Part shown: positions 1 through 64,000 of the stretch, one piece after another | Layout of the letters: every line of letters starts with the position of its first letter | How positions within the stretch are numbered: the first letter of the stretch is position 1 | DNA from: Mesorhizobium terrae | GTDB taxonomy: Bacteria > Pseudomonadota > Alphaproteobacteria > Rhizobiales > Rhizobiaceae | DNA: 64,000 bases | Direction: 5' to 3' | NCBI RefSeq assembly: GCF_008727715.1 | Contig: NZ_CP044218.1 | Span: 3,427,501-3,491,500, forward strand | Notes under the pieces: generated by a model | Seen by the model: only the letters and a program-made list of their open reading frames with translations | Databases searched by the model: none | What the model was told of the DNA's origin: nothing | Program-made: the position numbers and the translations under genes

Positions 1-162
1 TTTCTTCGCGATGTTTGTTGGACGCAAAAAAGGGTTCGGCCGGCAAATCTCTCGCTGGTGCACGATCTATCTCGTGAACTTCCGGTGAACGGCGCCTTCA
101 GCATCGGTTCCGAACGCTCTCGCTACAAAGGAGCCGTTCAACCGCGGTCCAGTCCGCACTGA

Positions 163-169
163 AGGAGGT
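163..169 (+). promoter_or_regulatory. Strong Shine-Dalgarno of first curlin gene
   Basis: The bases AGGAGGT lie a few nucleotides before the ATG at 175, a near-perfect match to the anti-SD sequence. This fixes the curlin start and suggests strong translation. Confidence 0.8.
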
Positions 170-174
170 TCACA

Positions 175-612
175 ATGATCCGCACATCCATCGTAGGTGC
201 CGTAGTTGCCGTTGTCGTTGGTGCCGGTGTTACCGCCCCAGCCTTCGCCAATGACGTGCGCATCGAACAATTTGGCTGGCACAACTCCGCCGGAGGCGTG
301 CAGAATGGCCATAAGAACCGTGTCCGCTTCTATCAGGACGGTCAATACAACACCGCCATCGGCCAGCAATACGGACACCGCAACCTGTCCGCGATCGGAC
401 AGGAAGGAGACGGCAATTACGGTGCCACCTATCAATACGGCAATCGTAACCAGGCTGGCATCGGCCAGTTTGGCTCGGACCACACCGCGATATTGACGCA
501 GGATGGCAACGGCAATGTCGCCGCTGGCGTCCAGGTCGGGCATGGCTGCAGCGCGGATGTCAACCAGGGTGGCAGCGGCAATGTCGCGGCTTTCGTTCAG
601 GCCTGTCCTTGA
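175..612 (+). CDS. Curlin-repeat amyloid subunit (CsgA/CsgB-like)
   Basis: Secreted protein of 145 residues. An N-terminal signal peptide is visible (charged start, hydrophobic run, cleavage near PAFA-N, about residue 25). The mature part consists of curlin-type strands rich in Gln, Gly and Asn. Examples are NTAIGQQYGHRN (about residues 59-70) and IGQFG followed by LTQDGNGN (about 96-115). Repeats with Q-x-G-x(2)-N spacing form the beta-helical amyloid core in curli. It is followed after 58 bp by a CsgH-like gene and then a second curlin gene, so it is probably a curli structural subunit or nucleator. CsgE, CsgF and CsgG do not appear in the window and may lie to the left. Whether it plays the CsgA or the CsgB role cannot be told. 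Confidence 0.85.
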   Translation: MIRTSIVGAVVAVVVGAGVTAPAFANDVRIEQFGWHNSAGGVQNGHKNRVRFYQDGQYNTAIGQQYGHRNLSAIGQEGDGNYGATYQYGNRNQAGIGQFGSDHTAILTQDGNGNVAAGVQVGHGCSADVNQGGSGNVAAFVQACP

Positions 613-670
613 TCCACAAGACAGGGCGGATCAGGCTCCCGGCTTTTCTCCGTCAAACAGGAGATGATTC

Positions 671-1075
671 ATGGCTAACACCGACAGACGAATTCCGACC
701 GTTGCCGCAATCGCATTCGCAGGATTGGTCGCCGTGGGTGCAAGCGGCGCCTTTGCCGACAAGGACAATTCTGCCTCCGGCCCGCTACGCTGCGAGATCC
801 GGGGCAGGGTTCAAGGCAACACGATCTTTATCGAACCCGTCGTGCGCTCCGATGAAGGCGTGAGCGGCAGCTACAGCATCACTGTATCCGGAGGAGGGGC
901 TGGCGGCTCCTCCAACATCAGGCAGGGCGGTGAGTTCACCGCCCTGCCTGGACATCCCACCGCGCTCGGCCAGATCAGCCTTAGCGCCGCCGATGCCTCC
1001 TATGACGTGAAGCTCAAGGTGGCGGCTGCAGGGACAAGCGCCACCTGCACCAAGCAGGTGCCGAGCGAAATCTGA
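671..1075 (+). CDS. csgH: CsgH-like curli assembly/chaperone protein
   Basis: Protein of 134 residues with a signal peptide (cleavage near GAFA-D, about residue 30). The mature domain of about 100 residues looks like a small beta-sandwich: it begins with LRCEIRG and ends with a second cysteine in ATCTKQVPSE, so a disulfide is possible. Alphaproteobacterial CsgH is the counterpart of CsgC, a periplasmic inhibitor of premature curlin aggregation. Its place between two curlin genes fits this role well. The ATG at 671 follows an AGGAG at about 659. The family call rests on size, signal peptide, paired cysteines and neighbourhood. Confidence 0.7.
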   Translation: MANTDRRIPTVAAIAFAGLVAVGASGAFADKDNSASGPLRCEIRGRVQGNTIFIEPVVRSDEGVSGSYSITVSGGGAGGSSNIRQGGEFTALPGHPTALGQISLSAADASYDVKLKVAAAGTSATCTKQVPSEI

Positions 1076-1103
1076 GCTTCATTTTCAAAAATAGTCGGAT
1101 ACG

Positions 1104-1132
1104 CGCCCCGGATCGTCCGGGGCGTTTCTTTT
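1104..1132 (+). terminator. Rho-independent terminator after csgH-like gene
   Basis: A perfect 9-bp GC-rich stem (1104-1112 with 1116-1124) and a 3-nt loop are followed by TTTCTTTT. It lies 29 bp after the csgH-like stop, so the second curlin gene probably has its own promoter or depends on read-through. Confidence 0.85.
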
Positions 1133-1205
1133 CCCTCGCCAGCCTGGTGCTGAACGATGGCTGAACACGTCCTTCCGGCCCGGTTCAGTATGGTCATGCG
1201 AGAGT

Positions 1206-1281
1206 TCGGCATTCCCTGGCGAATACCCAAAAAGGAGAGTTCATCGGCATTCCCTGGCGAATACCCAAAAAGGAGAGTTCA
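1206..1281 (+). repeat. Perfect 38-bp tandem duplication carrying the ribosome binding site
   Basis: Bases 1206-1243 are repeated exactly and without a gap at 1244-1281. Each unit carries AAAAAGGAGAG near its end. The second copy places this Shine-Dalgarno directly before the ATG at 1283; the first copy is an orphan ribosome binding site 38 nt upstream. An 8-base partial match (GAGAGTTC) also precedes the first unit. Confidence 0.95.
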
Positions 1282-1282
1282 G

Positions 1283-1699
1283 ATGAACGCCAAAGCTGCC
1301 AATGTCCTGCGCACTGTTGCCGCTGCCGTCATGTTGGGACCACTGGTGCTTTCCAGCCCCGCCGTGGCGGGTGGCTCGATTGCCTTCTACCTTTCACCCC
1401 AGAATGGCGATGATGCCCAGATGATGGACCTCGGTCTGAGAGCCTATGCGCTCTATAACGGCCTGCGCCACGGCGCGAACGTCCGTCAGCACGGCCACGG
1501 CAACAATGCCGGGATCGGCCAGAACGGAGGCGGCAATCTCGGCATCGTCGATCAGCAGGGCGACAGCCATTCCGCTACCCTGCAGCAGAACGGCAACGGC
1601 AATTCATACGGTGTCTTCCAGTTCGGTCGGAACACCGACGCGGAAGTCGTACAGAACGGTCAAGGCCAGAGTGGCGCGGCGCTGTTGTTTGGTTGGTGA
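1283..1699 (+). CDS. Second curlin-repeat protein (CsgA-like)
   Basis: Secreted protein of 138 residues with a signal peptide (cleavage near SPAVA-G, about residue 30). Four or five curlin-type strands follow, for example VRQHGHGNNAGIGQNGGGN (about residues 71-89) and TLQQNGNGNSYGVFQFG (about 100-116). The ORF is open from 1157, but the ATG at 1283 is chosen because it directly follows AAGGAGAG and starts a proper signal peptide. It is the paralogue of the curlin at 175. Together they may form a CsgA/CsgB-like pair; fibre formation is inferred from repeats only. Translation signals lie inside a tandem duplication. Confidence 0.85.
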   Translation: MNAKAANVLRTVAAAVMLGPLVLSSPAVAGGSIAFYLSPQNGDDAQMMDLGLRAYALYNGLRHGANVRQHGHGNNAGIGQNGGGNLGIVDQQGDSHSATLQQNGNGNSYGVFQFGRNTDAEVVQNGQGQSGAALLFGW

Positions 1700-1947
1700 T
1701 AAAGCCGCGGTTTGCGAAAAAGCCCCTCCGCGTTGATGGTGAACTCTCTCAAGATGAAAATGACGCGCAAGCACCTGGGTGTCTCGCGAGCAGCCCTTCT
1801 TCAGAACCAGCAAGGACGCGATTCAAGACGACGAATTGGTGCCAAGCGCAACAACGCAGGCCCCATATCGCCCCTAAGCGCCAGTTTCATCTTGGTCCGA
1901 CGCAGATATTCGCCGGCAACGCGTTGTTGTCCCCGTGTCGAACGTGG
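1700..1947. other. Intergenic, no supported gene
   Basis: This stretch of about 250 bp separates the curlin gene from the convergent ABC ATPase gene. It holds only short overlapping ORFs without recognisable motifs or ribosome sites. No hairpin with a T-run was found. Confidence 0.5.
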
Positions 1948-2736
1948 CTAGCGAACGGATTTTAGGAACGCGCCGAGGCGGGGGCTGCGCGGCTGGCGCA
2001 GCACTTCGGCTGGCGGGCCTTCTTCCTCGATGCGCCCGTCATGGAAGAACACCACCTTGTCGGAGACCTCGCGGGCAAAGCTCATTTCGTGCGTCACGAC
2101 CAGCATGGTACGGCCTTCCTTCGCCAGCGCACGGATCACCGCGAGCACCTCGCCGACCAGTTCGGGGTCGAGCGCCGAGGTCGGTTCGTCGAACAGCAGC
2201 AGTTCTGGCTCCACGGCAAGGGCCCGCGCGATGGCGACGCGTTGCTGCTGGCCGCCCGACAGCGAAGCCGGATAGGCGTTGGCCTTCTCCTGCAAGCCGA
2301 CCTTGGCAAGCAATTCCATGGCCCGCTGCACGGCCTGCTGGCGTGGAACGCCGTGCACATGGATCGGAACCTTGATGATGTTTTCAAGCACCGTCCAGTG
2401 CGACCACAGATTGAACTGCTGGAACACCATGCCGGTGCGGCGGCGCAGCCATTCGATGCCTGCTTGCGGAGGGACCTTTCCAGCGCCCATTTCCAGACTG
2501 CGGCCCTTGAAGTCTATTTGACCGGAGCTTGGCGCTTCGAGGAAATTCAGACAGCGCAGGAAAGTGCTTTTGCCTGAACCGCTTGCGCCGATGATCGAAA
2601 CCACCTGATGCTCGTAGGCTTTGAAAGAAACGCCCTTGAGCACCTCGACGACGCCGAAGCTCTTGCGCAAATTCCGCGACTCGATTGTCGGCACCGCAGG
2701 CGTGGGTTTGGTGGCCGGCAGTTCAGTTGTATTCAT
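1948..2736 (-). CDS. Polar amino acid/opine ABC transporter ATPase (HisP/OccP type)
   Basis: Cytoplasmic ATPase of 262 residues that powers the adjacent HisQ/HisM-type permeases. Walker A is GASGSGKST, the Q-loop FQQFNLW, the signature LSGGQQQR, Walker B LLLFDEPTSALD and the switch His VVTHEM. The stretch IEWLRRRTGMVFQQFNLW is typical of the polar amino acid subfamily. The ATG at 2736 is chosen over the longer ORF because TCCTCC (GGAGGA on the coding strand) lies just upstream and the leader beyond it is not family-like. It is last in a binding protein, permease, permease, ATPase operon and is separated from the permease by 145 bp. The substrate is probably a basic amino acid or an opine-like conjugate, judged from the catabolic genes nearby. 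Confidence 0.9.
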   Translation of the reverse strand: MNTTELPATKPTPAVPTIESRNLRKSFGVVEVLKGVSFKAYEHQVVSIIGASGSGKSTFLRCLNFLEAPSSGQIDFKGRSLEMGAGKVPPQAGIEWLRRRTGMVFQQFNLWSHWTVLENIIKVPIHVHGVPRQQAVQRAMELLAKVGLQEKANAYPASLSGGQQQRVAIARALAVEPELLLFDEPTSALDPELVGEVLAVIRALAKEGRTMLVVTHEMSFAREVSDKVVFFHDGRIEEEGPPAEVLRQPRSPRLGAFLKSVR

Positions 2737-2881
2737 CGTTTCCTCCGGTCGGTCTGGCCAGGCGGCAGAGCAAGTCTCGGCCGGCGCGCCATTGCTGGAA
2801 CAGGCGATTTTATGTGCTGTGGTGTCCGGCTGATCGGTGTGGCCGATCGACGCCTCGGCGCGGCAGGACGAGACTTGCGCC

Positions 2882-3577
2882 TCAGCCCTCCATTGCGAAG
2901 CCCCCATTGCGCATCATCCGGGCCTCGAGCAGCCGCACCCCGAAACTGAGCGCCATATTAAGCCCGAGATACACCGCGCCCGCCGCCAGGAAGACCTCGA
3001 TCGGAGCATAGGTCTCCGAAGCCAGGATCCGCGCCTGTCCGGTCAGCTCGATAATGGTGATGGTGCTGGCCAGTGACGTGCCTTTGAGGATGAGGATCAA
3101 CTCGTTACCATAGGCGGGCAGCATGGCGCGCAGGGCCTGGGGGAACACCACCAGCCGGAACCTCTGCGTGGCGGTAAGGCCGAACGCCTTGGCTGCCTCG
3201 ATCTGCCCGCGCGGCACCGAAAGCAGCCCACCGCGAATGATCTCGCTGCCATAAGCCGCCGTGTTCAAGGACAGGGCGATGAGCGCGCAGGCATAGGCTT
3301 CCCGGAAGATCGGCCACAGGATGGAATTGCGCATGGCGTCGAGCTGGCCGAGCCCGTAGTAGACGAAGAAAACCTGGGCCAGCAGCGGCGTTCCGCGGAT
3401 GATGTAGACATAGGTGTAGGCGAGCGCCGAAAATGCGCGGATGCCTGAAAGCCTCGCCGCCGCCAGCAGCACCGCCAGCATGAAACCGAGCGCGATCGAC
3501 GTGACGGCGAGTTCGAGCGTTAGCGGCAGTGCCGAGAGCAGCGCCGGAAACGAGCCGAAGAGCACATCCCATCTCAT
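2882..3577 (-). CDS. Amino acid/opine ABC transporter permease (HisM/OccM type)
   Basis: Inner-membrane permease of 231 residues with about five hydrophobic segments. The EAA loop that contacts the ATPase is seen as GQIEAAKAFGLTATQRFRLV (about residues 124-143), followed by PQALRAMLPAYGNELI, a signature of the HisMQ family. RGTPLLAQVFFVYYG is also typical. Its start overlaps the stop of the neighbouring permease by 4 bp (ATGA), which indicates translational coupling. It pairs with that permease to form the channel. Confidence 0.9.
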   Translation of the reverse strand: MRWDVLFGSFPALLSALPLTLELAVTSIALGFMLAVLLAAARLSGIRAFSALAYTYVYIIRGTPLLAQVFFVYYGLGQLDAMRNSILWPIFREAYACALIALSLNTAAYGSEIIRGGLLSVPRGQIEAAKAFGLTATQRFRLVVFPQALRAMLPAYGNELILILKGTSLASTITIIELTGQARILASETYAPIEVFLAAGAVYLGLNMALSFGVRLLEARMMRNGGFAMEG

Positions 3578-4293
3578 TTGCCATATCCCCCGACGACGGA
3601 GCGGCTGAAATGACGTTCGGCGCTATCGAAAGCCTTGTTCGAGATCGCTGTGAAGACGAGGAAGATGAGGATCGCGACCATGTAGAACAGAAATGGACTG
3701 CGGGTTGAACCGGCCGCCACGTCTATAGTGCGCATCAGTTCAACCAGCCCGGTAACAGAGACCAGCGCCGTATCTTTCAGCACCAGCTGCCAGACATTGG
3801 AGATCGACGGCAAGGCATAGCGCAGCATTTGCGGCAGCTTGATGTGGCAAAACAATGTGGATCGCCTCATTCCGAAGGCACTGGCGGCCTCGATCTGTCC
3901 TTTCGGGATGGCCTGGAAGGCACCGCGAAACACCTCGGCGCTGTAGGCCGCGCAGATCAGGATAACGGCCAGGACGCCGGCGCTGAAGGCGTCCGCAGCG
4001 ACTGCACCGGAATAACCCAGCGCGTCGGCGACATAGCGGTAGAAGTGGCCGCCGCCGAAGAACAGCAGATAGATCACCAGGAGTTCGGGCACGCCGCGGA
4101 CAACCGTGACATAGACACCGGAAATGGAGCGCAGCAGGAGACTTGAAGAGAGCCGCGCGGCCGCGATGGGCAAGCCCACGACGAGCCCGCCGGCAAAGCC
4201 CAATGCTGCGATGACCAGGGTCATCGCAGCACCGCGCGCCAGTTCGTCGCCCCACCCGGTCGGGCCGAAGGCGAGAAGGTCGAGGAAATTCAT
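3574..4293 (-). CDS. Amino acid/opine ABC transporter permease (HisQ/OccQ type)
   Basis: Inner-membrane permease of 239 residues, partner of the permease at 2882. Family motifs visible are VVRGVPELLVIYLLFFGG and the EAA loop GQIEAASAFGMRRSTLF followed by KLPQMLRYALPSISN. It overlaps the binding protein gene by 4 bp at the upstream end and the other permease by 4 bp at the downstream end, so the four transport genes form one operon. Several C-terminal residues (SAERHFSRS) match the usual tail of OccQ/HisQ proteins. Confidence 0.9.
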   Translation of the reverse strand: MNFLDLLAFGPTGWGDELARGAAMTLVIAALGFAGGLVVGLPIAAARLSSSLLLRSISGVYVTVVRGVPELLVIYLLFFGGGHFYRYVADALGYSGAVAADAFSAGVLAVILICAAYSAEVFRGAFQAIPKGQIEAASAFGMRRSTLFCHIKLPQMLRYALPSISNVWQLVLKDTALVSVTGLVELMRTIDVAAGSTRSPFLFYMVAILIFLVFTAISNKAFDSAERHFSRSVVGGYGK

Positions 4294-5162
4294 TTGGCGA
4301 CGTTTTCAGGGATCGAACCGTCGACGCCGATCCATTTGACGCTCATCTTCGAGATGCTGCCGTCGGCGGTCGCCTCGCGGATCGCCTTGTTGAACTGCTC
4401 GCGCAGTTCCGTTTCCTCACCCTTGCGGAACGCCAGCGCGACACCCTTGCCGAGTGCGCCGCCTTTCAGGGCTGGGCCAAACGCGACAAATTTCTTGCCG
4501 GCCTTTTCCTGTTCGCCGATGAAATTGAGTGTGGAACCGGCGCCATCGACGGCGGCGTCGATGCGGCCGGCGACGAGGTCGAGCAGCATGTTCTCGCCCT
4601 TGTCATAGATTTTCACTTTGACGCCCGGAAAAATCCCCTCGAAGAACTTCGCATGCGTCGACGCGCGCTCGACGCCGACGGTCGCATCCTTGAGCGCGGT
4701 CGCGACATCGCCGATGACGGCCTTGTCCTTGTCGCTCATCGATCCAAGCAGGATGGTCGAGCCTGCGCCGCTCTTGAACTGGCCGAGCTTGCTTTCACCG
4801 GAAGCGATCAGACGCGTCGGGCCGGCATAATAGGCGATCGAGAAATCGACCGCCTTTGCGCGTTCGTCGGTGATGGAGAGCGAAGCGAGAATGGCGTCAA
4901 ACCTCTTTTCGTTGAGGGCAGGGATCATGCCGTCGAAATTCTGGATGACCCACTCGCATTTGACGTTCATGCGCTTGCAGATGTCGTCGACCAGATCGGC
5001 TTCGAAGCCGATAAGCTTGCCCGCCGGATCGGTGTAGTTGAACGGCGCGTAGGTGCCGTCGGTGGCGAGTTTCACCACCCGCTGCTCTGCTGCCTGGATC
5101 GTGCTTGCCCCGGCGAGAAGCATCGCCGCGGAGACAAGCAGCATTCGTCTCTTCATGTTCAT
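4290..5162 (-). CDS. Periplasmic amino acid/opine-binding protein (HisJ/OccJ type)
   Basis: Solute-binding protein of 290 residues. A signal peptide is visible (MKRRMLLVSAAMLLAGAST, cleavage near IQA-A). The mature start VVKLATDGTYAPFNYTDPAG is the classical SBP_bac_3 opening. EADLVDDICKRMNVKCEWV and the substrate-contact region FDAILASLSITDERAKAVDFS follow. Family members bind basic amino acids, octopine or nopaline. The ATG at 5162 is followed by a second in-frame ATG at 5156, and GAGGGTGA lies just upstream. It is the first gene of the transport operon; a 9-bp inverted repeat lies in the 160 bp upstream. Confidence 0.9.
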   Translation of the reverse strand: MNMKRRMLLVSAAMLLAGASTIQAAEQRVVKLATDGTYAPFNYTDPAGKLIGFEADLVDDICKRMNVKCEWVIQNFDGMIPALNEKRFDAILASLSITDERAKAVDFSIAYYAGPTRLIASGESKLGQFKSGAGSTILLGSMSDKDKAVIGDVATALKDATVGVERASTHAKFFEGIFPGVKVKIYDKGENMLLDLVAGRIDAAVDGAGSTLNFIGEQEKAGKKFVAFGPALKGGALGKGVALAFRKGEETELREQFNKAIREATADGSISKMSVKWIGVDGSIPENVAK

Positions 5163-5265
5163 TTTCGCTCACCCTCTGTTCTTGTTTACGCCGCGCCGGG
5201 AGCGCCCAGAACGGGCGTCTTGCGCGGAGCCCCATCGAGAGTAGGCCGAAAGACAGCCACGTTCG

Positions 5266-5308
5266 GTCAAACCAACATTGGCGGGCGGCAAAAAATGTCT
5301 GGTTTGAC
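5266..5308. promoter_or_regulatory. Inverted repeat upstream of transport operon, possible LysR operator
   Basis: GTCAAACCA at 5266-5274 is mirrored exactly by TGGTTTGAC at 5300-5308 across 25 nt. The symmetry continues imperfectly inwards (ACATT and AATGT). It lies between the LysR regulator stop and the binding-protein start, where a regulator of the transport operon would bind. Confidence 0.45.
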
Positions 5309-5323
5309 GGCCCACCCGGCAGT

Positions 5324-6226
5324 TTATTTTGCCAACTCCAACTGGGTGCCCTGGCTCTTCAGCCATGCCACGAAGGCCTGCGGAACCCGTCCTGGTGTGT
5401 GGATGACGGCATAATAGGCCCCGAGCACGATATCGACCTGCGGGCACAGCCGGATGATGTTGCCAGATTGCAGCAAAGGGGCGACGAAAGCTGTGTTGGC
5501 CTGGGCGACACCGAGGCCCGAAAGACAGGCGTCGATCGATGATTCATCGGTGTCGAAGACGATGCTGCGGCCAAGCGGTTCGAAGGGGATGGCAGCCCCC
5601 TTGCACCATTGGCGCCAGGACCAGGCATCAGCCGTGTCCTGCAGGATCGGCAGAGCGAGGACTTGCGCCGGGTCGGTCACTGCAACTTGCCCGTCCAGCA
5701 GTGCCGGCCGGCAAATAGGCGCGGTGTTGTCCGCCAGGAACATCTCGCCCTCCGTGTCTGCGTCCTGCGGCAAACCACGCGCATACTTGATCTCGATGTC
5801 GATCCTGTCGCTGCCGGCCGCTCCGATGGTGCGAAAGTGCAGATCTACCCCCGGGTGTCCGAGATGATAGTGCTCTATCCTCGGGATCAGCCAACGCTGC
5901 GTCAGTGTTACCGGCGCCCATATGGTCAGCTTGGCGGCTTGGCTTGAAACTTCGCGCACGCCCTTGCGGACTTCGGCCAGCGCATTCTTGGCATGACCGA
6001 GGAAGGCTTTGCCCGTCTCCGTCAGTTCGATGGCGTTGTGGCTTCGCTGGAACAGCGTTACGTCAAGCGACTGTTCGAGCAGCTTGATCTGCCGGCTCAC
6101 CGCGCCGGGCGTCAGGTTCAATTCCGAGGCGGCAAGCGTCAAACTGCCAAGACGCGACGCGGCCTCAAATGCGACGAGCGTGTTCAGCCAGGGTAGCCTG
6201 ACGGTCACTGCATGTCTGGCGCTCAT
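5324..6226 (-). CDS. LysR-family regulator (GcvA-like subgroup)
   Basis: DNA-binding regulator of 300 residues. The N-terminal winged helix-turn-helix (about residues 9-68) reads LNTLVAFEAASRLGSLTLAA and then LTPGAVSRQIKLLEQSL. The effector domain follows from about residue 95, with family-like AKLTIWAPVTLTQRWLIPRI. The start LPWLNTLVAFEAA is typical of GcvA-type LysR proteins. It lies directly upstream of, and on the same strand as, the transport operon. It is divergent from an Lrp-family gene across about 120 bp. By analogy with OccR/NocR it may sense the imported compound; this is inference. Confidence 0.88.
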   Translation of the reverse strand: MSARHAVTVRLPWLNTLVAFEAASRLGSLTLAASELNLTPGAVSRQIKLLEQSLDVTLFQRSHNAIELTETGKAFLGHAKNALAEVRKGVREVSSQAAKLTIWAPVTLTQRWLIPRIEHYHLGHPGVDLHFRTIGAAGSDRIDIEIKYARGLPQDADTEGEMFLADNTAPICRPALLDGQVAVTDPAQVLALPILQDTADAWSWRQWCKGAAIPFEPLGRSIVFDTDESSIDACLSGLGVAQANTAFVAPLLQSGNIIRLCPQVDIVLGAYYAVIHTPGRVPQAFVAWLKSQGTQLELAK

Positions 6227-6349
6227 TCAGGCGTTACCTTTTTTCGATTGCAAGCCTTGGGCGTCCTCTCATTCTGGCCGAACCCAGCAGACCGACTGGT
6301 CGGTGGCGCGTGTGCAGCCGCAGTTGAGCCTCGTCAGGAGAAAAACACA

Positions 6350-6895
6350 ATGAACATGGTGCCCTTGAAGTCGGAATTCGCAGGCCTGCCCGGCAAGGTC
6401 GACCGCATCGATCTGCGTATTCTCACGGAACTTCAGAAGAACGGCCGGATCACGAATTTCAAACTATCCTCACTCGTCGGCATCTCGGCCAGCCCGTGCC
6501 ACAAGCGCGTGCGCCGGCTGGAAAAGATGGGGCTGATCAGTGGCTATCGCGCCCAGATCTACTGGTCGCGGCTCTATCCCAACGTCACGGTCTTCGCCGC
6601 GGTTTCGTTGAAGAACCACGGCTCGGTCGACTTCCAGACCTTCGAGCGCCGCATCAAGCACCATCCCGAGATCACCAACTGTTTCGGATTGTGCGGGCCT
6701 TACGACTACATGCTGCGCTTCGATTGCCGTGATATCGCGGCCTACGAAGCCACCTCGCGCGAACTTCTCGACGGCGACGTGTCGTTCTCCCGCTTCGACA
6801 GTTTCGTGGTGCTGCGCGAGATCAAGAACGAGCCTTCGTCTCCGGCAACTACCTCATTGCAGACACCACAGGACGAATTGCGGCGGGTTGCCTGA
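6350..6895 (+). CDS. Lrp/AsnC-family transcriptional regulator
   Basis: Protein of 181 residues. An AsnC-type helix-turn-helix lies at about residues 13-65 (VDRIDLRILTELQKNGRITN, then VGISASPCHKRVRRLEKMGLI). The RAM effector domain follows (about 80-160). The ORF is open from 6212, but the ATG at 6350 has AGGAG 10-12 bp upstream and gives the normal family start. It is divergent from the LysR gene and convergent with the FAD oxidoreductase gene. Lrp proteins in such loci commonly respond to an amino acid. The C-terminus extends about 20 residues past the RAM domain. Confidence 0.88.
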   Translation: MNMVPLKSEFAGLPGKVDRIDLRILTELQKNGRITNFKLSSLVGISASPCHKRVRRLEKMGLISGYRAQIYWSRLYPNVTVFAAVSLKNHGSVDFQTFERRIKHHPEITNCFGLCGPYDYMLRFDCRDIAAYEATSRELLDGDVSFSRFDSFVVLREIKNEPSSPATTSLQTPQDELRRVA

Positions 6896-6922
6896 CCTTG
6901 CTTGTAGTCAAGCCGTCTCGTT

Positions 6923-8086
6923 TCAGGCGGTTTGGACAAGCGGTGTCTTGCCGACGGCATCTGGACCCTTATCAAACCGGTAGGGGTCGAAGCCTTCGAT
7001 CTGTGTCGATGTGCGGCCGTCAAGCACCAGTTCGGCGACCACTTCGCCGATGCCGGGGCCGAGCTGGAAACCATGCCCGGAAAAACCGAAGGCATGGATC
7101 AGTCCGCCGACGATGCGGCTTCTTCCGAGGAATGGCAGCGAATCCGGCGACTTGCCTTCGACGCCGGCCCAGGTGCGGATGAAATTGCGGCCGCGCAGGA
7201 ACGGCAGCACGTCGACGGCGATGCGCGACGCATCAAAGAGGTTCTGGGGAACGTATTTCGCGCGGCCGGTGTCGAGATCGGCGCCGCCCGGGCCCCGGCC
7301 GAAGAGAAGATTTCCCCGGCCAATCTGGCGGGCGTAAAAGAAGCGCCCGTTGACCGGGTAGTCCACCGTCGACGTGATCATGCGGGGAAATGGCTCGCTG
7401 ACCACCATTTGCGGGGCCATCACATCGAGCGGAAAGACCTCCGAAAATTGTGCCGCAAGGCGCGCGCCCCAAGCGCCGGCTGCATTGATCAGGGTCGGTG
7501 CCCGAACCCTGGTTCCAGATTCGCTCTCGATCTGAAAGCACGCGCCATCGTGATGCGCGGTCCGCACAGCGTCGTGCTCGCGGATATCGACGCCGAGCTT
7601 GCGCGTGGCGATGGCGAAGACCGGCGTGACAAGCCGTGGATTGGCCGCACCGTCGCTGGCGACGAAGCATCCGCCGAGCACCTTCGTGCCGATCCAGGGG
7701 AAACGCCGTGCAACTTCCGCGCCCGTCATCAATTGCGTGCCGACGCCATGACCATCAGCCATGGTGGCCCATTGTTCGACGGCAGCCATATGTTCGGCGC
7801 GGTCGCAGATCTCGATATGCCCAGTGATCTCCGTCTCGCAGCTTTCGCCGACGAGGGTTTCGATCTTCTGCCACTGGCTGCGGGCGCGCAGGCTGAGCGG
7901 CAGTTCGGGTTCGGCGCGGCCATTGGTGCGCAGGCCGCCGAAATTCACGCCGCTGGCCTGGGAGCCGACCGTACCGCGTTCGAACAGCATGACGCGCGCG
8001 CCGCGCCGGGCAAGATAGTAGGCCGAGCAGACGCCCGCGATACCGCCGCCGACGATGATGACGTCCGTTTCAGAAACTCTGGTCAT
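6923..8086 (-). CDS. FAD-dependent D-amino acid/opine oxidase-type subunit (DAO family, OoxB/HcnC-like)
   Basis: Flavoprotein of 387 residues. The dinucleotide-binding motif DVIIVGGGIAGVCSAYYLAR is at about residues 7-26, and the DAO-type C-terminus contains HAFGFSGHGFQLGPGIGEV. It resembles the catalytic beta subunit of octopine/nopaline oxidases, hydrogen cyanide synthase HcnC and sarcosine oxidase beta, which oxidise a secondary or primary amine to an imine. The ATG at 8086 overlaps the upstream gene by 17 bp, so it is probably co-translated. With the two upstream Fe-S/FAD subunit genes it makes a complete three-subunit dehydrogenase. The substrate is not shown by sequence. Confidence 0.85.
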   Translation of the reverse strand: MTRVSETDVIIVGGGIAGVCSAYYLARRGARVMLFERGTVGSQASGVNFGGLRTNGRAEPELPLSLRARSQWQKIETLVGESCETEITGHIEICDRAEHMAAVEQWATMADGHGVGTQLMTGAEVARRFPWIGTKVLGGCFVASDGAANPRLVTPVFAIATRKLGVDIREHDAVRTAHHDGACFQIESESGTRVRAPTLINAAGAWGARLAAQFSEVFPLDVMAPQMVVSEPFPRMITSTVDYPVNGRFFYARQIGRGNLLFGRGPGGADLDTGRAKYVPQNLFDASRIAVDVLPFLRGRNFIRTWAGVEGKSPDSLPFLGRSRIVGGLIHAFGFSGHGFQLGPGIGEVVAELVLDGRTSTQIEGFDPYRFDKGPDAVGKTPLVQTA

Positions 8087-9503
8087 CGGCTTCACTTTTT
8101 TCACCAGCACGCATCCAGGCGTCGACCTGCGGATCTGCCTGGCCGCCGGCATTTGCATACGAGATCGGTTTGACGGGTCCCTGTCCGCGCAGCTTGCCGA
8201 CCTGTTCGAGCGGCCTTCCGGTCGCCGCCGAAAGCAACTCGGCCAGGACGGGGCCGCAGACGCGGCCCTGGCAGCGTCCCATGCCGGGCCGGGCGAGCGC
8301 CTTCAGCCTATTGACCTCCCGCGGTTCGAACTTGGCGATTGCGGCCCTGGCCTCGCCGAAGGTGACGTTCTCGCAGCGACACAGGATGGTTTCGTCGGGC
8401 GCTTCGCCAATCCAGTCGGCGGGAAAGGGAAAGCTTGTCTCGACACCCTTGCGAAAGGTGACAAGGCGACCAAGCTCGCGCTCGATCTGGCGCATCCGTG
8501 TCTTCGATGATGGCAGCCCGATGTCGGCAAGCAACGCCAGCGCCGCGCGCTCGCCGGCGAGTTCGGCGACATCGGCGCCGCCGATCGCGCTGCCGTCGCC
8601 CGCGACATAGATGCCGTCGCCGGCGCGGCCCTGGCCATCGTGCGCGACGACCCACTGCCGGTTGGCCGCATCGAAGCGGGTGCGGCATCCGGCAATTTCG
8701 GCAAGCTGCATTTCGGGAGTAAGCCCGAAACCGAGCCCGACGGCATCGCACGGGATAAAATCATCGCGACCGCCGGCGCTGAAGCGGATGCCCTTTACAC
8801 TCTCCGTGCCCTCAACCGAGCGCAGCCGCACGCCTTCGCGCAGCATGACGCGTTTACGCGAGAGATAGCGGCGATAGGCGAGGCCGCGCAGCAGCATTTT
8901 GGGTGCGCGGGCCATCCACGGCGCGCCACGGACCTTGTCGAGATAGGAGGCGGAATCGAGCACCGCCACGACATTGGCGCCGGCCTTCGCATACTGGTAG
9001 GCGACCAGATAGAGCAGCGGCCCGGTGCCGGCGAAGACCACGGCGCGTCCTATGGAACAGGCCTGGTTCTTTAGCGCGATTTGCGATCCGCCGAGCGTGA
9101 ACACACCGGGCAAGGTCCATCCCGGGATCGGGATAATCCGGTCCATCGCACCGGTGCTCAACAGCAGCCGGTCGAATTCCTGCCTGCCGGCGCCGGATTG
9201 GTCGCTTGTGTGCACGGCGCCGTCGAAGATGTTCCAGACCAGCGTGTTCGGCCGATAGTCGATCTTGCCGGCAAGAGCGTCGAACATGTCGTGCAGACGC
9301 ACCGCCTTTGGCGCGTCGTCGCCATAAAGGCTGGCTGGCGGGCGCTGGAATCCGCCGGGCTGGCGCCGGTAGATCTGGCCGCCGCTCGCCGGTGCTTCGC
9401 TGATTACCGTGAGGTTTCGGCATCCGGCGCGATGAAGTGTTTCGACCGCCCGCGAACCTGCCGGGCCGGTGCCCACCACGATGATCCGATCGTTGCCTGC
9501 CAT
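8070..9503 (-). CDS. FAD/NAD(P)-binding oxidoreductase with BFD-like [2Fe-2S] domain (OoxA/HcnB-like)
   Basis: Protein of 477 residues. The FAD-binding motif is IIVVGTGPAGSRAVETLHRAG near the N-terminus, and a second nucleotide-binding motif is VVFAGTGPLLYLVAYQYA in the middle. The C-terminal domain carries LCRCENVTFGEA and RCQGRVCGP, four cysteines as in bacterioferritin-associated-ferredoxin-type clusters. OoxA, NoxA and HcnB share this layout and transfer electrons from the catalytic DAO subunit. The ATG at 9503 is chosen because AAGGTG precedes it and the Rossmann fold begins at once; the ORF upstream of it overlaps the small Fe-S gene. It starts 2 bp after that gene ends. Confidence 0.87.
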   Translation of the reverse strand: MAGNDRIIVVGTGPAGSRAVETLHRAGCRNLTVISEAPASGGQIYRRQPGGFQRPPASLYGDDAPKAVRLHDMFDALAGKIDYRPNTLVWNIFDGAVHTSDQSGAGRQEFDRLLLSTGAMDRIIPIPGWTLPGVFTLGGSQIALKNQACSIGRAVVFAGTGPLLYLVAYQYAKAGANVVAVLDSASYLDKVRGAPWMARAPKMLLRGLAYRRYLSRKRVMLREGVRLRSVEGTESVKGIRFSAGGRDDFIPCDAVGLGFGLTPEMQLAEIAGCRTRFDAANRQWVVAHDGQGRAGDGIYVAGDGSAIGGADVAELAGERAALALLADIGLPSSKTRMRQIERELGRLVTFRKGVETSFPFPADWIGEAPDETILCRCENVTFGEARAAIAKFEPREVNRLKALARPGMGRCQGRVCGPVLAELLSAATGRPLEQVGKLRGQGPVKPISYANAGGQADPQVDAWMRAGEKSEADDQSF

Positions 9504-9505
9504 GA

Positions 9506-9805
9506 TCACCTTGCCTCGCGCGTCAGCACGTCCATGCCGTGCTGGACCTGGGTGGTGCAGGCGCGAACCCGCTCGCCCGAGGCAAGCGACAGCCAGCAAT
9601 CCTGGCAGGCGCCCATGTTGCAGAAACCGGCGCGCGGCCCATCGCCGAATTCGGAATGCCGCAGATGCCTGCCATGAAGCAGCATCGCAGTCAGCAGCGT
9701 ATCGCCGTTGAGGCAAGAGACGCTCTCGCCGTCGATGCGGATTTCGACCGGCGCCCGGCCGGTCTCGCCCAAGCGGATAAACTGTCCTGCACTGCTGCCT
9801 GTCAT
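9506..9805 (-). CDS. Small [2Fe-2S] ferredoxin-like subunit (HcnA/SoxA N-terminal type)
   Basis: Protein of 99 residues. It contains GFCNMGACQDCWL, the cysteine pattern of plant-type [2Fe-2S] domains, and a further cysteine in VRACTTQV. The N-terminal half has VEIRIDGESVSCLNGDTLL, the usual start of the Fer2_4 domain. In hydrogen cyanide synthase and opine oxidases a subunit like this works with the HcnB and HcnC partners, which are the next two genes. The ATG at 9805 was chosen because the protein then has the family size of about 100 residues. Confidence 0.85.
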   Translation of the reverse strand: MTGSSAGQFIRLGETGRAPVEIRIDGESVSCLNGDTLLTAMLLHGRHLRHSEFGDGPRAGFCNMGACQDCWLSLASGERVRACTTQVQHGMDVLTREAR

Positions 9806-9917
9806 CGGATCACAACTCGAAAATAACGAGGACAACCTAGCGGCCGTCGGCTCGCAACCTTTTCCAAATGACGCGTCGGCACGAACAGATTCTTCCAAAG
9901 ATCGGCTGCCTGCTGCG

Positions 9918-11438
9918 TCAATTTGATGAGGCACGATTTGATTGCCGCAACTGGACGAGTTGCTCGTCCAACCGCTCCCGCGCCGATGCAAGTTGCGCAT
10001 GCAACGCGTCGAGCTTGGCTTGGTCGCTATCGATTTCGGCATGTGCAGTATCGATCATGCGACGGATTTCGTCCGGCGAAGCGGCGCCGGCCGAACGCCG
10101 GGCCGTGATCGAGCGACCGGGGTCGAGCGCCTGCATGATGGCCGCTTCGGATATGTCGAGCGGATGGCCGAGTTCCCGCTCGATGGCCGCAAGAGCGTCG
10201 CCATATTCGATTTCGTCCGGTTTCAAACCACGCTCCAGCGCATTGCGCACCAGATCCGCTACGATGTGATGTGCCTGGCGAAATGACAGACGCCCCTCGC
10301 GCACCAGGCAGTCGGCAAGATCGGTCGCCGTGGAGAAACCGGCGCCGGCGCGTTGCCGCATCGTTTCGACACAAGGCTCGATTTTTTCGGCGACGAGGCG
10401 GGTAATGGTCAGCGCGTTGCCGGCCAATCGCAGTGTAGGCCAAAGCGGCGCCAGCGAGGAACGGCCGGTGTCGCCGGCGTGGCTGAAATGACCGCCCTTG
10501 AGGATGGCGAATGTTGCCGTCAGCCCGCCGATCACCTCGCCGGAGCTCGCCTTCAGATATTCGACCGCCACGGGGTTCTTCTTCTGCGGCATGATGCTCG
10601 ATGTGCCGGCGATGCTGTCGGGAAAACGAACGAGGCCGAATTCCTGCGTGCCCCAGATATACATGTCCTGGGCGAAGCGCCCCCAATTGGCCGCCAAGCC
10701 GAGGACGGCCACCGCCGCGTCCCACGCATAGTCGCGCGATGCCACCGCATCCTGGGCATGCAGATGGACCCTGTCGAAGCCAAGCAGCTCGGCAACCAAT
10801 TGCCGGTCGATCGGGAAAGAGGTGCCGGCGAATGCACAGGCGCCGAGGGGAGAACTGTTGGCCGCGTGAAAAGCATGGAAGAGGCGCAGGGCGTCACGCG
10901 CCAGCGCCTGCGCAATTCCTGTCAGATAGAAGCCGAAGGTAGTCGGCTGCGCCGGTTGCATATGCGTGTAGCCAGGCATGATGGTGTCGGCAAATTCCTC
11001 GGCCCGGCGCAACAAGGCGCGCCGCAACGCAATGATTTTCTCGACAAGGTCAAGAACCAACCGCCGCATCGCCAGACGATCGAGCGTCGCGTTGATGTCG
11101 TTGCGGCTGCGCGCGAGGTGCAGCCGCCCGCCGGTCTCGGCACCCGCGCGCGCCATCAGCAGCGCCTCGAAGTTGAAGTAGCCATCTTCGCGGGCCGGAT
11201 CGCGGGGAATGACGTCCTCGCCATCCCTGCGAATGCCGGACAACGCCTCGGCAAGGTCGCTCGCGACCGCCGGCTCGACCAATCCGGTCCTGGCCAGCAT
11301 CACCAGATGCGCCTCGTTGACAGCGCACAGATCATCGATGCCGAGAGCCAGTTCCCGTTCTATGCGCGGCCGGAAGATGAGCTCGAGAATTTCGGGAGCG
11401 AGCGGCTCGGCGAGGCGTGGCGAAACCTTCGATTGCAT
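9918..11438 (-). CDS. Argininosuccinate lyase-family enzyme (not canonical ArgH)
   Basis: Protein of 506 residues in the fumarase/aspartase/argininosuccinate lyase superfamily. HLARSRNDINATLDR lies at about residues 107-121, GYTHMQPAQPTTFG at 156-169 (catalytic His) and the signature GTSSIMPQKKNPV at 278-290 (catalytic Ser loop). The family splits C-N bonds with loss of fumarate. A C-terminal extension of about 45 residues is helical and Ala/Gln/Arg rich, longer than typical ArgH. It sits among oxidoreductase and opine-like genes, away from arginine biosynthesis. I infer a catabolic lyase for an N-(dicarboxyethyl) amine, as in EDDS lyase. A second ArgH cannot be excluded. Confidence 0.8.
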   Translation of the reverse strand: MQSKVSPRLAEPLAPEILELIFRPRIERELALGIDDLCAVNEAHLVMLARTGLVEPAVASDLAEALSGIRRDGEDVIPRDPAREDGYFNFEALLMARAGAETGGRLHLARSRNDINATLDRLAMRRLVLDLVEKIIALRRALLRRAEEFADTIMPGYTHMQPAQPTTFGFYLTGIAQALARDALRLFHAFHAANSSPLGACAFAGTSFPIDRQLVAELLGFDRVHLHAQDAVASRDYAWDAAVAVLGLAANWGRFAQDMYIWGTQEFGLVRFPDSIAGTSSIMPQKKNPVAVEYLKASSGEVIGGLTATFAILKGGHFSHAGDTGRSSLAPLWPTLRLAGNALTITRLVAEKIEPCVETMRQRAGAGFSTATDLADCLVREGRLSFRQAHHIVADLVRNALERGLKPDEIEYGDALAAIERELGHPLDISEAAIMQALDPGRSITARRSAGAASPDEIRRMIDTAHAEIDSDQAKLDALHAQLASARERLDEQLVQLRQSNRASSN

Positions 11439-11448
11439 GGGACGGACC

Positions 11449-11919
11449 TCAATAGGGGGTGCCGTCCTTGCGGACGAAGCGGCGGCCGCGTCCGTCCGGT
11501 ATCTGCAACAAATCGTCGTCCGGATAGGTCGATACATTGGCCTGGTCAAAGCTTGCCACTTCGACGAACACCACCCTTGCTTCGCTACGATTGACGATCT
11601 GGTGGCCATTGGCTTCGCCGGCGGGAAAGCCAATGGCCTGGCCGGGGCGAACGAGCTGCTCGCCCTGGTCCGAGATCAGCGTCATCTCGCCCTCCAGAAC
11701 GAGGATGAGTTCGTCCTCGTGGCTGTGCCAGACCCTGAGGGACGATGCGCAACCGCTCGGCAATTCGACATGGACTGCCGAAAGATTGTTCAGTCCGGCA
11801 AGGGAACCCAGGCGGCGCTTGCCGCGCCCCTTGACGGGTTCCTGTAGATGCTCCGGATATGTCGATCGTGTATCGGGCTCGATGCTTTCCGGATCGATCA
11901 CGCGAGGCGGTTTGGACAT
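11449..11919 (-). CDS. Cupin-domain protein
   Basis: Protein of 156 residues with a single cupin barrel (about residues 45-130). Motif 1 is seen as WHSHEDELILVLEGEMTL, containing the two histidines and the glutamate that usually bind a metal. Motif 2 is seen as GQAIGFPAGEANGHQIVN. Proteins of this group are often annotated as cupin, transcriptional regulator or mannose-6-phosphate isomerase-like, but there is no DNA-binding domain here. It lies 10 bp upstream of the lyase gene on the same strand, so it is probably cotranscribed. It may be an isomerase, dioxygenase or sensor of a pathway intermediate; its function is open. Confidence 0.8.
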   Translation of the reverse strand: MSKPPRVIDPESIEPDTRSTYPEHLQEPVKGRGKRRLGSLAGLNNLSAVHVELPSGCASSLRVWHSHEDELILVLEGEMTLISDQGEQLVRPGQAIGFPAGEANGHQIVNRSEARVVFVEVASFDQANVSTYPDDDLLQIPDGRGRRFVRKDGTPY

Positions 11920-11940
11920 TCGTGTTCCTCTTTGATGCAT

Positions 11941-11955
11941 CCGCCCGTCGGGCGG
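11941..11955. other. GC-rich palindrome upstream of cupin gene
   Basis: CCGCCCG and CGGGCGG flank a single T, 22 bp upstream of the cupin start. It could be an operator or a leader hairpin; no T-run follows on either strand. Confidence 0.35.
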
Positions 11956-12084
11956 GATTGCCTTGACGATAGGCCACGGCGCGCAGAACAAGTTCCCGTT
12001 TCCGCTGCCGGGGAGGGCGGCTTTTGTCACCTTGACCGGGCGAGCAGCAGAAGCTGTCGTGGGCGGACAGCCCCTGCCGTGATG

Positions 12085-13521
12085 TCAGTCGGCGATGTAG
12101 GCGGTCTTGGTCTGGGTGAAGAATTCGACAGCGCCGAGCCCCATTTCCTTCGGCCCATAGGCGGAAGCGCCGCGACCGCCGAAGGGCACGTGATAATCGG
12201 AACCGACGGTCGGCAAATTGACCATCACCATGCCGCTGTTGCTGGCACGCATGAAGGCGCGGGCCTTTGCGTGCGAGCCAGTGAAGATGCCGGCGCTGAG
12301 ACCGAACTCGGTGGCGTTGGCAATGCGTATTGCATCATCGAGGTCGGTTGCCTTGAAAACCGAGACGATCGGCCCGAAAACCTCTTCGCGGTTGATGCTC
12401 TGGCGCATGTCGCCGTCGAGAAAGATCGCCGGTTCGAAATAGTGGCCATTGGCCGGCGCCTCGAGCACGCGGCCGCCGAAGGCGTGGTGGGCGCCGTCGT
12501 AGGGAGCGGCCTCGGCATAACGCGACACGCGCTGCAACTGCGCCGCACTGACCAGCGGACCGATGTCGGAGGTAGCGTCGAGCGCGTGCCCGACACGCAG
12601 TTTTGCGGTGCGCTCCACCAGCCGCTCGACAAAGGAATCGTGGACGACCGCATCGACGATGATGCGGCTGGATGCCGTGCAACGTTGCCCGGTCGAATAG
12701 AAGGCGCCGCGCACGGCGGCATCGACGGCCTTGTCCTGGTCTGCGTCATCGGCGATCACCAGCGGGTTCTTGCCACCCAATTCGAGCTGCAGCTTGGCGC
12801 CGCGCACCACCGCTTGCGCAGCTATTTTGCCGCCCACGGCTCCGGAGCCGGTGAAGCTGATGGCGTCGACGCCGGGATCGGCGACCAGCGCCGAGCCCAC
12901 ATCACCGCCACCCATGACCATCTGGAAGACGCCGCGCGGCACGCCGGCTTCATGCAGGATGCTGGCCAGTTCCCAGGCAATCGCATTGGTCAGTTCCGAC
13001 GGCTTGAGGATGACGCAGTTGCCATAGGCCAGCGCTGGCGCGCTTTTCCAGGCCGGGATCGAGAATGGAAAATTCCAGGGTGTGATCAGTCCGACCACAC
13101 CGACGGCTTCGCGCCGGACATCGACGTCGACGCCTTTGCGCACCGAACGCAAACTGGCACCTGCAAGCCGCACCGCCTCACCGGCGAAATATTTGAAGGT
13201 ATGGGCGGCTTTCGTCACCTCGGCGACGGCTTCCGGCAAGGTCTTGCCTTCTTCCCGCGCCAGCAATGTCGCCAGTTCCTGCGTGCGCCGGGCGATCGCG
13301 TCGGCCGCCCTGTCGAGAATGTCGAAGCGTTGCTGGGGGGACGTTTCCTTCCAATCGCCCAGTGCCTTGCGGGCAGCCGCCACCGCGTCGTGAACGTCGG
13401 AAGCGGTGGCCATTGCGAAGCGACCGATAACCTCGGTGGTGTCGGAGGGGTTGCGGCCCTCGCTGAAGTGCTCGGCTGAACGCCAGGCCCCGTCGATATA
13501 GTTGTTCCTGACCTGTGGCAT
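12085..13521 (-). CDS. NAD(P)-dependent aldehyde dehydrogenase
   Basis: Protein of 478 residues, normal ALDH size. GLITPWNFPFSIPAWKSAPA marks the cofactor region. SFTGSGAVGGKIA is the turn over the cofactor, LELGGKNPLVI carries the catalytic Glu and GQRCTASSRI the catalytic Cys. EVFGPIVSVF and MVNLPTVGSDYHVPFGG are typical C-terminal blocks. It resembles alpha-ketoglutaric semialdehyde and succinate semialdehyde dehydrogenases, which oxidise short semialdehydes in amino acid or sugar acid breakdown. It is the first gene of the leftward catabolic block and faces the aminotransferase gene. The substrate is probably a semialdehyde made by that pathway. Confidence 0.9.
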   Translation of the reverse strand: MPQVRNNYIDGAWRSAEHFSEGRNPSDTTEVIGRFAMATASDVHDAVAAARKALGDWKETSPQQRFDILDRAADAIARRTQELATLLAREEGKTLPEAVAEVTKAAHTFKYFAGEAVRLAGASLRSVRKGVDVDVRREAVGVVGLITPWNFPFSIPAWKSAPALAYGNCVILKPSELTNAIAWELASILHEAGVPRGVFQMVMGGGDVGSALVADPGVDAISFTGSGAVGGKIAAQAVVRGAKLQLELGGKNPLVIADDADQDKAVDAAVRGAFYSTGQRCTASSRIIVDAVVHDSFVERLVERTAKLRVGHALDATSDIGPLVSAAQLQRVSRYAEAAPYDGAHHAFGGRVLEAPANGHYFEPAIFLDGDMRQSINREEVFGPIVSVFKATDLDDAIRIANATEFGLSAGIFTGSHAKARAFMRASNSGMVMVNLPTVGSDYHVPFGGRGASAYGPKEMGLGAVEFFTQTKTAYIAD

Positions 13522-13745
13522 GCATGAACCTCGCTGTGAACAGCGGCACGCTCGAAATGCGAAAGCCGCGCGCCTCTGTATGGCGCGGGCGTGGAAGAAT
13601 ATGCTGTCATTGCCATGCGGGGCTCGGACATCTTCTGCCATGGCGCCGGAAGCTTCGGGCTAACCTTGCGCCGACTGGCATTAGCTTGGCTTCTCGACAC
13701 GCCGCGTCGGTTTGCGGCGAAAATGCACTCGCGATGGGACCCGAT

Positions 13746-14870
13746 ATGCGCATTGACCTTTTCGAACTCGAACGCAGCCAGTCGATCTGGGAAAACACGG
13801 TCGAATACAATCTGACCGAGAGCGGGCTGCATCCCTTCACGATGCGGGAACTGCTCGACCCGCACGAGATCGAAGCGCTGGTCGATCTGCCGCTGGGCTA
13901 TGGCCACACCGAAGGCGAGCCGGCGCTGCGTGAAGCGATCGCCGCGCGCTATCCCGGTGCCGGCGCCGACAATGTGCTCGTCACGACGGGGTCGTCGGAG
14001 GCCAACATGCTGGCGGTGATGAGCCTGCTCGACAACGGTGATGAAGCCATCATCATCACGCCCAACTTCATGCAATTGCCGGGACTGGCGAAGGCGCTCG
14101 GCGCAAAGGTGCATCAGGTGCCACTCAGGCTTTCCGGCAGCCGCTGGATGCTCGATCTCGACGAGGTGGCGCGGGCGATCACGCCCAACACCAGGTTGAT
14201 CTCGGTCTGCAACCCCAACAACCCCACCGGCGGCGTGCTTTCGGCCGACGAACGGTCAGGACTGGCGTTGCTTGCGACACGTCACGGCATCGCTCTTCAT
14301 GCCGATGAAATCTATCGCGGCGCGGAACTCGCTGGCCCGGAGACCGAAACGCTTTTCGCGGCCGCTCCAGCCGGCGTGATTACCGGCGGCACGGCGAAGG
14401 CGATGGCGCTGGCCGGGCTGCGCATCGGATGGATCGTGTCGTCAAAGGACATCATCGAGAAGGCGATGCAGCGGCAGGATTATACGACGATCGGCAGCAA
14501 CGCGCTTGGGCAGCGCATCGCGCTGTTTGCCCTGCAGCCGGAAAAGCGTGCACGGATCGTGGCGCGCAACCGGCGCCTTCTCGCCCGCAATCTCGATCAG
14601 CTGTCGCGGTGGGTAGCGGTGCGCTCGGCGATCTTCAGCTGGGTGCCGCCGCAGGCAGGCGCGATGGCCTTCCTGCGCTACGACCTTCCGGTCTCGTCGG
14701 ATGATTTCTGCCGTCGGTTGCGCGAAACGCAAAGCGTGTTTGCGGTCGCGGGCAGCTGGTTCGGAATGGAGGGGCATCTGCGCCTTGGCATCGGCGGCGA
14801 GCCGGACCATTTCCGGGACGCCTTGCAGCGCATCGACCGTTTTCTCCAGGATGAATTCGCGACCGCGTGA
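13746..14870 (+). CDS. PLP-dependent aminotransferase, class I/II
   Basis: Fold-type I aminotransferase of 374 residues. LPLGYGHTEGEPALREAIAA lies near the N-terminus, NPNNPTGGVL in the middle, HADEIYRG carries the PLP-binding Asp and Tyr, and GTAKAMALAGLRIGW the Schiff-base Lys. The N-terminus resembles a group related to capreomycidine synthase. The ORF is open from 13515 but overlaps the divergent ALDH start; ATG codons at 13734 and 13746 are both possible, and 13746 is preferred because MRIDLFELERSQSIWE is family-like. It is divergent from ALDH and convergent with the cyclodeaminase gene. It probably supplies or removes an amino group in the same pathway. Confidence 0.82.
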   Translation: MRIDLFELERSQSIWENTVEYNLTESGLHPFTMRELLDPHEIEALVDLPLGYGHTEGEPALREAIAARYPGAGADNVLVTTGSSEANMLAVMSLLDNGDEAIIITPNFMQLPGLAKALGAKVHQVPLRLSGSRWMLDLDEVARAITPNTRLISVCNPNNPTGGVLSADERSGLALLATRHGIALHADEIYRGAELAGPETETLFAAAPAGVITGGTAKAMALAGLRIGWIVSSKDIIEKAMQRQDYTTIGSNALGQRIALFALQPEKRARIVARNRRLLARNLDQLSRWVAVRSAIFSWVPPQAGAMAFLRYDLPVSSDDFCRRLRETQSVFAVAGSWFGMEGHLRLGIGGEPDHFRDALQRIDRFLQDEFATA

Positions 14871-14897
14871 CGGCAGTGCTGTGAGGCCGGAAATGGC

Positions 14898-15860
14898 TCA
14901 AGCGGTGGCGAGAACACCGAGCTTCCTGCACACGGCCTTGGCGAGGACGATATCCTGAACGGCGACGCCGGTAAGGTCGACGATGGAAATATCGGCGACC
15001 TGCCGGAAAAGGCGGTCCGGTCCCGAGATGACCGCGCCAAGTTCCAGCACGCGCTCCGGCGAAAGCAAACCGCGGGCGATGGCGTGATGGATCTCACCGC
15101 GTTCGAAACATTGCGAGTGGCTGTCGGCGATGACGCTTGCCGCCTTGCCCAGCAAGGCGGCATCGACTTCGGATTTTTCAGGCGTGTCCGCGCCCATCGC
15201 CACGATGTGCGTGCCCGGCCGGACGTCGCCGCTCATCAGGTACGGTGTCCTTGAAGCGGTCGTTGTGACGATAAGGCGTGCGTGTGCGGCAAGTTCTGCC
15301 GGCGATGCCGCGGTCCTCGCAACGAAGCCAAGCGCTGCGATGTCGGCCGCGCAATTCTTGGCGTTCTCGGCATTCCGAGCCCAGATCAGCACATTTCTAC
15401 ACAGTGTCACCTCGCGCAGGAACTGCGCCTGCAGCCGCGCCTGATTGCCCGAGCCGCAAATGCCGATGCATTCGAGTTCGGCCGGCATCAACCATTTGGC
15501 GGCCACCGCACCGGCTGCGGCAGTGCGTATGTCGGTGAGGTGGCCCTCGTCTTGCAATATGGCCAGGAGTCTGCCGTCGTTGGCGCTGAACACCAGGACC
15601 ACGCCGCCGGAAGAGGGGAGGCCGATGGATGGGTTTTCATAAAAGCCTGTGGCGATCTTGACGACAAAGACGCCGTCGCCGCGCACCGCGCCGTATTTGA
15701 TATGCATCTCGCCCGGCGGCTGGTCGAACAGCAATTCGCCGACTGGCGGCACTGTGGCCAGACCTTGCGAATAAAGGCCAAATGCGGTCTCCATTTCCGC
15801 AATGACGTCGATGCCCGATAGGGCCTGCTTGATCTCAGACAGATGTATGACAGCGGTCAT
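14898..15860 (-). CDS. Ornithine cyclodeaminase/mu-crystallin-family protein
   Basis: Protein of 320 residues. The Rossmann motif is IGICGSGNQARLQAQFL, and the substrate-side region LPSSGGVVLVFSANDGRLLAILQDEGHLTDIRT matches the family, with a lysine in HIKYGAVRG. Members act as ornithine cyclodeaminases, alanine dehydrogenases, ketimine reductases or opine-like dehydrogenases. In the occ and noc opine regions the analogous gene (ocd) completes arginine breakdown to proline. The ATG at 15860 has GGAGG 6-10 bp upstream. A 17-bp palindrome lies about 90 bp upstream. The exact reaction is not determinable from sequence. Confidence 0.85.
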   Translation of the reverse strand: MTAVIHLSEIKQALSGIDVIAEMETAFGLYSQGLATVPPVGELLFDQPPGEMHIKYGAVRGDGVFVVKIATGFYENPSIGLPSSGGVVLVFSANDGRLLAILQDEGHLTDIRTAAAGAVAAKWLMPAELECIGICGSGNQARLQAQFLREVTLCRNVLIWARNAENAKNCAADIAALGFVARTAASPAELAAHARLIVTTTASRTPYLMSGDVRPGTHIVAMGADTPEKSEVDAALLGKAASVIADSHSQCFERGEIHHAIARGLLSPERVLELGAVISGPDRLFRQVADISIVDLTGVAVQDIVLAKAVCRKLGVLATA

Positions 15861-15950
15861 TTCAGCCTCCCGAACCTGGTCGCCCGTCATAGCTTCTGTC
15901 GGCGCTATTTTCTGTCGAATATGTGGGAACAACAGAATTTCACGGTCATC

Positions 15951-15967
15951 GTCAGCGGTCCGCTGAC
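15951..15967. promoter_or_regulatory. 17-bp palindrome upstream of cyclodeaminase gene
   Basis: GTCAGCGG and CCGCTGAC are exact mirror images around one T. It lies in the 231-bp gap between two divergent genes, a likely regulator site. Confidence 0.45.
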
Positions 15968-16091
15968 AAAGCCGGCGTCGATGCAGTTCGGCTACCCCGA
16001 ACCTTACCAATCCGTATAAACTGGACGAACTGGCCGTAATCTTGATGCGGCATTCTGAGCTTGTGTCCGTTCCATTCGAAAGGTCGCAGCG

Positions 16092-16697
16092 ATGGAAAAC
16101 AGGCTTCGCAGGATTGCTCGGATTGTCCCCATCCTTGCCGCTACAATCTGCCTGGGGGTGGCGGGCGTGTTGGTTGTTGCGGTCGAGGCTACTTCGGCGC
16201 TTGCCGTCGAAAAGCCAGTTCCAATGGAAAAGAACCCGCCCGGCGACATTCCTGATACGCAGGTGTTCATCGACTATGCGGCGCCACAGGGGTTCACGCT
16301 GAAGGTTCCCGAAGGCTGGGCGCGCTCGGACCGCGCCGATGGCGCGAGTTTCGTCGACAAGTTCGACGGCGTCGTCGTCTCTGTGGCGAAGGCCGATGCA
16401 GCGCCGACCGTCGCGGCCGCCAAGACGACCTATGTTCCGGAACTCGAAAAGGCCGAACGCGCGGTCACAGTGAGCTCGGTGAAGGCGGAGGCTCTTCCGG
16501 CCGGAGCAGCGATCCGTATCGTCTACTCAACAAACTCGGAGCTCAATCCGGTGACCAACAAGCAGGTTCGCCTGGAGAACGAACGCTATTTGTTCTTCAA
16601 GGACGGCAAGTTGGTCACGCTGGAGTTTTACGCGCCCAAGGGTGCTGACAATGTCGACCAGTGGCAACTGATGTCCCAATCCTTCCGGTGGAAGTGA
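16092..16697 (+). CDS. Secreted small protein of unknown function (PsbP/DUF1795-like fold suspected)
   Basis: Protein of 201 residues. The N-terminal hydrophobic segment (residues about 11-33) looks like a signal peptide or anchor. The mature part starts after a Pro-rich stretch (VPMEKNPPGDIPD) and has FTLKVPEGWARSDRADGASF followed by a mixed alpha/beta domain, ending QWQLMSQSFRWK. The GWxR...FxDKFxG pattern recalls PsbP-like or DUF1795 proteins; this is only a resemblance. It ends 1 bp before the ATPase gene and so is almost certainly cotranscribed with the ABC system. It may be the periplasmic partner of that system. Confidence 0.6.
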   Translation: MENRLRRIARIVPILAATICLGVAGVLVVAVEATSALAVEKPVPMEKNPPGDIPDTQVFIDYAAPQGFTLKVPEGWARSDRADGASFVDKFDGVVVSVAKADAAPTVAAAKTTYVPELEKAERAVTVSSVKAEALPAGAAIRIVYSTNSELNPVTNKQVRLENERYLFFKDGKLVTLEFYAPKGADNVDQWQLMSQSFRWK

Positions 16698-16698
16698 C

Positions 16699-17361
16699 AT
16701 GCACGCGCTGGATGCGTACGAGCTCTATCGCTTCTTCCACATCGGTGACGACGAGACAGCGGCGCTGCGCGGCGTCAGCCTGCAGGTATGTGCCGGCGAG
16801 ATTGTCGCGGTGACCGGTCCTTCGGGCAGCGGCAAATCCACTTTGCTGGCCTGTCTGACCGGACTGGATGAGCCGGACGGCGGCCATGTCGAGGTGGCTG
16901 GCGTAAGGCTTACCCGTCGTTCGCAGGCCAACCGGGCGCGCCTGCGCAGGGCGAATTTTGGCATTCTGCTGCAATCCGGAAATCTGTTTCCGCACCTCAC
17001 CGTGGAGCAGAATGTCCGCCTCCAGATGCAATTGGCCGGCAAGCCGGACGAAAAGCGGATTGCGCCGCTGCTCGACAGCGTGGGGCTTGTGGCCCGGGCT
17101 CGGGCGCTTCCAACCGAGCTTTCCGGCGGGGAGACCGCGCGCGCCGGTCTTGCGGTCGCCCTGGCCTGCGACCCGCCCATCCTCGTGGCAGACGAGCCCA
17201 CCGCCGAAGTCGATCGCGACACGGAGCTGCGGCTGATTGCCCAGTTCGAAGCAAGGCGCGCCGCAGGACTGGCAACGCTGCTCGCCACTCACAGCAAGGC
17301 GTTGGCGCAACGAGCCGACCGCATCGTCCGGCTGAAGGACGGGAGGGTCGAAAATGGATGA
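16699..17361 (+). CDS. ABC transporter ATPase A (LolD/MacB type)
   Basis: ATPase of 220 residues. Walker A is GPSGSGKST, signature LSGGETARAG, Walker B ILVADEPTAEVD and switch His LATHS. The signature has Glu where Gln is usual (LSGGQ), which is tolerated in related proteins. LolD/MacB-type ATPases energise mechanotransmission by FtsX-like permeases. It overlaps the next ATPase gene by 8 bp. Two different ATPase genes precede one permease gene, which suggests a heterodimeric motor. Confidence 0.87.
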   Translation: MHALDAYELYRFFHIGDDETAALRGVSLQVCAGEIVAVTGPSGSGKSTLLACLTGLDEPDGGHVEVAGVRLTRRSQANRARLRRANFGILLQSGNLFPHLTVEQNVRLQMQLAGKPDEKRIAPLLDSVGLVARARALPTELSGGETARAGLAVALACDPPILVADEPTAEVDRDTELRLIAQFEARRAAGLATLLATHSKALAQRADRIVRLKDGRVENG

Positions 17362-18034
17362 AACGCTTGTTGTTGCAAGCGGTATTGGCCGTGACTTCCC
17401 AGACGGAACCGCCGGACGTACGACGGTGCTCCGCGATGTGGACTGTGCAATCAACTCAGGCGCCCGCATCGCCCTGGTTGGACCTTCGGGCAGCGGCAAG
17501 ACCACCCTGCTGCACATCCTTGGCGGCCTGGACCGGCCGACCAACGGGCAGATCGAATGGCCCGGCCTTGGCCCGTTCGAGGACTTAAGGCCACGCTGGA
17601 TCGGCTTCGTCTTCCAGTCGCCCAGCCTGTTTCCCGCATTGACCGCTGCGCAAAATATAAGCTTGCCGATGATACTGGCCGGAGAGCTGAGTTCCGCCGA
17701 CCGAACTGCGGCTCTTCTGCTGGACACCTTCGGCCTTGACGAATTGGCGGACAAGCTGCCGGAGGAATTATCCGGCGGGCAAGCGCAACGCATAGCGATG
17801 GCAAGAGCGCTCGCCATCGGACCGAAACTCATCCTTGCCGATGAACCGACCGGGCAACTCGACAGCGTCACCGCCCAGCTCTTCTTCGATACCGTGCTCA
17901 GCCACTTGGAAAATACGGGCATTGCGCTTGTGGTGGCCACGCATGACGAGGCTGTCGCCGCCAGGATGGCAACGCGCTGGACCATGGAGCACGGCCGGCT
18001 GACCTTGCAGTCCCTTCAAACCGGGGCAAGTTGA
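17354..18034 (+). CDS. ABC transporter ATPase B (LolD/MacB type)
   Basis: ATPase of 226 residues. Walker A is GPSGSGKTT, signature LSGGQAQR, Walker B LILADEPTGQLD and switch His VATHDE. It has the full canonical set and is only moderately similar to ATPase A, so it is not a recent duplicate. The stop codon overlaps the permease start by 1 bp (TGATG), indicating coupling. Confidence 0.88.
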   Translation: MDETLVVASGIGRDFPDGTAGRTTVLRDVDCAINSGARIALVGPSGSGKTTLLHILGGLDRPTNGQIEWPGLGPFEDLRPRWIGFVFQSPSLFPALTAAQNISLPMILAGELSSADRTAALLLDTFGLDELADKLPEELSGGQAQRIAMARALAIGPKLILADEPTGQLDSVTAQLFFDTVLSHLENTGIALVVATHDEAVAARMATRWTMEHGRLTLQSLQTGAS

Positions 18035-20685
18035 TGCTGCTCCTGTGGATCAGGGGCGTTCTAGCCCATCGACAGCTGCGCGTCGCGGGCGCGGCGGCGG
18101 GCGTTGCCCTGGCGACGGCGCTGTTGGTGTCGATGGTGCTTTTCCTTCTCAACGCGAGCGCTTCCATGACCGCGCGCGCGATATCGACCGTGCCCGTCGA
18201 CTGGCAGGTCCAGGTGATACCTGGCGCCGATGCTAATGCGATCGGCAAGGCACTGGCCGAGACCTCTCGGGTCAAGGCCGTTCACCGCGTGCAATTCGCC
18301 GATATCGACGGCTTCCAGGCGCAGACCGGGGGCACCACGCAGACTACGGGGCCGGGCCAGGTCATCGCCTTCGACGGCGATTATGCAAGCGACTTCCCCG
18401 CCGAGATCCGCCCCCTGTCCGGGAGCAGCAGGGGCGCCCTCATCGCGCAGCAGACAGCCGCCAATCTTCACGTCGGTCCCGGAGACACGGTGACGATCAA
18501 ACGCATCGGACTTGCGCCGGTCGACGTCATCATCGCTGGCGTGGTCGACCTGCCCGATGCCGACTCGCTGTTCCAGGTCGTTGGCCTGCCGTCGCAGGCT
18601 GCCCCGCAAGCGCCGCCGGACAATGTGCTGATACTGCCACAAGGCCAGTGGGAAAGCCTGTTCGACGCGCAGCGCCAGGCGCGCCCGGACACCGCGCGCC
18701 TGCAACTGCATGTGCGGCTGGCGCGTGACGTCCTGCCGGCCGAACCGGTTTCGGCATTCACTGTCGTGACAGGCATGGAGAAGAATTTCGAGGCCAGGGT
18801 CGCAGGCCAGGCGCTGGTCGCCGACAACCTCAGCTCGCGCCTCGGCGCGGTACGCTCGGACGCGCTCTACGCCTCGGTACTGTTTCTGTTCCTCGGCCTG
18901 CCTGGCGTGGCGCTGGCGGTGGCGCTGACCTTTGCCATAACCGCCTCGGGCGCCGCACGCAGGCGCGCCGAACAGGCACTGCTGCGTGTCCGCGGCGCCA
19001 CGACGCAACAAATCCTCTCGCTGACTGCCGCCGAGGCCGCTGTCGCGGCGGTTGGCGGCACGGCGTTGGGGACGGTGGCGGCGCTGCTGTTCGGCCTTGC
19101 CGTTCCAGGTATGGGTGCAAGGGCCGCCATCGCCGACCCGGCGCTTGCGCTCGCCGTTCTGACCGGCCTGCTCCTGGGTTTCGCGGCCTTCCTGCTGCCC
19201 GTGTGGTGGGAACTGCGCCGGAATGATCCCAATACGGCGCGCCGCTCGGTCGAGCGCTACAAGACGCCGCTGTGGCGGCGGCTATGGCTGGATGTGCTGC
19301 TGCTCGTTGCCGCCGGGCTCCTTTTCTGGCTGTCGGCGAGTACCGGATACCAGGTCGTCCTTGCGCCCGAAGGCGTCGCCGCGACATCCGTGGACTACAA
19401 GGCCTTCATCGCACCCGCGCTGTTCTGGCTGGGTGCTGCGCTGCTGACCATGCGGCTTTCGGCCAATGTCGTCGCGCGCAATGGCCCGGTGCTGCGCACG
19501 ATCGTGAGGCCTGCCGCCGGCCCGCTGGCGGCGATCGTCTCGGCCGCACTGTCGAGGCAGTCGCGACGCCTGACCATTGGCATCGCCATGACCGCGCTGG
19601 CGATTTCCTTCGCCACGTCGACGGCGATCTTCAACACCACATACAACGCCCAGGCGCGCGTCGATGCCGAATTGACAAACGGATCGGATGTCACCGTGTT
19701 CGGCACGGCCGACAAGCCGGCCGGTTCGCACCTGGCGATACTGGCCTCGCTGTCGGCAACGGCGTTCGCGCAACCCATGCAACATCGCTTCGCCTATGTC
19801 GGTGCCGACCTTCAGGATCTCTATGGCATCGACCCCGCGCGTATCGGAAGCGCGACCAGCCTGTCCGATGCCTACTTCAGCGGCGGCAGTGCCGCCACTG
19901 TTCTGGCAAAACTTGACGCCACGCCCAACGGCGTTCTGGTGTCGGAAGAAACCGTGAAGGATTTCCAGCTCCAGGAGGACGACACGATCAACCTTAGGCT
20001 CCTCGATTCTCGCGACCATCAGTATCACCCGGTGCCCTTCAAGTTCATCGGTGTCGCGCGCGAATTCCCGACCGCGCCAAGGGACTCGTTCCTCGTCGCC
20101 AATGCCGCCTACATCGCCAGCGTGACCGGCACGGACGCCGCCGAATATGTGCTGATGAAGGCCAAGGGCGATCCCACCATGCTGGCGCAACAGGTGAGGG
20201 GGGCGCTCAAGGCCGATGCATCCCTGAAAGTCACGAACATCGGTCAGGCAGCCCACCTCATCGGTTCGAGCCTGACCGCTGTGGATCTTGGCGGGCTGAC
20301 GACAATCGAGCTCGCCTTCGCCGTTGTTATGGCAGCCGCAGCCGCCGGGCTCATGCTGGCTTTGGGTTTCATTGAACGCCGCAGGAACTTCGCCATCCTC
20401 AACGCCGTCGGCGCAAAACCCGGACAATTGGCGGCCTTTCTATGGGGCGAGGCTATTGTCGTGATCGTCGGAGGGTTTGTCTTCGGCCTCCTGTCCGGTG
20501 TCGTCATAGCGTGGATGCTGGTGAAGCTTCTGACCGGCGTGTTCGATCCGCCGCCCGAGGCGCTGTCGATCCCCTGGCTTTATCTTGGCGTCGTTCTGTG
20601 TCTCGTGGCCGTTTCGGTCGGCGCTGCCGTGCTGTTCGCAAGACCGTCGGCCGGTCATGACGCCGAATATTTGCGGGACTTCTGA
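18034..20685 (+). CDS. FtsX/MacB-type ABC permease, two FtsX domains
   Basis: Membrane protein of 883 residues. There is a transmembrane segment near residues 17-41 and a periplasmic MacB_PCD-like domain (about 45-270). A first FtsX block follows (about 275-400, with VALAVALTFAITASGAARRR). A second N-terminal-type segment and periplasmic domain run from about 500, and a final FtsX block from about 755-875 contains GLMLALGFIERRRNFAILNAVGAKPGQL. This duplicated layout is that of type VII exporters or lipoprotein-extraction permeases. TTG at 18031 is in frame, but the ATG at 18034 is preferred. The substrate (lipid, lipoprotein or peptide) is unknown. Confidence 0.85.
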   Translation: MLLLWIRGVLAHRQLRVAGAAAGVALATALLVSMVLFLLNASASMTARAISTVPVDWQVQVIPGADANAIGKALAETSRVKAVHRVQFADIDGFQAQTGGTTQTTGPGQVIAFDGDYASDFPAEIRPLSGSSRGALIAQQTAANLHVGPGDTVTIKRIGLAPVDVIIAGVVDLPDADSLFQVVGLPSQAAPQAPPDNVLILPQGQWESLFDAQRQARPDTARLQLHVRLARDVLPAEPVSAFTVVTGMEKNFEARVAGQALVADNLSSRLGAVRSDALYASVLFLFLGLPGVALAVALTFAITASGAARRRAEQALLRVRGATTQQILSLTAAEAAVAAVGGTALGTVAALLFGLAVPGMGARAAIADPALALAVLTGLLLGFAAFLLPVWWELRRNDPNTARRSVERYKTPLWRRLWLDVLLLVAAGLLFWLSASTGYQVVLAPEGVAATSVDYKAFIAPALFWLGAALLTMRLSANVVARNGPVLRTIVRPAAGPLAAIVSAALSRQSRRLTIGIAMTALAISFATSTAIFNTTYNAQARVDAELTNGSDVTVFGTADKPAGSHLAILASLSATAFAQPMQHRFAYVGADLQDLYGIDPARIGSATSLSDAYFSGGSAATVLAKLDATPNGVLVSEETVKDFQLQEDDTINLRLLDSRDHQYHPVPFKFIGVAREFPTAPRDSFLVANAAYIASVTGTDAAEYVLMKAKGDPTMLAQQVRGALKADASLKVTNIGQAAHLIGSSLTAVDLGGLTTIELAFAVVMAAAAAGLMLALGFIERRRNFAILNAVGAKPGQLAAFLWGEAIVVIVGGFVFGLLSGVVIAWMLVKLLTGVFDPPPEALSIPWLYLGVVLCLVAVSVGAAVLFARPSAGHDAEYLRDF

Positions 20686-21198
20686 AGTCTCGAGCTGTCA
20701 TCCTAGGGGAACGGAAAGGCGCCGATGGACCTCTTATTTTGTCCCGCACCGAGCGCATGCTCTTCAATTTTGTCGTGGGTTATCTGATCGCTGAATTCGC
20801 CAAAGCAAGGCCGCTTGCCTGGGTTTGTCGTCACTCCCGCTTAACGTCCTTCGCCACCTTGGCCTAATGTCCCGGTCAGGCCTTTTTTACTATCGTCAGT
20901 TTGAAGATATGCACGTGCAAGGGCGGGCTCGTATGCCGGACGCAACTGCACACGGCTACTGTAAGCGTCAGCCAGGGAATGAGGCGCACCGCTACGTCTA
21001 TATCAGTCCAAAACCGACTTACTTTTGCTGCAACGTGAACGACAGCGTCGCCCCTCATCCCAGCTGTTAGCCCAGTTTCGCCATCAACCGAAGGCAGTCT
21101 TCGCCCGAACGATCATCGCGGTGGCAATCGCGACGAAGAGCGCTCATTACAACTTCGCGGATGCCGTGCTATGCGGCATCGACACAGAGACCATGATC
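20686..21198. other. 513-bp intergenic region without a supported gene
   Basis: Only short ORFs without ribosome sites or known motifs are seen; one of 81 codons (20825-21070) has no recognisable feature. A weak hairpin with a T-run lies at 20861-20888. The region is less GC-rich than its neighbours, and the 3-prime part may be a long leader of the helicase gene. Confidence 0.5.
20861..20888 (+). terminator. Weak possible terminator after FtsX permease
   Basis: GGCCT (20861-20865) pairs with AGGCC (20878-20882) across 12 nt and is followed by six T. The stem is short, so this is tentative. Confidence 0.35.
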
Positions 21199-23013
21199 AT
21201 GACCGACGACGCATTGCCCATACACCCCGCGCTTGCTTCCGCCCTCGAGGCGAAAGGTTACAACCAGTTGACGCCGGTGCAGATGGAGATGGCGAATGGC
21301 GGGCATGGCGAGGCCGACCTCCTGGTTTCGGCGCAGACCGGCTCGGGCAAGACGGTTGCCTTTGGCATCGCGATCGCCTCGACCCTGCTTGGGCGCGCCG
21401 AACGCTTTCCGGCTGCCGGGCGGCCGCTCGGCCTCATCATCGCGCCGACACGCGAACTCGCCATCCAGGTGCAGCGGGAACTCGACTGGCTCTACGCGGC
21501 AGCCGAGGTCAGGATCGCGACCTGCGTCGGCGGCATGGACATGCGCAGGGAGCGCCGCGCGCTGGACAGCGGCGCCCATCTCGTCGTCGGCACGCCGGGA
21601 CGCCTGCGCGACCATATCTCCAAGGGCGCGCTGGACCTTGGTGCGTTGCGCGCCGTGGTGCTGGACGAGGCCGACGAAATGCTGGACCTCGGTTTCCGCG
21701 ACGACCTCGAATTCATCCTCGGCGCGGCGCCCGATGAGCGCCGGACACTGCTGTTTTCGGCAACCGTGCCGCGTGGCATCGCGGAACTTGCCAGGAATTT
21801 CCAGAAGGACGCGGTGCGCATCGCGGCGACCGCTTCCACCGAGCAGCATGCCGACATCGAGTACCAGGTGATGCTGGTGCGGCGCGACGAGCGCGAACAT
21901 GCCGTCATCAACACGCTGCTGGATTCCGGCAGCGCCAGTGCGCTGGTGTTCTGCCATACGCGCGAGGCGGTGCGGCACCTGACCGCGCGGCTGGCCAATC
22001 GCGGCTTCTCGGTCGTCTCGCTGTCGGGCGAGATGGCGCAGTCGGAGCGCTCGAACGCGCTGCAGTCGATGCGCGACGGTCGCGCTCATGTCTGCGTGGC
22101 GACCGACGTGGCGGCGCGCGGCATCGACCTACCGAACCTCGACCTCGTGATCCACGCGGATGTGCCGAGCAATCCAGCGACCCTGCTCCACCGCTCCGGC
22201 CGCACCGGGCGTGCAGGCCGAAAAGGCGTCTGCGTGCTCATCGTTCCCGAGACCAGGCGCGGTGCCGCGCAGCGTGTGCTGGCGCTCGCCAAGCTGTCGG
22301 CCACAATGCGTGGCGCGCCTAGCATCGCCGAGATCGAGACCCGCTATCGCACCCAGATCCTCGACGCGGCGCTTGTCGCCGCCGAGCCGGACGAGGCGGA
22401 AGCGGCGTTCGTGGCGGAACTGCTGACGAAGGCAAGTCCGGAGCGCATTGCCACGGCCTTCCTGCGCCAGCAGCTTTCCGTCCGCCCGGTGCCGGAGGAC
22501 CTCTTGCCGCTGCCGGTCCACGACATGCAGGCGAGGAAGCCCAAACGCGACAAGGAAAACCGCGAAAGGGGGATCGACGAAAGGCGCGACGCCGAACCGC
22601 GACGCCCGGACATGGAGGGCGGCGTCTGGTTCACGCTGTCGCTCGGGCGCAAGCAGCGCGCCGACCCGAAATGGCTTCTGCCGATGATCTGCAGGGCCGG
22701 CGGCGTCTCGAAACGCGATGTCGGCTCGATCCGGATCGACGACATGGAAACTCGCTTCGAGATTTCCGCCGACAAGGCGGCGGGGTTCAGAGAGCAGATC
22801 AGCCAGCCCGGCAGCCTCGAACGAGGCATCGTCATCGCGCCGGCCGGTGAGGCGCGCGAGACATCGTGGCGGGCGAAGCCGAAATTCGGCAAGCGCGCCA
22901 AGCCGGAGTTCAATAAGGGCGGAAAGCCGGGCAAGAAGCCCGCGCACCGCGGCCAGGCCGCGCCTGCGGATCGCGACCGCAAGCACAAGGGCAAGCCGAA
23001 GCGTCCAGGCTGA
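21199..23013 (+). CDS. DEAD-box RNA helicase with DbpA-like RNA-binding domain
   Basis: ATP-dependent RNA helicase of 604 residues. Motifs in order are Q motif (LTPVQMEMA), motif I AQTGSGKT, Ia PTRELAIQV, Ib GTPGRLRDH, II LDEADEMLDLGF, III SAT, V ATDVAARGIDLPN and VI HRSGRTGRAGR. A DbpA-type RNA-binding domain follows at about residues 470-545 (GGVWFTLSLGRKQRADPKW). The tail is basic and Lys/Gly/Arg rich (GKPGKKPAHRG). It probably acts in ribosome assembly or cold adaptation. ATG codons at 21193 and 21199 are both possible; AGAGA spacing favours 21199. The ORF extends further upstream without family similarity. Confidence 0.9.
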   Translation: MTDDALPIHPALASALEAKGYNQLTPVQMEMANGGHGEADLLVSAQTGSGKTVAFGIAIASTLLGRAERFPAAGRPLGLIIAPTRELAIQVQRELDWLYAAAEVRIATCVGGMDMRRERRALDSGAHLVVGTPGRLRDHISKGALDLGALRAVVLDEADEMLDLGFRDDLEFILGAAPDERRTLLFSATVPRGIAELARNFQKDAVRIAATASTEQHADIEYQVMLVRRDEREHAVINTLLDSGSASALVFCHTREAVRHLTARLANRGFSVVSLSGEMAQSERSNALQSMRDGRAHVCVATDVAARGIDLPNLDLVIHADVPSNPATLLHRSGRTGRAGRKGVCVLIVPETRRGAAQRVLALAKLSATMRGAPSIAEIETRYRTQILDAALVAAEPDEAEAAFVAELLTKASPERIATAFLRQQLSVRPVPEDLLPLPVHDMQARKPKRDKENRERGIDERRDAEPRRPDMEGGVWFTLSLGRKQRADPKWLLPMICRAGGVSKRDVGSIRIDDMETRFEISADKAAGFREQISQPGSLERGIVIAPAGEARETSWRAKPKFGKRAKPEFNKGGKPGKKPAHRGQAAPADRDRKHKGKPKRPG

Positions 23014-23019
23014 GGCGTG

Positions 23020-23395
23020 GGGTGCGGTCATCCGTGCCGGCTGGCGTTTCTTGGCCAGTTCGCTCGACGTATTTGGTATAGCCACCGCCATAGGTGTGTA
23101 GCTCATCCGGGTTGATTTCCAGCGCGCGGTTGGATGTTTCGGGGAGGAAATGCCGGTCGCGGCTGACGAAGAGCGGCGGGCTCTCGTAGCATGGTAGTAC
23201 GCGGCAATTCTTCTCGATCTCGTTTTCCAGAGAAGCCGAGGCAGCCAGCTATCGCAGCGACGCGTGGCCAACTGGCGATAGTGAGTCTTCCAGGAACTGC
23301 AACACCGTGCTGTCACGCTCAAGCACTTCCATCAGGGGCCGGAAATAGCCCGTCCTAACGCCCGGGCCGCGCGAGACGGTACTCTCATCGAATTC
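23020..23395 (-). pseudogene. Remnant of an ABC-F family ATPase
   Basis: Reading the minus strand in one frame gives GVRTGYFRPLMEVLE, then an in-frame TAG, then NEIEKNCRVL fused directly to LFVSRDRHFLPETSNRALE and DELHTYGGGYTKYVERTG. These blocks match the C-terminal half of ABC-F ATPases (typical GYFAQH, EKxCRVLSGGEK, FVSHDRHFL, HTYGGGYTEY). The signature and Walker B between CRVL and the H-loop are deleted, the switch His is Arg (SRD), and there is at least one stop. There is no intact start. It lies directly after the helicase gene, in opposite orientation. Confidence 0.75.
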
Positions 23396-23889
23396 GGACG
23401 CGCAGGCGACCAATTTCAACGTAGGTCAATGTTGCAGCCAGAGATTGGTAACCCGATAGACATTTGGACTTCAAACCGGATTTACCAAGGCAGCTAGCTG
23501 CTTAGAGCAGCCCATCATGTGCTTGTTCTTATCATCTGCCACCGACGTGGTCCGGAATGTACTTAAGCGGCTTGTAGGGACGGCAGTTTCTACCGCCACA
23601 CAGGGTGCACACTTTCTTGGTGCGAGCTTGCCGTTCGTGTGCGCTGAAAGGGCAAAATTCGCCCCTAAGCTTTCGGGACAGCGCGTCTTGGGCGCTGGAG
23701 CTTCGGGCTACTGGCGCGATGCATAGGCGGTTTTACCAACTGTTTCGCTACCTAGTCGTCGGCATGACAAATTCACCTTCAGCGCATTTCGGTGGGCTGC
23801 TATATCCTGATCGTTGTCAGCTCGGCATAAAAGCGCAAAGTCGGGGGCCACATGGGATGGTCGCAGAAGAGCAATGCCTTGTAACCTCC
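23396..23889. other. Degenerate intergenic DNA
   Basis: About 500 bp with lower GC and many stops in all frames. No gene, ribosome site or known motif was found. A 12-bp palindrome GCAGCTAGCTGC lies at 23490-23501. Confidence 0.5.
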
Positions 23890-23890
23890 G

Positions 23891-24010
23891 AACGAATGAA
23901 GCTATGCTGAGGTCGAGAGAGTGGGGCGGTAGGTACCAAAATCTGGCGCCAGCGGCCTTGATCGCCGCCTCAACAACAAGCTCACGAAGATCGTTCGAAA
24001 GGGCCTGCAT
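23891..24010 (-). pseudogene. Probable IS630-family transposase remnant
   Basis: The minus strand encodes AIKAAGARFWYLPPHSLDLS within an otherwise meaningless frame. This corresponds to the conserved block of IS630/Tc1-type transposases (AxGARLxxLPPYSPDLNPIE) next to the last catalytic acidic residue. The usual NPIE is missing and the rest of the gene is absent. No terminal inverted repeats could be identified, so this is a fragment of an old insertion. Confidence 0.6.
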
Positions 24011-24292
24011 TGTCAGATGATGGCCTCTGCCCAGCCAACACCTTGAATCACAAACCAGCCCAACCGGGAGTCCCCGCGACTCTCGTGAAATAGGAAACAC
24101 TCTCTAGGCCTGCCGGTCGAGATCGAACTTACCGTCGAGGTTGCTGAACAGACGCTCATCTGGTCGGTGCGTGGGGCCGTCCAGAGTGCAGAGATTGCTG
24201 CAAAGGTTGGTGCCGATCTCAATGGGTGCGAGGTCCTCAGGCAGAGCGCACAATGATCTCAGGAGTGGCATCATGGCTTGTATCGCGCTGGC
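24011..24292. other. Degenerate DNA between IS remnant and LacI-type gene
   Basis: About 280 bp. A plus-strand frame from about 24100 to the TGA at 24252 stays open (LGLPVEIELTVEVAEQTLIW onwards) but has no start and no recognisable family. It may be a fragment of a lost gene. Confidence 0.4.
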
Positions 24293-25324
24293 TCACTCGA
24301 ACTGGATGTTCTCCTTGAGCAGGACCTCGATGCGGATCCGCTCTTGCGAGGCCAGAGGTTCGCGATGGTCGGAGCGGGCCCGCATGATGCGCAGCGCGCT
24401 GCGCACCGCGTGGCCTGGGTCCTGCGCGATCACGGCGTCGATGCGCTCGTCCATCAGTGCCTGTTCGCTGAATGGGGTACGCTCATGCACGATGACGGTG
24501 AGGGGGCGGCCTCCTTGCGTATTCCAGACCGCGGTGAGTGGCCCCCGCGCTTCCGAGCTCAGTACATAGACGGCGACCGTATCGGGATTGTGTTGGAGGG
24601 TGCGCCGGATGATCAGATCGGCGCGCCTTTCGTCGGCATAGGTTTCCAACGACGGCAGGCTCACCAGGTGTGGGAACTGGGCGTTGATGATGCTGTCGAA
24701 GCCGAGGCGGCGCTGGATGCTGTCCAGCGCCATCATGGTTTCGGCCACGACCATGATCTTGCCGGGCCTGTCTCCGATGAAGCGGCCTGCTATCTTGCCG
24801 GCGGTTGCGCCGGCTGCAAAATTGTCGACGCCGACATAGTCCGCGCTCTCCAGCCGCTCCTGGCCTGAGAGGAACTGCACCACCTTGACGCCCCTTTCCA
24901 CGAGCCGCAGCAGCGCGTCGCGTACCTGCGGCGATTCCGGCGCCATGACGGCAACGCCGTCCACTGCATCATGGTCGATACCTGTGAGGTATTTGGCGAC
25001 TTGGTGCGGGTCGCTCATCGCGATCTGTTCGGCCTCGACCTCGGTCGAATCGGTGCGCAACGCTTCCTTCGCCTCGCTGACCCGGGCGATGAGTTCAGCG
25101 AGATACTGGTCGCCCGAGGTTGGCAGGACAAAACGGAAGCGATAGGTCTTGTTGCGCGCCAGTGCCACGGCGGCAGGGTTGCGCACGAAGCCGATTCGTT
25201 CGATCGCCTCGGCCACTTTCCTCGCCGCTTTGGAGCTGACATTCGGCCGCTCATTGAGCACGCGGTCGATGGTGGCGAGGCTGACGCCTGCGGCTTCCGC
25301 CAGGTCTTTCGTGGTTGGCCGCAC
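24293..25324 (-). CDS. LacI-family transcriptional regulator
   Basis: Protein of 343 residues. The LacI helix-turn-helix and hinge lie at residues 1-58 (TTKDLAEAAGVSLATIDRVL, then KAARKVAEAIERIGFVRNPA). A periplasmic-binding-like effector domain follows (about 62-340). The start is GTG at 25324. It is divergent from the sugar/polyol ABC operon, with two matching palindromes at the operon promoter. It therefore most likely represses that operon and is relieved by the imported substrate or a phosphorylated product. RBS-like effector domains of this kind bind sugars or polyols. Confidence 0.9.
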   Translation of the reverse strand: MRPTTKDLAEAAGVSLATIDRVLNERPNVSSKAARKVAEAIERIGFVRNPAAVALARNKTYRFRFVLPTSGDQYLAELIARVSEAKEALRTDSTEVEAEQIAMSDPHQVAKYLTGIDHDAVDGVAVMAPESPQVRDALLRLVERGVKVVQFLSGQERLESADYVGVDNFAAGATAGKIAGRFIGDRPGKIMVVAETMMALDSIQRRLGFDSIINAQFPHLVSLPSLETYADERRADLIIRRTLQHNPDTVAVYVLSSEARGPLTAVWNTQGGRPLTVIVHERTPFSEQALMDERIDAVIAQDPGHAVRSALRIMRARSDHREPLASQERIRIEVLLKENIQFE

Positions 25325-25388
25325 CGTTCAGATCTCATTTCCAGATTCGAACCAGATTTCTCCAACAAAAGCAGTCGAAAAGCAAGAA

Positions 25389-25406
25389 TTGAGGTGCGTA
25401 CCTCAA
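25389..25406. promoter_or_regulatory. LacI-type operator, copy 1
   Basis: TTGAGGT and ACCTCAA flank GCGT. This 18-bp site differs from copy 2 in a single central base (T for C). It lies just upstream of the probable -35 box. Confidence 0.75.
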
Positions 25407-25413
25407 AAATGAC

Positions 25414-25443
25414 TTGCATTGAGGTGCGCACCTCAATTATGAC
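25414..25443 (+). promoter_or_regulatory. Probable sigma-70 promoter of polyol ABC operon
   Basis: TTGCAT (25414-25419) and TATGAC (25438-25443) are 18 bp apart. The spacer is filled almost entirely by the perfect palindrome of operator copy 2. The binding-protein ATG lies about 150 bp downstream. Confidence 0.55.
25418..25437. promoter_or_regulatory. LacI-type operator, copy 2 (perfect 20-bp palindrome)
   Basis: ATTGAGGTGC followed by its exact reverse complement. Its centre lies 30 bp from the centre of copy 1, so two dimers would sit on nearly the same face of the helix. Confidence 0.8.
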
Positions 25444-25595
25444 TCTCGCCGTGGTCGCCCAGGAGGATCGGCGCGAGCCACAGGCGGCGCGGAGGAGTAT
25501 GGGCCCGCCGGGAGCGTCATTCCGCGTCAGGTGCCCATAACGGGCGTTTCACCCTTCCGATGGAGGTCGGAAGGAGGGGCAGGGAGGTCCCAGTC

Positions 25596-26930
25596 ATGAA
25601 TTTTCGCCATATCGGATCATTGGCCGCGTTCGGCGTGTTTTTGGCCGCCGGAGTTGCCGGCACTGAGCAAGCCAGGGCAAAGGACTTGACACTCTGCTGG
25701 GCCGCCTGGGACCCGGCAAATGCGCTCGTCGAACTCAGCAAGGACTTCGAGGCCAAGAGCGGCATCAAGATGAAGTTCGAATTCGTGCCATGGCCGAATT
25801 TTGCCGACCGCATGCTCAACGAGCTCAATTCCGGCGGCAAGCTCTGCGACCTCATGATCGGCGACAGCCAATGGATCGGCGGCGCCGCCGAGAACGGCCA
25901 GTACGTCAAGCTCAACGATTTCTTCGACAAGGAAGGAATCAAGATGGACGACTTCATTCCGGCGACCGTCGTGGGTTATGCCGAATGGCCGAAGAATACG
26001 CCGAACTACTGGGCGCTGCCGGCCTTCGGCGACGTCGTTGGTTGGAGTTATCGCAAGGACTGGTTCGCGCGTCCCGAGTTGCAGGCGGAGTTCAAGCAGA
26101 AATATGGCCGCGACCTCGCCGTGCCGAAAACCTTTGCCGAGCTGAAGGACATCGCCGAATTCTTCCAGAAGCGCCAGATCGACGGCAAGACGGTCTATGG
26201 CGCGGCGATCTATACGGAGCGCGGCTCCGAAGGCATCACCATGGGTGCCATGGATGTGCTCTACAGTTTCGGTTTCCAGTATGAGAATCCCGCCAAGCCC
26301 TATGAGCTGCAAGGCTACGTGAACTCCGCCAAGGCGGTGAAGGGCCTTGAGTTCTACAAGCAGCTCTATGACTGCTGCACGCCACCCGGCCATTCCGACG
26401 CCTACATGTCCGAGGACATCGATGCCTACAAGTCGGGCCAGGTTGCCTTGCATATGAACTTTGCCTTCACCTGGCCAGGTATCAATGCCGACGCCAATGT
26501 CGGCGGTGGCAAGTCGGGCTATTTCCCGAATCCGGCAGGCCCGGACGGCGTCGCCTTCGCCCAGCTTGGCGGCCAGGGCATTTCCGTGGTTTCCGCATCG
26601 GAGAAGAAGGACGATGCGCTCGCCTACATCAAGTGGTTCGCCCAGCCGGAAATCCAGCAGAAATGGTGGCAGATGGGCGGCTATTCGGCGCTGCGCAAGG
26701 TGGTGGAAGATCCGAGCTTTGCCACCAGCCAGCCCTATGCGCAGACCTTCCTCGACTCGATGGCGATCGTGAAGGATTTCTGGGCCGAGCCCGCCTATGC
26801 CTCGCTGCTGCAGGCTGCGCAGAAGCGGTTCCATGATTATGTCGTCGCCGGCCAGGGCTCTGCCCAGGATGCACTCGACGGCCTCGTCAAGGACTGGACG
26901 CAGGTCTTCGACGACGAAGGCAAGTACTGA
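25596..26930 (+). CDS. Sugar/polyol ABC transporter binding protein (SBP_bac_1)
   Basis: Periplasmic binding protein of 444 residues. The signal peptide ends near EQARA-K (about residue 29). Mature motifs include LTLCWAAWDPANALVELSKD, FEFVPWPNFADRMLNELNSG, CDLMIGDSQWIGGAAENGQY and LAYIKWFAQPEIQQKWWQMG, typical of large sugar and polyol binding proteins. The ATG at 25596 has GGGAGGT about 10 bp upstream; the ORF begins earlier at 25560 without that support. It is the first gene of the operon and is followed by a strong intergenic hairpin. The ligand may be a sugar alcohol or ketose, judging from the DhaKL-type kinase downstream. Confidence 0.88.
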   Translation: MNFRHIGSLAAFGVFLAAGVAGTEQARAKDLTLCWAAWDPANALVELSKDFEAKSGIKMKFEFVPWPNFADRMLNELNSGGKLCDLMIGDSQWIGGAAENGQYVKLNDFFDKEGIKMDDFIPATVVGYAEWPKNTPNYWALPAFGDVVGWSYRKDWFARPELQAEFKQKYGRDLAVPKTFAELKDIAEFFQKRQIDGKTVYGAAIYTERGSEGITMGAMDVLYSFGFQYENPAKPYELQGYVNSAKAVKGLEFYKQLYDCCTPPGHSDAYMSEDIDAYKSGQVALHMNFAFTWPGINADANVGGGKSGYFPNPAGPDGVAFAQLGGQGISVVSASEKKDDALAYIKWFAQPEIQQKWWQMGGYSALRKVVEDPSFATSQPYAQTFLDSMAIVKDFWAEPAYASLLQAAQKRFHDYVVAGQGSAQDALDGLVKDWTQVFDDEGKY

Positions 26931-26977
26931 CCGCCATAATGGCGTGTCCCGCATCCTCCCAGCGGCCATGGTACGGT

Positions 26978-27004
26978 ACGGAGCCGGGACCAGTCCGGCT
27001 CCGT
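26978..27004 (+). other. Stem-loop between binding protein and permease genes
   Basis: A perfect 10-bp stem (26978-26987 with 26995-27004) and 7-nt loop without a T-run. Such hairpins commonly protect the upstream message and lower permease expression relative to the binding protein. Confidence 0.65.
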
Positions 27005-27035
27005 CGCCGCACTGTTGATAATCAGGGGACTATCA

Positions 27036-27983
27036 ATGTTGCATTCACCGGTGGATCGGGTCGCCGAGGCGACGCCGCGTGCAATTGCCAGGCGCATCAA
27101 GGGCCTGTCGGATCGCTCGCTTGCCTGGCTCTTCGTCGCACCGTCGATCGTGCTCCTACTCGCGGTCAATATCTTCCCGCTGATCTGGACGATCCGGCTG
27201 AGCTTCACCAATTTTCGGGTCAATCGCCCCAATGCCGAGGTCGAGTTCGTCGGCCTCAAGAATTACCTGAGCATCTTGTCCGACCGGGATATCTGGCTGT
27301 CCATGCAGGCGACGGCCCATTTCCTGATCTGGACGATCGTGCTTCAGGTCCTGATCGGCTTCACGCTCGCGTATCTGATCAACAAGAAGTTCCGCGGCAA
27401 CGATCTCTGGACGACAATCATCGTGTTGCCGATGATGCTGAGCCCCGCCGTGGTCGGCAATTTTTGGACCTTTCTCTACCAGCCGCAGATCGGCCTCTTC
27501 AATTACGCGGTCGGCTTTCTCACCGGCGCCGATCCGTCCTCCTTCTCGATGATCGGCGACGTATCGCTGGCGCCATGGGCGATCATCATCGTCGATACCT
27601 GGATGTGGACGCCCTTCGTCATGCTGATCTGCCTCGCGGGCTTGCGTTCCATTCCAGCGAGCATCTACGAGGCGGCCGAATGCGACCGTGCCTCGAAGTG
27701 GCGGCAGTTCTGGACGATCACCATCCCGCTGGTCCTGCCATTCCTGATGCTCGCCGTGCTCTTCCGGGGCATCGAAAACTTCAAGATGTTCGACCTCGTC
27801 GTGCAGCTTACCGGAGGCGGGCCGGGCTCCATCACCGAGCTCACTTCGATCAACCTGAAGCGTGAAGCTTTCGAGAAGTGGCGCACGGGTTATGCCTCGG
27901 CCTATGCCGTCATCCTCTTCGTGACCGTTTTCGGCCTGGCCTCGATCTACGTGAAAGCTCTGAACAAGGTGAAACAGCGATGA
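27036..27983 (+). CDS. Sugar/polyol ABC transporter permease 1 (MalF type)
   Basis: Inner-membrane permease of 315 residues with six predicted helices. The first is about residues 33-53 (LFVAPSIVLLLAVNIFPLIW). The EAA loop reads IPASIYEAAECDRASKWRQF and is followed by WTITIPLVLPFLMLA. The ATG at 27036 follows AGGGGAC. It overlaps the next permease gene by 4 bp. It pairs with that protein in a heterodimeric channel. Confidence 0.9.
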   Translation: MLHSPVDRVAEATPRAIARRIKGLSDRSLAWLFVAPSIVLLLAVNIFPLIWTIRLSFTNFRVNRPNAEVEFVGLKNYLSILSDRDIWLSMQATAHFLIWTIVLQVLIGFTLAYLINKKFRGNDLWTTIIVLPMMLSPAVVGNFWTFLYQPQIGLFNYAVGFLTGADPSSFSMIGDVSLAPWAIIIVDTWMWTPFVMLICLAGLRSIPASIYEAAECDRASKWRQFWTITIPLVLPFLMLAVLFRGIENFKMFDLVVQLTGGGPGSITELTSINLKREAFEKWRTGYASAYAVILFVTVFGLASIYVKALNKVKQR

Positions 27984-28921
27984 GCAGCTATTCCGTCACC
28001 GAGCCGTCGCCGCGGCAGAAATGGTCCGCTGGAATCCTGGTGGTTCTCTATGCGCTGATCACGATACTGCCGCTGGTCTGGATCATCGGCACGAGTTTCA
28101 AGTCGCCGTCTGACGCCATCGCCTATCCGCCCAAGACCTTCTTCACGCCGACGGTCGAAGGCTACGTCAACGTCTTCACCACGCGCACGCGCCTTTCCGA
28201 GGATCAGCTTAAGGCGCTTGGCGAACCACAGACCTGGTACGACAAATTGGTGCGCAAGGACGGTCTTGTCATTTCTGGCCCATCGCGCTTTGCCGAACGC
28301 TTCACCAATTCGGTGATCATCGGTTTTGGCTCGACCGTGCTCTGCATCGTTTTGGGCACGGCCGCAGCCTATGCCTTCTCGCGTTTCAAGGTGCCTTTGA
28401 AGGATGATCTTTTGTTCTTCATCCTTTCGACGCGCATGATGCCGCCGATCGCGGTCGCTATTCCCATCTTCCTGATGTTCCGCTCGCTCGGCCTCAGCGA
28501 CACCCATGCCGGCATGATCCTGCTCTATACGGCGGTCAACCTGTCGCTCTCGGTCTGGCTGCTCAAGGGGTTCATCGACGAGATCCCGGTCGAGTATGAA
28601 GAGGCGGCGCTGATCGACGGCTACACGCGCTTCCAGGCTTTCTACAAGGTGGTGCTGCCGCAGGCCGCGACCGGCATCGCCTCGACAGCCATCTTCTGCC
28701 TGATTTTTGCCTGGAACGAATATGCCTTTGCCGTGCTGCTGACCTCGGGCAACGCCCAGACGGCACCGCCCTTCATCCCGACGATCATCGGCGTTAGCGG
28801 CCAGGATTGGCCGGCCGTTGCCGCGGGCGCGACCCTCTTCCTCGTGCCGGTCATGGTGTTCACCATTCTCCTGCGCAAACACTTGCTGCGCGGCATCACC
28901 TTCGGAGCCGTTCGCAAATGA
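27980..28921 (+). CDS. Sugar/polyol ABC transporter permease 2 (MalG type)
   Basis: Inner-membrane permease of 313 residues. The N-terminal helix reads ILVVLYALITILPLVWIIGTSFK. The EAA loop is IPVEYEEAALIDGYTRFQAF followed by KVVLPQAATGIASTAIFC. A longer than usual periplasmic loop (about residues 48-100) separates the first and second helices. It starts inside the stop of the first permease and ends inside the start of the small membrane protein (ATGA at both ends). Confidence 0.9.
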   Translation: MSSYSVTEPSPRQKWSAGILVVLYALITILPLVWIIGTSFKSPSDAIAYPPKTFFTPTVEGYVNVFTTRTRLSEDQLKALGEPQTWYDKLVRKDGLVISGPSRFAERFTNSVIIGFGSTVLCIVLGTAAAYAFSRFKVPLKDDLLFFILSTRMMPPIAVAIPIFLMFRSLGLSDTHAGMILLYTAVNLSLSVWLLKGFIDEIPVEYEEAALIDGYTRFQAFYKVVLPQAATGIASTAIFCLIFAWNEYAFAVLLTSGNAQTAPPFIPTIIGVSGQDWPAVAAGATLFLVPVMVFTILLRKHLLRGITFGAVRK

Positions 28922-29106
28922 CCAGGTTCTTCGACGGATTGTTGCAATTTCGGCGTGGCGCCTGGGAGATGCTGGCATCGGTGCTGATCGCGGCGGGCGT
29001 TGTCATGCTCATGCAGCCTTTCGCGCTCGCGCTCTATTCCTGGTCCTTCATCGTAACCTTGGCCGGCACGGTGATGTTCATCATCGTCAGCCATTTCCCG
29101 GAGTAG
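28918..29106 (+). CDS. Small two-helix membrane protein in ABC operon
   Basis: Protein of 62 residues with two hydrophobic segments (about 18-35 and 39-58) and a short charged N-terminus (MTRFFDGLLQFRRGAWEM). Its ATG overlaps the stop of the second permease by 4 bp and it ends 4 bp before the ATPase gene, so it is clearly part of the operon. Rhizobial glycerol and sugar alcohol transporters carry small membrane proteins of unknown role at similar positions (for example GlpU), though I cannot claim homology. It may stabilise the permeases. Confidence 0.75.
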   Translation: MTRFFDGLLQFRRGAWEMLASVLIAAGVVMLMQPFALALYSWSFIVTLAGTVMFIIVSHFPE

Positions 29107-29110
29107 GCCG

Positions 29111-30208
29111 ATGGCGCAGATCAGAATCCAGAACGTGTGCAAGGAATTCGGCCCCTTCACAGCCGTTCAGTCCTCGAGTTTCACCATCGAGGACGGCGAG
29201 TTCTTCATGCTGCTCGGCCCGTCCGGCTGCGGCAAGACGACGACGCTGCGGATGATGGCCGGTCTCGAACTGCCGACGTCGGGCGAGATCTTCATCGACG
29301 GCGAGGAAGTCGGCATGAAGCGGGCAAGCCAGCGCGACATCGCTTTCGTATTCCAGATGTTCGCGCTCTACCCACACATGAACGTGCGCAGGAACATTTC
29401 CTATCCGCTAGTCAGCCAGGGGATGAAGCGCGAGGAGGTCAGGACACGTGTCACGGAAGTCGCCCGCATCCTCAGGATTGAGCACATCCTCGACAAACCC
29501 GTCGGTGGGCTTTCCGGTGGCGACCGCCAACGCGTGGCGCTCGGCCGGGCCATCGTGCGGCGGCCGAAGGCATTCTTCATGGACGAGCCGCTCGGCGCAC
29601 TCGATGCCGAGTTCCGCGAACATATGGCCGAGGAACTCAGGGCACTGCACGATCGCATGGGCGCGACCACCGTCTATGTGACGCATGACCAGCTGGAAGC
29701 CATGCAGATGGGCGACAAGATCGTCGTCATGAACCATGGCGTGGTCGAGCAGTTCGGCCGGCCGCAGCAGATCTATGACTGGCCGGCGACGAAATTCGTC
29801 GCTCAGTTCATCGGCTCCCCGTCGATGAACTTCCTCGATTTCGAGGGCATGATCGGCATCAACGGCAACAGCGTCGATCTCGGCGGCATCAAGGTCAAGG
29901 TGCCTGCCGCGCGCGAAGGCCGCGCCGGTCGCCTGACGCTCGGCGTGCGGCCGGAGCATGTCAGTTTCCGGGACGATGCCGTCTATCGCGGTCGTGTCAG
30001 CGCCGTCGAATATCTCGGTACGACCCAGATCGTGACGCTGGCGACCCAACACGGCGAACTGAAGGCGCGCATTTCCTCGGCGCGGACGGTGCGCGAGGAT
30101 GATCTGATTGGGCTGGACTTCGATACACGCACGCTATCGCTCTTCGATGCGGAGACCGGCAAGGCGCTCATCTCCGAAGCCAATGAAGGAGTGCAGGGAC
30201 ATGGCTGA
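29111..30208 (+). CDS. Sugar/polyol ABC transporter ATPase 1 (MalK/UgpC type)
   Basis: ATPase of 365 residues. Walker A is GPSGCGKTT, Q-loop FQMFALYPHM, signature LSGGDRQRVALGRA, Walker B FFMDEPLGALD and switch His VTHDQ. A C-terminal TOBE-type regulatory domain covers about residues 235-350 (IGSPSMNFLDFEG). The signature has Asp in place of Gln (LSGGD). It overlaps the second ATPase gene by 8 bp. Two distinct MalK-like ATPases in one operon suggest a heterodimer, as in rhizobial glycerol transporters. Confidence 0.9.
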   Translation: MAQIRIQNVCKEFGPFTAVQSSSFTIEDGEFFMLLGPSGCGKTTTLRMMAGLELPTSGEIFIDGEEVGMKRASQRDIAFVFQMFALYPHMNVRRNISYPLVSQGMKREEVRTRVTEVARILRIEHILDKPVGGLSGGDRQRVALGRAIVRRPKAFFMDEPLGALDAEFREHMAEELRALHDRMGATTVYVTHDQLEAMQMGDKIVVMNHGVVEQFGRPQQIYDWPATKFVAQFIGSPSMNFLDFEGMIGINGNSVDLGGIKVKVPAAREGRAGRLTLGVRPEHVSFRDDAVYRGRVSAVEYLGTTQIVTLATQHGELKARISSARTVREDDLIGLDFDTRTLSLFDAETGKALISEANEGVQGHG

Positions 30209-31196
30209 GGTCGTCCTTGAAAAGGTGACGAAGACCTTTGGCGGCACAGTCGCGCTCGACAATGTGTCGCTGACAATTCCCAACGGCGCCTTTGTCGTGC
30301 TGCTCGGTCCGACAGGAGCTGGCAAAACGACGATGCTGCGCATGGTCTCTGGTCTCGACAAGCCCGACAGCGGAGAAGTCTATCTCGGCGGTCGGTCGAT
30401 GAAGGGATTGTCGCCGGCCGAGCGTAACGTCGCCATGGTCTTCCAGCAATATTCCCTTTACCCGCATCTGACGGTTCGCCAGAATTTGGAGTTCCCGCTG
30501 AAGTCACCGCTGCTGAAGACGCCGCGAGACGTCATCGAACGCAAGGTGAAGGAGGTCGCCGAGGTCCTGCAGATCGCCCACAAATTGGACAACAAGGCGA
30601 CGGCGCTGTCGGGTGGCGAGATGCAGCGCGTCTCGATCGGCCGGGCGCTGGTGCGCAATCCTGAAATCTTCCTGATGGATGAACCGCTGAGTTCGCTCGA
30701 TGCGAAGCTACGTGCGGATTTGCGCATCGAACTGAAGCGCATCCAGGCGAAATCGGGCGCCACCCTGCTTTATGTCACCCACGACCAGATCGAGGCGATG
30801 ACGATGGCAACCCATGTCGGCGTGCTGAACGAAGGCAAGCTCGTGCAGTTCGGCTCGCCGCGCGAGGTCTATGAACAGCCGGTCAGCGTCTATGCCGCGA
30901 CCCGGCTCGGCCAACCACACATCAATGTGCTGCCGGCCGATCTTTTCGCCGGAGCGCCGGCGAGCGCCAAGAGCATTGGTCTGCGGCCCGAGCACATCGC
31001 GCAAGGCGAGGGCGAGGAGGCACTCGTCAAGCGCGTCGAGCATCTCGGCGACCAGACGCGCCTGCATCTCGCCTTCAAAAAGCACGACCTCATCACCGTC
31101 ACCGACACACATTCGCCACTTAGGGGCGGCGAGACCATCCGCATCCAACCGTCGCGGCCGCTCTATTTCGACGCGGTTGGCATGCGGCTGGCTTGA
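30201..31196 (+). CDS. Sugar/polyol ABC transporter ATPase 2 (MalK/UgpC type)
   Basis: ATPase of 331 residues. Walker A is GPTGAGKTT, Q-loop FQQYSLYPHL, signature LSGGEMQRVSIGRA, Walker B FLMDEPLSSLDAKL and switch His VTHDQIEAM. A TOBE-type C-terminal domain begins near residue 235 but is shorter than in ATPase 1. The start overlaps the end of ATPase 1. The signature Gln is replaced by Glu here and by Asp in ATPase 1. Confidence 0.9.
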   Translation: MAEVVLEKVTKTFGGTVALDNVSLTIPNGAFVVLLGPTGAGKTTMLRMVSGLDKPDSGEVYLGGRSMKGLSPAERNVAMVFQQYSLYPHLTVRQNLEFPLKSPLLKTPRDVIERKVKEVAEVLQIAHKLDNKATALSGGEMQRVSIGRALVRNPEIFLMDEPLSSLDAKLRADLRIELKRIQAKSGATLLYVTHDQIEAMTMATHVGVLNEGKLVQFGSPREVYEQPVSVYAATRLGQPHINVLPADLFAGAPASAKSIGLRPEHIAQGEGEEALVKRVEHLGDQTRLHLAFKKHDLITVTDTHSPLRGGETIRIQPSRPLYFDAVGMRLA

Positions 31197-31227
31197 TCCG
31201 CTCGCGCTTAGCTTCAGGAGAATTTCC

Positions 31228-32847
31228 ATGTCCCAGTTCATCAACAAGCGCGAAGATGTCGTCACCGAGGCGATCGACGGTGTGCTGGCGCTGTCCGGCG
31301 GCGCGCTCACCCGTCTCGACGGCTATCCGCATATCCGCGTCGTGCTGCGCAGCGATTGGGACAAGACCAGGGTGGCGATCGTCTCGGGCGGCGGCTCCGG
31401 CCACGAACCAGCCCATGTCGGTTTTGTCGGCAAGGGTATGCTGACCGCAGCCGTGTGCGGCGACGTCTTCGCCTCGCCGAGCGTCGATGCGGTGTTGGCG
31501 GGCATCCTAGCGGTGACCGGTTCTGCCGGATGTCTGCTCATCGTCAAGAACTATACCGGCGACCGGCTGAATTTCGGCCTCGCCGCCGAGCGGGCGCGTG
31601 CCTTCGGTCTCAATGTCTCGATGGTGATCGTCGGCGACGACATCGCGCTGCCCGACCTGCCGCAGGCGCGCGGCGTCGCCGGCACGCTGTTCGTGCACAA
31701 GATCGCGGGCGCGCTTGCCGAACAGGGGGCGAACCTCGATACGGTGACGGCCGCCGCCAAGCGCGTCATCGCCGGCACGCGCTCCATCGGCATGTCGCTG
31801 GACACCTGCCGTGTTCCAGGCTCGCCGAAGGAGGACCGTATCCCGCAAGGCAAGGCCGAACTCGGCCTCGGTATCCACGGCGAGGCAGGGGTGGAGCAGA
31901 TCGACTTCGCCGGCGCACGTGCTGCGGTTGCCACGATGGCAGAGCGGCTGGCGGCGGTGATGGATGAGGGACCGCATGTTGCGCTGATCAACAATCTCGG
32001 CGGCACCTCGGTCGTCGAAATGTCGGTGCTGGCGCATGATTTCCTCGGCTCGCCCGTCGGTGAAAAAATCACCCATGCCGTTGGGCCGGCACCACTGATG
32101 ACCTCGCTCGACATGCAGGGTTTTTCCATCACCGTTTTCCCAGCTGACGCGGTTGAGCTGGACCTTCTGAAAACCCCCGTACCGCTTCCCGCCTGGCCAG
32201 GTGTCTCGGCGGTTCGGCCAATAACCGTCGCCGCCTTGCCCGACGGTTTGACGCCGATCATGCCAATGCCGTCGCAGCATGCGGCGACACGTGTTTTCCT
32301 GGTCAACTGCTGCAACGTGCTGATCGCCGCCGAGCAGGATCTCAACGCGCTCGACGCGAAATCCGGCGATGGCGATACGGGCTCGACGCTGGCTGGCGCG
32401 GCGCGTGCGCTGATCAACGCGCTCGACCGCCTGCCGCTTTCGGATCACACGCAGCTTTTGCGCGCCATCGGCCAGGAACTCAGCCAGACGATGGGTGGCT
32501 CGTCCGGTGTCCTGCTCGCCATCTTCTTCGCCGCCGCCGGCGACGGCGCATCGAGCGGCCTGCCGATGCGGGAAGCGTTGCGGGCGGGACTGGCGCGTAT
32601 GCAGGAAATCGGCGGCGCCCGGGTCGGCGACCGTACGATGGTGGATGCGCTCGCCCCCGCCCTCGAAGCGCTCGGCAAAGGCATGGCCGATGCGGCCGGT
32701 GCTGCCCGGCAGGGTGCGGACTTCACCGCGACGCTTGTTCGTGCCAAAGCCGGCCGCGCCGCCTACATCAATGCCAAGCAGCTCGAGGGGCATGTCGACC
32801 CCGGCGCGGAAGCGGTGGCCAGGCTCTTCGAACATCTGGCGGCCTGA
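31228..32847 (+). CDS. Fused DhaK-DhaL-type kinase (dihydroxyacetone/ketose kinase family)
   Basis: Protein of 539 residues. The DhaK domain (residues 1-330) has SGGGSGHEPAHVGFVGKGM and ELGLGIHGE, whose His is the residue that binds the ketose covalently in DhaK. The DhaL domain (about 350-537) has LNALDAKSGDGDTGSTLAG, carrying the Asp cluster that binds Mg-ATP, and MGGSSGVLLAIFF. Such single-chain, ATP-dependent enzymes phosphorylate dihydroxyacetone, D-glyceraldehyde or tetruloses such as erythrulose. It follows the ATPase gene by 31 bp, with AGGAG before the ATG at 31228. No dehydrogenase is present here to make the ketose, so the imported substrate may itself be a ketose, or the oxidation step lies elsewhere. 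Confidence 0.88.
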   Translation: MSQFINKREDVVTEAIDGVLALSGGALTRLDGYPHIRVVLRSDWDKTRVAIVSGGGSGHEPAHVGFVGKGMLTAAVCGDVFASPSVDAVLAGILAVTGSAGCLLIVKNYTGDRLNFGLAAERARAFGLNVSMVIVGDDIALPDLPQARGVAGTLFVHKIAGALAEQGANLDTVTAAAKRVIAGTRSIGMSLDTCRVPGSPKEDRIPQGKAELGLGIHGEAGVEQIDFAGARAAVATMAERLAAVMDEGPHVALINNLGGTSVVEMSVLAHDFLGSPVGEKITHAVGPAPLMTSLDMQGFSITVFPADAVELDLLKTPVPLPAWPGVSAVRPITVAALPDGLTPIMPMPSQHAATRVFLVNCCNVLIAAEQDLNALDAKSGDGDTGSTLAGAARALINALDRLPLSDHTQLLRAIGQELSQTMGGSSGVLLAIFFAAAGDGASSGLPMREALRAGLARMQEIGGARVGDRTMVDALAPALEALGKGMADAAGAARQGADFTATLVRAKAGRAAYINAKQLEGHVDPGAEAVARLFEHLAA

Positions 32848-33427
32848 CAGCGCGGTCTTAGCGGTTCGACTACCGCGTTGTGTGTCTTACGACAACTGGT
32901 AGCCGCATCCAGATGGTGCGGTCCTTCCTTGGGGCTGTGAAGCAGCAGCAACTCCTGTCGTCGCCGCAACAAGATCGAGCGGTTCTCAATTCGGCGAGCC
33001 CCGTCGGCCGCCGAAACCTGTATGCGGCTGATGATCGAACCTGGCGACTGAGCGCCATAGCAACGACGGCAGAACGGCCCGCAAAGAGCCCCGCGCTCTC
33101 CCGGATAGTTTTTCAACTACCGGACCGCTGAGCGTTGCCGCTAGGCGAGAAGGCGGCTGATATCATCATCCATCGTCGAGCGATCAGGATGCCTGGCTCG
33201 GTGACGAGCCCGGTGGTTTCCTAGGGTAGCGCCCGCAGGAGCGTGCGTACGGCATGAAATGCGTCCTGGTTCGTTGATATGAGCGGCTTCGGCACTGCGA
33301 TCAGGCTCGCATCCGGCCGATAGTCGCGAGTTCTGATCGTCTATCATCCGATACGGCACAATTTAGCTTGACAAATTTCCGTTTCGGAAATGAAACTTCT
33401 GTCACAAAGCCGACATGGAACATGGTG
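32848..33427. other. 580-bp intergenic region, mostly featureless
   Basis: No complete gene is supported. A minus-strand frame of 39 codons at 33224-33340 (reading DYRPDASLIAVPKPLIST in part and ending in TAG) looks protein-like. It may be the tail of a lost gene; I do not recognise it. The right end holds the probable control region of the Lrp gene. Confidence 0.5.
33368..33391 (+). promoter_or_regulatory. -35-like box and inverted repeat upstream of Lrp gene
   Basis: TTGACA (33368-33373) is followed at 33375-33391 by ATTTCCG-TTT-CGGAAAT, a perfect 7-bp inverted repeat. It lies about 35 bp before the Lrp start, a typical place for an autoregulatory operator. The -10 box is weak. Confidence 0.5.
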
Positions 33428-33931
33428 ATGAGCCAGCGCTACCCCGTCGATGATCTTGATCGCGAGATCATCCGGTATCTGACTGAAGACGGACGGTTGT
33501 CCGCCGCCGAGATCGCGGGGCGGATCGGCTCGGTGTCCGAGCGCACGGTCCGCAACCGCATCGCCGCGCTGCTGCAGGACAAGATGATCGTGATCGGCGC
33601 CATTCCCGATCCCGTGGCGCTGGGACGCGATGTCCAGGTCGAGCTGATCATCGAGGTCGAGCCAGGGCAGGTGGATGAGGTGGCCATCCTGCTCGCCGAG
33701 TATGACGAGATCGGTTACCTCGCCGCGACCAGCGGCGCGTCGAACCTCAGCGCCTCGCTTTTCGTCAAGGACCACACAGCGCTTCTGGAATTCATCGACC
33801 AGGAACTGGGCAAGCTGCCCGGTGTCAGGCGGGTCGAGAGCTCGGTCGTGCTGCGGCTCTACAAGGTTTTCGGCACAAGGACGACCCCGCTCAGCCGGGT
33901 GGCGGACGTTGCCGGCAAGAAGAAGGGATAG
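33428..33931 (+). CDS. Lrp/AsnC-family regulator of hydantoinase/ABC cluster
   Basis: Protein of 167 residues. The helix-turn-helix lies at about residues 5-60 (DLDREIIRYLTEDGRLSAAE, then GSVSERTVRNRIAALLQDKM). The RAM-type domain follows, with QVELIIEVEPGQVDEVAILL. ATG codons at 33422 and 33428 are possible; 33428 has GGA at better spacing. It ends 2 bp before the HyuA-like gene, so regulator and enzymes form one operon. It probably controls the operon in response to an amino acid-like product. Confidence 0.85.
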   Translation: MSQRYPVDDLDREIIRYLTEDGRLSAAEIAGRIGSVSERTVRNRIAALLQDKMIVIGAIPDPVALGRDVQVELIIEVEPGQVDEVAILLAEYDEIGYLAATSGASNLSASLFVKDHTALLEFIDQELGKLPGVRRVESSVVLRLYKVFGTRTTPLSRVADVAGKKKG

Positions 33932-33933
33932 TC

Positions 33934-35478
33934 ATGCTGCGCATTGGGGTGGATGTCGGCGGAACCAACACGGATGCGGCGCTGCTGCGCGGCACCGAGG
34001 TTCTGGCGACGGTGAAGTCCTCGACCACGGCGGACGTGACTTCGGGGGTGGCGACGGCCATCCGCACGGTGCTGGCGGAAGCCGGCGTGATCGCTGCCTC
34101 GGTCAATGCGGTCATGATCGGCACCACGCATTTCCTCAATGCCGTCGTCGAAGGACGCCATCTGGAAAAGGTCGGCGTGCTGAGACTGTGCGGCGCGGCG
34201 ACGCGCTCGCTTCCGCCGATGATCGACTGGCCGCATACGTTGCGCCCGATCGTCGAAGGCGGTGCCGTGATGGTGGGCGGTGGCGTAAATTATGACGGTT
34301 CCGAAATCGCCCCGCTTGATGGGAAGGCGATCCGTGCCGCCTGTCGCGAATGGCGCGCCAAACGCGTGCCGGCCATCGCGATCTGCTCGGTCTTCGCGCT
34401 GGTCGATCCGCGCATGGAAAACGAGGCAGCCGAGATCGTGGCGGAGGAGTTGCCCGGCGCCGCTATCAGTCTTTCGCATCGCATCGGCCGCACCGGCCTG
34501 TTGTCGCGCGAAAACGCGACGATCCTCAATGCAGGCCTGAACAAACTCGGCCATGAGACGGTCGGCGCCTTTCGCTCGGCCTTCGCGGCCCTTGGCCTCC
34601 ATTGCCCGCTCTATCTCACCCAGAACGACGGCACGTTGATGGCGGCGGAATTCGCCGAGCGCTATCCCGTCTTCACCATCGCGTCCGGCCCGACCAATTC
34701 GATGCGCGGCGCTGCCTTCCTGACCGGGCTTGGCGATGCCGCCGTGATCGATGTCGGCGGCACGACGACTGACATCGGAATGCTGGTGGCGGGATTTCCG
34801 CGCACCCGCAGCGAAGGCGCGATGATCGGTGGCGTGCCGACCAATTTCCGCGTGCCGGACGTCTATTCCTTCGGTCTCGGCGGCGGCAGCATCGTGCGTC
34901 CCGGCGCGTTGCCGACGGTTGGCCCGGATTCCGTCGGTTTCCGCCTGTCGCAGAAGGCACTCTGCTTCGGTGGCGACACGCTGACCGCCACCGACATCGC
35001 CGTGGCGGCAGGCCTGGTCGATCTCGGCGATCGCAGCCGTCTTGGCCACATCACGCCCGACTTCGCCCGCCAGATACTGGCGCAGATGAAGGCCAGCATC
35101 GAGACGGTGCTCGATCGCATGAAGCCGAGTGCCGACCCGATCCCCGCCATTCTGGTCGGCGGCGGTTCGGTGCTGGTCGACGGCCTGCTCGAGGGAACCT
35201 CGATCTCGCTGAAGCCGGATCACTTCGGTTCAGCCAATGCCATCGGCGCGGCCATCGCGCAGGTTTCGGGCGAAGTCGACAGCGTCGTCTCGCTCGAAGG
35301 CACCAGCCGAGAGATCGCGCTCGAAACCATAGTCGGCGAAGCGCGGTCGCGCGCTGTCGAGGCGGGAGCAGACGCCGATACGGTGACATTGGCCGAAATC
35401 GAGGAAACACCGCTGGCCTATCTGCCCGGCAACGCCATTCGCGTCGCGGCGAAAGTGATCGGGGAGTTGCGGGTATGA
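33934..35478 (+). CDS. Hydantoinase/oxoprolinase A-type protein (HyuA family)
   Basis: Protein of 514 residues with the actin-like ATPase fold of hydantoinase A. The phosphate-1 loop is LRIGVDVGGTNTDAALL at the N-terminus. The hydantoinase_A domain (from about 195) contains ASGPTNSMRGAAF, VIDVGGTTTDIGML and YSFGLGGGS. Members hydrolyse cyclic amides such as hydantoins or 5-oxoproline with ATP. It is shorter than the 650-700-residue HyuA forms and no HyuB partner is present; a DUF917 gene follows with 4 bp overlap. Short HyuA plus DUF917 pairs occur in several bacteria, without a firm function known to me. Confidence 0.85.
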   Translation: MLRIGVDVGGTNTDAALLRGTEVLATVKSSTTADVTSGVATAIRTVLAEAGVIAASVNAVMIGTTHFLNAVVEGRHLEKVGVLRLCGAATRSLPPMIDWPHTLRPIVEGGAVMVGGGVNYDGSEIAPLDGKAIRAACREWRAKRVPAIAICSVFALVDPRMENEAAEIVAEELPGAAISLSHRIGRTGLLSRENATILNAGLNKLGHETVGAFRSAFAALGLHCPLYLTQNDGTLMAAEFAERYPVFTIASGPTNSMRGAAFLTGLGDAAVIDVGGTTTDIGMLVAGFPRTRSEGAMIGGVPTNFRVPDVYSFGLGGGSIVRPGALPTVGPDSVGFRLSQKALCFGGDTLTATDIAVAAGLVDLGDRSRLGHITPDFARQILAQMKASIETVLDRMKPSADPIPAILVGGGSVLVDGLLEGTSISLKPDHFGSANAIGAAIAQVSGEVDSVVSLEGTSREIALETIVGEARSRAVEAGADADTVTLAEIEETPLAYLPGNAIRVAAKVIGELRV

Positions 35479-36596
35479 AATACTGGACGCTGACCGAAGC
35501 CGATATCGATCGCATTGCCATCGGCTGCGGTATCTTGGGCACCGGCGGCGGCGGCAGCACCTATCACGGCCTGCTACGCGCCAAGGCGTTGCTGCGCGAC
35601 GGCAAACGCATCCGCATGGTGCGGCCGGCCGACATGGCGCCGGATGCGCAGATCCTCGGCCTTGGCGGCATCGGAGCGCCGACCGTTGGTATCGAGAAGA
35701 TCGCCGAGGGCGGCGAAGGCGTGCGGCTGTTGCATGCACTGGAACGGCATCTCGGCCGCAAGGTCGACGCGCTGCTCGGCGACGAGGTGGGCGGCGGCAA
35801 CGGCATCGCGCCGATGCTGACGGCGGCGATGGTCGACCTGCCGGTGGTCGATGCGGACGGCATGGGGCGCGCCTTTCCGGAAGTGCAGATGACGACCTTC
35901 TTCATCCACGGCCAGGCGGTGCAGCCCGCCGGGCTCGCTGATGCGGACGGCAACGTTATGATCGTGACCGAGGCGACCACGCCAAAAATGCTGGAAAAGC
36001 TGCTGCGCGCCGGCACTATCGCCATGGGCTGCACGGCGCTGATGACGACGGCGCCGATGTCGGGCGATTTCGTGCGCCGTTTCGGCGTGCCGCACACCAC
36101 CAGCCAGGCCTGGAGCCTGGGCGATGCGGTGCTGGCCGCGCGGGCGGCGAAGGCCGATCCGGTCGAGGCGATCCTGAAACAGTCGGGCGGCGCGCGCCTG
36201 ATGCGCGGCAAGGTCACCGATATCAGCCGCCGCGTGATGGCGGGCTTTACCCGCGGCCAGCTCACCGTGGCCGGGCTCGACGAGGATGCGGGGCGCAGCC
36301 TCGTCGTGGAAATCCAGAACGAATATCTGATCGCGCGCGAAGGCGAGAAGATCTTCACCATGGTGCCGGACCTGATCTGCATCGTGGATTCCGAAACCGG
36401 GCGTGCGATCGGCACCGAGGAACTGCGTTACGGTCTGCGCATCGACGTGCTGTCGATGCCGGCGCCGGTGCTGCTGCGCAGCGATATCGCACTGGAGTCC
36501 GTCGGCCCGCGCGCCTTCGGCTACGACTTCGACTTCGTGCCGATGGGGGTGTCCGCCGATGCCCCGGCGGTGCCGCATTACCAAGAAGACGCCTGA
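35475..36596 (+). CDS. DUF917-domain protein
   Basis: Protein of 373 residues. The opening YWTLTEADIDRIAIGCGILG and then TGGGGSTYHGLLRAK is characteristic of DUF917. DEVGGGNGIAPMLTA and VVDADGMGRAFPEVQM follow. The family is always near hydantoinase A-type genes and is thought to be an enzyme or cofactor-binding partner of them. Its start overlaps the HyuA-like stop by 4 bp. There is no signal peptide, so it is cytoplasmic. Confidence 0.85.
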   Translation: MKYWTLTEADIDRIAIGCGILGTGGGGSTYHGLLRAKALLRDGKRIRMVRPADMAPDAQILGLGGIGAPTVGIEKIAEGGEGVRLLHALERHLGRKVDALLGDEVGGGNGIAPMLTAAMVDLPVVDADGMGRAFPEVQMTTFFIHGQAVQPAGLADADGNVMIVTEATTPKMLEKLLRAGTIAMGCTALMTTAPMSGDFVRRFGVPHTTSQAWSLGDAVLAARAAKADPVEAILKQSGGARLMRGKVTDISRRVMAGFTRGQLTVAGLDEDAGRSLVVEIQNEYLIAREGEKIFTMVPDLICIVDSETGRAIGTEELRYGLRIDVLSMPAPVLLRSDIALESVGPRAFGYDFDFVPMGVSADAPAVPHYQEDA

Positions 36597-36629
36597 TCCA
36601 TACGGGCCATCGATCAATGGGAGATTGAA

Positions 36630-38195
36630 ATGAACCGTCGTCACCTTCTGAAGACCGCAGCGCTTGCCGCGCTCGCGACCGCCGCCAGCTCGCGTTGGAA
36701 TGTCAGCATGGCGCAAGGCAAGGGCAGCATCTTCACGCTTGCCTATCCGACCAGCTTCCCGGATCTCGATCCGGCTACCTCCTTCTCCAATGACGGCGCG
36801 GTGCTCGCCAATGCCTACGAGGGGCTGACGCGCTATATCCCGGCGGGGGAAGGGGGCCAGGCCAGGATCGAGCCGCTGCTCGCTACATCCTGGAATGTCA
36901 GCGAAGACGGCAAGACCTGGACCTTCCATCTGCGCGACGGCGTGAAGTTCCACGACGGCAGCGCGTTGACGTCGGAGGCGGTGAAGGGTTCGATCGAGCG
37001 CACCAAGAAGATCGGCGGTGGCGCGTCCTTCATCTGGGGATCGGTTTCCGCCATCCAGACCCCCGATCCGCTGACGGTGGTTTTCGTGCTTTCCGATACC
37101 CAGCCGCTGGACTTGATCGCTTCCGCCGGTTTCGCCGCTTGGATCTATGCGCCGGCCTCGCTGGACAAGGACAATGCGTGGTTCAACAAAGGTAACGATG
37201 CCGGCACGGGACCGTTCAAGATTTCCCGCTACGAGCCGGGCCAGCGCGCCGTGCTGGATAGGGTCGACGGTTATTGGGGCAAGGTTCCGGAAGGCGCCTT
37301 CAAGACGGTTTCCTTCGAGATCGTCGAGGACACGACGTTGGCCCAGAACATGATCGAAAGCGGCCAGGCCGACTGGACCGAGAACATCCCCTTCGAAAAC
37401 TTGAAGGCGATGCAGGCCAACCCCGATCTCAGGGTGGCGGTCAATCCGTCCTTCGAAACGCTGTTCGGTCTCTACAATGTAAAACGCGCGCCGCTGGACC
37501 GGCCCAAGGTTCGCCAGGCGCTGTCGCTGGCCTTTCCGTATGACGATGTGATCGCCGCCGGCACCATGGGGCTCGGCACGCGCGCCAAGGGCGTGGTGCC
37601 CGCCGGGATCTGGGGCCACGACACCGAAGCGCCGATCCCGCACACCGATCTGAAGGCCGCCGCGGCGCTTTTGGCGGAAGAAGGCGTCGCACCGGGGCTG
37701 GAACTGGTGATGACCTATACCACCAGCCAGAGCCTGTCTGCCGTCGCCGGGGAGTTGTGGAAGGCTAATCTCGAAACGCTCGGCATCACGCTGACGCTGC
37801 AGCCGATGGCTTGGGAAGCGCAGTGGCAGCTTGGCAAGTCGAATCCGAAGGCAGCCCAGGACATTTTCGTGATGGTCTGGTGGCCGACTTTCGTCACGCC
37901 CTACGACTATCTCTTCAATCTCTTCCACAGCGAGGAGAAGCCGAACTTCAACCTCGGCTATTATTCCAACCCCGACGTTGACGCCAAGATCGACGAGGCG
38001 GCAAAGTTGTCCGGCACTGATCGTCCGCGTGCCGAAAAACTGTTCATCGAGGCACAGCGCAAGGTGATCGAGGACGCGGCGGCCGTGTTCATGCTCGACC
38101 GTCCCAATGTCCACATCATTCGCTCCAACATCAAAGGCTATGTCGACAATCCAGCCTACGGACATGTCACCTTCGTCAACGAAATGAGCCGTTAG
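36630..38195 (+). CDS. Peptide/opine-type ABC transporter binding protein (SBP_bac_5)
   Basis: Periplasmic binding protein of 521 residues. The N-terminus MNRRHLLKTAALAALATAAS is a signal peptide with twin Arg. SBP_bac_5 features are LDPATSFSNDGAVLANAYEG, EPLLATSWNVSEDGKTWTFH LRDGVKFHDG and GTGPFKISRYEPGQRAVLDR. The ligand is likely a peptide, glutathione-like molecule or opine. GGGAGA precedes the ATG. The gene opens the importer set directly behind HyuA and DUF917, so the cytoplasmic enzymes probably act on the imported compound. Confidence 0.9.
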   Translation: MNRRHLLKTAALAALATAASSRWNVSMAQGKGSIFTLAYPTSFPDLDPATSFSNDGAVLANAYEGLTRYIPAGEGGQARIEPLLATSWNVSEDGKTWTFHLRDGVKFHDGSALTSEAVKGSIERTKKIGGGASFIWGSVSAIQTPDPLTVVFVLSDTQPLDLIASAGFAAWIYAPASLDKDNAWFNKGNDAGTGPFKISRYEPGQRAVLDRVDGYWGKVPEGAFKTVSFEIVEDTTLAQNMIESGQADWTENIPFENLKAMQANPDLRVAVNPSFETLFGLYNVKRAPLDRPKVRQALSLAFPYDDVIAAGTMGLGTRAKGVVPAGIWGHDTEAPIPHTDLKAAAALLAEEGVAPGLELVMTYTTSQSLSAVAGELWKANLETLGITLTLQPMAWEAQWQLGKSNPKAAQDIFVMVWWPTFVTPYDYLFNLFHSEEKPNFNLGYYSNPDVDAKIDEAAKLSGTDRPRAEKLFIEAQRKVIEDAAAVFMLDRPNVHIIRSNIKGYVDNPAYGHVTFVNEMSR

Positions 38196-38211
38196 GGCTG
38201 CCTGCGGTCCG

Positions 38212-39234
38212 ATGGAACTCTTGCGCTACATCCTGCGTCGGACGGTTCTCTCCACCTTTGTCGTGGTCGGGGTGACGTTTCTGGTCTTCGTCGTGGCGCA
38301 GGTGGTTCCCTCGGATCCCGCGGCGCTTTATGCGGGGCCGCGTCCGACAGCCGAACAGATCGAAAAGGCGCGTCAAGAACTCAATCTCGACGCGCCGCTC
38401 ATCCAGCGTTTCGCCGGGTTCGCCAGAGCCATGGCGTCCGGCGAATTCGGCGTTTCCTATAAATCGCGGCGCCTGATCGCCGAGGATTTGCGTGCCTATC
38501 TTCCGGCGACCCTTGAACTGGCCGTGTTCTCGACCGGATTGGCGCTTCTGATCGGCATCCCGCTCGGTGTCGTCGCCGCCGCACGACAAGGGAAGTGGGC
38601 CGACCGGCTGGGTAGCCTCGGCGCCATCGCTGCCGTGGCGATGCCGACCTTTTTCCTCGCCATGATCCTGCAGCTCGTCTTCGCGCAATGGCTGGGCATC
38701 CTGCCGCTGTCCGGACGGCTGTCGCGCGAGATTTCGATCAGCGCGCCCTTGCAGATGATCACCGGCTTCAACCTGATCGACGCGTTGCTCGCCGGACGGC
38801 TCGACGCCTTCGGCGATGCGCTGAAACACCTGATCCTGCCGGCGCTGACCCTGGCCTCCTATCCCGCCGGGGTGGCGATGCGGCTGACGCGCTCGGCTAT
38901 GATCGAAATCCTTGAGCGCCGCCACGTCACCGCCGCGCGGGCGCTCGGGCTGTCGGAGCTGCGCATCCTGTTCGGCCACGCGCTGCCCAACGCCATGGGA
39001 CCGGCGCTGACCGTGATTGGCCTGTCGTTTGCCTACGCGCTGACCGGCGCGGTTCTGGTCGAGATCATCTTCGCCTGGCCAGGCCTTGGCCGCTATGTCT
39101 CCGAAGCGGTCCTTGCCAAGGATTTTCCGGTCATCGCGGCGGTCACCATTGTGGTGACGATCTGCTATGTCGTGATGAACCTCGTCATCGACATTGCCCA
39201 GGCCCTTGTTGACCCGCGGGTGGCGCTGTCATGA
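38212..39234 (+). CDS. Peptide/opine-type ABC transporter permease (DppB type)
   Basis: Inner-membrane permease of 340 residues. The N-terminal helix is typical (LLRYILRRTVLSTFVVVGVT). PTAEQIEKARQELNLDAPLI is the periplasmic stretch of DppB proteins, and the EAA loop reads HVTAARALGLSELRILFGHA. It overlaps the DppC-type gene by 4 bp. Start ATG at 38212 follows the binding protein after 16 bp. Confidence 0.9.
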   Translation: MELLRYILRRTVLSTFVVVGVTFLVFVVAQVVPSDPAALYAGPRPTAEQIEKARQELNLDAPLIQRFAGFARAMASGEFGVSYKSRRLIAEDLRAYLPATLELAVFSTGLALLIGIPLGVVAAARQGKWADRLGSLGAIAAVAMPTFFLAMILQLVFAQWLGILPLSGRLSREISISAPLQMITGFNLIDALLAGRLDAFGDALKHLILPALTLASYPAGVAMRLTRSAMIEILERRHVTAARALGLSELRILFGHALPNAMGPALTVIGLSFAYALTGAVLVEIIFAWPGLGRYVSEAVLAKDFPVIAAVTIVVTICYVVMNLVIDIAQALVDPRVALS

Positions 39235-40070
39235 GCCGGCTCTTCCACCGCCTTGGCTGGCCTGGCACCGTCGCTCTCGGGGTTGTTGTCCTGTTCGTGC
39301 TTGTCGCCGTGCTTGCGCCATGGATCGCTCCCTATCCGGGGCAGGGGGCAGGCGCGCCTAATATAGCCGCGAAGCTGATGCCGCCTTCGGCCGACTACTG
39401 GCTGGGGACGGACCATCTGGGGCGCGATGTGCTCAGCCGCGTCATCTACGGCACCCGCGTCTCGCTGACGAACGGGGTGTTGATTGTCCTGTTTTCGCTG
39501 CTCATCGGCCTACCTGTCGGTTTGGCGGCCGGCTATTTCGGTGGCTGGATCGACGAGGCGCTGATGCGCGGCACCGATGTGTTCCTGGCCTTTCCGGCGC
39601 TGCTGCTGGCGGTGCTGATGGCAGCGGCGCTTGGCCCCGGTTTCCTCAACTCCATCATCGCGGTCGCCGTTACCTGGTGGCCCTGGTATGCCAGGCTTGC
39701 CCGCGCCGAGGTGCTGGTGCTGCGCGGGCAGCCCTATGTCGAGGCGGCGCGGCTCGCCGGCGTTTCGCACACTCGCATCATCGCGCGCCACATCCTGCCC
39801 GCCACCGCGCGTCCGCTGACCGTGCAGGCGGCGCTGGACGTGGGGCCGGCTTTGCTGACGGCTGCGGCCTTGTCTTTCCTTGGCCTCGGCATATTGCCGC
39901 CGACGGCCGACTGGGGGCAGATGGTCGATGCCGGGCGCAAGTTCTTTCCCGCGCGCTGGTGGTATTCGGCCATGCCCGGCCTGACGATCTTCTTCATCGC
40001 GCTGGCCTTCAGCGTTCTTGGGGATGCGCTGCGGGATCGCAAAGAAGGGGCGCGTCATGGCGCTGCTTGA
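39231..40070 (+). CDS. Peptide/opine-type ABC transporter permease (DppC type)
   Basis: Inner-membrane permease of 279 residues. The OppC-like N-terminus (VALGVVVLFVLVAVLAPWIA) is followed by YWLGTDHLGRDVLSRVIYGT, diagnostic for DppC proteins. The EAA loop is PYVEAARLAGVSHTRIIARH. It overlaps its DppB-type partner by 4 bp and the ATPase gene by 14 bp. Confidence 0.9.
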   Translation: MSRLFHRLGWPGTVALGVVVLFVLVAVLAPWIAPYPGQGAGAPNIAAKLMPPSADYWLGTDHLGRDVLSRVIYGTRVSLTNGVLIVLFSLLIGLPVGLAAGYFGGWIDEALMRGTDVFLAFPALLLAVLMAAALGPGFLNSIIAVAVTWWPWYARLARAEVLVLRGQPYVEAARLAGVSHTRIIARHILPATARPLTVQAALDVGPALLTAAALSFLGLGILPPTADWGQMVDAGRKFFPARWWYSAMPGLTIFFIALAFSVLGDALRDRKEGARHGAA

Positions 40071-41010
40071 AATCCGCGGCCTCTCCGTCTCCATTCCCAC
40101 CGCCGACGGCGACGTGCACGCCGTCCGTTCCATCGGTCTCGAAATCGAACGCGGCGAAATCCATGGCGTGATCGGCGAATCCGGCTGCGGCAAGACCATG
40201 ACCGGCATGACCCTTTTGGGGCTGGTGCCGAAAGGGGCGCGGATCGTGGCGCAGCGGCTGCATTTCGACGGCGAGGATTTGCGCCAGAATGCCGGCCGCC
40301 TGCGCGGCCGCCGCATCGGCATGATCGCGCAAGACCCGGCTGCCGCGCTCAATCCCGTGCTCAGCATCGCGCGGCAGATGGACGACGTGCTGCGCGCGCA
40401 TCGCGACATGTCGCGAAAGGCGCGGCTGGCCGAGGCGATCGATCTTCTGGCCGCCACCGGATTGCCTGATCCGCAAAGGGTGCTGAAAAGCTATCCGCAT
40501 CAGCTGTCGGGCGGCATGCAGCAGCGCGTGGTGATCGCGCAGGCGCTGGCAACTGGCGCTGATTTCCTGATCGCCGACGAACCGACCACGGCGCTCGACG
40601 TCTCGGTCGGCGCGCAGGTTCTGGCGCTGTTGCGCAAGCTGGTGGCCGAGCGCGGGCTGACCGTTCTGATGATCACCCACGACATGGACGTGATTGCTGA
40701 AGCCTGCGACCGCGCGACGGTGCTCTATGCCGGACTGTCGGTCGAGACCGGCCCTGTCGCCGATGTGCTGCAGCGGCCGGGTCATCCTTATGCCCGCGCC
40801 TTGCTGGCCGCCTTGCCTGACGCCGCGCCGCACGGCGCGCGGCTTGCCGCCATCGAAGGCTCGATCCCGCCGCCGCGTGCGCCGATCAAGGGTTGCGCCT
40901 TTGCGCCGCGCTGCTCGCGGGCCATGCTGATCTGCGCCACGCAGGCGCCGGTCGAGCGGAACGCGGCGACGCATCGCTGGCTTTGCCATCTGCCGGGAGA
41001 TGCGGCATGA
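40057..41010 (+). CDS. Peptide/opine-type ABC transporter ATPase (DppD type)
   Basis: ATPase of 317 residues. Walker A is GESGCGKTM (Met at the usual Ser/Thr neighbour), signature LSGGMQQR, Walker B FLIADEPTTALDVSV and switch His ITHDMDV. The C-terminal oligopeptide-type domain carries CAFAPRCSRAMLICA, three cysteines that can bind an Fe-S cluster or a metal in DppD/OppD proteins. The ATG at 40057 lies inside the permease gene. Confidence 0.9.
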   Translation: MALLEIRGLSVSIPTADGDVHAVRSIGLEIERGEIHGVIGESGCGKTMTGMTLLGLVPKGARIVAQRLHFDGEDLRQNAGRLRGRRIGMIAQDPAAALNPVLSIARQMDDVLRAHRDMSRKARLAEAIDLLAATGLPDPQRVLKSYPHQLSGGMQQRVVIAQALATGADFLIADEPTTALDVSVGAQVLALLRKLVAERGLTVLMITHDMDVIAEACDRATVLYAGLSVETGPVADVLQRPGHPYARALLAALPDAAPHGARLAAIEGSIPPPRAPIKGCAFAPRCSRAMLICATQAPVERNAATHRWLCHLPGDAA

Positions 41011-41804
41011 GCCCGGCGCAGATCCTCGAGGTGCGCGATCTCGTCGTCCGCTACCGCGCCCGCGGCCTATTCGCGGCGGCGCCGAAGCCGGCGGTCAACG
41101 GCGCGAGTTTCGAGCTCGCCAGGGGCGAAACCCTCGGCATCGTCGGGGAGAGCGGGTCCGGCAAAACCAGTCTTCTGCGCGCGCTGTTGCGATTGCTGCC
41201 GGTTGAAAGCGGCTCGGTGAGGCTTGAGGGGCAGGATTGGCTGGCCCTGAACGGCGATGTTTTGCGGCGCGTACGTCAGAAGATCGGGGTCGTGTCGCAA
41301 AACCCCTTTCTCTCGCTCAGCCCGCGCCTGACGATCGCCGAGATAATCGCCGAGCCGATGCTCGCGCGAGGAGACCGGTCAAACCTCGCCATGCGCGCCA
41401 GGATCAAGAGCCTCTTATCGGACTGCGGCCTACCGTCGGACTTCCTCGAGCGTCGTGCGCGCGAGCTTTCCGGCGGCCAGGCGCAGCGTGTCGCGATCGC
41501 GCGGGCGCTTGCGCTGGCGCCGAAGCTGATGATCCTCGACGAGCCGACTTCTGCACTCGATGTCTCGGTGCAGGCCCAGATTTTGAACCTGCTGGCCGAG
41601 CTGAAGGAAAGCCGCGGCCTGTCGATGCTTTTCGTCACCCACAATCTGAAGGTCGTTGCGCATATGGCGGATAGCCTCATGGTCATGCGGCGGGGTGACG
41701 TGGTCGAATCCGGCCGGACAGAAGAGGTGGTGCGGACGCCAGCGCAGGACTACACGCGCGAACTGCTGGCGTTCGGTCTCAATGTCCGCCCGGACCGGGC
41801 ATGA
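41007..41804 (+). CDS. Peptide/opine-type ABC transporter ATPase (DppF type)
   Basis: ATPase of 265 residues, partner of the DppD-type protein. Walker A is GESGSGKTS, signature LSGGQAQRVAIARA, Walker B LMILDEPTSALDVSV and switch His FVTHNLKVV. It lacks the Cys-rich C-terminal domain, as is common for short DppF forms. Starts in the stop of the previous gene (ATGA). It is the last gene of the operon; a hairpin lies 4 bp beyond the stop. Confidence 0.9.
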   Translation: MSPAQILEVRDLVVRYRARGLFAAAPKPAVNGASFELARGETLGIVGESGSGKTSLLRALLRLLPVESGSVRLEGQDWLALNGDVLRRVRQKIGVVSQNPFLSLSPRLTIAEIIAEPMLARGDRSNLAMRARIKSLLSDCGLPSDFLERRARELSGGQAQRVAIARALALAPKLMILDEPTSALDVSVQAQILNLLAELKESRGLSMLFVTHNLKVVAHMADSLMVMRRGDVVESGRTEEVVRTPAQDYTRELLAFGLNVRPDRA

Positions 41805-41807
41805 CTT

Positions 41808-41825
41808 ACGGCGTTTCCACGCCGT
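41808..41825. terminator. Hairpin between convergent genes
   Basis: A perfect 7-bp stem ACGGCGT/ACGCCGT with a 4-nt loop, immediately after the DppF-type stop. No T-run follows, so if it terminates transcription it does so weakly. Confidence 0.35.
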
Positions 41826-41863
41826 CGATGTTGTGGCCTGATCCCTAAACCTCCGGGACGCAA

Positions 41864-43324
41864 TCAGCCGACAACAGCGACCGCTTCGATCTCAACCTCG
41901 TAGTCGCCGATCAGATCGCCTGCGGCGACCATGGTGTTGGCTGGCTTGATCTCGCCGAAGACGCGGCCATGGGCGCGGGATGCCGGTTCCCATTGCGCTG
42001 CATCGCGAAGATAGATGCGGGTGCGCACCACGTCTTCCACCCGTCCGCCGAGCGCGGATATCGAAGCTACGATCTTGTCGAGGATATAGGTGGTCTGCGC
42101 GCCGACATCGCCGGGTGCCACACAACGGTCGGAGCCGTGGGTGGCAGTGGTGCCGGACACATGGATCGTGTCCTTGATGCGCACGGCACGGCTATAGCCG
42201 GCAATCGGCTCCCACACGCTGCCCGAGGATACGCGCGAACGCCCCGGTCGTCCGGGAATGGCCTCGGCCACGTAGATGGAGGGCAGTGCGTCGAGATGAT
42301 GGCTGAGATCGCCCGAGGCGGTGAGATAAGGCGGGCGGCGATATTCGTCGCCACAATCGCCAGGAATGGGCAGGGTTTCGGCGAAGGCGGCCTCCAACCG
42401 TGCCTTGTCCTCGGCATCGAGCGCAAAGCCGAAGACCTTCAAATTGTCGTCGCGGTGCTCGTTCTCGCCAAGTCGGGCGCCGATGATGGCCGCCGCCACC
42501 GCCTGGTGTTCGAGAACCCAGCGCGTGGCAACATTGGAAATCGAGACCTTGTGCTTGCGGGCGATCTCGCCGCTTGCGACCAGAATGTCTTGAAACGCCT
42601 GCCAGCCGCCGGCAGCATCGATGAAACGCTTGTATTTCGAACGGCTCCAGTCGGCGATCGAGGCGGGCTCCGAGGCACCCAGCCATTTGTCGCTGAGGAA
42701 GCCGCCACAAAGCGTGCCATAGGCGAACAATTTTACGCCGGTGCGCTGGCAAAGCTCCGAAAGCGGACCGGCCGCGCGGCGGTCGACCAGCGAGAAGGAA
42801 ACCTGGTTCGAGGCGAGGGGGACACCGTCGGCAAGTGCCAGGGCCAAGTGGGCGGCGTCGAAATTGGTGACGCCGATGGCGCTGATCAAACCCTCGTTCT
42901 TGAGCTTCGCCATTTCATGCAGGGCGTCGAGCCAGGCGGGATGCTCGAAGCTCCACCAATGGAACTGCAGGAGATCGACCTTGTCGACGCCGAGCCGGTC
43001 GAGCCTTTCCTGCACGCCCTTGCGGACCACATCCGCCGTCATCGGCCCGGGTTCAGGGCACCATTTGGTGAAGGCCAGCGAACGCTTTCCGGAAGGATAA
43101 CGCGCCAGCAGGCGGCCGGTGATGATCTCGGCACTTCCGTAGTGGTCGGCCATGTCGAACGTGTCGAAACCGGCGTTGACATAAGCCTGCAGAGCGTCGG
43201 CGCCGTTTTCCGGATCGAGCGGCGTACCACCTTTCTCCAGATCGGCCACCTGCCACAGCCCACAAAGCAGGCGGCTGATGTCGAGCCCGGCAAGCGTCGT
43301 GCGCTCGGGAGTTGTTAGCATCAT
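41864..43324 (-). CDS. Aldo-keto reductase fused to a Rid-family domain
   Basis: Fusion protein of 486 residues. Residues 1-325 are an aldo-keto reductase with catalytic Asp57, Tyr62 (DMADHYG), Lys87 (FTKW) and His122 (QFHWW). Residues 368-486 are a YjgF/Rid-type domain (IHVSGTTATHGS, EIEAVAV). In RidA the deaminase Arg lies in the P-A-R motif near the end; here the position reads PANTM, so imine deaminase activity of the RidA kind is unlikely and the domain belongs to an Arg-less Rid subgroup. It lies 9 bp upstream of livM and is probably first in that operon. A second AKR paralogue lies at 48045. It may reduce or oxidise a sugar, aldehyde or cyclic product and then bind an enamine or imine. 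Confidence 0.85.
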   Translation of the reverse strand: MMLTTPERTTLAGLDISRLLCGLWQVADLEKGGTPLDPENGADALQAYVNAGFDTFDMADHYGSAEIITGRLLARYPSGKRSLAFTKWCPEPGPMTADVVRKGVQERLDRLGVDKVDLLQFHWWSFEHPAWLDALHEMAKLKNEGLISAIGVTNFDAAHLALALADGVPLASNQVSFSLVDRRAAGPLSELCQRTGVKLFAYGTLCGGFLSDKWLGASEPASIADWSRSKYKRFIDAAGGWQAFQDILVASGEIARKHKVSISNVATRWVLEHQAVAAAIIGARLGENEHRDDNLKVFGFALDAEDKARLEAAFAETLPIPGDCGDEYRRPPYLTASGDLSHHLDALPSIYVAEAIPGRPGRSRVSSGSVWEPIAGYSRAVRIKDTIHVSGTTATHGSDRCVAPGDVGAQTTYILDKIVASISALGGRVEDVVRTRIYLRDAAQWEPASRAHGRVFGEIKPANTMVAAGDLIGDYEVEIEAVAVVG

Positions 43325-43333
43325 GTGCCTCGT

Positions 43334-44332
43334 TCAGGGATTTGGATTGGTGGGGTTCGTGGACGCCGCTTGCCTGGCCGAGAGACGGGCGAGATGGCGC
43401 GAAACAATGCGTTCTTCGCCAAGGATGCCTCGGGGTCGCAACAGCAGGATGGCGCAAAGACCGACGCCGATGATGACGATGCGCAATGCAGCGGCACGGG
43501 CTTGCTGGTCCGGCGGGAACAGGCCCGCGATGGCACCCGCCGAGGCCGCCCAAATCCCCCACACCAGGACGGCGCCGAGGATCGCGCCGCGATTGTTGCC
43601 GGAGCCACCGACGATCAGCATGGCCCAGACCTGGAAGGTGAGCAGCGGCACATAATTGTCGGGTGCAATGAAGCCGACGAAGTGTGCCTGGGTAGCCCCC
43701 GCCAATCCCATTATGGCGCCGCCGATGGCAAAGGCCTGCAGACGGAACCGGGTGGCGTTCTTGCCGAGCGCGAGGGCGGCGGTTTCGTCTTCCCGGATGG
43801 CGCGCAGCACGCGTCCCCATGGGCTGCGCAGCAGATGCTCGAGTGCGAGGTAGAGCAGAATTACCACGACCACCAGAACGCCAAGATTGAGCAGGCTGAA
43901 TGCCAGCGGATCGCTTGCGAAAGCGGCGAAGGGGCGCGGGATGAAGCCGATGCCAAAGGGTCCACCCGTAACGCTTTGCAGGTTGAGCGCGATGAGCTGC
44001 ACCGTCACCGCGACACCGAAGGTGGCGATGGCGAGGTAGTCGGCGCGCAGCCGGATCGTCAGCCAACCGACCAGGAAGGAGGCAAGTCCGGTGGCGATGG
44101 CCGCGCCCAACCAGCCGACAAGGATCGGCAGGCCGAAGCCGCCGAAGCGGTCAGGTGCATCAGGGGTTGTCAGCAGCGCCGAGACATAAGCACCGATGGC
44201 GACAAAACCCGCGACGCCGACATTGAACAGGCCGGTCTGACCCCATTGCACGTTGAGGCCGAGGCACATGACCGCATAGGTCAGAGCCATGGTCAGGAAG
44301 AAGGCGGCGTAGGCGATCAATTCGACGCTCAT
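43334..44332 (-). CDS. Branched-chain-type ABC transporter permease (LivM)
   Basis: Inner-membrane permease of 332 residues. LivM motifs are QWGQTGLFNVGVAGFVAIGA, RADYLAIATFGVAVTVQLIA and SPWGRVLRAIREDETAALAL. A much longer ORF continues upstream in this frame, but the true start is the ATG at 44332, which overlaps the LivH stop by 4 bp. The C-terminus extends about 30 residues (EERIVSRHLARLSARQAAS), longer than usual. Confidence 0.9.
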   Translation of the reverse strand: MSVELIAYAAFFLTMALTYAVMCLGLNVQWGQTGLFNVGVAGFVAIGAYVSALLTTPDAPDRFGGFGLPILVGWLGAAIATGLASFLVGWLTIRLRADYLAIATFGVAVTVQLIALNLQSVTGGPFGIGFIPRPFAAFASDPLAFSLLNLGVLVVVVILLYLALEHLLRSPWGRVLRAIREDETAALALGKNATRFRLQAFAIGGAIMGLAGATQAHFVGFIAPDNYVPLLTFQVWAMLIVGGSGNNRGAILGAVLVWGIWAASAGAIAGLFPPDQQARAAALRIVIIGVGLCAILLLRPRGILGEERIVSRHLARLSARQAASTNPTNPNP

Positions 44333-45240
44333 TCGGCTCTCCCGAACAGGCCTTGCGGGCGCAACAACAAGACGGCGACCAGGATGACAAAGGCGACCGC
44401 CGCGCGCCATTCGGCGCCGATCACCTGCACGCCCAGCGCTTCCGCTATGCCAACGATCAAACCGGCCAGCATGGCTCCGGGAACGCTGCCGATCCCGCCC
44501 AGGATCGCGGCGGCGAACAGCGGCAACAGCAGATCCAGGCCCATATAGGGGCGAATCTGCACCAGCAGGCCTGCCATCGCGCCGGCGATACAGGCAAGTG
44601 CCGCACCCAGCACCCAAACGGTGCGGATGACTTGGCGTACGTCGACGCCGACAACTCCGGCAAGCTGCTGATTTTCGCTGACGGCGCGCATCGAACGCCC
44701 GATTGCCGTGCGCGTGAGCATGATATGGACTGCGAGCACGAGCGTGGCTGCAGCGGCCAGCGACAAGAGTTGGTCGGGTGTTGCCCTGAGCCCACCGCCA
44801 AGCGGAAGCGCGATCTGCAGTGCCTTCGAGAAATAAGCGGGCTTCGAGGTGAAAATGAATTCCAGCGTGCTGCGGAGCGCGAGCGAGGCGCCGAAGCTTG
44901 CCATGACCATGATGATGATGGCGCTGCGCCTTTTCCGCAGTGGACCGAACAGCAAGGCGTCGACGAGCAAAGCGAGGCCCGCGGTCAAGGCCATGGCGGC
45001 AACGATGCCCAGCGGCAGCGACCAGCCGAAGGAAAACGGACCGATCGGAGCAAGCAGCGCGCCAGACAGGGAGCCGATCAGGCCGCTCGCCGCCAAGGCA
45101 AAATAAGCACCCCAGCTGATCATTTCGCCATGCGCGAAATTGGCGAAGCGCAGGATCGAATAGGTCAATGTGATGCCGATGGCGCCGAGCCCGATCATCG
45201 ATCCGGCGATCAGTCCGTCCATGATGAGTTGCGGGTTCAT
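44329..45240 (-). CDS. Branched-chain-type ABC transporter permease (LivH)
   Basis: Inner-membrane permease of 303 residues. LivH features are LTYSILRFANFAHGEMISWG and RTAIGRSMRAVSENQQLAGV, the latter being the cytoplasmic coupling loop. The ATG at 45240 overlaps the LivF-type stop by 4 bp. With LivM it forms the channel of a HAAT-family importer. The compound imported is unknown. Confidence 0.9.
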   Translation of the reverse strand: MNPQLIMDGLIAGSMIGLGAIGITLTYSILRFANFAHGEMISWGAYFALAASGLIGSLSGALLAPIGPFSFGWSLPLGIVAAMALTAGLALLVDALLFGPLRKRRSAIIIMVMASFGASLALRSTLEFIFTSKPAYFSKALQIALPLGGGLRATPDQLLSLAAAATLVLAVHIMLTRTAIGRSMRAVSENQQLAGVVGVDVRQVIRTVWVLGAALACIAGAMAGLLVQIRPYMGLDLLLPLFAAAILGGIGSVPGAMLAGLIVGIAEALGVQVIGAEWRAAVAFVILVAVLLLRPQGLFGRAE

Positions 45241-45992
45241 GGCGTCGGTACCTCGCCGCTGCGCCGCGCGCCAAGATAGAGTTCGGCGACGATCGGGTCG
45301 TTGGCCAGGGTTGCGGCAGGACCTTCGTGGCGCAGTTGTCCCTCCACCAGTATGACTGCTCGGTCGGCAATGGCGAGAGCCGCTTTCACATTCTGTTCGA
45401 CCAGGATGATGGTGACACCCGCTTCGTTGATCGCCTTGAGCTGCGCGAAGACCTCTTGCACGATCTTCGGCGAAAGACCGGCCGACGGTTCGTCGAGGAT
45501 CAGCACGGCGGGTTCCACAATCAGCGCGCGCGCCACCGCCAGCATCTGGCGCTGGCCGCCCGAAAGCTGGCCGGCGCGCAAGGAGGGGCGTCCGGCGAGG
45601 TCAGGGAACATTGCATAGAGATCGGCGATACGGCGGCTGCGCTTTTCCTTCGGCAGCACGTTCGCGGCCAGAAGCAAGTTGTCGTGGATCGACATCGTTG
45701 CGAAGATGTTTTCGGTTTGCGGCACGAAAGCCAGGCCGTGGCGGATTTTCTCGTGCGTCGGAACGGCGGTGCTGTCGAAATCGCCAAGAAGGACGGTCCC
45801 GGAATGGATCGGCACCAGCCCGGCGATCGCCTTGACGAAGGTAGATTTGCCCGCGCCATTGGGGCCGAGCACGATGACAAGTTCGCCAGCGCGGATCGAA
45901 AAATCGACACCGCGCACGATGGGCAGGTCGCGCTCGTACCCGGCGACCAAGGAACGGGTCGATAGAGCAACTGGAGGCTGTTGGCCACTCAT
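45237..45992 (-). CDS. Branched-chain-type ABC transporter ATPase (LivF)
   Basis: ATPase of 251 residues. Walker A is GPNGAGKST, signature LSGGQRQM, Walker B VLILDEPSAGLSP and LVEQNVKAAL in place of the usual switch His region, as in LivF. It overlaps LivH by 4 bp and the LivG gene by 4 bp. All four transport genes are therefore tightly coupled. Confidence 0.9.
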   Translation of the reverse strand: MSGQQPPVALSTRSLVAGYERDLPIVRGVDFSIRAGELVIVLGPNGAGKSTFVKAIAGLVPIHSGTVLLGDFDSTAVPTHEKIRHGLAFVPQTENIFATMSIHDNLLLAANVLPKEKRSRRIADLYAMFPDLAGRPSLRAGQLSGGQRQMLAVARALIVEPAVLILDEPSAGLSPKIVQEVFAQLKAINEAGVTIILVEQNVKAALAIADRAVILVEGQLRHEGPAATLANDPIVAELYLGARRSGEVPTP

Positions 45993-46804
45993 ACTGTAAC
46001 CTCGCCGAGATAGGCTTCGATCACGGTTCGGTCACGCGAAACTTTGGCGGGCGAGCCTTCGGTCAGGAACTTTCCCGCCGCCATGACAACAACGCGGCCA
46101 CACAGCCGAGCCACCATGTCCATGTTGTGTTCGATGAGCAGGATCGACTTGCCCTGACCGTTCAGTTCGAGCACGCGATCGATGATCAGTTCGAGCAGCG
46201 TCGGGTTGACGCCGGCCGCCGGTTCGTCAAGCAGGATGGTCTCGGGATCGGCCATCAGCATACGCGCCAGTTCCAGAAGCTTGCGCTGGCCGCCGGACAA
46301 CACCCGCGCCGGTTCGGCTTCGAGACTGGATAGATTGACGAAGTCGAGCAGCGAACGCGCCTTTTCGACAGCCTGGCGTTCTTGGACGGCGACACGACCG
46401 GACCGCAGGAAATTCGACCAGATATGCTCGCCAGCCTGGTTCTGACTGCCGACCAGTACATTTTCCAACACGGTCATTTCCGCAAACGGACGAGGGATCT
46501 GGAAGGTACGGCCGATGCCACGGGCGATGCGCCGTTCCGGGCGTTCCTGCGCAACCTCGACGCCGCCGATCCTGATCGAACCGGATGTCGGCGTGAGACT
46601 GCCGGCCAAAAGGTTGAAGAGGGTGGTCTTGCCAGCGCCGTTTGGGCCGATCAGCCCAACCATTTCGCCGCGATGCAGCGCGATCGACATATGATCAACC
46701 GCGCGCAGGCCGCCGAACTGTTTCACCAGGTCCTGAGCTTTGACGAGCTCCGCGCGCCTGTCGGCGTGCGGAAGAGCGGAAGGTGTGTCTGCGACAGGCT
46801 GCAT
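45989..46804 (-). CDS. Branched-chain-type ABC transporter ATPase (LivG)
   Basis: ATPase of 271 residues. Walker A is GPNGAGKTT, signature LSGGQRKLLELARM, Walker B ETILLDEPAAGVNP and switch His LIEHNMDMV. The LivG mark GIGRTFQIPRPFAEMTVLEN is clear. The ATG at 46804 starts just before family similarity; the longer ORF runs through the divergent regulator and is not real. No strong ribosome site is visible. The 170 bp upstream hold a 12-bp palindrome. Confidence 0.88.
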   Translation of the reverse strand: MQPVADTPSALPHADRRAELVKAQDLVKQFGGLRAVDHMSIALHRGEMVGLIGPNGAGKTTLFNLLAGSLTPTSGSIRIGGVEVAQERPERRIARGIGRTFQIPRPFAEMTVLENVLVGSQNQAGEHIWSNFLRSGRVAVQERQAVEKARSLLDFVNLSSLEAEPARVLSGGQRKLLELARMLMADPETILLDEPAAGVNPTLLELIIDRVLELNGQGKSILLIEHNMDMVARLCGRVVVMAAGKFLTEGSPAKVSRDRTVIEAYLGEVTV

Positions 46805-46835
46805 TGTGGTCAATCGAAGAATTTTGATCGATGAT

Positions 46836-46847
46836 GTTTGATCAAAC
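46836..46847. promoter_or_regulatory. 12-bp palindrome in livG/GntR divergent region
   Basis: GTTTGATCAAAC is a perfect palindrome. A related TTTGATC half-site lies 10 bp to its left (46823-46829). It sits between the divergent liv operon and GntR gene and is a good candidate for the GntR operator. Confidence 0.5.
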
Positions 46848-46974
46848 TTTACATCGCAGCGAAATGCAACTAGAAAAATCGAACTGGCATCCGGTTTCGA
46901 ATGGTGGACAAAATGCCTGATCGCAAGAACCGTCGCGCGCCGATTTCCGTCCGCTCCTTGGTCGCAGGTGCGGC

Positions 46975-47691
46975 GTGAGCAGGCGTGGTGCTCTTTCGCC
47001 CGTAGGCCGCGAAACCCTGCATGATCGCGTCTACGCCGAGATGCGCCGCTCGCTGATCCACGGTATGTTCGACGCGGGCCAAATGATGCGCATCGTGGAT
47101 CTCGCCGAGACCCTGGAGACCAGCACGATGCCCGTGCGCGAGGCTCTGGGCCGTCTGGTCTCGGAACAGGCACTGGAAGCCTTGCCCAATCGATCCGTTA
47201 GGGTGCCGCTGATCACGCGCGAAAGGCTGGAAGATCTGGCCCGCGCGCGTTGCCTGATCGAAGGGCAGGTCACCGCGCTGGCTTCGTCCAATCTTGCCGC
47301 TTCCGATTTCGAAGAGCTGCGTCGGTTGACGGCGGCGTGCGAGGCCGCCTTCGCCAGCAGCGATCGCGACAAGGCGCATAAGACTTCCGAACTCAACCAC
47401 GCCTTCCATTTCTACATTTATCGCGCCGCCGGTTCGGCGGTGCTGATCCCGATCGTGGAAAGCCTCTGGTTGCAATCCGGCCCCTATGTGCGCGCCGCCG
47501 CCCAGATCCATGACGGGAACCGTGACATCCCGGCCACCCATCACCACTGGGCGCTGATCGACGCCCTGGAGCGCCGCGACGTTGCGGGCTCGGTAAAGGC
47601 GCTGACCGACGACATCACGCGCTCCTTCAACTTGATCCGAGGGCGTCTCGATGCCGAGGATGCGGACAAGCAGAAGCTGCGGCATGGTTGA
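46975..47691 (+). CDS. GntR-family regulator (FCD/FadR subfamily)
   Basis: Protein of 238 residues. The winged helix at about residues 10-75 includes LHDRVYAEMRRSLIHGMFDA and TSTMPVREALGRLVSEQALE. An FCD-type effector domain follows (about 88-220), with FHFYIYRAAGSAVLIPIVES and the metal-binding-like His in ATHHHWALIDALERRD. The start is GTG at 46975; no ATG occurs before 47031, which would cut into the domain. It divides the liv genes on one side from the AKR and binding protein genes on the other, and is likely to regulate both. Confidence 0.85.
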   Translation: MSRRGALSPVGRETLHDRVYAEMRRSLIHGMFDAGQMMRIVDLAETLETSTMPVREALGRLVSEQALEALPNRSVRVPLITRERLEDLARARCLIEGQVTALASSNLAASDFEELRRLTAACEAAFASSDRDKAHKTSELNHAFHFYIYRAAGSAVLIPIVESLWLQSGPYVRAAAQIHDGNRDIPATHHHWALIDALERRDVAGSVKALTDDITRSFNLIRGRLDAEDADKQKLRHG

Positions 47692-48034
47692 GCGGCACGA
47701 CGATTCCTTCGAGCTTTACGACCTGCGCGTCGAGGTGACGGCGCCGGAAGGCGGGCCCATCTATTGTGGCGCCAAGGTTGGCGACTATTTCGAGATGCGC
47801 GGGGAGATGCTGCATCTTCCGCCTGGGCAAGGCTTCTCGATCTATTCGTTGGCGGCGTTGCTGCCGCTTCTGCCGGCCAAGCAGAGGCCAACCCACAAGA
47901 ACGACTGGATGACGACGGACGCGGAAGTCGCCTGTCCGGATCCCAATTGCAGCTCGCGGTTTCGCATTACCCGAACCGGCCTGCGCCGCTTCAGCCACGC
48001 TGAAACCACCGCGGTGCCGCTGAAGGACCACTGA
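47684..48034 (+). CDS. TIGR04076-type small protein
   Basis: Protein of 116 residues. The layout VEVTAPEGGPIYCGAKVGDY, LPPGQGFSIYSLAALLPLLP and CPDPNCSSRFRITRTG matches the TIGR04076 family, with three cysteines that could hold a metal. The family function is unknown. It starts inside the GntR gene (8 bp overlap) and ends 10 bp before the second AKR gene, so the three are one operon. Its presence next to AKR genes suggests a small accessory or binding role. Confidence 0.65.
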   Translation: MVERHDDSFELYDLRVEVTAPEGGPIYCGAKVGDYFEMRGEMLHLPPGQGFSIYSLAALLPLLPAKQRPTHKNDWMTTDAEVACPDPNCSSRFRITRTGLRRFSHAETTAVPLKDH

Positions 48035-48044
48035 GACGAACAGC

Positions 48045-49094
48045 ATGCAGAGAACAAGACTGGCGCCGGACTACGAGATTTCGCGGGTTATCCGCGGCGG
48101 CTGGCAGATGGCCAGCGGCCATGGAGCCGCGCGCAGCGACGATCCCGTGGCAGACATGATCGCATTCGTCGATGCCGGCATCACCACCTTCGACTGTGCT
48201 GACATCTACACTGGGGTGGAAGAGCTGATCGGTCGCTTCCGGTTGCGCTACCGGGATATGCGCGGGCAGACCGCGCTCGACCGCATCAAGGTTCACACCA
48301 AGTTCGTGCCCGACCTCGACGTGCTGCCGCGCATCACCAAAGCCTACGTTGAAGGCGTCATCGATCAGTCGCTGAAGCGCCTCAACCTCGATCGGCTCGA
48401 CCTCGTGCAGTTCCACTGGTGGGATTATGAAGCGTCGCGCTGGCTGGAGACGGCGGGCTGGCTGGAAGAGCTGAGGCGCGCCGGCAAGATCGACAAGATC
48501 GGCGGCACCAATTTCGACACCGGCCATGTCGAGGAGATCGTAGCTTCAGGCGTGCCCTTGACCTCCATGCAGGTGCAATATTCCTTGCTCGACGCCAGAC
48601 CGGCCAAACGAATGGCGGCGCTGGCCGCCGAAAAAGGCTTCTCGCTGCTCTGCTATGGCACCGTCGCCGGCGGTTTTCTGGGTGACCGTTGGCTCGGTGC
48701 GCCGGAGCCGGTCGAACCCTACGAGAACCGTTCACTCGTCAAATACAAGCTGATCATCGACGATTTCGGCGGCTGGGACTTGTTCCAGCGCCTGTTGCGG
48801 ACCTTGCGAACCATAGCCGATCGCCATGACGTCGATATAGCCACGATTGCCAGCGCGGCGATGCTCCTGCGTCCGGCGGTGGCTGGCGTCATCGTCGGCG
48901 CTCGTAGCCGCGCGCATCTGGCTTCCAACCTCGCGATTGCCGACATCGTTCTGACCGCCGAGGATCAGCAACAGATAGCTGCCGTGCTTGCCGAGGCGCA
49001 TGAACTTGAAGGCGATGTCTACGCGCTCGAGCGCGATCGTGAAGGCCGCCACGGATCGATCATGAAATACAACCTGAACAAGGGAGCGGCCTGA
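48045..49094 (+). CDS. Aldo-keto reductase, paralogue of the fused AKR
   Basis: Protein of 349 residues with AKR catalytic residues Asp50, Tyr55 (DCADIYTG), Lys86 (HTKF) and His124 (QFHWW). It shares the blocks QFHWW, TNFD, GGFLxDxWLGAxEP with the AKR part of the 41864 gene, so the two are paralogues. There is no Rid domain; the C-terminus instead has DREGRHGSIMKYNLNKG. It lies between the TIGR04076-type gene and the liv binding protein. Confidence 0.87.
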   Translation: MQRTRLAPDYEISRVIRGGWQMASGHGAARSDDPVADMIAFVDAGITTFDCADIYTGVEELIGRFRLRYRDMRGQTALDRIKVHTKFVPDLDVLPRITKAYVEGVIDQSLKRLNLDRLDLVQFHWWDYEASRWLETAGWLEELRRAGKIDKIGGTNFDTGHVEEIVASGVPLTSMQVQYSLLDARPAKRMAALAAEKGFSLLCYGTVAGGFLGDRWLGAPEPVEPYENRSLVKYKLIIDDFGGWDLFQRLLRTLRTIADRHDVDIATIASAAMLLRPAVAGVIVGARSRAHLASNLAIADIVLTAEDQQQIAAVLAEAHELEGDVYALERDREGRHGSIMKYNLNKGAA

Positions 49095-49175
49095 CGCCAG
49101 CTTGCCAGCTAAATCCGTCTTTGCAGACCAAAACAAGGCCGTGTCGGCAGCAGGGCCACAACAAAGGGGAATGAC

Positions 49176-50441
49176 ATGAAGAACTATCTTTTCGCCACCA
49201 CCGTGCTGACTGCACTTGCCGCTTCTTCCCTTCCAACGCTTGCCGCCGATTGCGACATCACCGTCGGCCTCGTCATGGAGCTCACGGGTCCTGCTGGCGA
49301 ATACGGACAGGCCGGTGCGAAATCGGTCGAGATGGCTTTCCGCGATTTCAACGAAGCCGGTGGTGTTGGCGGCTGCAAATTGATCACCGATACGCGTGAT
49401 AGCCAGAGCCAGGGTAATGTCGCGGTCGATCAGGCGACCCAGCTCGTCAACATCAAGAAAGTGCCGGTGATCATCGGCGGCATCATCTCGTCGGTGTCGA
49501 TCCCGATCCTGACCTCGGTAACCGCGCCGGCCGGTGTCGTGCAGGTGTCGCCGGCCTCGTCCTCCCCAACGCTGACGACGCTTGGAAAGGACGGCAAGAC
49601 CAATGGTGTGTTCTTCCGCACCATCACCTCCGATGCCCTGCAGGGCACCGCCGCAGCGAAATATGCGATCGACCAGGGCCTGAAGAAGCTCGCCATCATC
49701 CATGTCAACAACGACTTCGGCGTCAACATGGTCAAGGAATTCGCCGACGCCTACAAGAAGCTCGGCGGCACCATCACCTCGACGACACCCTACAACGAGA
49801 AGCAGGCGAGCTATTCCGCGGAAGCCAGCGCAGCCATGGCGGGCGAGCCGGAAGCGCTCTATCTGGTCAGCTACCCGGTCGATGGTGCGACAATCGCCCG
49901 CGCCTGGATTTCCGGCGGCGGAGCCCAGAAATTCCTGCTCAATGACGGCATGAATTCGGCCGAGTTCATCGACGCGGTCGGCGCGCAGTATCTGAAAGAG
50001 GCCTATGGGACGTCGTCCGGCACCAGCAAGACGGCGTCGACCGATTATTTCTACGGCGCTTATGAGGCCTTCTCAGGCGGTATCAAGCCGGACGCCCCTG
50101 CCGCCGACCGTTCCTACGATGCGGGCGCGATCGTGGCGCTGGCGATAGCCAAGGCCGGCAGGGGCGATGCCGCCGCGATCAAGGCGGCCATTCCGGAAGT
50201 TGTCGCGGCAGGTGGCGCACCGATCCATGCCGGCAAGGCGGAATTCACCAAGGCGCTGGCGCTGATCAAGGAGGGCAAGCCGGTGAAGTATGAGGGGGTC
50301 ATCGGCCCGGTCTCCTTCGACCAGTATGGCGACATCACCGGCCCGTTCCGCCTGTGGAAGATAAAGGACGGCAAGGTCGAGACTGTTGGCGAGATGAGCG
50401 CCGACGCGGTCGCCAAGACCAAGGCGGAAATGCAAAAATAG
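49176..50441 (+). CDS. Branched-chain-type ABC binding protein (LivK-like)
   Basis: Periplasmic binding protein of 421 residues. Signal peptide ends near TLA-AD (about residue 23). The mature part begins CDITVGLVMELTGPAGEYGQ and contains QSQGNVAVDQATQLVNIKKV, the type I fold typical of LivK/AmiC-like proteins. AAGGGGAAT precedes the ATG at 49176. It belongs to the importer encoded at 43334-46804 although it is transcribed in the other direction. Its long C-terminus (residues 370-421) forms a third part of the hinge. Ligand unknown; the AKR enzymes may act on it. Confidence 0.88.
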   Translation: MKNYLFATTVLTALAASSLPTLAADCDITVGLVMELTGPAGEYGQAGAKSVEMAFRDFNEAGGVGGCKLITDTRDSQSQGNVAVDQATQLVNIKKVPVIIGGIISSVSIPILTSVTAPAGVVQVSPASSSPTLTTLGKDGKTNGVFFRTITSDALQGTAAAKYAIDQGLKKLAIIHVNNDFGVNMVKEFADAYKKLGGTITSTTPYNEKQASYSAEASAAMAGEPEALYLVSYPVDGATIARAWISGGGAQKFLLNDGMNSAEFIDAVGAQYLKEAYGTSSGTSKTASTDYFYGAYEAFSGGIKPDAPAADRSYDAGAIVALAIAKAGRGDAAAIKAAIPEVVAAGGAPIHAGKAEFTKALALIKEGKPVKYEGVIGPVSFDQYGDITGPFRLWKIKDGKVETVGEMSADAVAKTKAEMQK

Positions 50442-50451
50442 CAGATCGCCG

Positions 50452-50488
50452 GCCACCCCTGCTGAAACAGGTTTTCGGCAGGGGTGGC
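50452..50488. terminator. Strong hairpin between convergent genes
   Basis: An 11-bp perfect stem GCCACCCCTGC/GCAGGGGTGGC with a 15-nt partly pairing loop. It lies 11 bp after the binding-protein stop and also downstream of the opposing GGDEF gene. Lack of a T-run makes the mode of termination uncertain. Confidence 0.6.
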
Positions 50489-50601
50489 TCAGTGACCTGC
50501 TGGTTTGCCTTGCGGTGCGAAGCCGCAGCGAGGCATTTGGTCCCTGGACATCCGGCATAGCCGGCGATGTCGCAATTCCCCCATCGCAACACAGCTGCCC
50601 T

Positions 50602-52512
50602 CTAACGGCTGCCGCGGATCGGCATGCGCCTTCCGCCTTCGGCGCTAGCCTGGCGTCGCACAACGTCGGGTGCGACCGACACGCGGTTACGACCGTCGGA
50701 TTTGGCCTGGTACAGCGCCCTGTCTGCGCGTTCGACCAGGTGGCGCCAGTCGCGGGGGCTGCGCTGGCCGCAGGCGACGCCGAAGCTGGCGGTGATGGCG
50801 AGCTGAGCACCGCCGGGAATGGTGAAGCGATGTCCCTGCAGCGTCATGCGGATGCCCTCGGCGAGGTGGGCGGCATGGTCGATGTCGGGACAGGCAAACA
50901 AGAGCGCGAACTCCTCGCCACCGAAGCGGGCGACGACGCCGCCGGCTGGCGTCTCACGCTTCAGCAATGTCGCGGTGTCGACCAGCACCCGGTCGCCGGC
51001 GAGATGGCCATGGCTGTCGTTGATGTTCTTGAAATGGTCGATGTCGACCATCACCAGACACAGCGTTTCGTCAGCGGGCAGCCTGCCGCCGCCATTCTGG
51101 GCGATATGGTCCAGCGTGCGTCGGTTCAACACGCCGGTCAGGCCGTCGGTCTCGGCCTGCACCCTGAGCTCGCTGGTCAGCGAGGCGCGCTCGCGCATCC
51201 TATCCTGCAACACGTCGATGGCATTGAACAGGCGCACGATCTCGCCGGCACCGCCGAGATCGGCGCGCGCGGCTGGCGGGCGATCCTCGGCCAGGCCAAT
51301 CACCTCCTCATGCGCCTGCAGCAGCGGGCGGAAGACGTCGCGGCGCACAGCCAAAAGCACGCCGATCAAGACCGCGAGAATGACCGCCGTTGCCAATGCC
51401 ACGGCAAGGAAGAGGCGCAAAGCGCCGTCACGCTCCATCGAGAAGCGCGACACCATTTCGTCGAGGAAGGCCATGCGGTAGTCCTCGATCGGCTTCATGG
51501 TCGGCACGAAGCGCGTGGTCAGATCGGTCGCGGTGATCGAGTAGTTGGTGGAATCCTTGCCTTCCTTGATGACCTTGTCGATGAGGTCCATGCCGACGCC
51601 AAAGAACAGCGCGTCGATGGCGGCCTGGTTCTTGGCGAGGTCGGGCACGGCGTTGAGCGCGGTCTGGCTGTGCAGCATCTGCCAGATTTCGTAGATGCGA
51701 CCCTGGCTCTGGCGCGCGTCGATGATGTTGGGCAGTGGGATACGCTGGTGCGAGGCAAGCGGCGCGATCACCTCGGAGGCCGCCCGGCCGCCATATTCGC
51801 GCAGATCCGCGAGCATCTGGCCGATGAGCGCCGGCGCCGCCAGTCCGCTGTCGTGGCTGATCAACTCGTTTGAGCGCCACGTCACTACGGAGCGAAAGCG
51901 GTCCGAAACGTCGAACATCGCCTCAATCGCCTGCTGCATCGCCCGAAGCTTGGCCTCGTCGCCCTTGGAGGCCTGGACTTGGTCGACCTTGTCCCTTGCC
52001 TCGGCCAGCGCCGCCGTGACAGCCGCGAGAAGCGCGGACGGCACCGGATGGTCATGGAGCAGGAAAGGCACCTCCGGCGCAGCGGCCAGACCAGCGAGAG
52101 CGGCGTCGCTGCGGGCGCGGAAATCCGCCAGGCGCTTCAGGGAGGCATCGCTGGGCGAGGGGCTCTCCGACATGACGTTGTTGGCTGGTCCGCGCTCGGC
52201 TGAAAGGAAATTCGCGGCATCGAGAATTTGGCGATAATACTGGATGTCGTAGAGGTTCTGCCTGGCCTCGGCGAAATCATTCCACGCCCGCGACAGGATC
52301 ATGGTGGCCAGCACTGTTGCGCAGAGCACAGCCAGGCCAATGCTGAACGACAGTTTCGGATAGAGGCTCTGGTCGCGGTTCAACCGGCGCAGGCGCAGCC
52401 GTAGCGCGTCGAGCGACCACCGGGTTTCGGCGCGGCGCCGGCGCGAGCCGAAAGGCGTGGCCGCGGCGTTGGCGGACGCTGCCTCTGGGCTCTGGGAGTT
52501 GGTCTGCATCAT
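50602..52512 (-). CDS. Membrane-bound diguanylate cyclase (GGDEF)
   Basis: Protein of 636 residues. Transmembrane segments are at about 55-74 and 366-388. The periplasmic sensor between them (about 75-365) is helical and has NFLSAERGPANNVM, reminiscent of NIT-type domains. A HAMP-like linker (about 390-445) precedes the GGDEF domain (about 455-620), with DGLTGVLNRR, VDIDHFKNINDSHGHLAGD and the active site GGEEF at 531-535. The inhibitory RxxD site that usually lies five residues before GGEEF is PAGG here, so product inhibition at the I-site is absent. ATG at 52512 or 52509. It makes c-di-GMP in response to an unknown periplasmic signal. Confidence 0.9.
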   Translation of the reverse strand: MMQTNSQSPEAASANAAATPFGSRRRRAETRWSLDALRLRLRRLNRDQSLYPKLSFSIGLAVLCATVLATMILSRAWNDFAEARQNLYDIQYYRQILDAANFLSAERGPANNVMSESPSPSDASLKRLADFRARSDAALAGLAAAPEVPFLLHDHPVPSALLAAVTAALAEARDKVDQVQASKGDEAKLRAMQQAIEAMFDVSDRFRSVVTWRSNELISHDSGLAAPALIGQMLADLREYGGRAASEVIAPLASHQRIPLPNIIDARQSQGRIYEIWQMLHSQTALNAVPDLAKNQAAIDALFFGVGMDLIDKVIKEGKDSTNYSITATDLTTRFVPTMKPIEDYRMAFLDEMVSRFSMERDGALRLFLAVALATAVILAVLIGVLLAVRRDVFRPLLQAHEEVIGLAEDRPPAARADLGGAGEIVRLFNAIDVLQDRMRERASLTSELRVQAETDGLTGVLNRRTLDHIAQNGGGRLPADETLCLVMVDIDHFKNINDSHGHLAGDRVLVDTATLLKRETPAGGVVARFGGEEFALLFACPDIDHAAHLAEGIRMTLQGHRFTIPGGAQLAITASFGVACGQRSPRDWRHLVERADRALYQAKSDGRNRVSVAPDVVRRQASAEGGRRMPIRGSR

Positions 52513-52739
52513 TGAAGGATCGGCCTGAAACGGTACGCTGTCTTACTGCACGTTCTAACGACCCCCACCTTTCGTTTGGTGAAGACGGTTGGTTAAATCG
52601 GAGTTAGCGGGTCTCTGCGCCTTTTCAGTGACAGTATGATATTGCATCGGGCGCCGCTTGTCAGCGGCGGCGGTGTTTCGCTCCGGGCGCCAACGTTCGG
52701 CTGCGTCGCCACTCAATGGCGCTCACCAAACCGAAGGAA

Positions 52740-52768
52740 CGGCCCGTCGCCGGGTCGACGGCGGGCCG
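52740..52768 (-). terminator. Hairpin downstream of amidohydrolase gene
   Basis: CGGCCC (52740-52745) pairs with GGGCCG (52763-52768), and GTCG with CGAC inside, separated by a 3-nt bulge. It lies just beyond the amidohydrolase stop on the minus strand; the T-run is weak. Confidence 0.35.
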
Positions 52769-52774
52769 AAACGA

Positions 52775-54529
52775 TTATTGCGGTCTGGCTTCGTAGACCT
52801 TCTTGCCTCCATACATGGTCCAGACAACCTTGGTGTCGCCGATCTCCTTGGCGGAGACTGACAGCACGTCGCGATCGACCAGCGCGAAGTCCGCGGCCTT
52901 GCCGGGCTCGATCGACCCGATGCGGTCGGCGCGACGCAACGCCTTGGCCGCGTTGATCGTGTAGGCGTAGAGCATCGCCTCCGCGCTCACCGCCTCCTTG
53001 TCGAGCAACACCCCCTTAGGCCCCTCGCGGTTCATCGCCGTGCGGATGGCCAGGAAGGGATTGGGCGAGGACACCGGCCAGTCGCTAGCGCCGGCGATGG
53101 TGGCACCGGCCTTGAGCAGCGAATTGGCCGGATAGATCCACTGCATGAAGGCCGGGTCGAGATAAGGCTCCAGCATGTCGGTGGTGAACTCGTCCTTCAG
53201 CGCCCAGATCAACTGCATGGCGGCGATGACGCCCAGTTGCTTGAAGCGGGGGACGTCCTGCGGCTGTACGATTTCGAGATGGGTGATAGTGTGCGGAATG
53301 CCGCTGTCGCCATTCGTCTTGCGTGCCGCCTCGATGCCATCCAGTGCCTCGGTCACCGCGCGATCGCCGATCGCGTGAATGTGGACGAGGGCGCCGCGCT
53401 TGTCGGCTTCCGTCACCAGCGCCTTGAACTTGTCGGTGCCGATCACCTCCGGTCCTGGCGTGCCGAGGTTCTTGTAAGGCTTGGACAGCGACGCGGTCTG
53501 AGCCGGATATTCGATGACGCCGTCGGCGAAGATCTTGATGCCGCCTACCATCAAACGGTCGCTCTTGGGGTATTTGGTGGCCAGCGTGTCATAGACCTCC
53601 ATGGCTTGCGGACCGCTGGCCGCGTTGAGCAGCGCCATGCCGGTGACATGCGCGGTCAACTCGCCATTGTCGGCCAAAGCCTTGTAGGCCGGCAGGATGC
53701 CTTCCTGTTCCTTCGTCGGCGAGGCGCTGAAGATGGCGCCCGTGGGCTCCACATTGACGATCGGGTCGAGCCAGGCGGTGATGCCGTCGCCGTTCATCTC
53801 CTTGACGGCGGCGCGTAGGGCTTCCTTCTGAGCCTCGAGCGGAACCGGTGGCAGCGCCGTCAGCACCTTGTCCCAGCCAGCATCGGCGACAAAACCGTTC
53901 GGCGCGCCATCCGCGCCTAGCGTGTAGAATTTGCGGTCGGCCTCGGCGAGACCGTCGACGAAGTCCTTGGTGACTCCGGCGCGGGTCAGCAGTGCCTTGT
54001 TGGCCCAGCCGGTATGCCCGTCTGAGCCGACCAGCACGACCGGCATCTTGTCGTAAGGGGCCGCGTTGAACAGCCCGTCGAGTTCCGCCGGTTGCCAGTA
54101 AGCGGCGGTGATGACGCCGAGGCGCAGGACATCGCCCACCAAACCGCGTTTGTTGTCGATCGATTCCGTTGCGAACTTGCCGAGCTCCGCGATGGCGCGG
54201 CTTTCCTCGGGCAGGATCGCCGAGACCGAATTGAACCCGGCGAACAACGCGTGGACGTGGGCGTCGATCAGGCCGGGCAGCAGCATGCCGCCGCCGAGGT
54301 CGATCTTTTCCGCGTCCGCCGAGGCCGCCTTTTCGACATCGGCGAGCTTGCCGACGGCAAGGATGTTGCCATCGCGGATTGCCACCGCTTCGGCGCTCGG
54401 CGCCGCGGTGTTGGCGGTGAATACCTTGCCGTTGGTCAGGATCATGTCGGCCGCGAGGGCCAGGCTGGGCATCGACAGACCAGCCAGAAGTGCGCCTATG
54501 AAGCCGGCGCCGGCTTTGCTTAGTGTCAA
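52775..54529 (-). CDS. Periplasmic YtcJ-like metal-dependent amidohydrolase
   Basis: Protein of 584 residues. A signal peptide is visible (GFIGALLAGLSMPSLALA-AD, cleavage near residue 27). The amidohydrolase_3 layout is clear: ILTNGKVFTANT, GGGMLLPGLIDAHVHALFAG (metal-binding HxH), LVHIHAIGDRAVTEALDGIE and TITHLEIVQPQD, then AGASDWPVSSPNPFLAIRTA with the catalytic Asp. YtcJ-like enzymes hydrolyse amides, carbamates or exo-ring esters. It starts 60 bp downstream of the livF-type gene on the same strand, so it may free an aromatic acid or amino compound for uptake or be the last gene of that transcript. Substrate unknown. Confidence 0.85.
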   Translation of the reverse strand: MTLSKAGAGFIGALLAGLSMPSLALAADMILTNGKVFTANTAAPSAEAVAIRDGNILAVGKLADVEKAASADAEKIDLGGGMLLPGLIDAHVHALFAGFNSVSAILPEESRAIAELGKFATESIDNKRGLVGDVLRLGVITAAYWQPAELDGLFNAAPYDKMPVVLVGSDGHTGWANKALLTRAGVTKDFVDGLAEADRKFYTLGADGAPNGFVADAGWDKVLTALPPVPLEAQKEALRAAVKEMNGDGITAWLDPIVNVEPTGAIFSASPTKEQEGILPAYKALADNGELTAHVTGMALLNAASGPQAMEVYDTLATKYPKSDRLMVGGIKIFADGVIEYPAQTASLSKPYKNLGTPGPEVIGTDKFKALVTEADKRGALVHIHAIGDRAVTEALDGIEAARKTNGDSGIPHTITHLEIVQPQDVPRFKQLGVIAAMQLIWALKDEFTTDMLEPYLDPAFMQWIYPANSLLKAGATIAGASDWPVSSPNPFLAIRTAMNREGPKGVLLDKEAVSAEAMLYAYTINAAKALRRADRIGSIEPGKAADFALVDRDVLSVSAKEIGDTKVVWTMYGGKKVYEARPQ

Positions 54530-54589
54530 GACACGTTCACTCCCTTTCGTTTCGGTTGCCTTCCACGGACCGAACCAGGGCCGTGCGCC

Positions 54590-55312
54590 CTAGTGCAGTC
54601 CGCCCACTCCCAGCAGCCGCTCGACCGTCGAGTGGTCCGCTGCAAGTTCCTGCGGCGTGCCCCGCCAGGCGATGCGTCCCCGTTCGAGCACGATCACCTG
54701 GTCGGCGAAGTCGAGCGCGCTCTGGATACGCTGCTCGACAAGCACGATCGTCATGTCTCCCTGTTTGGCGAGGGTGGCGAAAGCCGCCATCAGTTCGTCG
54801 CAGATCACCGGAGCGAGGCCCTCGAGTGGCTCGTCCAGTAACAGCAGCGTCGGTTGTCCGAGGATAGAGCGTGCCGTCGACAGCATCTGCTGCTCGCCGC
54901 CCGACAGCTGCGAGCCGAGATTGCGCCGCCGTTCCGCCAAGCGCGGGAACATCCAATAGGCTTCCGCGATTGCCTCCCTGGGCCTTCCCTTGAGGCCGAC
55001 GAACAGATTTTCCTCGACGGTAAGGGTTGGAAAGACCCAGCGTGCTTGCGGCACATAACCCACACCCTTGAGCGCACGCTGAGCCGTGGCGAGGCCGGTG
55101 ATGTCGGCGCCGCCGATACTGATCGAGCCGCCGATATGGCGGGTCAGGCCTGCCAGTGTCGCCAGCAGGGTGGTCTTGCCCATGCCGTTGCGGCCAAGCA
55201 CCGCCAGGCGCGCGCCGGCGGGCACGGAAAGCGAGACATCTTCCAGCACCCGTGTCGGGCCATAGCCGGCCGACAGGCCGGTGACCTCAAGCGGCGCGGC
55301 CGGCATCGGCAT
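54590..55312 (-). CDS. Branched-chain-type ABC transporter ATPase (LivF), second system
   Basis: ATPase of 240 residues. Walker A is GRNGMGKTT, signature LSGGEQQMLSTARS, Walker B LLLLDEPLEGLAP and LVEQRIQSALD. The ATG at 55312 has GGGAG 6 bp upstream and overlaps the LivG gene by 26 bp; another ATG at 55306 is less well placed. It belongs to the importer at 54590-59214, which lies between the amidohydrolase and pcaB. Confidence 0.88.
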   Translation of the reverse strand: MPMPAAPLEVTGLSAGYGPTRVLEDVSLSVPAGARLAVLGRNGMGKTTLLATLAGLTRHIGGSISIGGADITGLATAQRALKGVGYVPQARWVFPTLTVEENLFVGLKGRPREAIAEAYWMFPRLAERRRNLGSQLSGGEQQMLSTARSILGQPTLLLLDEPLEGLAPVICDELMAAFATLAKQGDMTIVLVEQRIQSALDFADQVIVLERGRIAWRGTPQELAADHSTVERLLGVGGLH

Positions 55313-56051
55313 AGCTCCCAAGATAGGCTTCGCGCACGCGCTGGTCGTGTGTCACATCCGAAGGCGATCCGTCGAAGATGATGGTGCCGGCGGCGAGAAC
55401 GACCACGCGCCTGGCAAAGCGGAAGACGAGATCCATGTCGTGCTCGATCATCAAGACGGCAAGATCGGCGGGCAGGCCGGCAAGAGCTGCCTCGATGCGG
55501 CCAGTGTCGCTCTGCGGCACGCCAGCGGCCGGTTCGTCGAGCAGCAGCACTTTCGGCTTCAGCGCCAGCGCCATGGCGATCTCCAAGAGCCGTTGCTGGC
55601 CATAGGCGATCTCGCGCACTTTGCGGTGCGCCTGGGTCTCCAGGCCGAGCGCGGCCAGCAGCGTATTGGTCTCCGCCATCACTTCCGGACGATCCAGATA
55701 GCTGCCGGTCATGTTGTTGGCGCGACCGTCGCGCTGGAGGATGGCCAGCGCGATATGTTCGGCCGGGCTCATGTCCTGGAACAGCCGCGTCACCTGGAAG
55801 GAGCGGACCAGCCCGCGCCTGACGCGCTCGGCGGGTCCGCTGCGGGTCAGGGTTTCGCCAGCCATCAGCACCTCGCCGGCGTCGGGCTTCAGATTGCCGG
55901 TCACCAGATTGACGAAGGTGGTCTTGCCGGCGCCATTGGGCCCGATCAGCGCGACACGGTCGCCGGGACGGAGCGACAGCGAGACATTGTCGGTGACGGC
56001 GAGGCCGCCGAAGGATTTCTTCAGGTTGCGGACTTCGAAGACCGGGGTCAT
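55287..56051 (-). CDS. Branched-chain-type ABC transporter ATPase (LivG), second system
   Basis: ATPase of 254 residues. Walker A is GPNGAGKTT, Q-loop RSFQVTRLFQDM, signature IAYGQQRLLEIAMA (a Y-G-Q variant usual in LivG), Walker B VLLLDEPAAGVPQ and switch His MIEHDMDLV. Starts in the LivM stop (4-bp overlap). Confidence 0.9.
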   Translation of the reverse strand: MTPVFEVRNLKKSFGGLAVTDNVSLSLRPGDRVALIGPNGAGKTTFVNLVTGNLKPDAGEVLMAGETLTRSGPAERVRRGLVRSFQVTRLFQDMSPAEHIALAILQRDGRANNMTGSYLDRPEVMAETNTLLAALGLETQAHRKVREIAYGQQRLLEIAMALALKPKVLLLDEPAAGVPQSDTGRIEAALAGLPADLAVLMIEHDMDLVFRFARRVVVLAAGTIIFDGSPSDVTHDQRVREAYLGSYADAGRAA

Positions 56052-57052
56052 GGCCGCTCCCCGCCTCGGCGCGAGAAGCGGTCGGCGAGCGTGCCATAGA
56101 GACCCTTCGGCGCGAACAGCACGACAGCGACAAGCAGCGCGCCGACGATGGTCAGCCAGTGGAACGGGTTGGCCGCCGCGACGAAATCCTCGAACAGCAT
56201 GAAGATCACCGTGCCGGCCAGCGCGCCGAACAGCGAACCGGTGCCACCGAGAACGAGCATGACGAGGGCCTCGGCCGACTGCGTGAATGACAGGCTGTCC
56301 AGCGCGACCACCTGCGTCGAGATTGCGCTGAGCGCTCCGCCGACGCCGGCGACGCCACCGGAGAGGACGAACATCCTCAACAGGGTCGCATTGGGCGATG
56401 CGCCCATCGCTCGGATGCGCACCGGGTCTTCCTTGGCTCCGCGGCACAACATGCCAAAGGGGGAACGCACGACGATGCGCAGGACAATGAAGACGATCAC
56501 CAGCAGCGCAACGCCATAGGCATAGGCCGTGCGGCTCCACAGGTCGAAGGCGAACAGGCCGAACAATGGAGCCGGCATGATGCCGGACAACCCGTCGCTG
56601 CCGCCGCTCCACGACGTCGTCTTGTTGGCGAATTCGTGGAACAGATGGACGAGCGCGATCGACAGGACCAGTTGCGGCAGGCCGTGGGCGCGCAGGATAA
56701 CCAGCCCGCAAACGAGGCCGGCGACCATGCCGCCAGTGAGGCCGGCCAGCGTCATCGCAAACGGGTCAGTGATGCCGAAATGGACTGCGCCGATGCCGGC
56801 CGCATAGGCACCGGCGCCGAACAGCGCCGCCTGGCCGAGCGTGGCGATGCCGCCATAGCCGGTGACGAGGTCGAGCGAGAGCACCAGCAAGGCGATGGCG
56901 ACGACGCGGGTCAGGAGGGCGAGGTTGTTGGGAAACACGAGATAGCCGATGGCGGCGATCAGGAGAATGGCGGCGACGCCGGCGAGGTCACCGGCGATGG
57001 CGCGTCTGCCTTTCGGCGCGGCCGCGGCGTCGGTGTTGGTTACCACCGACAT
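56048..57052 (-). CDS. Branched-chain-type ABC transporter permease (LivM), second system
   Basis: Inner-membrane permease of 334 residues. LivM motifs are TGYGGIATLGQAALFGAGAY and RSPFGMLCRGAKEDPVRIRA. About nine hydrophobic segments are seen. The ATG at 57052 shares one base with the LivH stop. LivM of this group occurs in importers for aromatic acids and amides as well as amino acids. Confidence 0.9.
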   Translation of the reverse strand: MSVVTNTDAAAAPKGRRAIAGDLAGVAAILLIAAIGYLVFPNNLALLTRVVAIALLVLSLDLVTGYGGIATLGQAALFGAGAYAAGIGAVHFGITDPFAMTLAGLTGGMVAGLVCGLVILRAHGLPQLVLSIALVHLFHEFANKTTSWSGGSDGLSGIMPAPLFGLFAFDLWSRTAYAYGVALLVIVFIVLRIVVRSPFGMLCRGAKEDPVRIRAMGASPNATLLRMFVLSGGVAGVGGALSAISTQVVALDSLSFTQSAEALVMLVLGGTGSLFGALAGTVIFMLFEDFVAAANPFHWLTIVGALLVAVVLFAPKGLYGTLADRFSRRGGERP

Positions 57053-57915
57053 CAGCCGCGCCTCCCAGCCAGGCCGCGCGGGAACAAGCATACGATGGCG
57101 ATGACGGCCAGATAGAAAAAGAACTCGCCGAATTCCGGCATCCAGTAGCGACCGGCCGTATCGATGCCGCCGAGGAGCAGGCAGGCGGCGAGCGCGCCGG
57201 GGATAGAGCCGGTGCCGCCGACCGAGACCACGACCAGGAACGTCACCATGTAGCGCAGCGCGTAATAAGGCTCGACTGGCAGCAGTTCCGCGCCGAGGAC
57301 GCCGCCGAGCGCGGCGAGGCCGACGGCGATGGCAAAGGAGACCGCGTAGACGATCTCGGTGCGCACGCCGAGCGCCGCAGCCATCGATGCATTGTCGACG
57401 GAGGCGCGCAGCTTGATGCCGAAACCGGTGCGCTCGATGGCCAACCAGAGTGCCGCTGCAATGGTTAAGCCGGCAACAATGGCGAAGACCTTGTGCGCGG
57501 CGATGGAGCGGAAACCGAGGTCGACCGAACCTTGCAGCGCATGGGGCAAGGGGATGGTCTTTAGCGTCGGGCCGAAGACGTAGTTGGCGATGCCGATGAT
57601 CATGAAGGTGATGCCGATGGTCATCAGCACCTGGGTGAGTTCCGGCGCGCTATAGATGCGCCGGTAGAGCAGTCGCTCGATCGGCGCCGCGATGACGATG
57701 GTGCCGAAAACGGCGAGCAGGATGGCCACGGCGTAGCCGAGACCGAGCGACTGCGCCGCATAGGAGGCGATGTAGCCGCCGATCATGGCGAAGGCGCCAT
57801 GGGCGAGGTTGACCACGCGCATCAGCCCCATCGTCACCGACAGGCCGATGGAAATGACGAACAGCACCATGCCGTAGGCAAGCGCGTCGACGGCGACGCT
57901 GAAGACAGTCTGCAT
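57052..57915 (-). CDS. Branched-chain-type ABC transporter permease (LivH), second system
   Basis: Inner-membrane permease of 287 residues. LivH features are MGLMRVVNLAHGAFAMIGGY and RTGFGIKLRASVDNASMAAA. The ATG at 57915 has GGGAGGTG just upstream; the ORF begins seven codons earlier without such support. It follows the binding protein gene by 126 bp. Confidence 0.9.
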   Translation of the reverse strand: MQTVFSVAVDALAYGMVLFVISIGLSVTMGLMRVVNLAHGAFAMIGGYIASYAAQSLGLGYAVAILLAVFGTIVIAAPIERLLYRRIYSAPELTQVLMTIGITFMIIGIANYVFGPTLKTIPLPHALQGSVDLGFRSIAAHKVFAIVAGLTIAAALWLAIERTGFGIKLRASVDNASMAAALGVRTEIVYAVSFAIAVGLAALGGVLGAELLPVEPYYALRYMVTFLVVVSVGGTGSIPGALAACLLLGGIDTAGRYWMPEFGEFFFYLAVIAIVCLFPRGLAGRRG

Positions 57916-58041
57916 TACGCACCTCCCTTCGCGCATCCTGCGCCAGGATCATGTCGGCGTCGATGGATGGTCAAGCCACAGGGATCGGCAGCCCGCCGCG
58001 CGTTAGGATGGCAGCGGCGGGACGGCCGGGCTCGAACAGGC

Positions 58042-59214
58042 CTATTTCTTGGCGGCGAGGCCAGGATCGCCCTGCTTTTCGAAAGTGCGGATTTCCTTGT
58101 TGTAGTAGGTTCCGTCCGCTGCCTTGGTGACTTCGCGCAGATAGATGTTCTCGACGATGTGCCGGCTTTCCGGGTCGATGGAGACCGGGCCGCGCGGGCT
58201 CGTCCAGGACAGGCCCTTGACGGCACCGACCGCCTTCTCGGCATCCTGCTTGCCGCCGGTTGCCTCAATCATCTTGTAGATGACGTGCATGCCGTCATAA
58301 GCGCCGACCGCCGGGAAGGAGAGTTCGGCCTGGTTGCCGATCGCCTTGCTCGCCGCCGTCACGAAGGCCTTGTTTTCGGGTGAGTCATGCGAGACGGCAT
58401 AATGGAACGTCGTCTGCAGGCCGAGCGCGCTTTCGCCGAGCGCCGGCAGGTCGGATTCCTGGGTCAGGTCGCCTGGCGCGAAGAACTTGATGCCGGCCGC
58501 CTTCAGGCCGTTCTCGTTGTAGGCCTTGACGAAACCGAGCGTGGGCGGGCCGGAGGGCAGGAACACGAACAGCCCATCGGCACCGGAATCCTTGATACGC
58601 TGCATGATCGGGGAGAAGTCGGCGGTCGACATCGGCATGCGCAACTGTTCGACCACAGCGCCGCCGGCCTTCTCGAAGCCGGCCTTGAAGGCCGCTTCCG
58701 CGTCATGGCCGGGCGCATAGTCGGCGACGACGGTGACGACCTTCTTGGCACCGTCGTCGAAAGCCACCTGAGCCATCGGCGACACGGTCTGCCAGATGGT
58801 GAAGGAGGTGCGCACCACATAAGGGCTCTTGGTGACGATCGCCGAGGCGGCGGCGTTCATCACCACCATCGGCACATTGGCCTGCTGGAGCAGCGGAGTG
58901 GCCGCCATCGCGTCCGGCGTGAAATAGAAACCGCCCAGATACTGTACGCCTTCCTTGACGATCAACTCCTGCGCCAGCGCCTTCGATTGCGCCGGATCAG
59001 CCTGCGGTACGTCGCGATAAATGATCTCGACCTCGTGGTTGCCGACCTTGTGGCCATTGATGGCCACATAGGCGTCGATGCCTGCCTTGAAGTTCTTGCC
59101 CTGTAGGGCGAAGGGGCCGGAAAACGGGCCAACGATGCCGACCTTGATCGTGTCGGCATAAGCGGCACTGCTCATGGCCGCGGCCAAAAGCGCGGCCGAA
59201 AGCAAGCGTTTCAT
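58042..59214 (-). CDS. Branched-chain-type ABC binding protein (LivK-like), second system
   Basis: Periplasmic binding protein of 390 residues. Signal peptide MKRLLSAALLAAAMSSAAYA with cleavage before DTI. The mature part starts DTIKVGIVGPFSGPFALQGK and has QADPAQSKALAQELIVKEGV. This is the type I HAAT fold. GAGGAATC precedes the ATG at 59214. It lies 100 bp after pcaB on the same strand. Because pca genes precede and an amidohydrolase follows, the ligand may be an aromatic acid or its amide; HAAT proteins of this kind are known to bind hydroxybenzoates. This is inference. Confidence 0.88.
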   Translation of the reverse strand: MKRLLSAALLAAAMSSAAYADTIKVGIVGPFSGPFALQGKNFKAGIDAYVAINGHKVGNHEVEIIYRDVPQADPAQSKALAQELIVKEGVQYLGGFYFTPDAMAATPLLQQANVPMVVMNAAASAIVTKSPYVVRTSFTIWQTVSPMAQVAFDDGAKKVVTVVADYAPGHDAEAAFKAGFEKAGGAVVEQLRMPMSTADFSPIMQRIKDSGADGLFVFLPSGPPTLGFVKAYNENGLKAAGIKFFAPGDLTQESDLPALGESALGLQTTFHYAVSHDSPENKAFVTAASKAIGNQAELSFPAVGAYDGMHVIYKMIEATGGKQDAEKAVGAVKGLSWTSPRGPVSIDPESRHIVENIYLREVTKAADGTYYNKEIRTFEKQGDPGLAAKK

Positions 59215-59314
59215 GATTCCTCCCTCATCGACGACCTTCGGGTCTTTCCAGAAACTTTGACAGACGATTCGGTAATGTAAAATGAAATGATCAGCCTTTC
59301 TCATATTCCCCAGG

Positions 59315-60373
59315 TTATTGTTCAGCGCCAAGCCGGGTGATGTTGGCGGCAAGCGCGGCGGCAAGCCGCGTTGCCGCCGCCGTGGCTGCGACCATCTGCG
59401 GGAAGATCATCCATTCCAGGGTCCAGGCTGCCCCGGACCGTTCCTGTTCGTGCACCAGCGCGCCGTGCATGCCAGCAAGCTGGGTGGCGTTGAAGCGGGC
59501 GAGCGTCACGAGAACCTCGGCCGCAACCGGGTTCTGCTTGTGCGGCATGGTGGAGGATGCGCCGCCGCCGGCCAGTTCGATCTCGTCGCCAGCCTGCGCC
59601 ATCAGCGCGATATCCTGGCCGAACTTGCCGAGCCCGCCGGTGACCAGCGACAGGGTAGAGGCTAGCTCGGCGAGCCGGTCGCGCTGGCCGTGCCATTGCG
59701 GGGCGTCAATCAGTCCGAGTTCCGCGGCCAGCGCGGCGCGGACTTCCGCCGCTTTGTCGCCGAGCCGGTCCAGCGTGCCGGCGGCGCCGCCGAATTGCAG
59801 CGCCAGCCCTTCCTTCGACCAAATGCGCAGACGCTCCAGATTGCGCTTGGCGGGTTGTCGCCAGGCATCGAGCCGGTCGCGCGCATTTATGGGGATCGCC
59901 GCCTGCATCCGGGTCCGCGCCATCAGGGCACGATGCTCATCGCGCTTCTCGATGCCGGCGAGGGCATCGATGAAAGCTTGCAGCCGCGTTTCGATTGCCG
60001 CAAGCAGCGGTTTCAGCCGCAGCATCAGGCTGGTGTCGATGACATCCTGGCTGGTGGCGCCGAAATGAACGCGACGCGCCGCCTCGCTGCCGACGGCATC
60101 GCGCAACTGGCGCACGAGTTCAGGCACGACGACGCCGTCAACCGCGACGGCGGCGCGCAACCGATCGATATCGGGGCTGAATGACGCGATCGCGCGGGCG
60201 ATCTCGGCGGCGGCTTGTTTGGTTATAACGCCCGCCTTCGCCTCGGCCTTGGCAAGGGCCGCTTCGAAGTCGAGCATCGTCTTGATACCGGTTGCCGCGG
60301 AGAAGGTGTTCGCAACTTCCGCGTCGCCGAGCAGGCCGCCGAGGATGGGATGGTCGAAAGGGCTGACGCTCAT
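59315..60373 (-). CDS. pcaB: 3-carboxy-cis,cis-muconate cycloisomerase
   Basis: Enzyme of 352 residues converting 3-carboxy-cis,cis-muconate to 4-carboxymuconolactone. It belongs to the fumarase superfamily: RRVHFGATSQDVIDTSLMLR carries the catalytic His region and GGASSTMPHKQNPV the superfamily signature. The ATG at 60373 starts 10 bp after the pcaG stop. It is shorter than the 450-residue Pseudomonas PcaB because it lacks the C-terminal domain, as is common in rhizobial PcaB. Confidence 0.93.
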   Translation of the reverse strand: MSVSPFDHPILGGLLGDAEVANTFSAATGIKTMLDFEAALAKAEAKAGVITKQAAAEIARAIASFSPDIDRLRAAVAVDGVVVPELVRQLRDAVGSEAARRVHFGATSQDVIDTSLMLRLKPLLAAIETRLQAFIDALAGIEKRDEHRALMARTRMQAAIPINARDRLDAWRQPAKRNLERLRIWSKEGLALQFGGAAGTLDRLGDKAAEVRAALAAELGLIDAPQWHGQRDRLAELASTLSLVTGGLGKFGQDIALMAQAGDEIELAGGGASSTMPHKQNPVAAEVLVTLARFNATQLAGMHGALVHEQERSGAAWTLEWMIFPQMVAATAAATRLAAALAANITRLGAEQ

Positions 60374-60383
60374 CTTCGCCGCG

Positions 60384-61001
60384 TCAGATGTCGAGGAACA
60401 CGGTTTCCCGTTCGCCCTGCAGATGGATGTCGAAGACATAGTTGTTGCTGGCCTCTTCGCGGGCGATCAGCGTCGCCACGCGGGAGCGGTGCTCGATGCG
60501 CGCCAGTACCGGGTCTTCGGCGTTCGCCTCGGCCTCATCTGGAAAATACATGCGCGTGTGCAGGCCGAGATTGATGCCACGGGCGACAATCCAGAAGGTG
60601 ATATGCGGCGCCATTAGCCTGCGGTCCCTATAGGGGACGCGGCCGGGCTTGATGGTGTCGAAAGCAAAGCGGCCGGTCTCGCCGTCGCAGGCGCAGCGCC
60701 CCCAGCCGGTAAAATTCGGATCGGCGGTGCCGCGCAGCTCGGCCGGGCTGTTGTGGAGCCCTGCCGCGTCGGCCTGCCAGATCTCGACGAGCCCGTCGCG
60801 CAACGGTGCACCGGCGCCGTCGATGACACGGCCACTAACGGAAATGCGCGTCCCGCGCGTCTTGTCGCTAACCATGCCGGCGCCGAGGTCGGCGGCATAA
60901 ACGCCGCCGATGCCGGAAGCATTGGGCGTCAGCCCGATATGCACATAGGGGCCGGCGGTCTGCGATGCCGTTTCCTTCAGATAGCCGAGAGCCTGGGTCA
61001 T
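60384..61001 (-). CDS. pcaG: Protocatechuate 3,4-dioxygenase alpha subunit
   Basis: Subunit of 205 residues. Motifs are LGYLKETASQTAGPYVHIGL at the N-terminus, VSGRVIDGAGAPLRDGLVEI and then WQADAAGLHN, and HITFWIVARGINLGLHTRMY. As usual for the alpha subunit the His-x-His iron site is not complete; the beta subunit supplies it. TTG at 61004 is in frame but the ATG at 61001 is preferred. Confidence 0.94.
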   Translation of the reverse strand: MTQALGYLKETASQTAGPYVHIGLTPNASGIGGVYAADLGAGMVSDKTRGTRISVSGRVIDGAGAPLRDGLVEIWQADAAGLHNSPAELRGTADPNFTGWGRCACDGETGRFAFDTIKPGRVPYRDRRLMAPHITFWIVARGINLGLHTRMYFPDEAEANAEDPVLARIEHRSRVATLIAREEASNNYVFDIHLQGERETVFLDI

Positions 61002-61062
61002 CAAGGTCGTGAACTCTTCGCCATTTCAGGTGACTTTTCGATCATCTTCTCGGGGCCGCGAC

Positions 61063-61812
61063 CTAGTTACCGTCCAGCCGGTTCTCGAACAGGGTCGAGC
61101 GCCTGCCGCGCAGCACGATATCAAACTTGTAGGCGCGCGCATCCATGGGGATGGTGTTTTCCATGTCGAGCGGGGCGACGAGCAGCTCGACGGCGCGCCG
61201 CTCGGGAATGGTGCGCACGATCGGGCAGCGCCAGATGAGTGGATCGCCCTCGAAATACATCTGAGTGATCAGCCGTTGCACGAAGCCGTGGCCGAACACC
61301 GAAAAATGGATATGCGCCGGCCGCCAGTCGTTGGGGCCGTTCGGCCAGGGGTAGGGGCCGGGCTTGATGGTGCGGAAACGGTAATTGCCATTCTCGTCGC
61401 TGATGCAGCGGCCGCAGCCGCCGAAATTGGGATCGAGCGGCGCGAGGTAAATTTCTCGTCTGTGCCGGTAGCGGCCGCCGGCATTGGCCTGCCAGAATTC
61501 GAGCAGGGCGCCCGGCACGCCGTGGCCGCGTTCGTCCAGAACCTGACCGTGAACGATGATGCGTTCGCCGATCGCGGATTCTCCCGGCCGCGCGAAATTG
61601 TGGATGAGGTCGTTGTCGAGTTCGCCGATGATCGAGTGGCCGAAGACCGGGCCGGTGATTTCCGAGATTGTGTTGTCGAGCGCCAGCAAGGCCTTTTGCG
61701 GCGAACGCAGCACGGACGTCTTGTAGTCAGGCGTGTAGGCCGGCGGATGCCAGGTGCGGTCGCGCGGGAAGAACGCTCCCGTCTCGGGCTTGCGATTGGG
61801 CAGGTCGCTCAT
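61063..61812 (-). CDS. pcaH: Protocatechuate 3,4-dioxygenase beta subunit
   Basis: Subunit of 249 residues that holds the non-haem Fe(III). Ligand region: [11 protein letters not shown] (Tyr), [20 protein letters not shown] (Tyr and the HIH pair). [20 protein letters not shown] and then WQANAGGRY is the family core. It opens the ring of protocatechuate between the hydroxyls. The gene lies 2 bp downstream of pcaC and 61 bp upstream of pcaG. Confidence 0.95.
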
Positions 61813-61814
61813 GA

Positions 61815-62219
61815 TCAGGCCACCTCCTTTGCGTCGAGCGCGTCGAACACCTGCTTGGCGGTGCGGATCGCCCGGTTGGCGGCCGGTACGCCGGCATAGA
61901 TGGCGACATGCAGCAACGCCTCGGTGATGTCCTCGCGCGTCGCGCCGGTGTTGACGGTGGCGCGCACATGCATGGCGACTTCCTCGTCATGGCCGAGTGC
62001 TGCCAGCAGCGCGATCGTCACGATCGAGCGCTCGCGCTTGGTCCAATTGGGTCGCGACCAAACCGCGCCCCAGGCCGCTTCGGTGATCAGGTCCTGGAAC
62101 GGACGGTCGAAATCGGTGGATGCCATCTCCGCCCGGTCGACATGGGCATCGCCCAGGACCTTGCGGCGGGTCTCGATCCCCAGCAGATGGCGTTCCGATA
62201 CCGTTTCGTTCGCGGCCAT
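61815..62219 (-). CDS. pcaC: 4-carboxymuconolactone decarboxylase
   Basis: Enzyme of 134 residues with the AhpD-like helical fold. [20 protein letters not shown] and [20 protein letters not shown], then [20 protein letters not shown], are typical; the usual redox Cys pair of AhpD is absent, as expected for PcaC. It produces 3-oxoadipate enol-lactone. The ATG at 62219 is followed at once by pcaD on the upstream side (1 bp gap). Confidence 0.94.
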
Positions 62220-62220
62220 G

Positions 62221-63021
62221 TCAGCCCCTCTTGGATGAAGACACAATGAAGGCACCAAGCAGCGCGGCAAAGGCATCCGGCTGTTCGACGCAAGGGATGT
62301 GGCCGGCATCGGCGACAATCTCGCAGCGTGCACCCGGCACGAGATCGGCCAGTGCGCGGACGAGGGCCGGCGGTGTCGAGCCGTCCTGGTCGCCGACGAC
62401 ACAGATTGTCGGGACGGAGACGCGCCTGGCCTGTTCGGTCATGTCGGCGCTGCGGAGTGCCTCGCAGGCCGCGACGTAACCATCGACGGGCTGGCGCACC
62501 AGCATGGTGCGGTAGGCGGTTAGTTCGTCCGGCCGAGCAGCGTGGAAGGCCGGCGTGAACCATTTTTCCATGATGCCATAGGCGAAACCGGCGATGCCAA
62601 CGGTTTTGGCAATTTCGATACGCTCGTTCCAGGACTGCGGCGTTCCGATTTTGTGCGCGGTGTCCGAGAGAACCAGCGCGCCGACGAGGTCGGGGCGCGT
62701 TGCGTGCAGATCGAGTGCGATCAGGCCGCCGATCGACAGGCCGCAGATGACGGCCTGGCTGATGGCGAGGTGGTCGAGCAGGGCGGCGAGGTCGGCGGCG
62801 TGGGTGGCGATGCTCGCCGGCGCGTCGCCGAGGCCGGACAGGCCATGGCCGCGCTTGTCATAGACCAGCGTCGCGCAGTCACCGGCGAGGCGGCTGACGA
62901 CATCGTCCCAGATGCGGAAGTCGGTGCCCAGCGAATTGATTAAGACGACGACCGGGCCGGAGCTTGGCGCCCCGGTCAAACGGTGGTGCAGGACTATGCC
63001 GTTGATCGTCGCCAGTTGCAC
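62221..63021 (-). CDS. pcaD: 3-oxoadipate enol-lactonase
   Basis: Alpha/beta hydrolase of 266 residues that hydrolyses the enol-lactone to 3-oxoadipate. The nucleophile elbow is GLSIGG (Ser at about residue 95), the acid Asp lies in VVGDQDGSTPP and the His in ADAGHIPCVEQP. YDKRGHGLSG is the usual lactonase block. It starts with GTG at 63021, with AAGGAGAG upstream. It is the first gene of the leftward pca operon and is divergent from pcaQ. Confidence 0.94.
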   Translation of the reverse strand: MQLATINGIVLHHRLTGAPSSGPVVVLINSLGTDFRIWDDVVSRLAGDCATLVYDKRGHGLSGLGDAPASIATHAADLAALLDHLAISQAVICGLSIGGLIALDLHATRPDLVGALVLSDTAHKIGTPQSWNERIEIAKTVGIAGFAYGIMEKWFTPAFHAARPDELTAYRTMLVRQPVDGYVAACEALRSADMTEQARRVSVPTICVVGDQDGSTPPALVRALADLVPGARCEIVADAGHIPCVEQPDAFAALLGAFIVSSSKRG

Positions 63022-63052
63022 GCAAGCTCTCCTTGCCTTCCTTGTTGTCCTT

Positions 63053-63090
63053 TCGTTTGGTTAAGTAAAATAATAAATTCCGCCAAACGA
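63053..63090. promoter_or_regulatory. Inverted repeat in pcaD/pcaQ region
   Basis: TCGTTTGG (63053-63060) is mirrored exactly by CCAAACGA (63083-63090) around an AT-rich 22-bp spacer. It adjoins the PcaQ box and may be part of the same control element or span the pcaD promoter. Confidence 0.45.
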
Positions 63091-63106
63091 TTAACTGACG
63101 GGTTAT
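63091..63106 (-). promoter_or_regulatory. PcaQ-binding box
   Basis: Read on the minus strand the site is ATAACC-CGTC-AGTTAA. As I recall, the PcaQ motif of rhizobia is ATAACC-N4-GGTTAA; this matches 11 of 12 fixed bases. It lies 70 bp upstream of the pcaD start, a usual place for LysR activation. Confidence 0.75.
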
Positions 63107-63113
63107 GGCCGCG

Positions 63114-64000
63114 ATGATCGATCAGCGCATCAAGTTCCGCCATCTGCAGACATTCGTCGAGGTGTCGCGGCAGAAAAGCGTGATGAAGGCCGCCGAGACG
63201 CTGAATGTGAGCCAGCCTGCGGTGACCAAGACCATCCGCGAGCTGGAGGAGGCGCTGGGGGTGCGGGTGCTGGAACGCGACGGGCGCGGCATTCGCGTGA
63301 CGCGGCTGGGGGAGGTTTTCCTGCGCCATGCGGGCGCCGCGATCTCGGCGCTGCGGCAAGGGGTGGATTCGATCGCCGCCGACAGCCTCGGCAACGCGCC
63401 GCCGGTGCGGGTGGGTGCGCTGCCCACGGTCTCGACCCGCATCATGCCGCACGCGATGCGGTTGTTCCTTGGCGAAAACACTAGCAGCCGTGTCAAGATC
63501 GTGACCGGCGAGAACGCGGTGCTGCTCAATCAATTGCGCGTCGGTGACCTCGACATCGTGGTAGGCCGGCTGGCGGCGCCGGAGCAGATGGCGGGATTTT
63601 CCTTCGAACATCTTTATTCGGAGGAGGTGCGTTTCGTGGTGCGTGCCGGTCATCCTTTGCTCACGGGCGGCGCCTTCGTCTTCTCCGACCTGGTCGACTA
63701 TGTGGTGCTGATGCCGACGCGGACCTCGATCATCAGGCCGTTCGTGGAACGTCTTTTGATCGCCAACGGCATGCCGAACTGGCCGAACCAGATAGAAACG
63801 GTCTCCCACGCTTTCGGCCGTGCCTTCGTGCGCTCCACGGACGCCGTCTGGGTGATCTCGGAGGGTGTGGTGGCAGCTGATGTCGCCGAGGGGTTTCTCG
63901 TCACCCTGCCGATCGACACCAGCGAGACCAAGGGGCCGGTCGGGCTCACCATCCGCACGGATTCGGTGCCGACGCTCGCACTCGGGCTTTTGATGCAGAC
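63114..64000 (+). CDS. pcaQ: LysR-family activator of pca operon (PcaQ), cut by window end
   Basis: Partial protein; about 295 residues are visible and the stop is beyond the window. The N-terminus IKFRHLQTFVEVSRQKSVMK with SQPAVTKTIRELEEALGVRV is the LysR helix-turn-helix and the usual PcaQ start. The effector domain includes VRVGALPTVSTRIMPHAMRL and the central DLDIVVGRLAAPEQM. ATG codons at 63105 and 63114 are in frame; 63114 is preferred because the first would lie inside the PcaQ box and the second gives the family start MIDQR. PcaQ activates pcaDCHGB in response to beta-carboxymuconate-type intermediates and usually represses itself. Confidence 0.88.
   Translation, partial: MIDQRIKFRHLQTFVEVSRQKSVMKAAETLNVSQPAVTKTIRELEEALGVRVLERDGRGIRVTRLGEVFLRHAGAAISALRQGVDSIAADSLGNAPPVRVGALPTVSTRIMPHAMRLFLGENTSSRVKIVTGENAVLLNQLRVGDLDIVVGRLAAPEQMAGFSFEHLYSEEVRFVVRAGHPLLTGGAFVFSDLVDYVVLMPTRTSIIRPFVERLLIANGMPNWPNQIETVSHAFGRAFVRSTDAVWVISEGVVAADVAEGFLVTLPIDTSETKGPVGLTIRTDSVPTLALGLLMQ

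Follow-up and report, generated by a model that had tools for sequence, protein, structure and literature searches.

The window analysed here, a 64,000-nucleotide stretch of the genome of the soil bacterium Mesorhizobium terrae, carries a unit of 14 closely spaced and in some cases overlapping genes on a 5.73-Mb contig (Table 1). The parts named in the original prediction, namely a LysR regulator, a HisJQMP-type importer, a dehydrogenase, a cyclodeaminase-family gene, an ArgH relative, a cupin, an aldehyde dehydrogenase and an aminotransferase (here called the pyridoxal phosphate, or PLP, enzyme), all lie where it had placed them. The unit also contains an Lrp/AsnC-type regulator gene at 6350-6895 (+), which that prediction did not mention.

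Table 1. Features of the 14-gene unit (window positions).
Feature	Position	Strand	Remarks
Whole 14-gene unit	1947..15869	.	collinear with Mesorhizobium sp. SCN18 MAG (L010/L119); similarity ends at both edges
ABC importer ATPase	1948..2736	-	55% to OccP; dN/dS 0.061
ABC importer permease	2882..3577	-	55% to OccM
ABC importer permease	3574..4293	-	48% to OccQ
Periplasmic binding protein (SBP_bac_3)	4290..5162	-	PF00497; best solved relatives NocT, OccJ
LysR-type regulator	5324..6226	-	only HTH resembles OccR
Lrp/AsnC-type regulator	6350..6895	+	PF13412/PF01037; NF008370 below cut-off
OxB, FAD (DAO) subunit	6923..8086	-	carries R304-T-W306; clusters with OdhB2-like (type-2) rows
OxA, Pyr_redox_2 + Fer2_BFD subunit	8070..9503	-	34% to OoxA; 44-49% to L127, L134, L152-L157
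Small 2Fe-2S (Fer2_4) subunit	9506..9805	-	domain match
ArgH-superfamily C-N lyase (putative)	9918..11438	-	keeps the residues for fumarate elimination but not those of the ASL pocket
Single-domain cupin	11449..11919	-	PF07883
Aldehyde dehydrogenase	12085..13521	-	nearest models (below cut-off) alpha-ketoglutaric semialdehyde and 2,5-dioxovalerate dehydrogenases
Class I/II PLP enzyme	13746..14870	+	nearest models GntC, PRK07324, VioD (below cut-off); paired elsewhere with OCD-family gene
OCD/mu-crystallin family protein	14898..15860	-	25% to Ti Ocd; 54-59% to OCD proteins of L115, L117, L125, L180, L181

The unit is one sharply bounded block under purifying selection. The 14 genes at 1948-15860 occur in identical order in one other Mesorhizobium genome (locus L010), with blastn identities of 83% across 1947-14859 and 75% across 14909-15869, and beyond 1947 and 15869 there is no match between the two at E<=1e-10 (about 2 kb comparable on the ATPase side and more than 5 kb on the other). 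Values of dN/dS between the two copies range from 0.061 to 0.155 across all 14 genes, none of which is decayed by this measure, and the flanks of the second copy differ from those of the window. The original prediction had depended on conserved co-occurrence of these genes, and the block is indeed kept end to end in this further genome. That co-occurrence is narrow, the whole cluster being present in two genomes only among the loci listed: a scan of genome contigs for the lyase gave at least 80 loci (16 of 80 under 12 kb), the rest of the cluster being present in one (L010), and the remaining 79 of the 80 listed lack it, with weak single matches only in L023, L030, L045, L059 and L066. Counting its own genome, the lyase occurs in 2 of 146 genomes of the genus at E<=1e-75 and in 3 of 297 of the family at E<=1e-80.

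This distribution also bears on whether the unit encodes a single pathway. It might instead be a mosaic island of independent modules (importer with OCD/PLP pair; Fd-A-B dehydrogenase; lyase, cupin and aldehyde dehydrogenase) that share a place, in keeping with the many lyase loci that lack the rest, the occurrence of Fd-A-B without the other genes in L127, L134, L153, L155 and L156, and the absence of any lyase match beside the OCD and PLP pair in nine of nine loci scanned. However, an intact block between different flanks in a second genome, tight spacing with overlaps and the lack of decayed genes argue against such an assemblage, which we consider distinctly unlikely. Foreign base composition was considered for the block and rejected, its G+C content being 63.1%, compared with 63.8% for the right side of the window and 59.4% for the left flank. 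The window has no tRNA genes, and its promoter-like sites (2 versus 2.5 in shuffles) and terminator-like sites (15 versus 12.6, sd 3.8) are close to shuffled expectation and thus nothing above chance. When genome G073 was tried as an empty site (35 kb compared), only window 16203-20657 and a 49-base match at 40502-40550 aligned; because nothing of window 1-1946 aligns there, the insertion point of the unit is not resolvable from G073.

The original prediction held that the locus reproduces the plan of the occ and noc opine regions of Ti plasmids, a view that the comparison does not support. An OccQMP-T-type importer, a three-subunit flavin/2Fe-2S dehydrogenase, an OCD-superfamily gene and a LysR gene are shared, but only the importer is close (40-55% identity to that of occ), and orthology of the unit to occ/noc was rejected on the low identities elsewhere. 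The dehydrogenase and OCD proteins are 24-34% identical to their counterparts (OxB 24%, OxA 34%, OCD-family protein 25%), and the LysR protein is, judged by an alignment to OccR confined to the HTH (35% over residues 14-86), not OccR. The dehydrogenase genes follow the order Fd-A-B (C-A-B) rather than the B-Fd-A of occ/noc, the unit lies on a large contig and has no arginase gene (six arginase-family matches occur elsewhere in the genome), and the lyase, cupin, aldehyde dehydrogenase, PLP enzyme and Lrp genes are additions. The importer itself is at least as near to its counterpart in L131, which is an arginase locus (46-58%), as it is to the importer of occ.

The binding protein of the importer has, by alignment, a pocket with opine-type features, in line with this part of the prediction, and its putative ligand is opine-like. 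Its best matches in a phmmer search of the PDB are NocT and OccJ, and mapping by alignment places D35, Y38, F76, S96, R101, T116, E165, H170 and G207 in the pocket (the NocT chain used was 5ot8, which has Ser at 97 compared with Gly in the paper cited). With residue roles as given in PMC4192606 and PMC5740067, the arginine-side residues D35, Y38, F76 and R101 are kept in the LAO form, and the cation-side pocket (D35, Y38 and F76 with E165) is retained. The Ser92-Gln122-Asp161 trio of LAO is missing, being replaced by T116, H170 and G207, of which His170 is common to NocT, and the octopine and nopaline signatures are both incomplete. Taken singly, the change at 207 carries little weight, since OccJ-N202D retains octopine binding according to PMC5740067; L132_9001, which adjoins genes for an FAD oxidoreductase and an OCD protein, carries Asp at this position.

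The dehydrogenase had been described as Oox/Nox/Hcn-type, which is right as to the three-subunit FAD/2Fe-2S opine dehydrogenase branch and wrong as to type-1 membership: Oox/Nox identity was rejected, as OxB is only 23-24% identical to OoxB and to the B1 subunits of L133 and L185 and falls outside their clade. Its features agree with those of type-2 flavin opine dehydrogenases, with which it groups at moderate tree support (88/90, with open forks). OxB keeps the R-X-W motif and is nearer to the B2 subunit of a Bradyrhizobium locus of B1-C-A-B2 layout (34%, 209 bits) than to the B1 subunit there (24%, 76 bits). According to PMC4575208, this is the B. japonicum layout, with a B2 enzyme that is an octopine dehydrogenase (BjOdhAB2C), and the C-A-B order of the unit is that of B. 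thailandensis (BtOdhC-A-B).

The cyclodeaminase-family gene belongs to the OCD/mu-crystallin family as claimed, but its product is not a close relative of Ocd; by sequence it is not Ocd and forms with the PLP enzyme a separate recurrent pair. OCD-family and GntC/VioD-like PLP genes are adjacent or less than 1 kb apart in all ten loci scanned at a PLP identity of at least 40% (L115-L119, L125, L136 and L180-L182; in L118 the PLP match is incomplete and the OCD match is divided between two frames). The pairing holds for close PLP relatives only, a weak OCD match being found beside 2 of 17 more distant relatives (35-39%; L094-L110, about 1.5 kb on each side; matches in L099 and L107). No NCBIfam model is above cut-off for the cupin, nor, among the best 25 matches, for the aldehyde dehydrogenase or PLP enzyme, and no substrate is therefore read from these three proteins. 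A pathway for an arginine or canavanine analogue, in which the PLP enzyme would eliminate a guanidino-type group in the way expected of GntC, VioD or canavanine gamma-lyase and the lyase would act on a fumarate adduct of the product, would suit the nearest models of the PLP enzyme, the RidA gene adjoining the PLP gene in L125, L180 and L181, and the LAO-like arginine-side residues of the binding protein. It is nonetheless very unlikely, as the GntC and VioD scores are far under cut-off (262 versus 415 and 206 versus 391 bits) and the lyase has lost the argininosuccinate lyase (ASL) pocket.

The lyase shares with ArgH the superfamily fold, the ASL_C2 domain with an SSIMPQKKNP signature, the catalytic residues and a score above the NCBIfam argH cut-off (TIGR00838; 349.4 versus 279.5 bits), but it falls in a clade separate from ASL (support 100/99). 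Tyr320, Gln326 and Asp290, which we take to be ASL pocket residues and presumably the part by which ASL recognises arginine's precursor, are replaced by His320, Arg326 and Val290 (window numbering) and occur in none of 21 lyase-clade rows, compared with nine of nine ASL rows for Tyr320 and Gln326 and eight of nine for Asp290. The residues that we assume to eliminate fumarate (S111, R112, N113, D114, T158, H159, S281, K286 and N288) are kept in all 21 clade rows. These 21 and 9 rows come from a set of 50; left aside were three duplicates (L119, L120, L121), 12 rows with EDDS lyase (EDDS lyase itself being shown separately), and the rows L021 (two), L025_463, L123 and L031, which likewise have His at the Tyr position of ASL. 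A second ArgH-type gene, with the ASL pocket residues, lies at C2:2321242-2322522, so that the lyase as sole ArgH was rejected. The evidence supports the predicted catabolic-type ArgH relative that is not the organism's argininosuccinate lyase; that it is a spare ASL of ordinary function, as passing TIGR00838 might suggest, is most improbable given the canonical copy and the missing pocket residues.

Likeness to EDDS lyase had been proposed as well, and here the active site gives a divided answer: the residues for fumarate elimination shared with ArgH are kept, but neither the ArgH pocket nor Asp290 and Tyr320, presumably the pocket pair of EDDS lyase, is present. EDDS lyase (PDB 6g3d, 6rx8) is 30% identical to the window lyase, which has Val and His in place of this pair, the one altered in variant 6rx8. 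It groups with L014_13553, L025_1964, L033-L038, L040, L042 and L043 (97/92) rather than with the window's clade, its position being unsure because its branch is long (1.85).

The neighbours of some other clade members were read against the background of the iminodisuccinate and fructose-asparagine pathways. The clade member of L122 adjoins a homologue of iminodisuccinate epimerase (best PDB match 2hp0, E 1e-59), an asparaginase, an amino acid importer, and proteins nearest to, though below cut-off for, the fructoselysine-6-phosphate deglycase and fructoselysine 6-kinase models; L135 has like surroundings without the epimerase. In L011 a protein passing an amino acid racemase model is encoded about 1 kb downstream of the lyase gene, and L123, whose row is just outside the clade, has an annotated racemase at about 9 kb from its lyase. 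Kin beside an epimerase homologue and Amadori-type genes suggest N-substituted aspartates as substrates, and fumarate release from these would fit the neighbours of some clade members. The unit could accordingly serve an aminodicarboxylate pathway without an opine, in which lyase and dehydrogenase take opposite stereoisomers of a plain N-substituted aspartate of the iminodisuccinate, EDDS or aspergillomarasmine kind. The lyase clade, the neighbours in L122 and L135 and the racemases of L011 and L123 favour this, but the retained cation-side pocket, the lack of the EDDS lyase pair and the absence of epimerase or racemase genes from the 14-gene unit make it unlikely. The unit also differs from iminodisuccinate loci in its importer and added dehydrogenase.

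The reading that we prefer, to which we give close to an even chance, is that the 14 genes break down an opine-like amino acid as a unit complete in itself; the compound would bear a carboxylic substituent on its alpha-nitrogen and probably a cationic side chain. It is best named at class level only, as a probably basic, N-substituted amino acid whose breakdown would include release of fumarate by the lyase. We infer both the substrate and the order of steps. The binding protein and importer would take up the compound, and the lyase would eliminate fumarate from its N-(1,2-dicarboxyethyl) group, an N-substituted aspartate, to leave a free amine. The dehydrogenase would oxidise another C-N bond, or else the stereoisomer that is not a lyase substrate, and so give a 2-oxo acid and the amino acid. 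The latter may be processed by the PLP enzyme together with the OCD-family protein, a resulting aldehyde being oxidised by the aldehyde dehydrogenase, with the LysR and Lrp-type regulators probably controlling the unit. In favour of this reading stand the bounded unit under purifying selection, the residues kept and lost in the lyase clade, the surroundings of clade members in L122 and L135, the pocket of the binding protein and the type-2 features of the dehydrogenase. Counting against it are the TIGR00838 score, the importer's nearness to that of L131, the little weight of the change at 207 together with the Asp of L132_9001, the moderate type-2 grouping and the presence in two genomes only. 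It is unlikely, though conceivable, that the substrate belongs to an undescribed opine class, in which the alpha-nitrogen of a basic amino acid bears a succinyl (1,2-dicarboxyethyl) group, as formally obtained from oxaloacetate and arginine or a relative. Its cleavage by a lyase that releases fumarate would replace or accompany that by the usual opine dehydrogenase; two chemically different cuts of the opine C-N bond would then occur in one operon.

Proteins of this clade annotated as argininosuccinate lyase appear to act in catabolism as C-N lyases, with N-substituted aspartates as their probable substrates. In the rows examined, true ArgH is set apart from them by residues 290, 320 and 326, and these positions could help to correct annotations. 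The clade is also a testable source of C-N lyases for the synthesis of N-substituted aspartates. If the unit works as proposed, it would join the worlds of opine dehydrogenases and aminodicarboxylate lyases in one pathway and point to an unknown nutrient.

All 14 genes of the predicted catabolic locus are present in the window (C2:3427501-3491500, on the 5.73-Mb contig of a two-contig, 6.02-Mb genome), and they form one bounded unit. Its nearest named relative is a locus of a Mesorhizobium sp. metagenome-assembled genome (L010), which shares 83% DNA identity over 1947-14859 and 75% over 14909-15869, with no match past either end of the unit at E<=1e-10. Because the L010 sequence runs on at both sides (about 2 kb beyond the ATPase gene and more than 5 kb beyond the OCD gene) yet without match, the flanks of the two loci differ. 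The dN/dS values are 0.061-0.155 across 14/14 genes. The original prediction of a real, coherent and unusual locus is borne out, as is its separation of the lyase from ArgH. A curli-type set of two Curlin-repeat proteins and a CsgH-family protein (PF07012, PF21112) adjoins the unit at 175-1699. Elsewhere in the window, 59315-63021 looks like a pca set for aromatic breakdown: besides a further Lyase_1 protein, it encodes a beta-type protein of the protocatechuate 3,4-dioxygenase kind and, as read by eye, an ORF resembling alpha/beta hydrolases.

Features of the candidate catabolic unit in window coordinates
Feature	Position	Strand
Importer ATPase, two permeases and binding protein	1948-5162	
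LysR	5324-6226	
Lrp/AsnC regulator	6350-6895	opposite to LysR
Dehydrogenase subunits OxB, OxA and small 2Fe-2S protein	6923-9805	
Lyase	9918-11438	
Cupin, ALDH	between lyase and PLP gene	
PLP enzyme	13746-14870	+
OCD-family protein	14898-15860	

The unit is rare. The lyase was found in 2 of 146 genus genomes at E<=1e-75 and in 3 of 297 family genomes at E<=1e-80, the window genome counted each time; the remaining two family lyases are 43% and 41% identical. When the contigs of 80 kept lyase loci (16 of them shorter than 12 kb) were scanned for the remaining genes, the expected conserved neighbourhood held, among the matches listed, for L010 and for no other, five loci (L023, L030, L045, L059, L066) giving one weak match each to other unit genes. 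Among the genus matches listed, none outside the window genome and L010 exceeded 49% identity for OxB, the FAD subunit of the dehydrogenase (E<=1e-85, 12/146 genomes), or 47% for the PLP enzyme (E<=1e-80, 6/146).

The proposed likeness to the occ and noc opine regions stands for the importer and, as far as the superfamily goes, the dehydrogenase, but fails for the cyclodeaminase, the regulator and the gene order. An arginase locus has an importer at least as similar to that of the window as the occ importer is. Identities to the octopine Ti plasmid dehydrogenase are 24% for OxB, 34% for the Pyr_redox_2 subunit OxA and 34% for the small subunit, and its gene order is unlike that in the window. 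According to PMC4575208, flavin opine dehydrogenases comprise type 1 (Oox, Nox, PpOdh, BjOdhB1) and type 2 (BjOdhB2 and BtOdh, the latter in the order C-A-B), with type 2 close to archaeal L-proline dehydrogenase; the window dehydrogenase has the C-A-B order described there for BtOdh. OxB was compared with both types through a Bradyrhizobium locus (L185) sharing the B1-C-A-B2 layout given there for B. japonicum, whose B1 is 47% identical to OoxB, and matched B2 at 34% (209 bits) versus 24% (76 bits) for B1. In the tree OxB groups with B2 and similar proteins, outside type 1, with moderate support (88/90) and open forks. It retains Arg304-x-Trp306, a motif that does not separate the types since it also occurs in type-1 rows. 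Among PDB entries it matches chain B of 1y56 best, a structure deposited under the name sarcosine oxidase, and the nearest relatives (41-49%) include those of L127 and L134, both with other importers, L134 having a peptidase-family and a Rid gene in addition.

The top PDB matches of the binding protein are NocT and OccJ (184 bits), with LAO entries at 144 bits or less. Its pocket was mapped onto the contact residues given in PMC4192606 and in Table 3 of PMC5740067. On this mapping the arginine-side contacts are kept in LAO form (Asp35, Tyr38, Phe76, Arg101), and Ser96 matches OccJ and LAO. In LAO, the trio Ser92-Gln122-Asp161 seems, according to the authors, to form a rigid template (PMC5740067); the window protein has Thr116-His170-Gly207 instead. 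His170 is shared with NocT, where its counterpart is described as binding the alpha-ketoglutarate carboxylate (PMC4192606, PMC5740067). Glu165, also found in the loci L115 and L117, stands where OccJ and NocT have Gln and LAO has Leu. Neither published signature is complete in the window protein. Position 207 is Asp in the arginase locus L131 and in L132_9001, which adjoins an FAD oxidoreductase and an OCD gene, and Asn and Ser in the opine-type loci L129 and L133; OccJ-N202D is reported still to bind octopine (PMC5740067). As a pointer to an opine-type ligand, this sequence comparison is suggestive only.

The OCD-family protein shares 25% identity with Ti Ocd, against 54-59% with its counterparts in L115, L117, L125, L180 and L181 and 38-51% with those of L116, L118 (match split across two frames), L136 and L182. 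In these nine loci the gene adjoins, or lies less than 1 kb from, one for a PLP enzyme 40-46% identical to that of the window. The pair occurs in 10/10 loci scanned, L119 (89%) counted, with a similar importer in 8/10; among 17 loci with PLP relatives at 35-39%, two have a weak OCD match nearby. The nearest models of the PLP enzyme are GntC, PRK07324 and VioD, all below cut-off, and the nearest solved structures 3op7 and 8fft; in our judgement a putative eliminase is no less likely than an aminotransferase. L125, which is plasmid-borne in a Lotus japonicus isolate, L180 and L181 represent a conserved Mesorhizobium set of LysR, class V PLP protein, importer, OCD, PLP enzyme, RidA and amidohydrolase, in which LysR, class V protein, RidA and amidohydrolase of L180/L181 are 89-96% identical to L125. 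In L115 (6532-7815, about 430 aa, no Pfam match) and L117 (11770-13272), a protein with weak similarity to DgaE-type PLP lyases lies between binding protein and pair.

In Agrobacterium sp. 33MFTa1.1 (L122:5334-15414), an amino acid importer and an MmgE/PrpD protein (top PDB match IDS-epimerase, E 1e-59) precede a member of the lyase clade, with an asparaginase-family protein also upstream; the lyase is followed by proteins whose best models are fructoselysine-6-phosphate deglycase and fructoselysine 6-kinase, both below cut-off. The Cereibacter locus L135 (249-11606) combines asparaginase, importer, a lyase 40% identical to that of the window (no row of the tree), SIS protein and annotated fructoselysine 6-kinase; the two sets possibly encode a fumarate-releasing route for fructose-asparagine. 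In Cupriavidus (L124, as annotated) and Achromobacter (L013, L014, read by eye from sequence) the lyase gene has beside it genes for a LysR regulator and for a binding protein of the tripartite-tricarboxylate type. A protein encoded about 1 kb downstream of the L011 lyase scores above the cut-off of the amino acid racemase model. N-substituted aspartates as a common theme would account for these neighbourhoods. A second ArgH-like clade (L014:13553-15067, L025:1964-3478, L033-L038, L040, L042, L043), with FPQKKNP in place of MPQKKNP and a pocket-loop gap, groups with EDDS lyase.

The main rival interpretation of the unit, that its substrates are plain aminodicarboxylates, appears rather unlikely. 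Our tentative preference, held at close to even odds, is that the pathway encoded by the unit may act on an N-substituted amino acid, probably a basic one, with a lyase step that would release fumarate.
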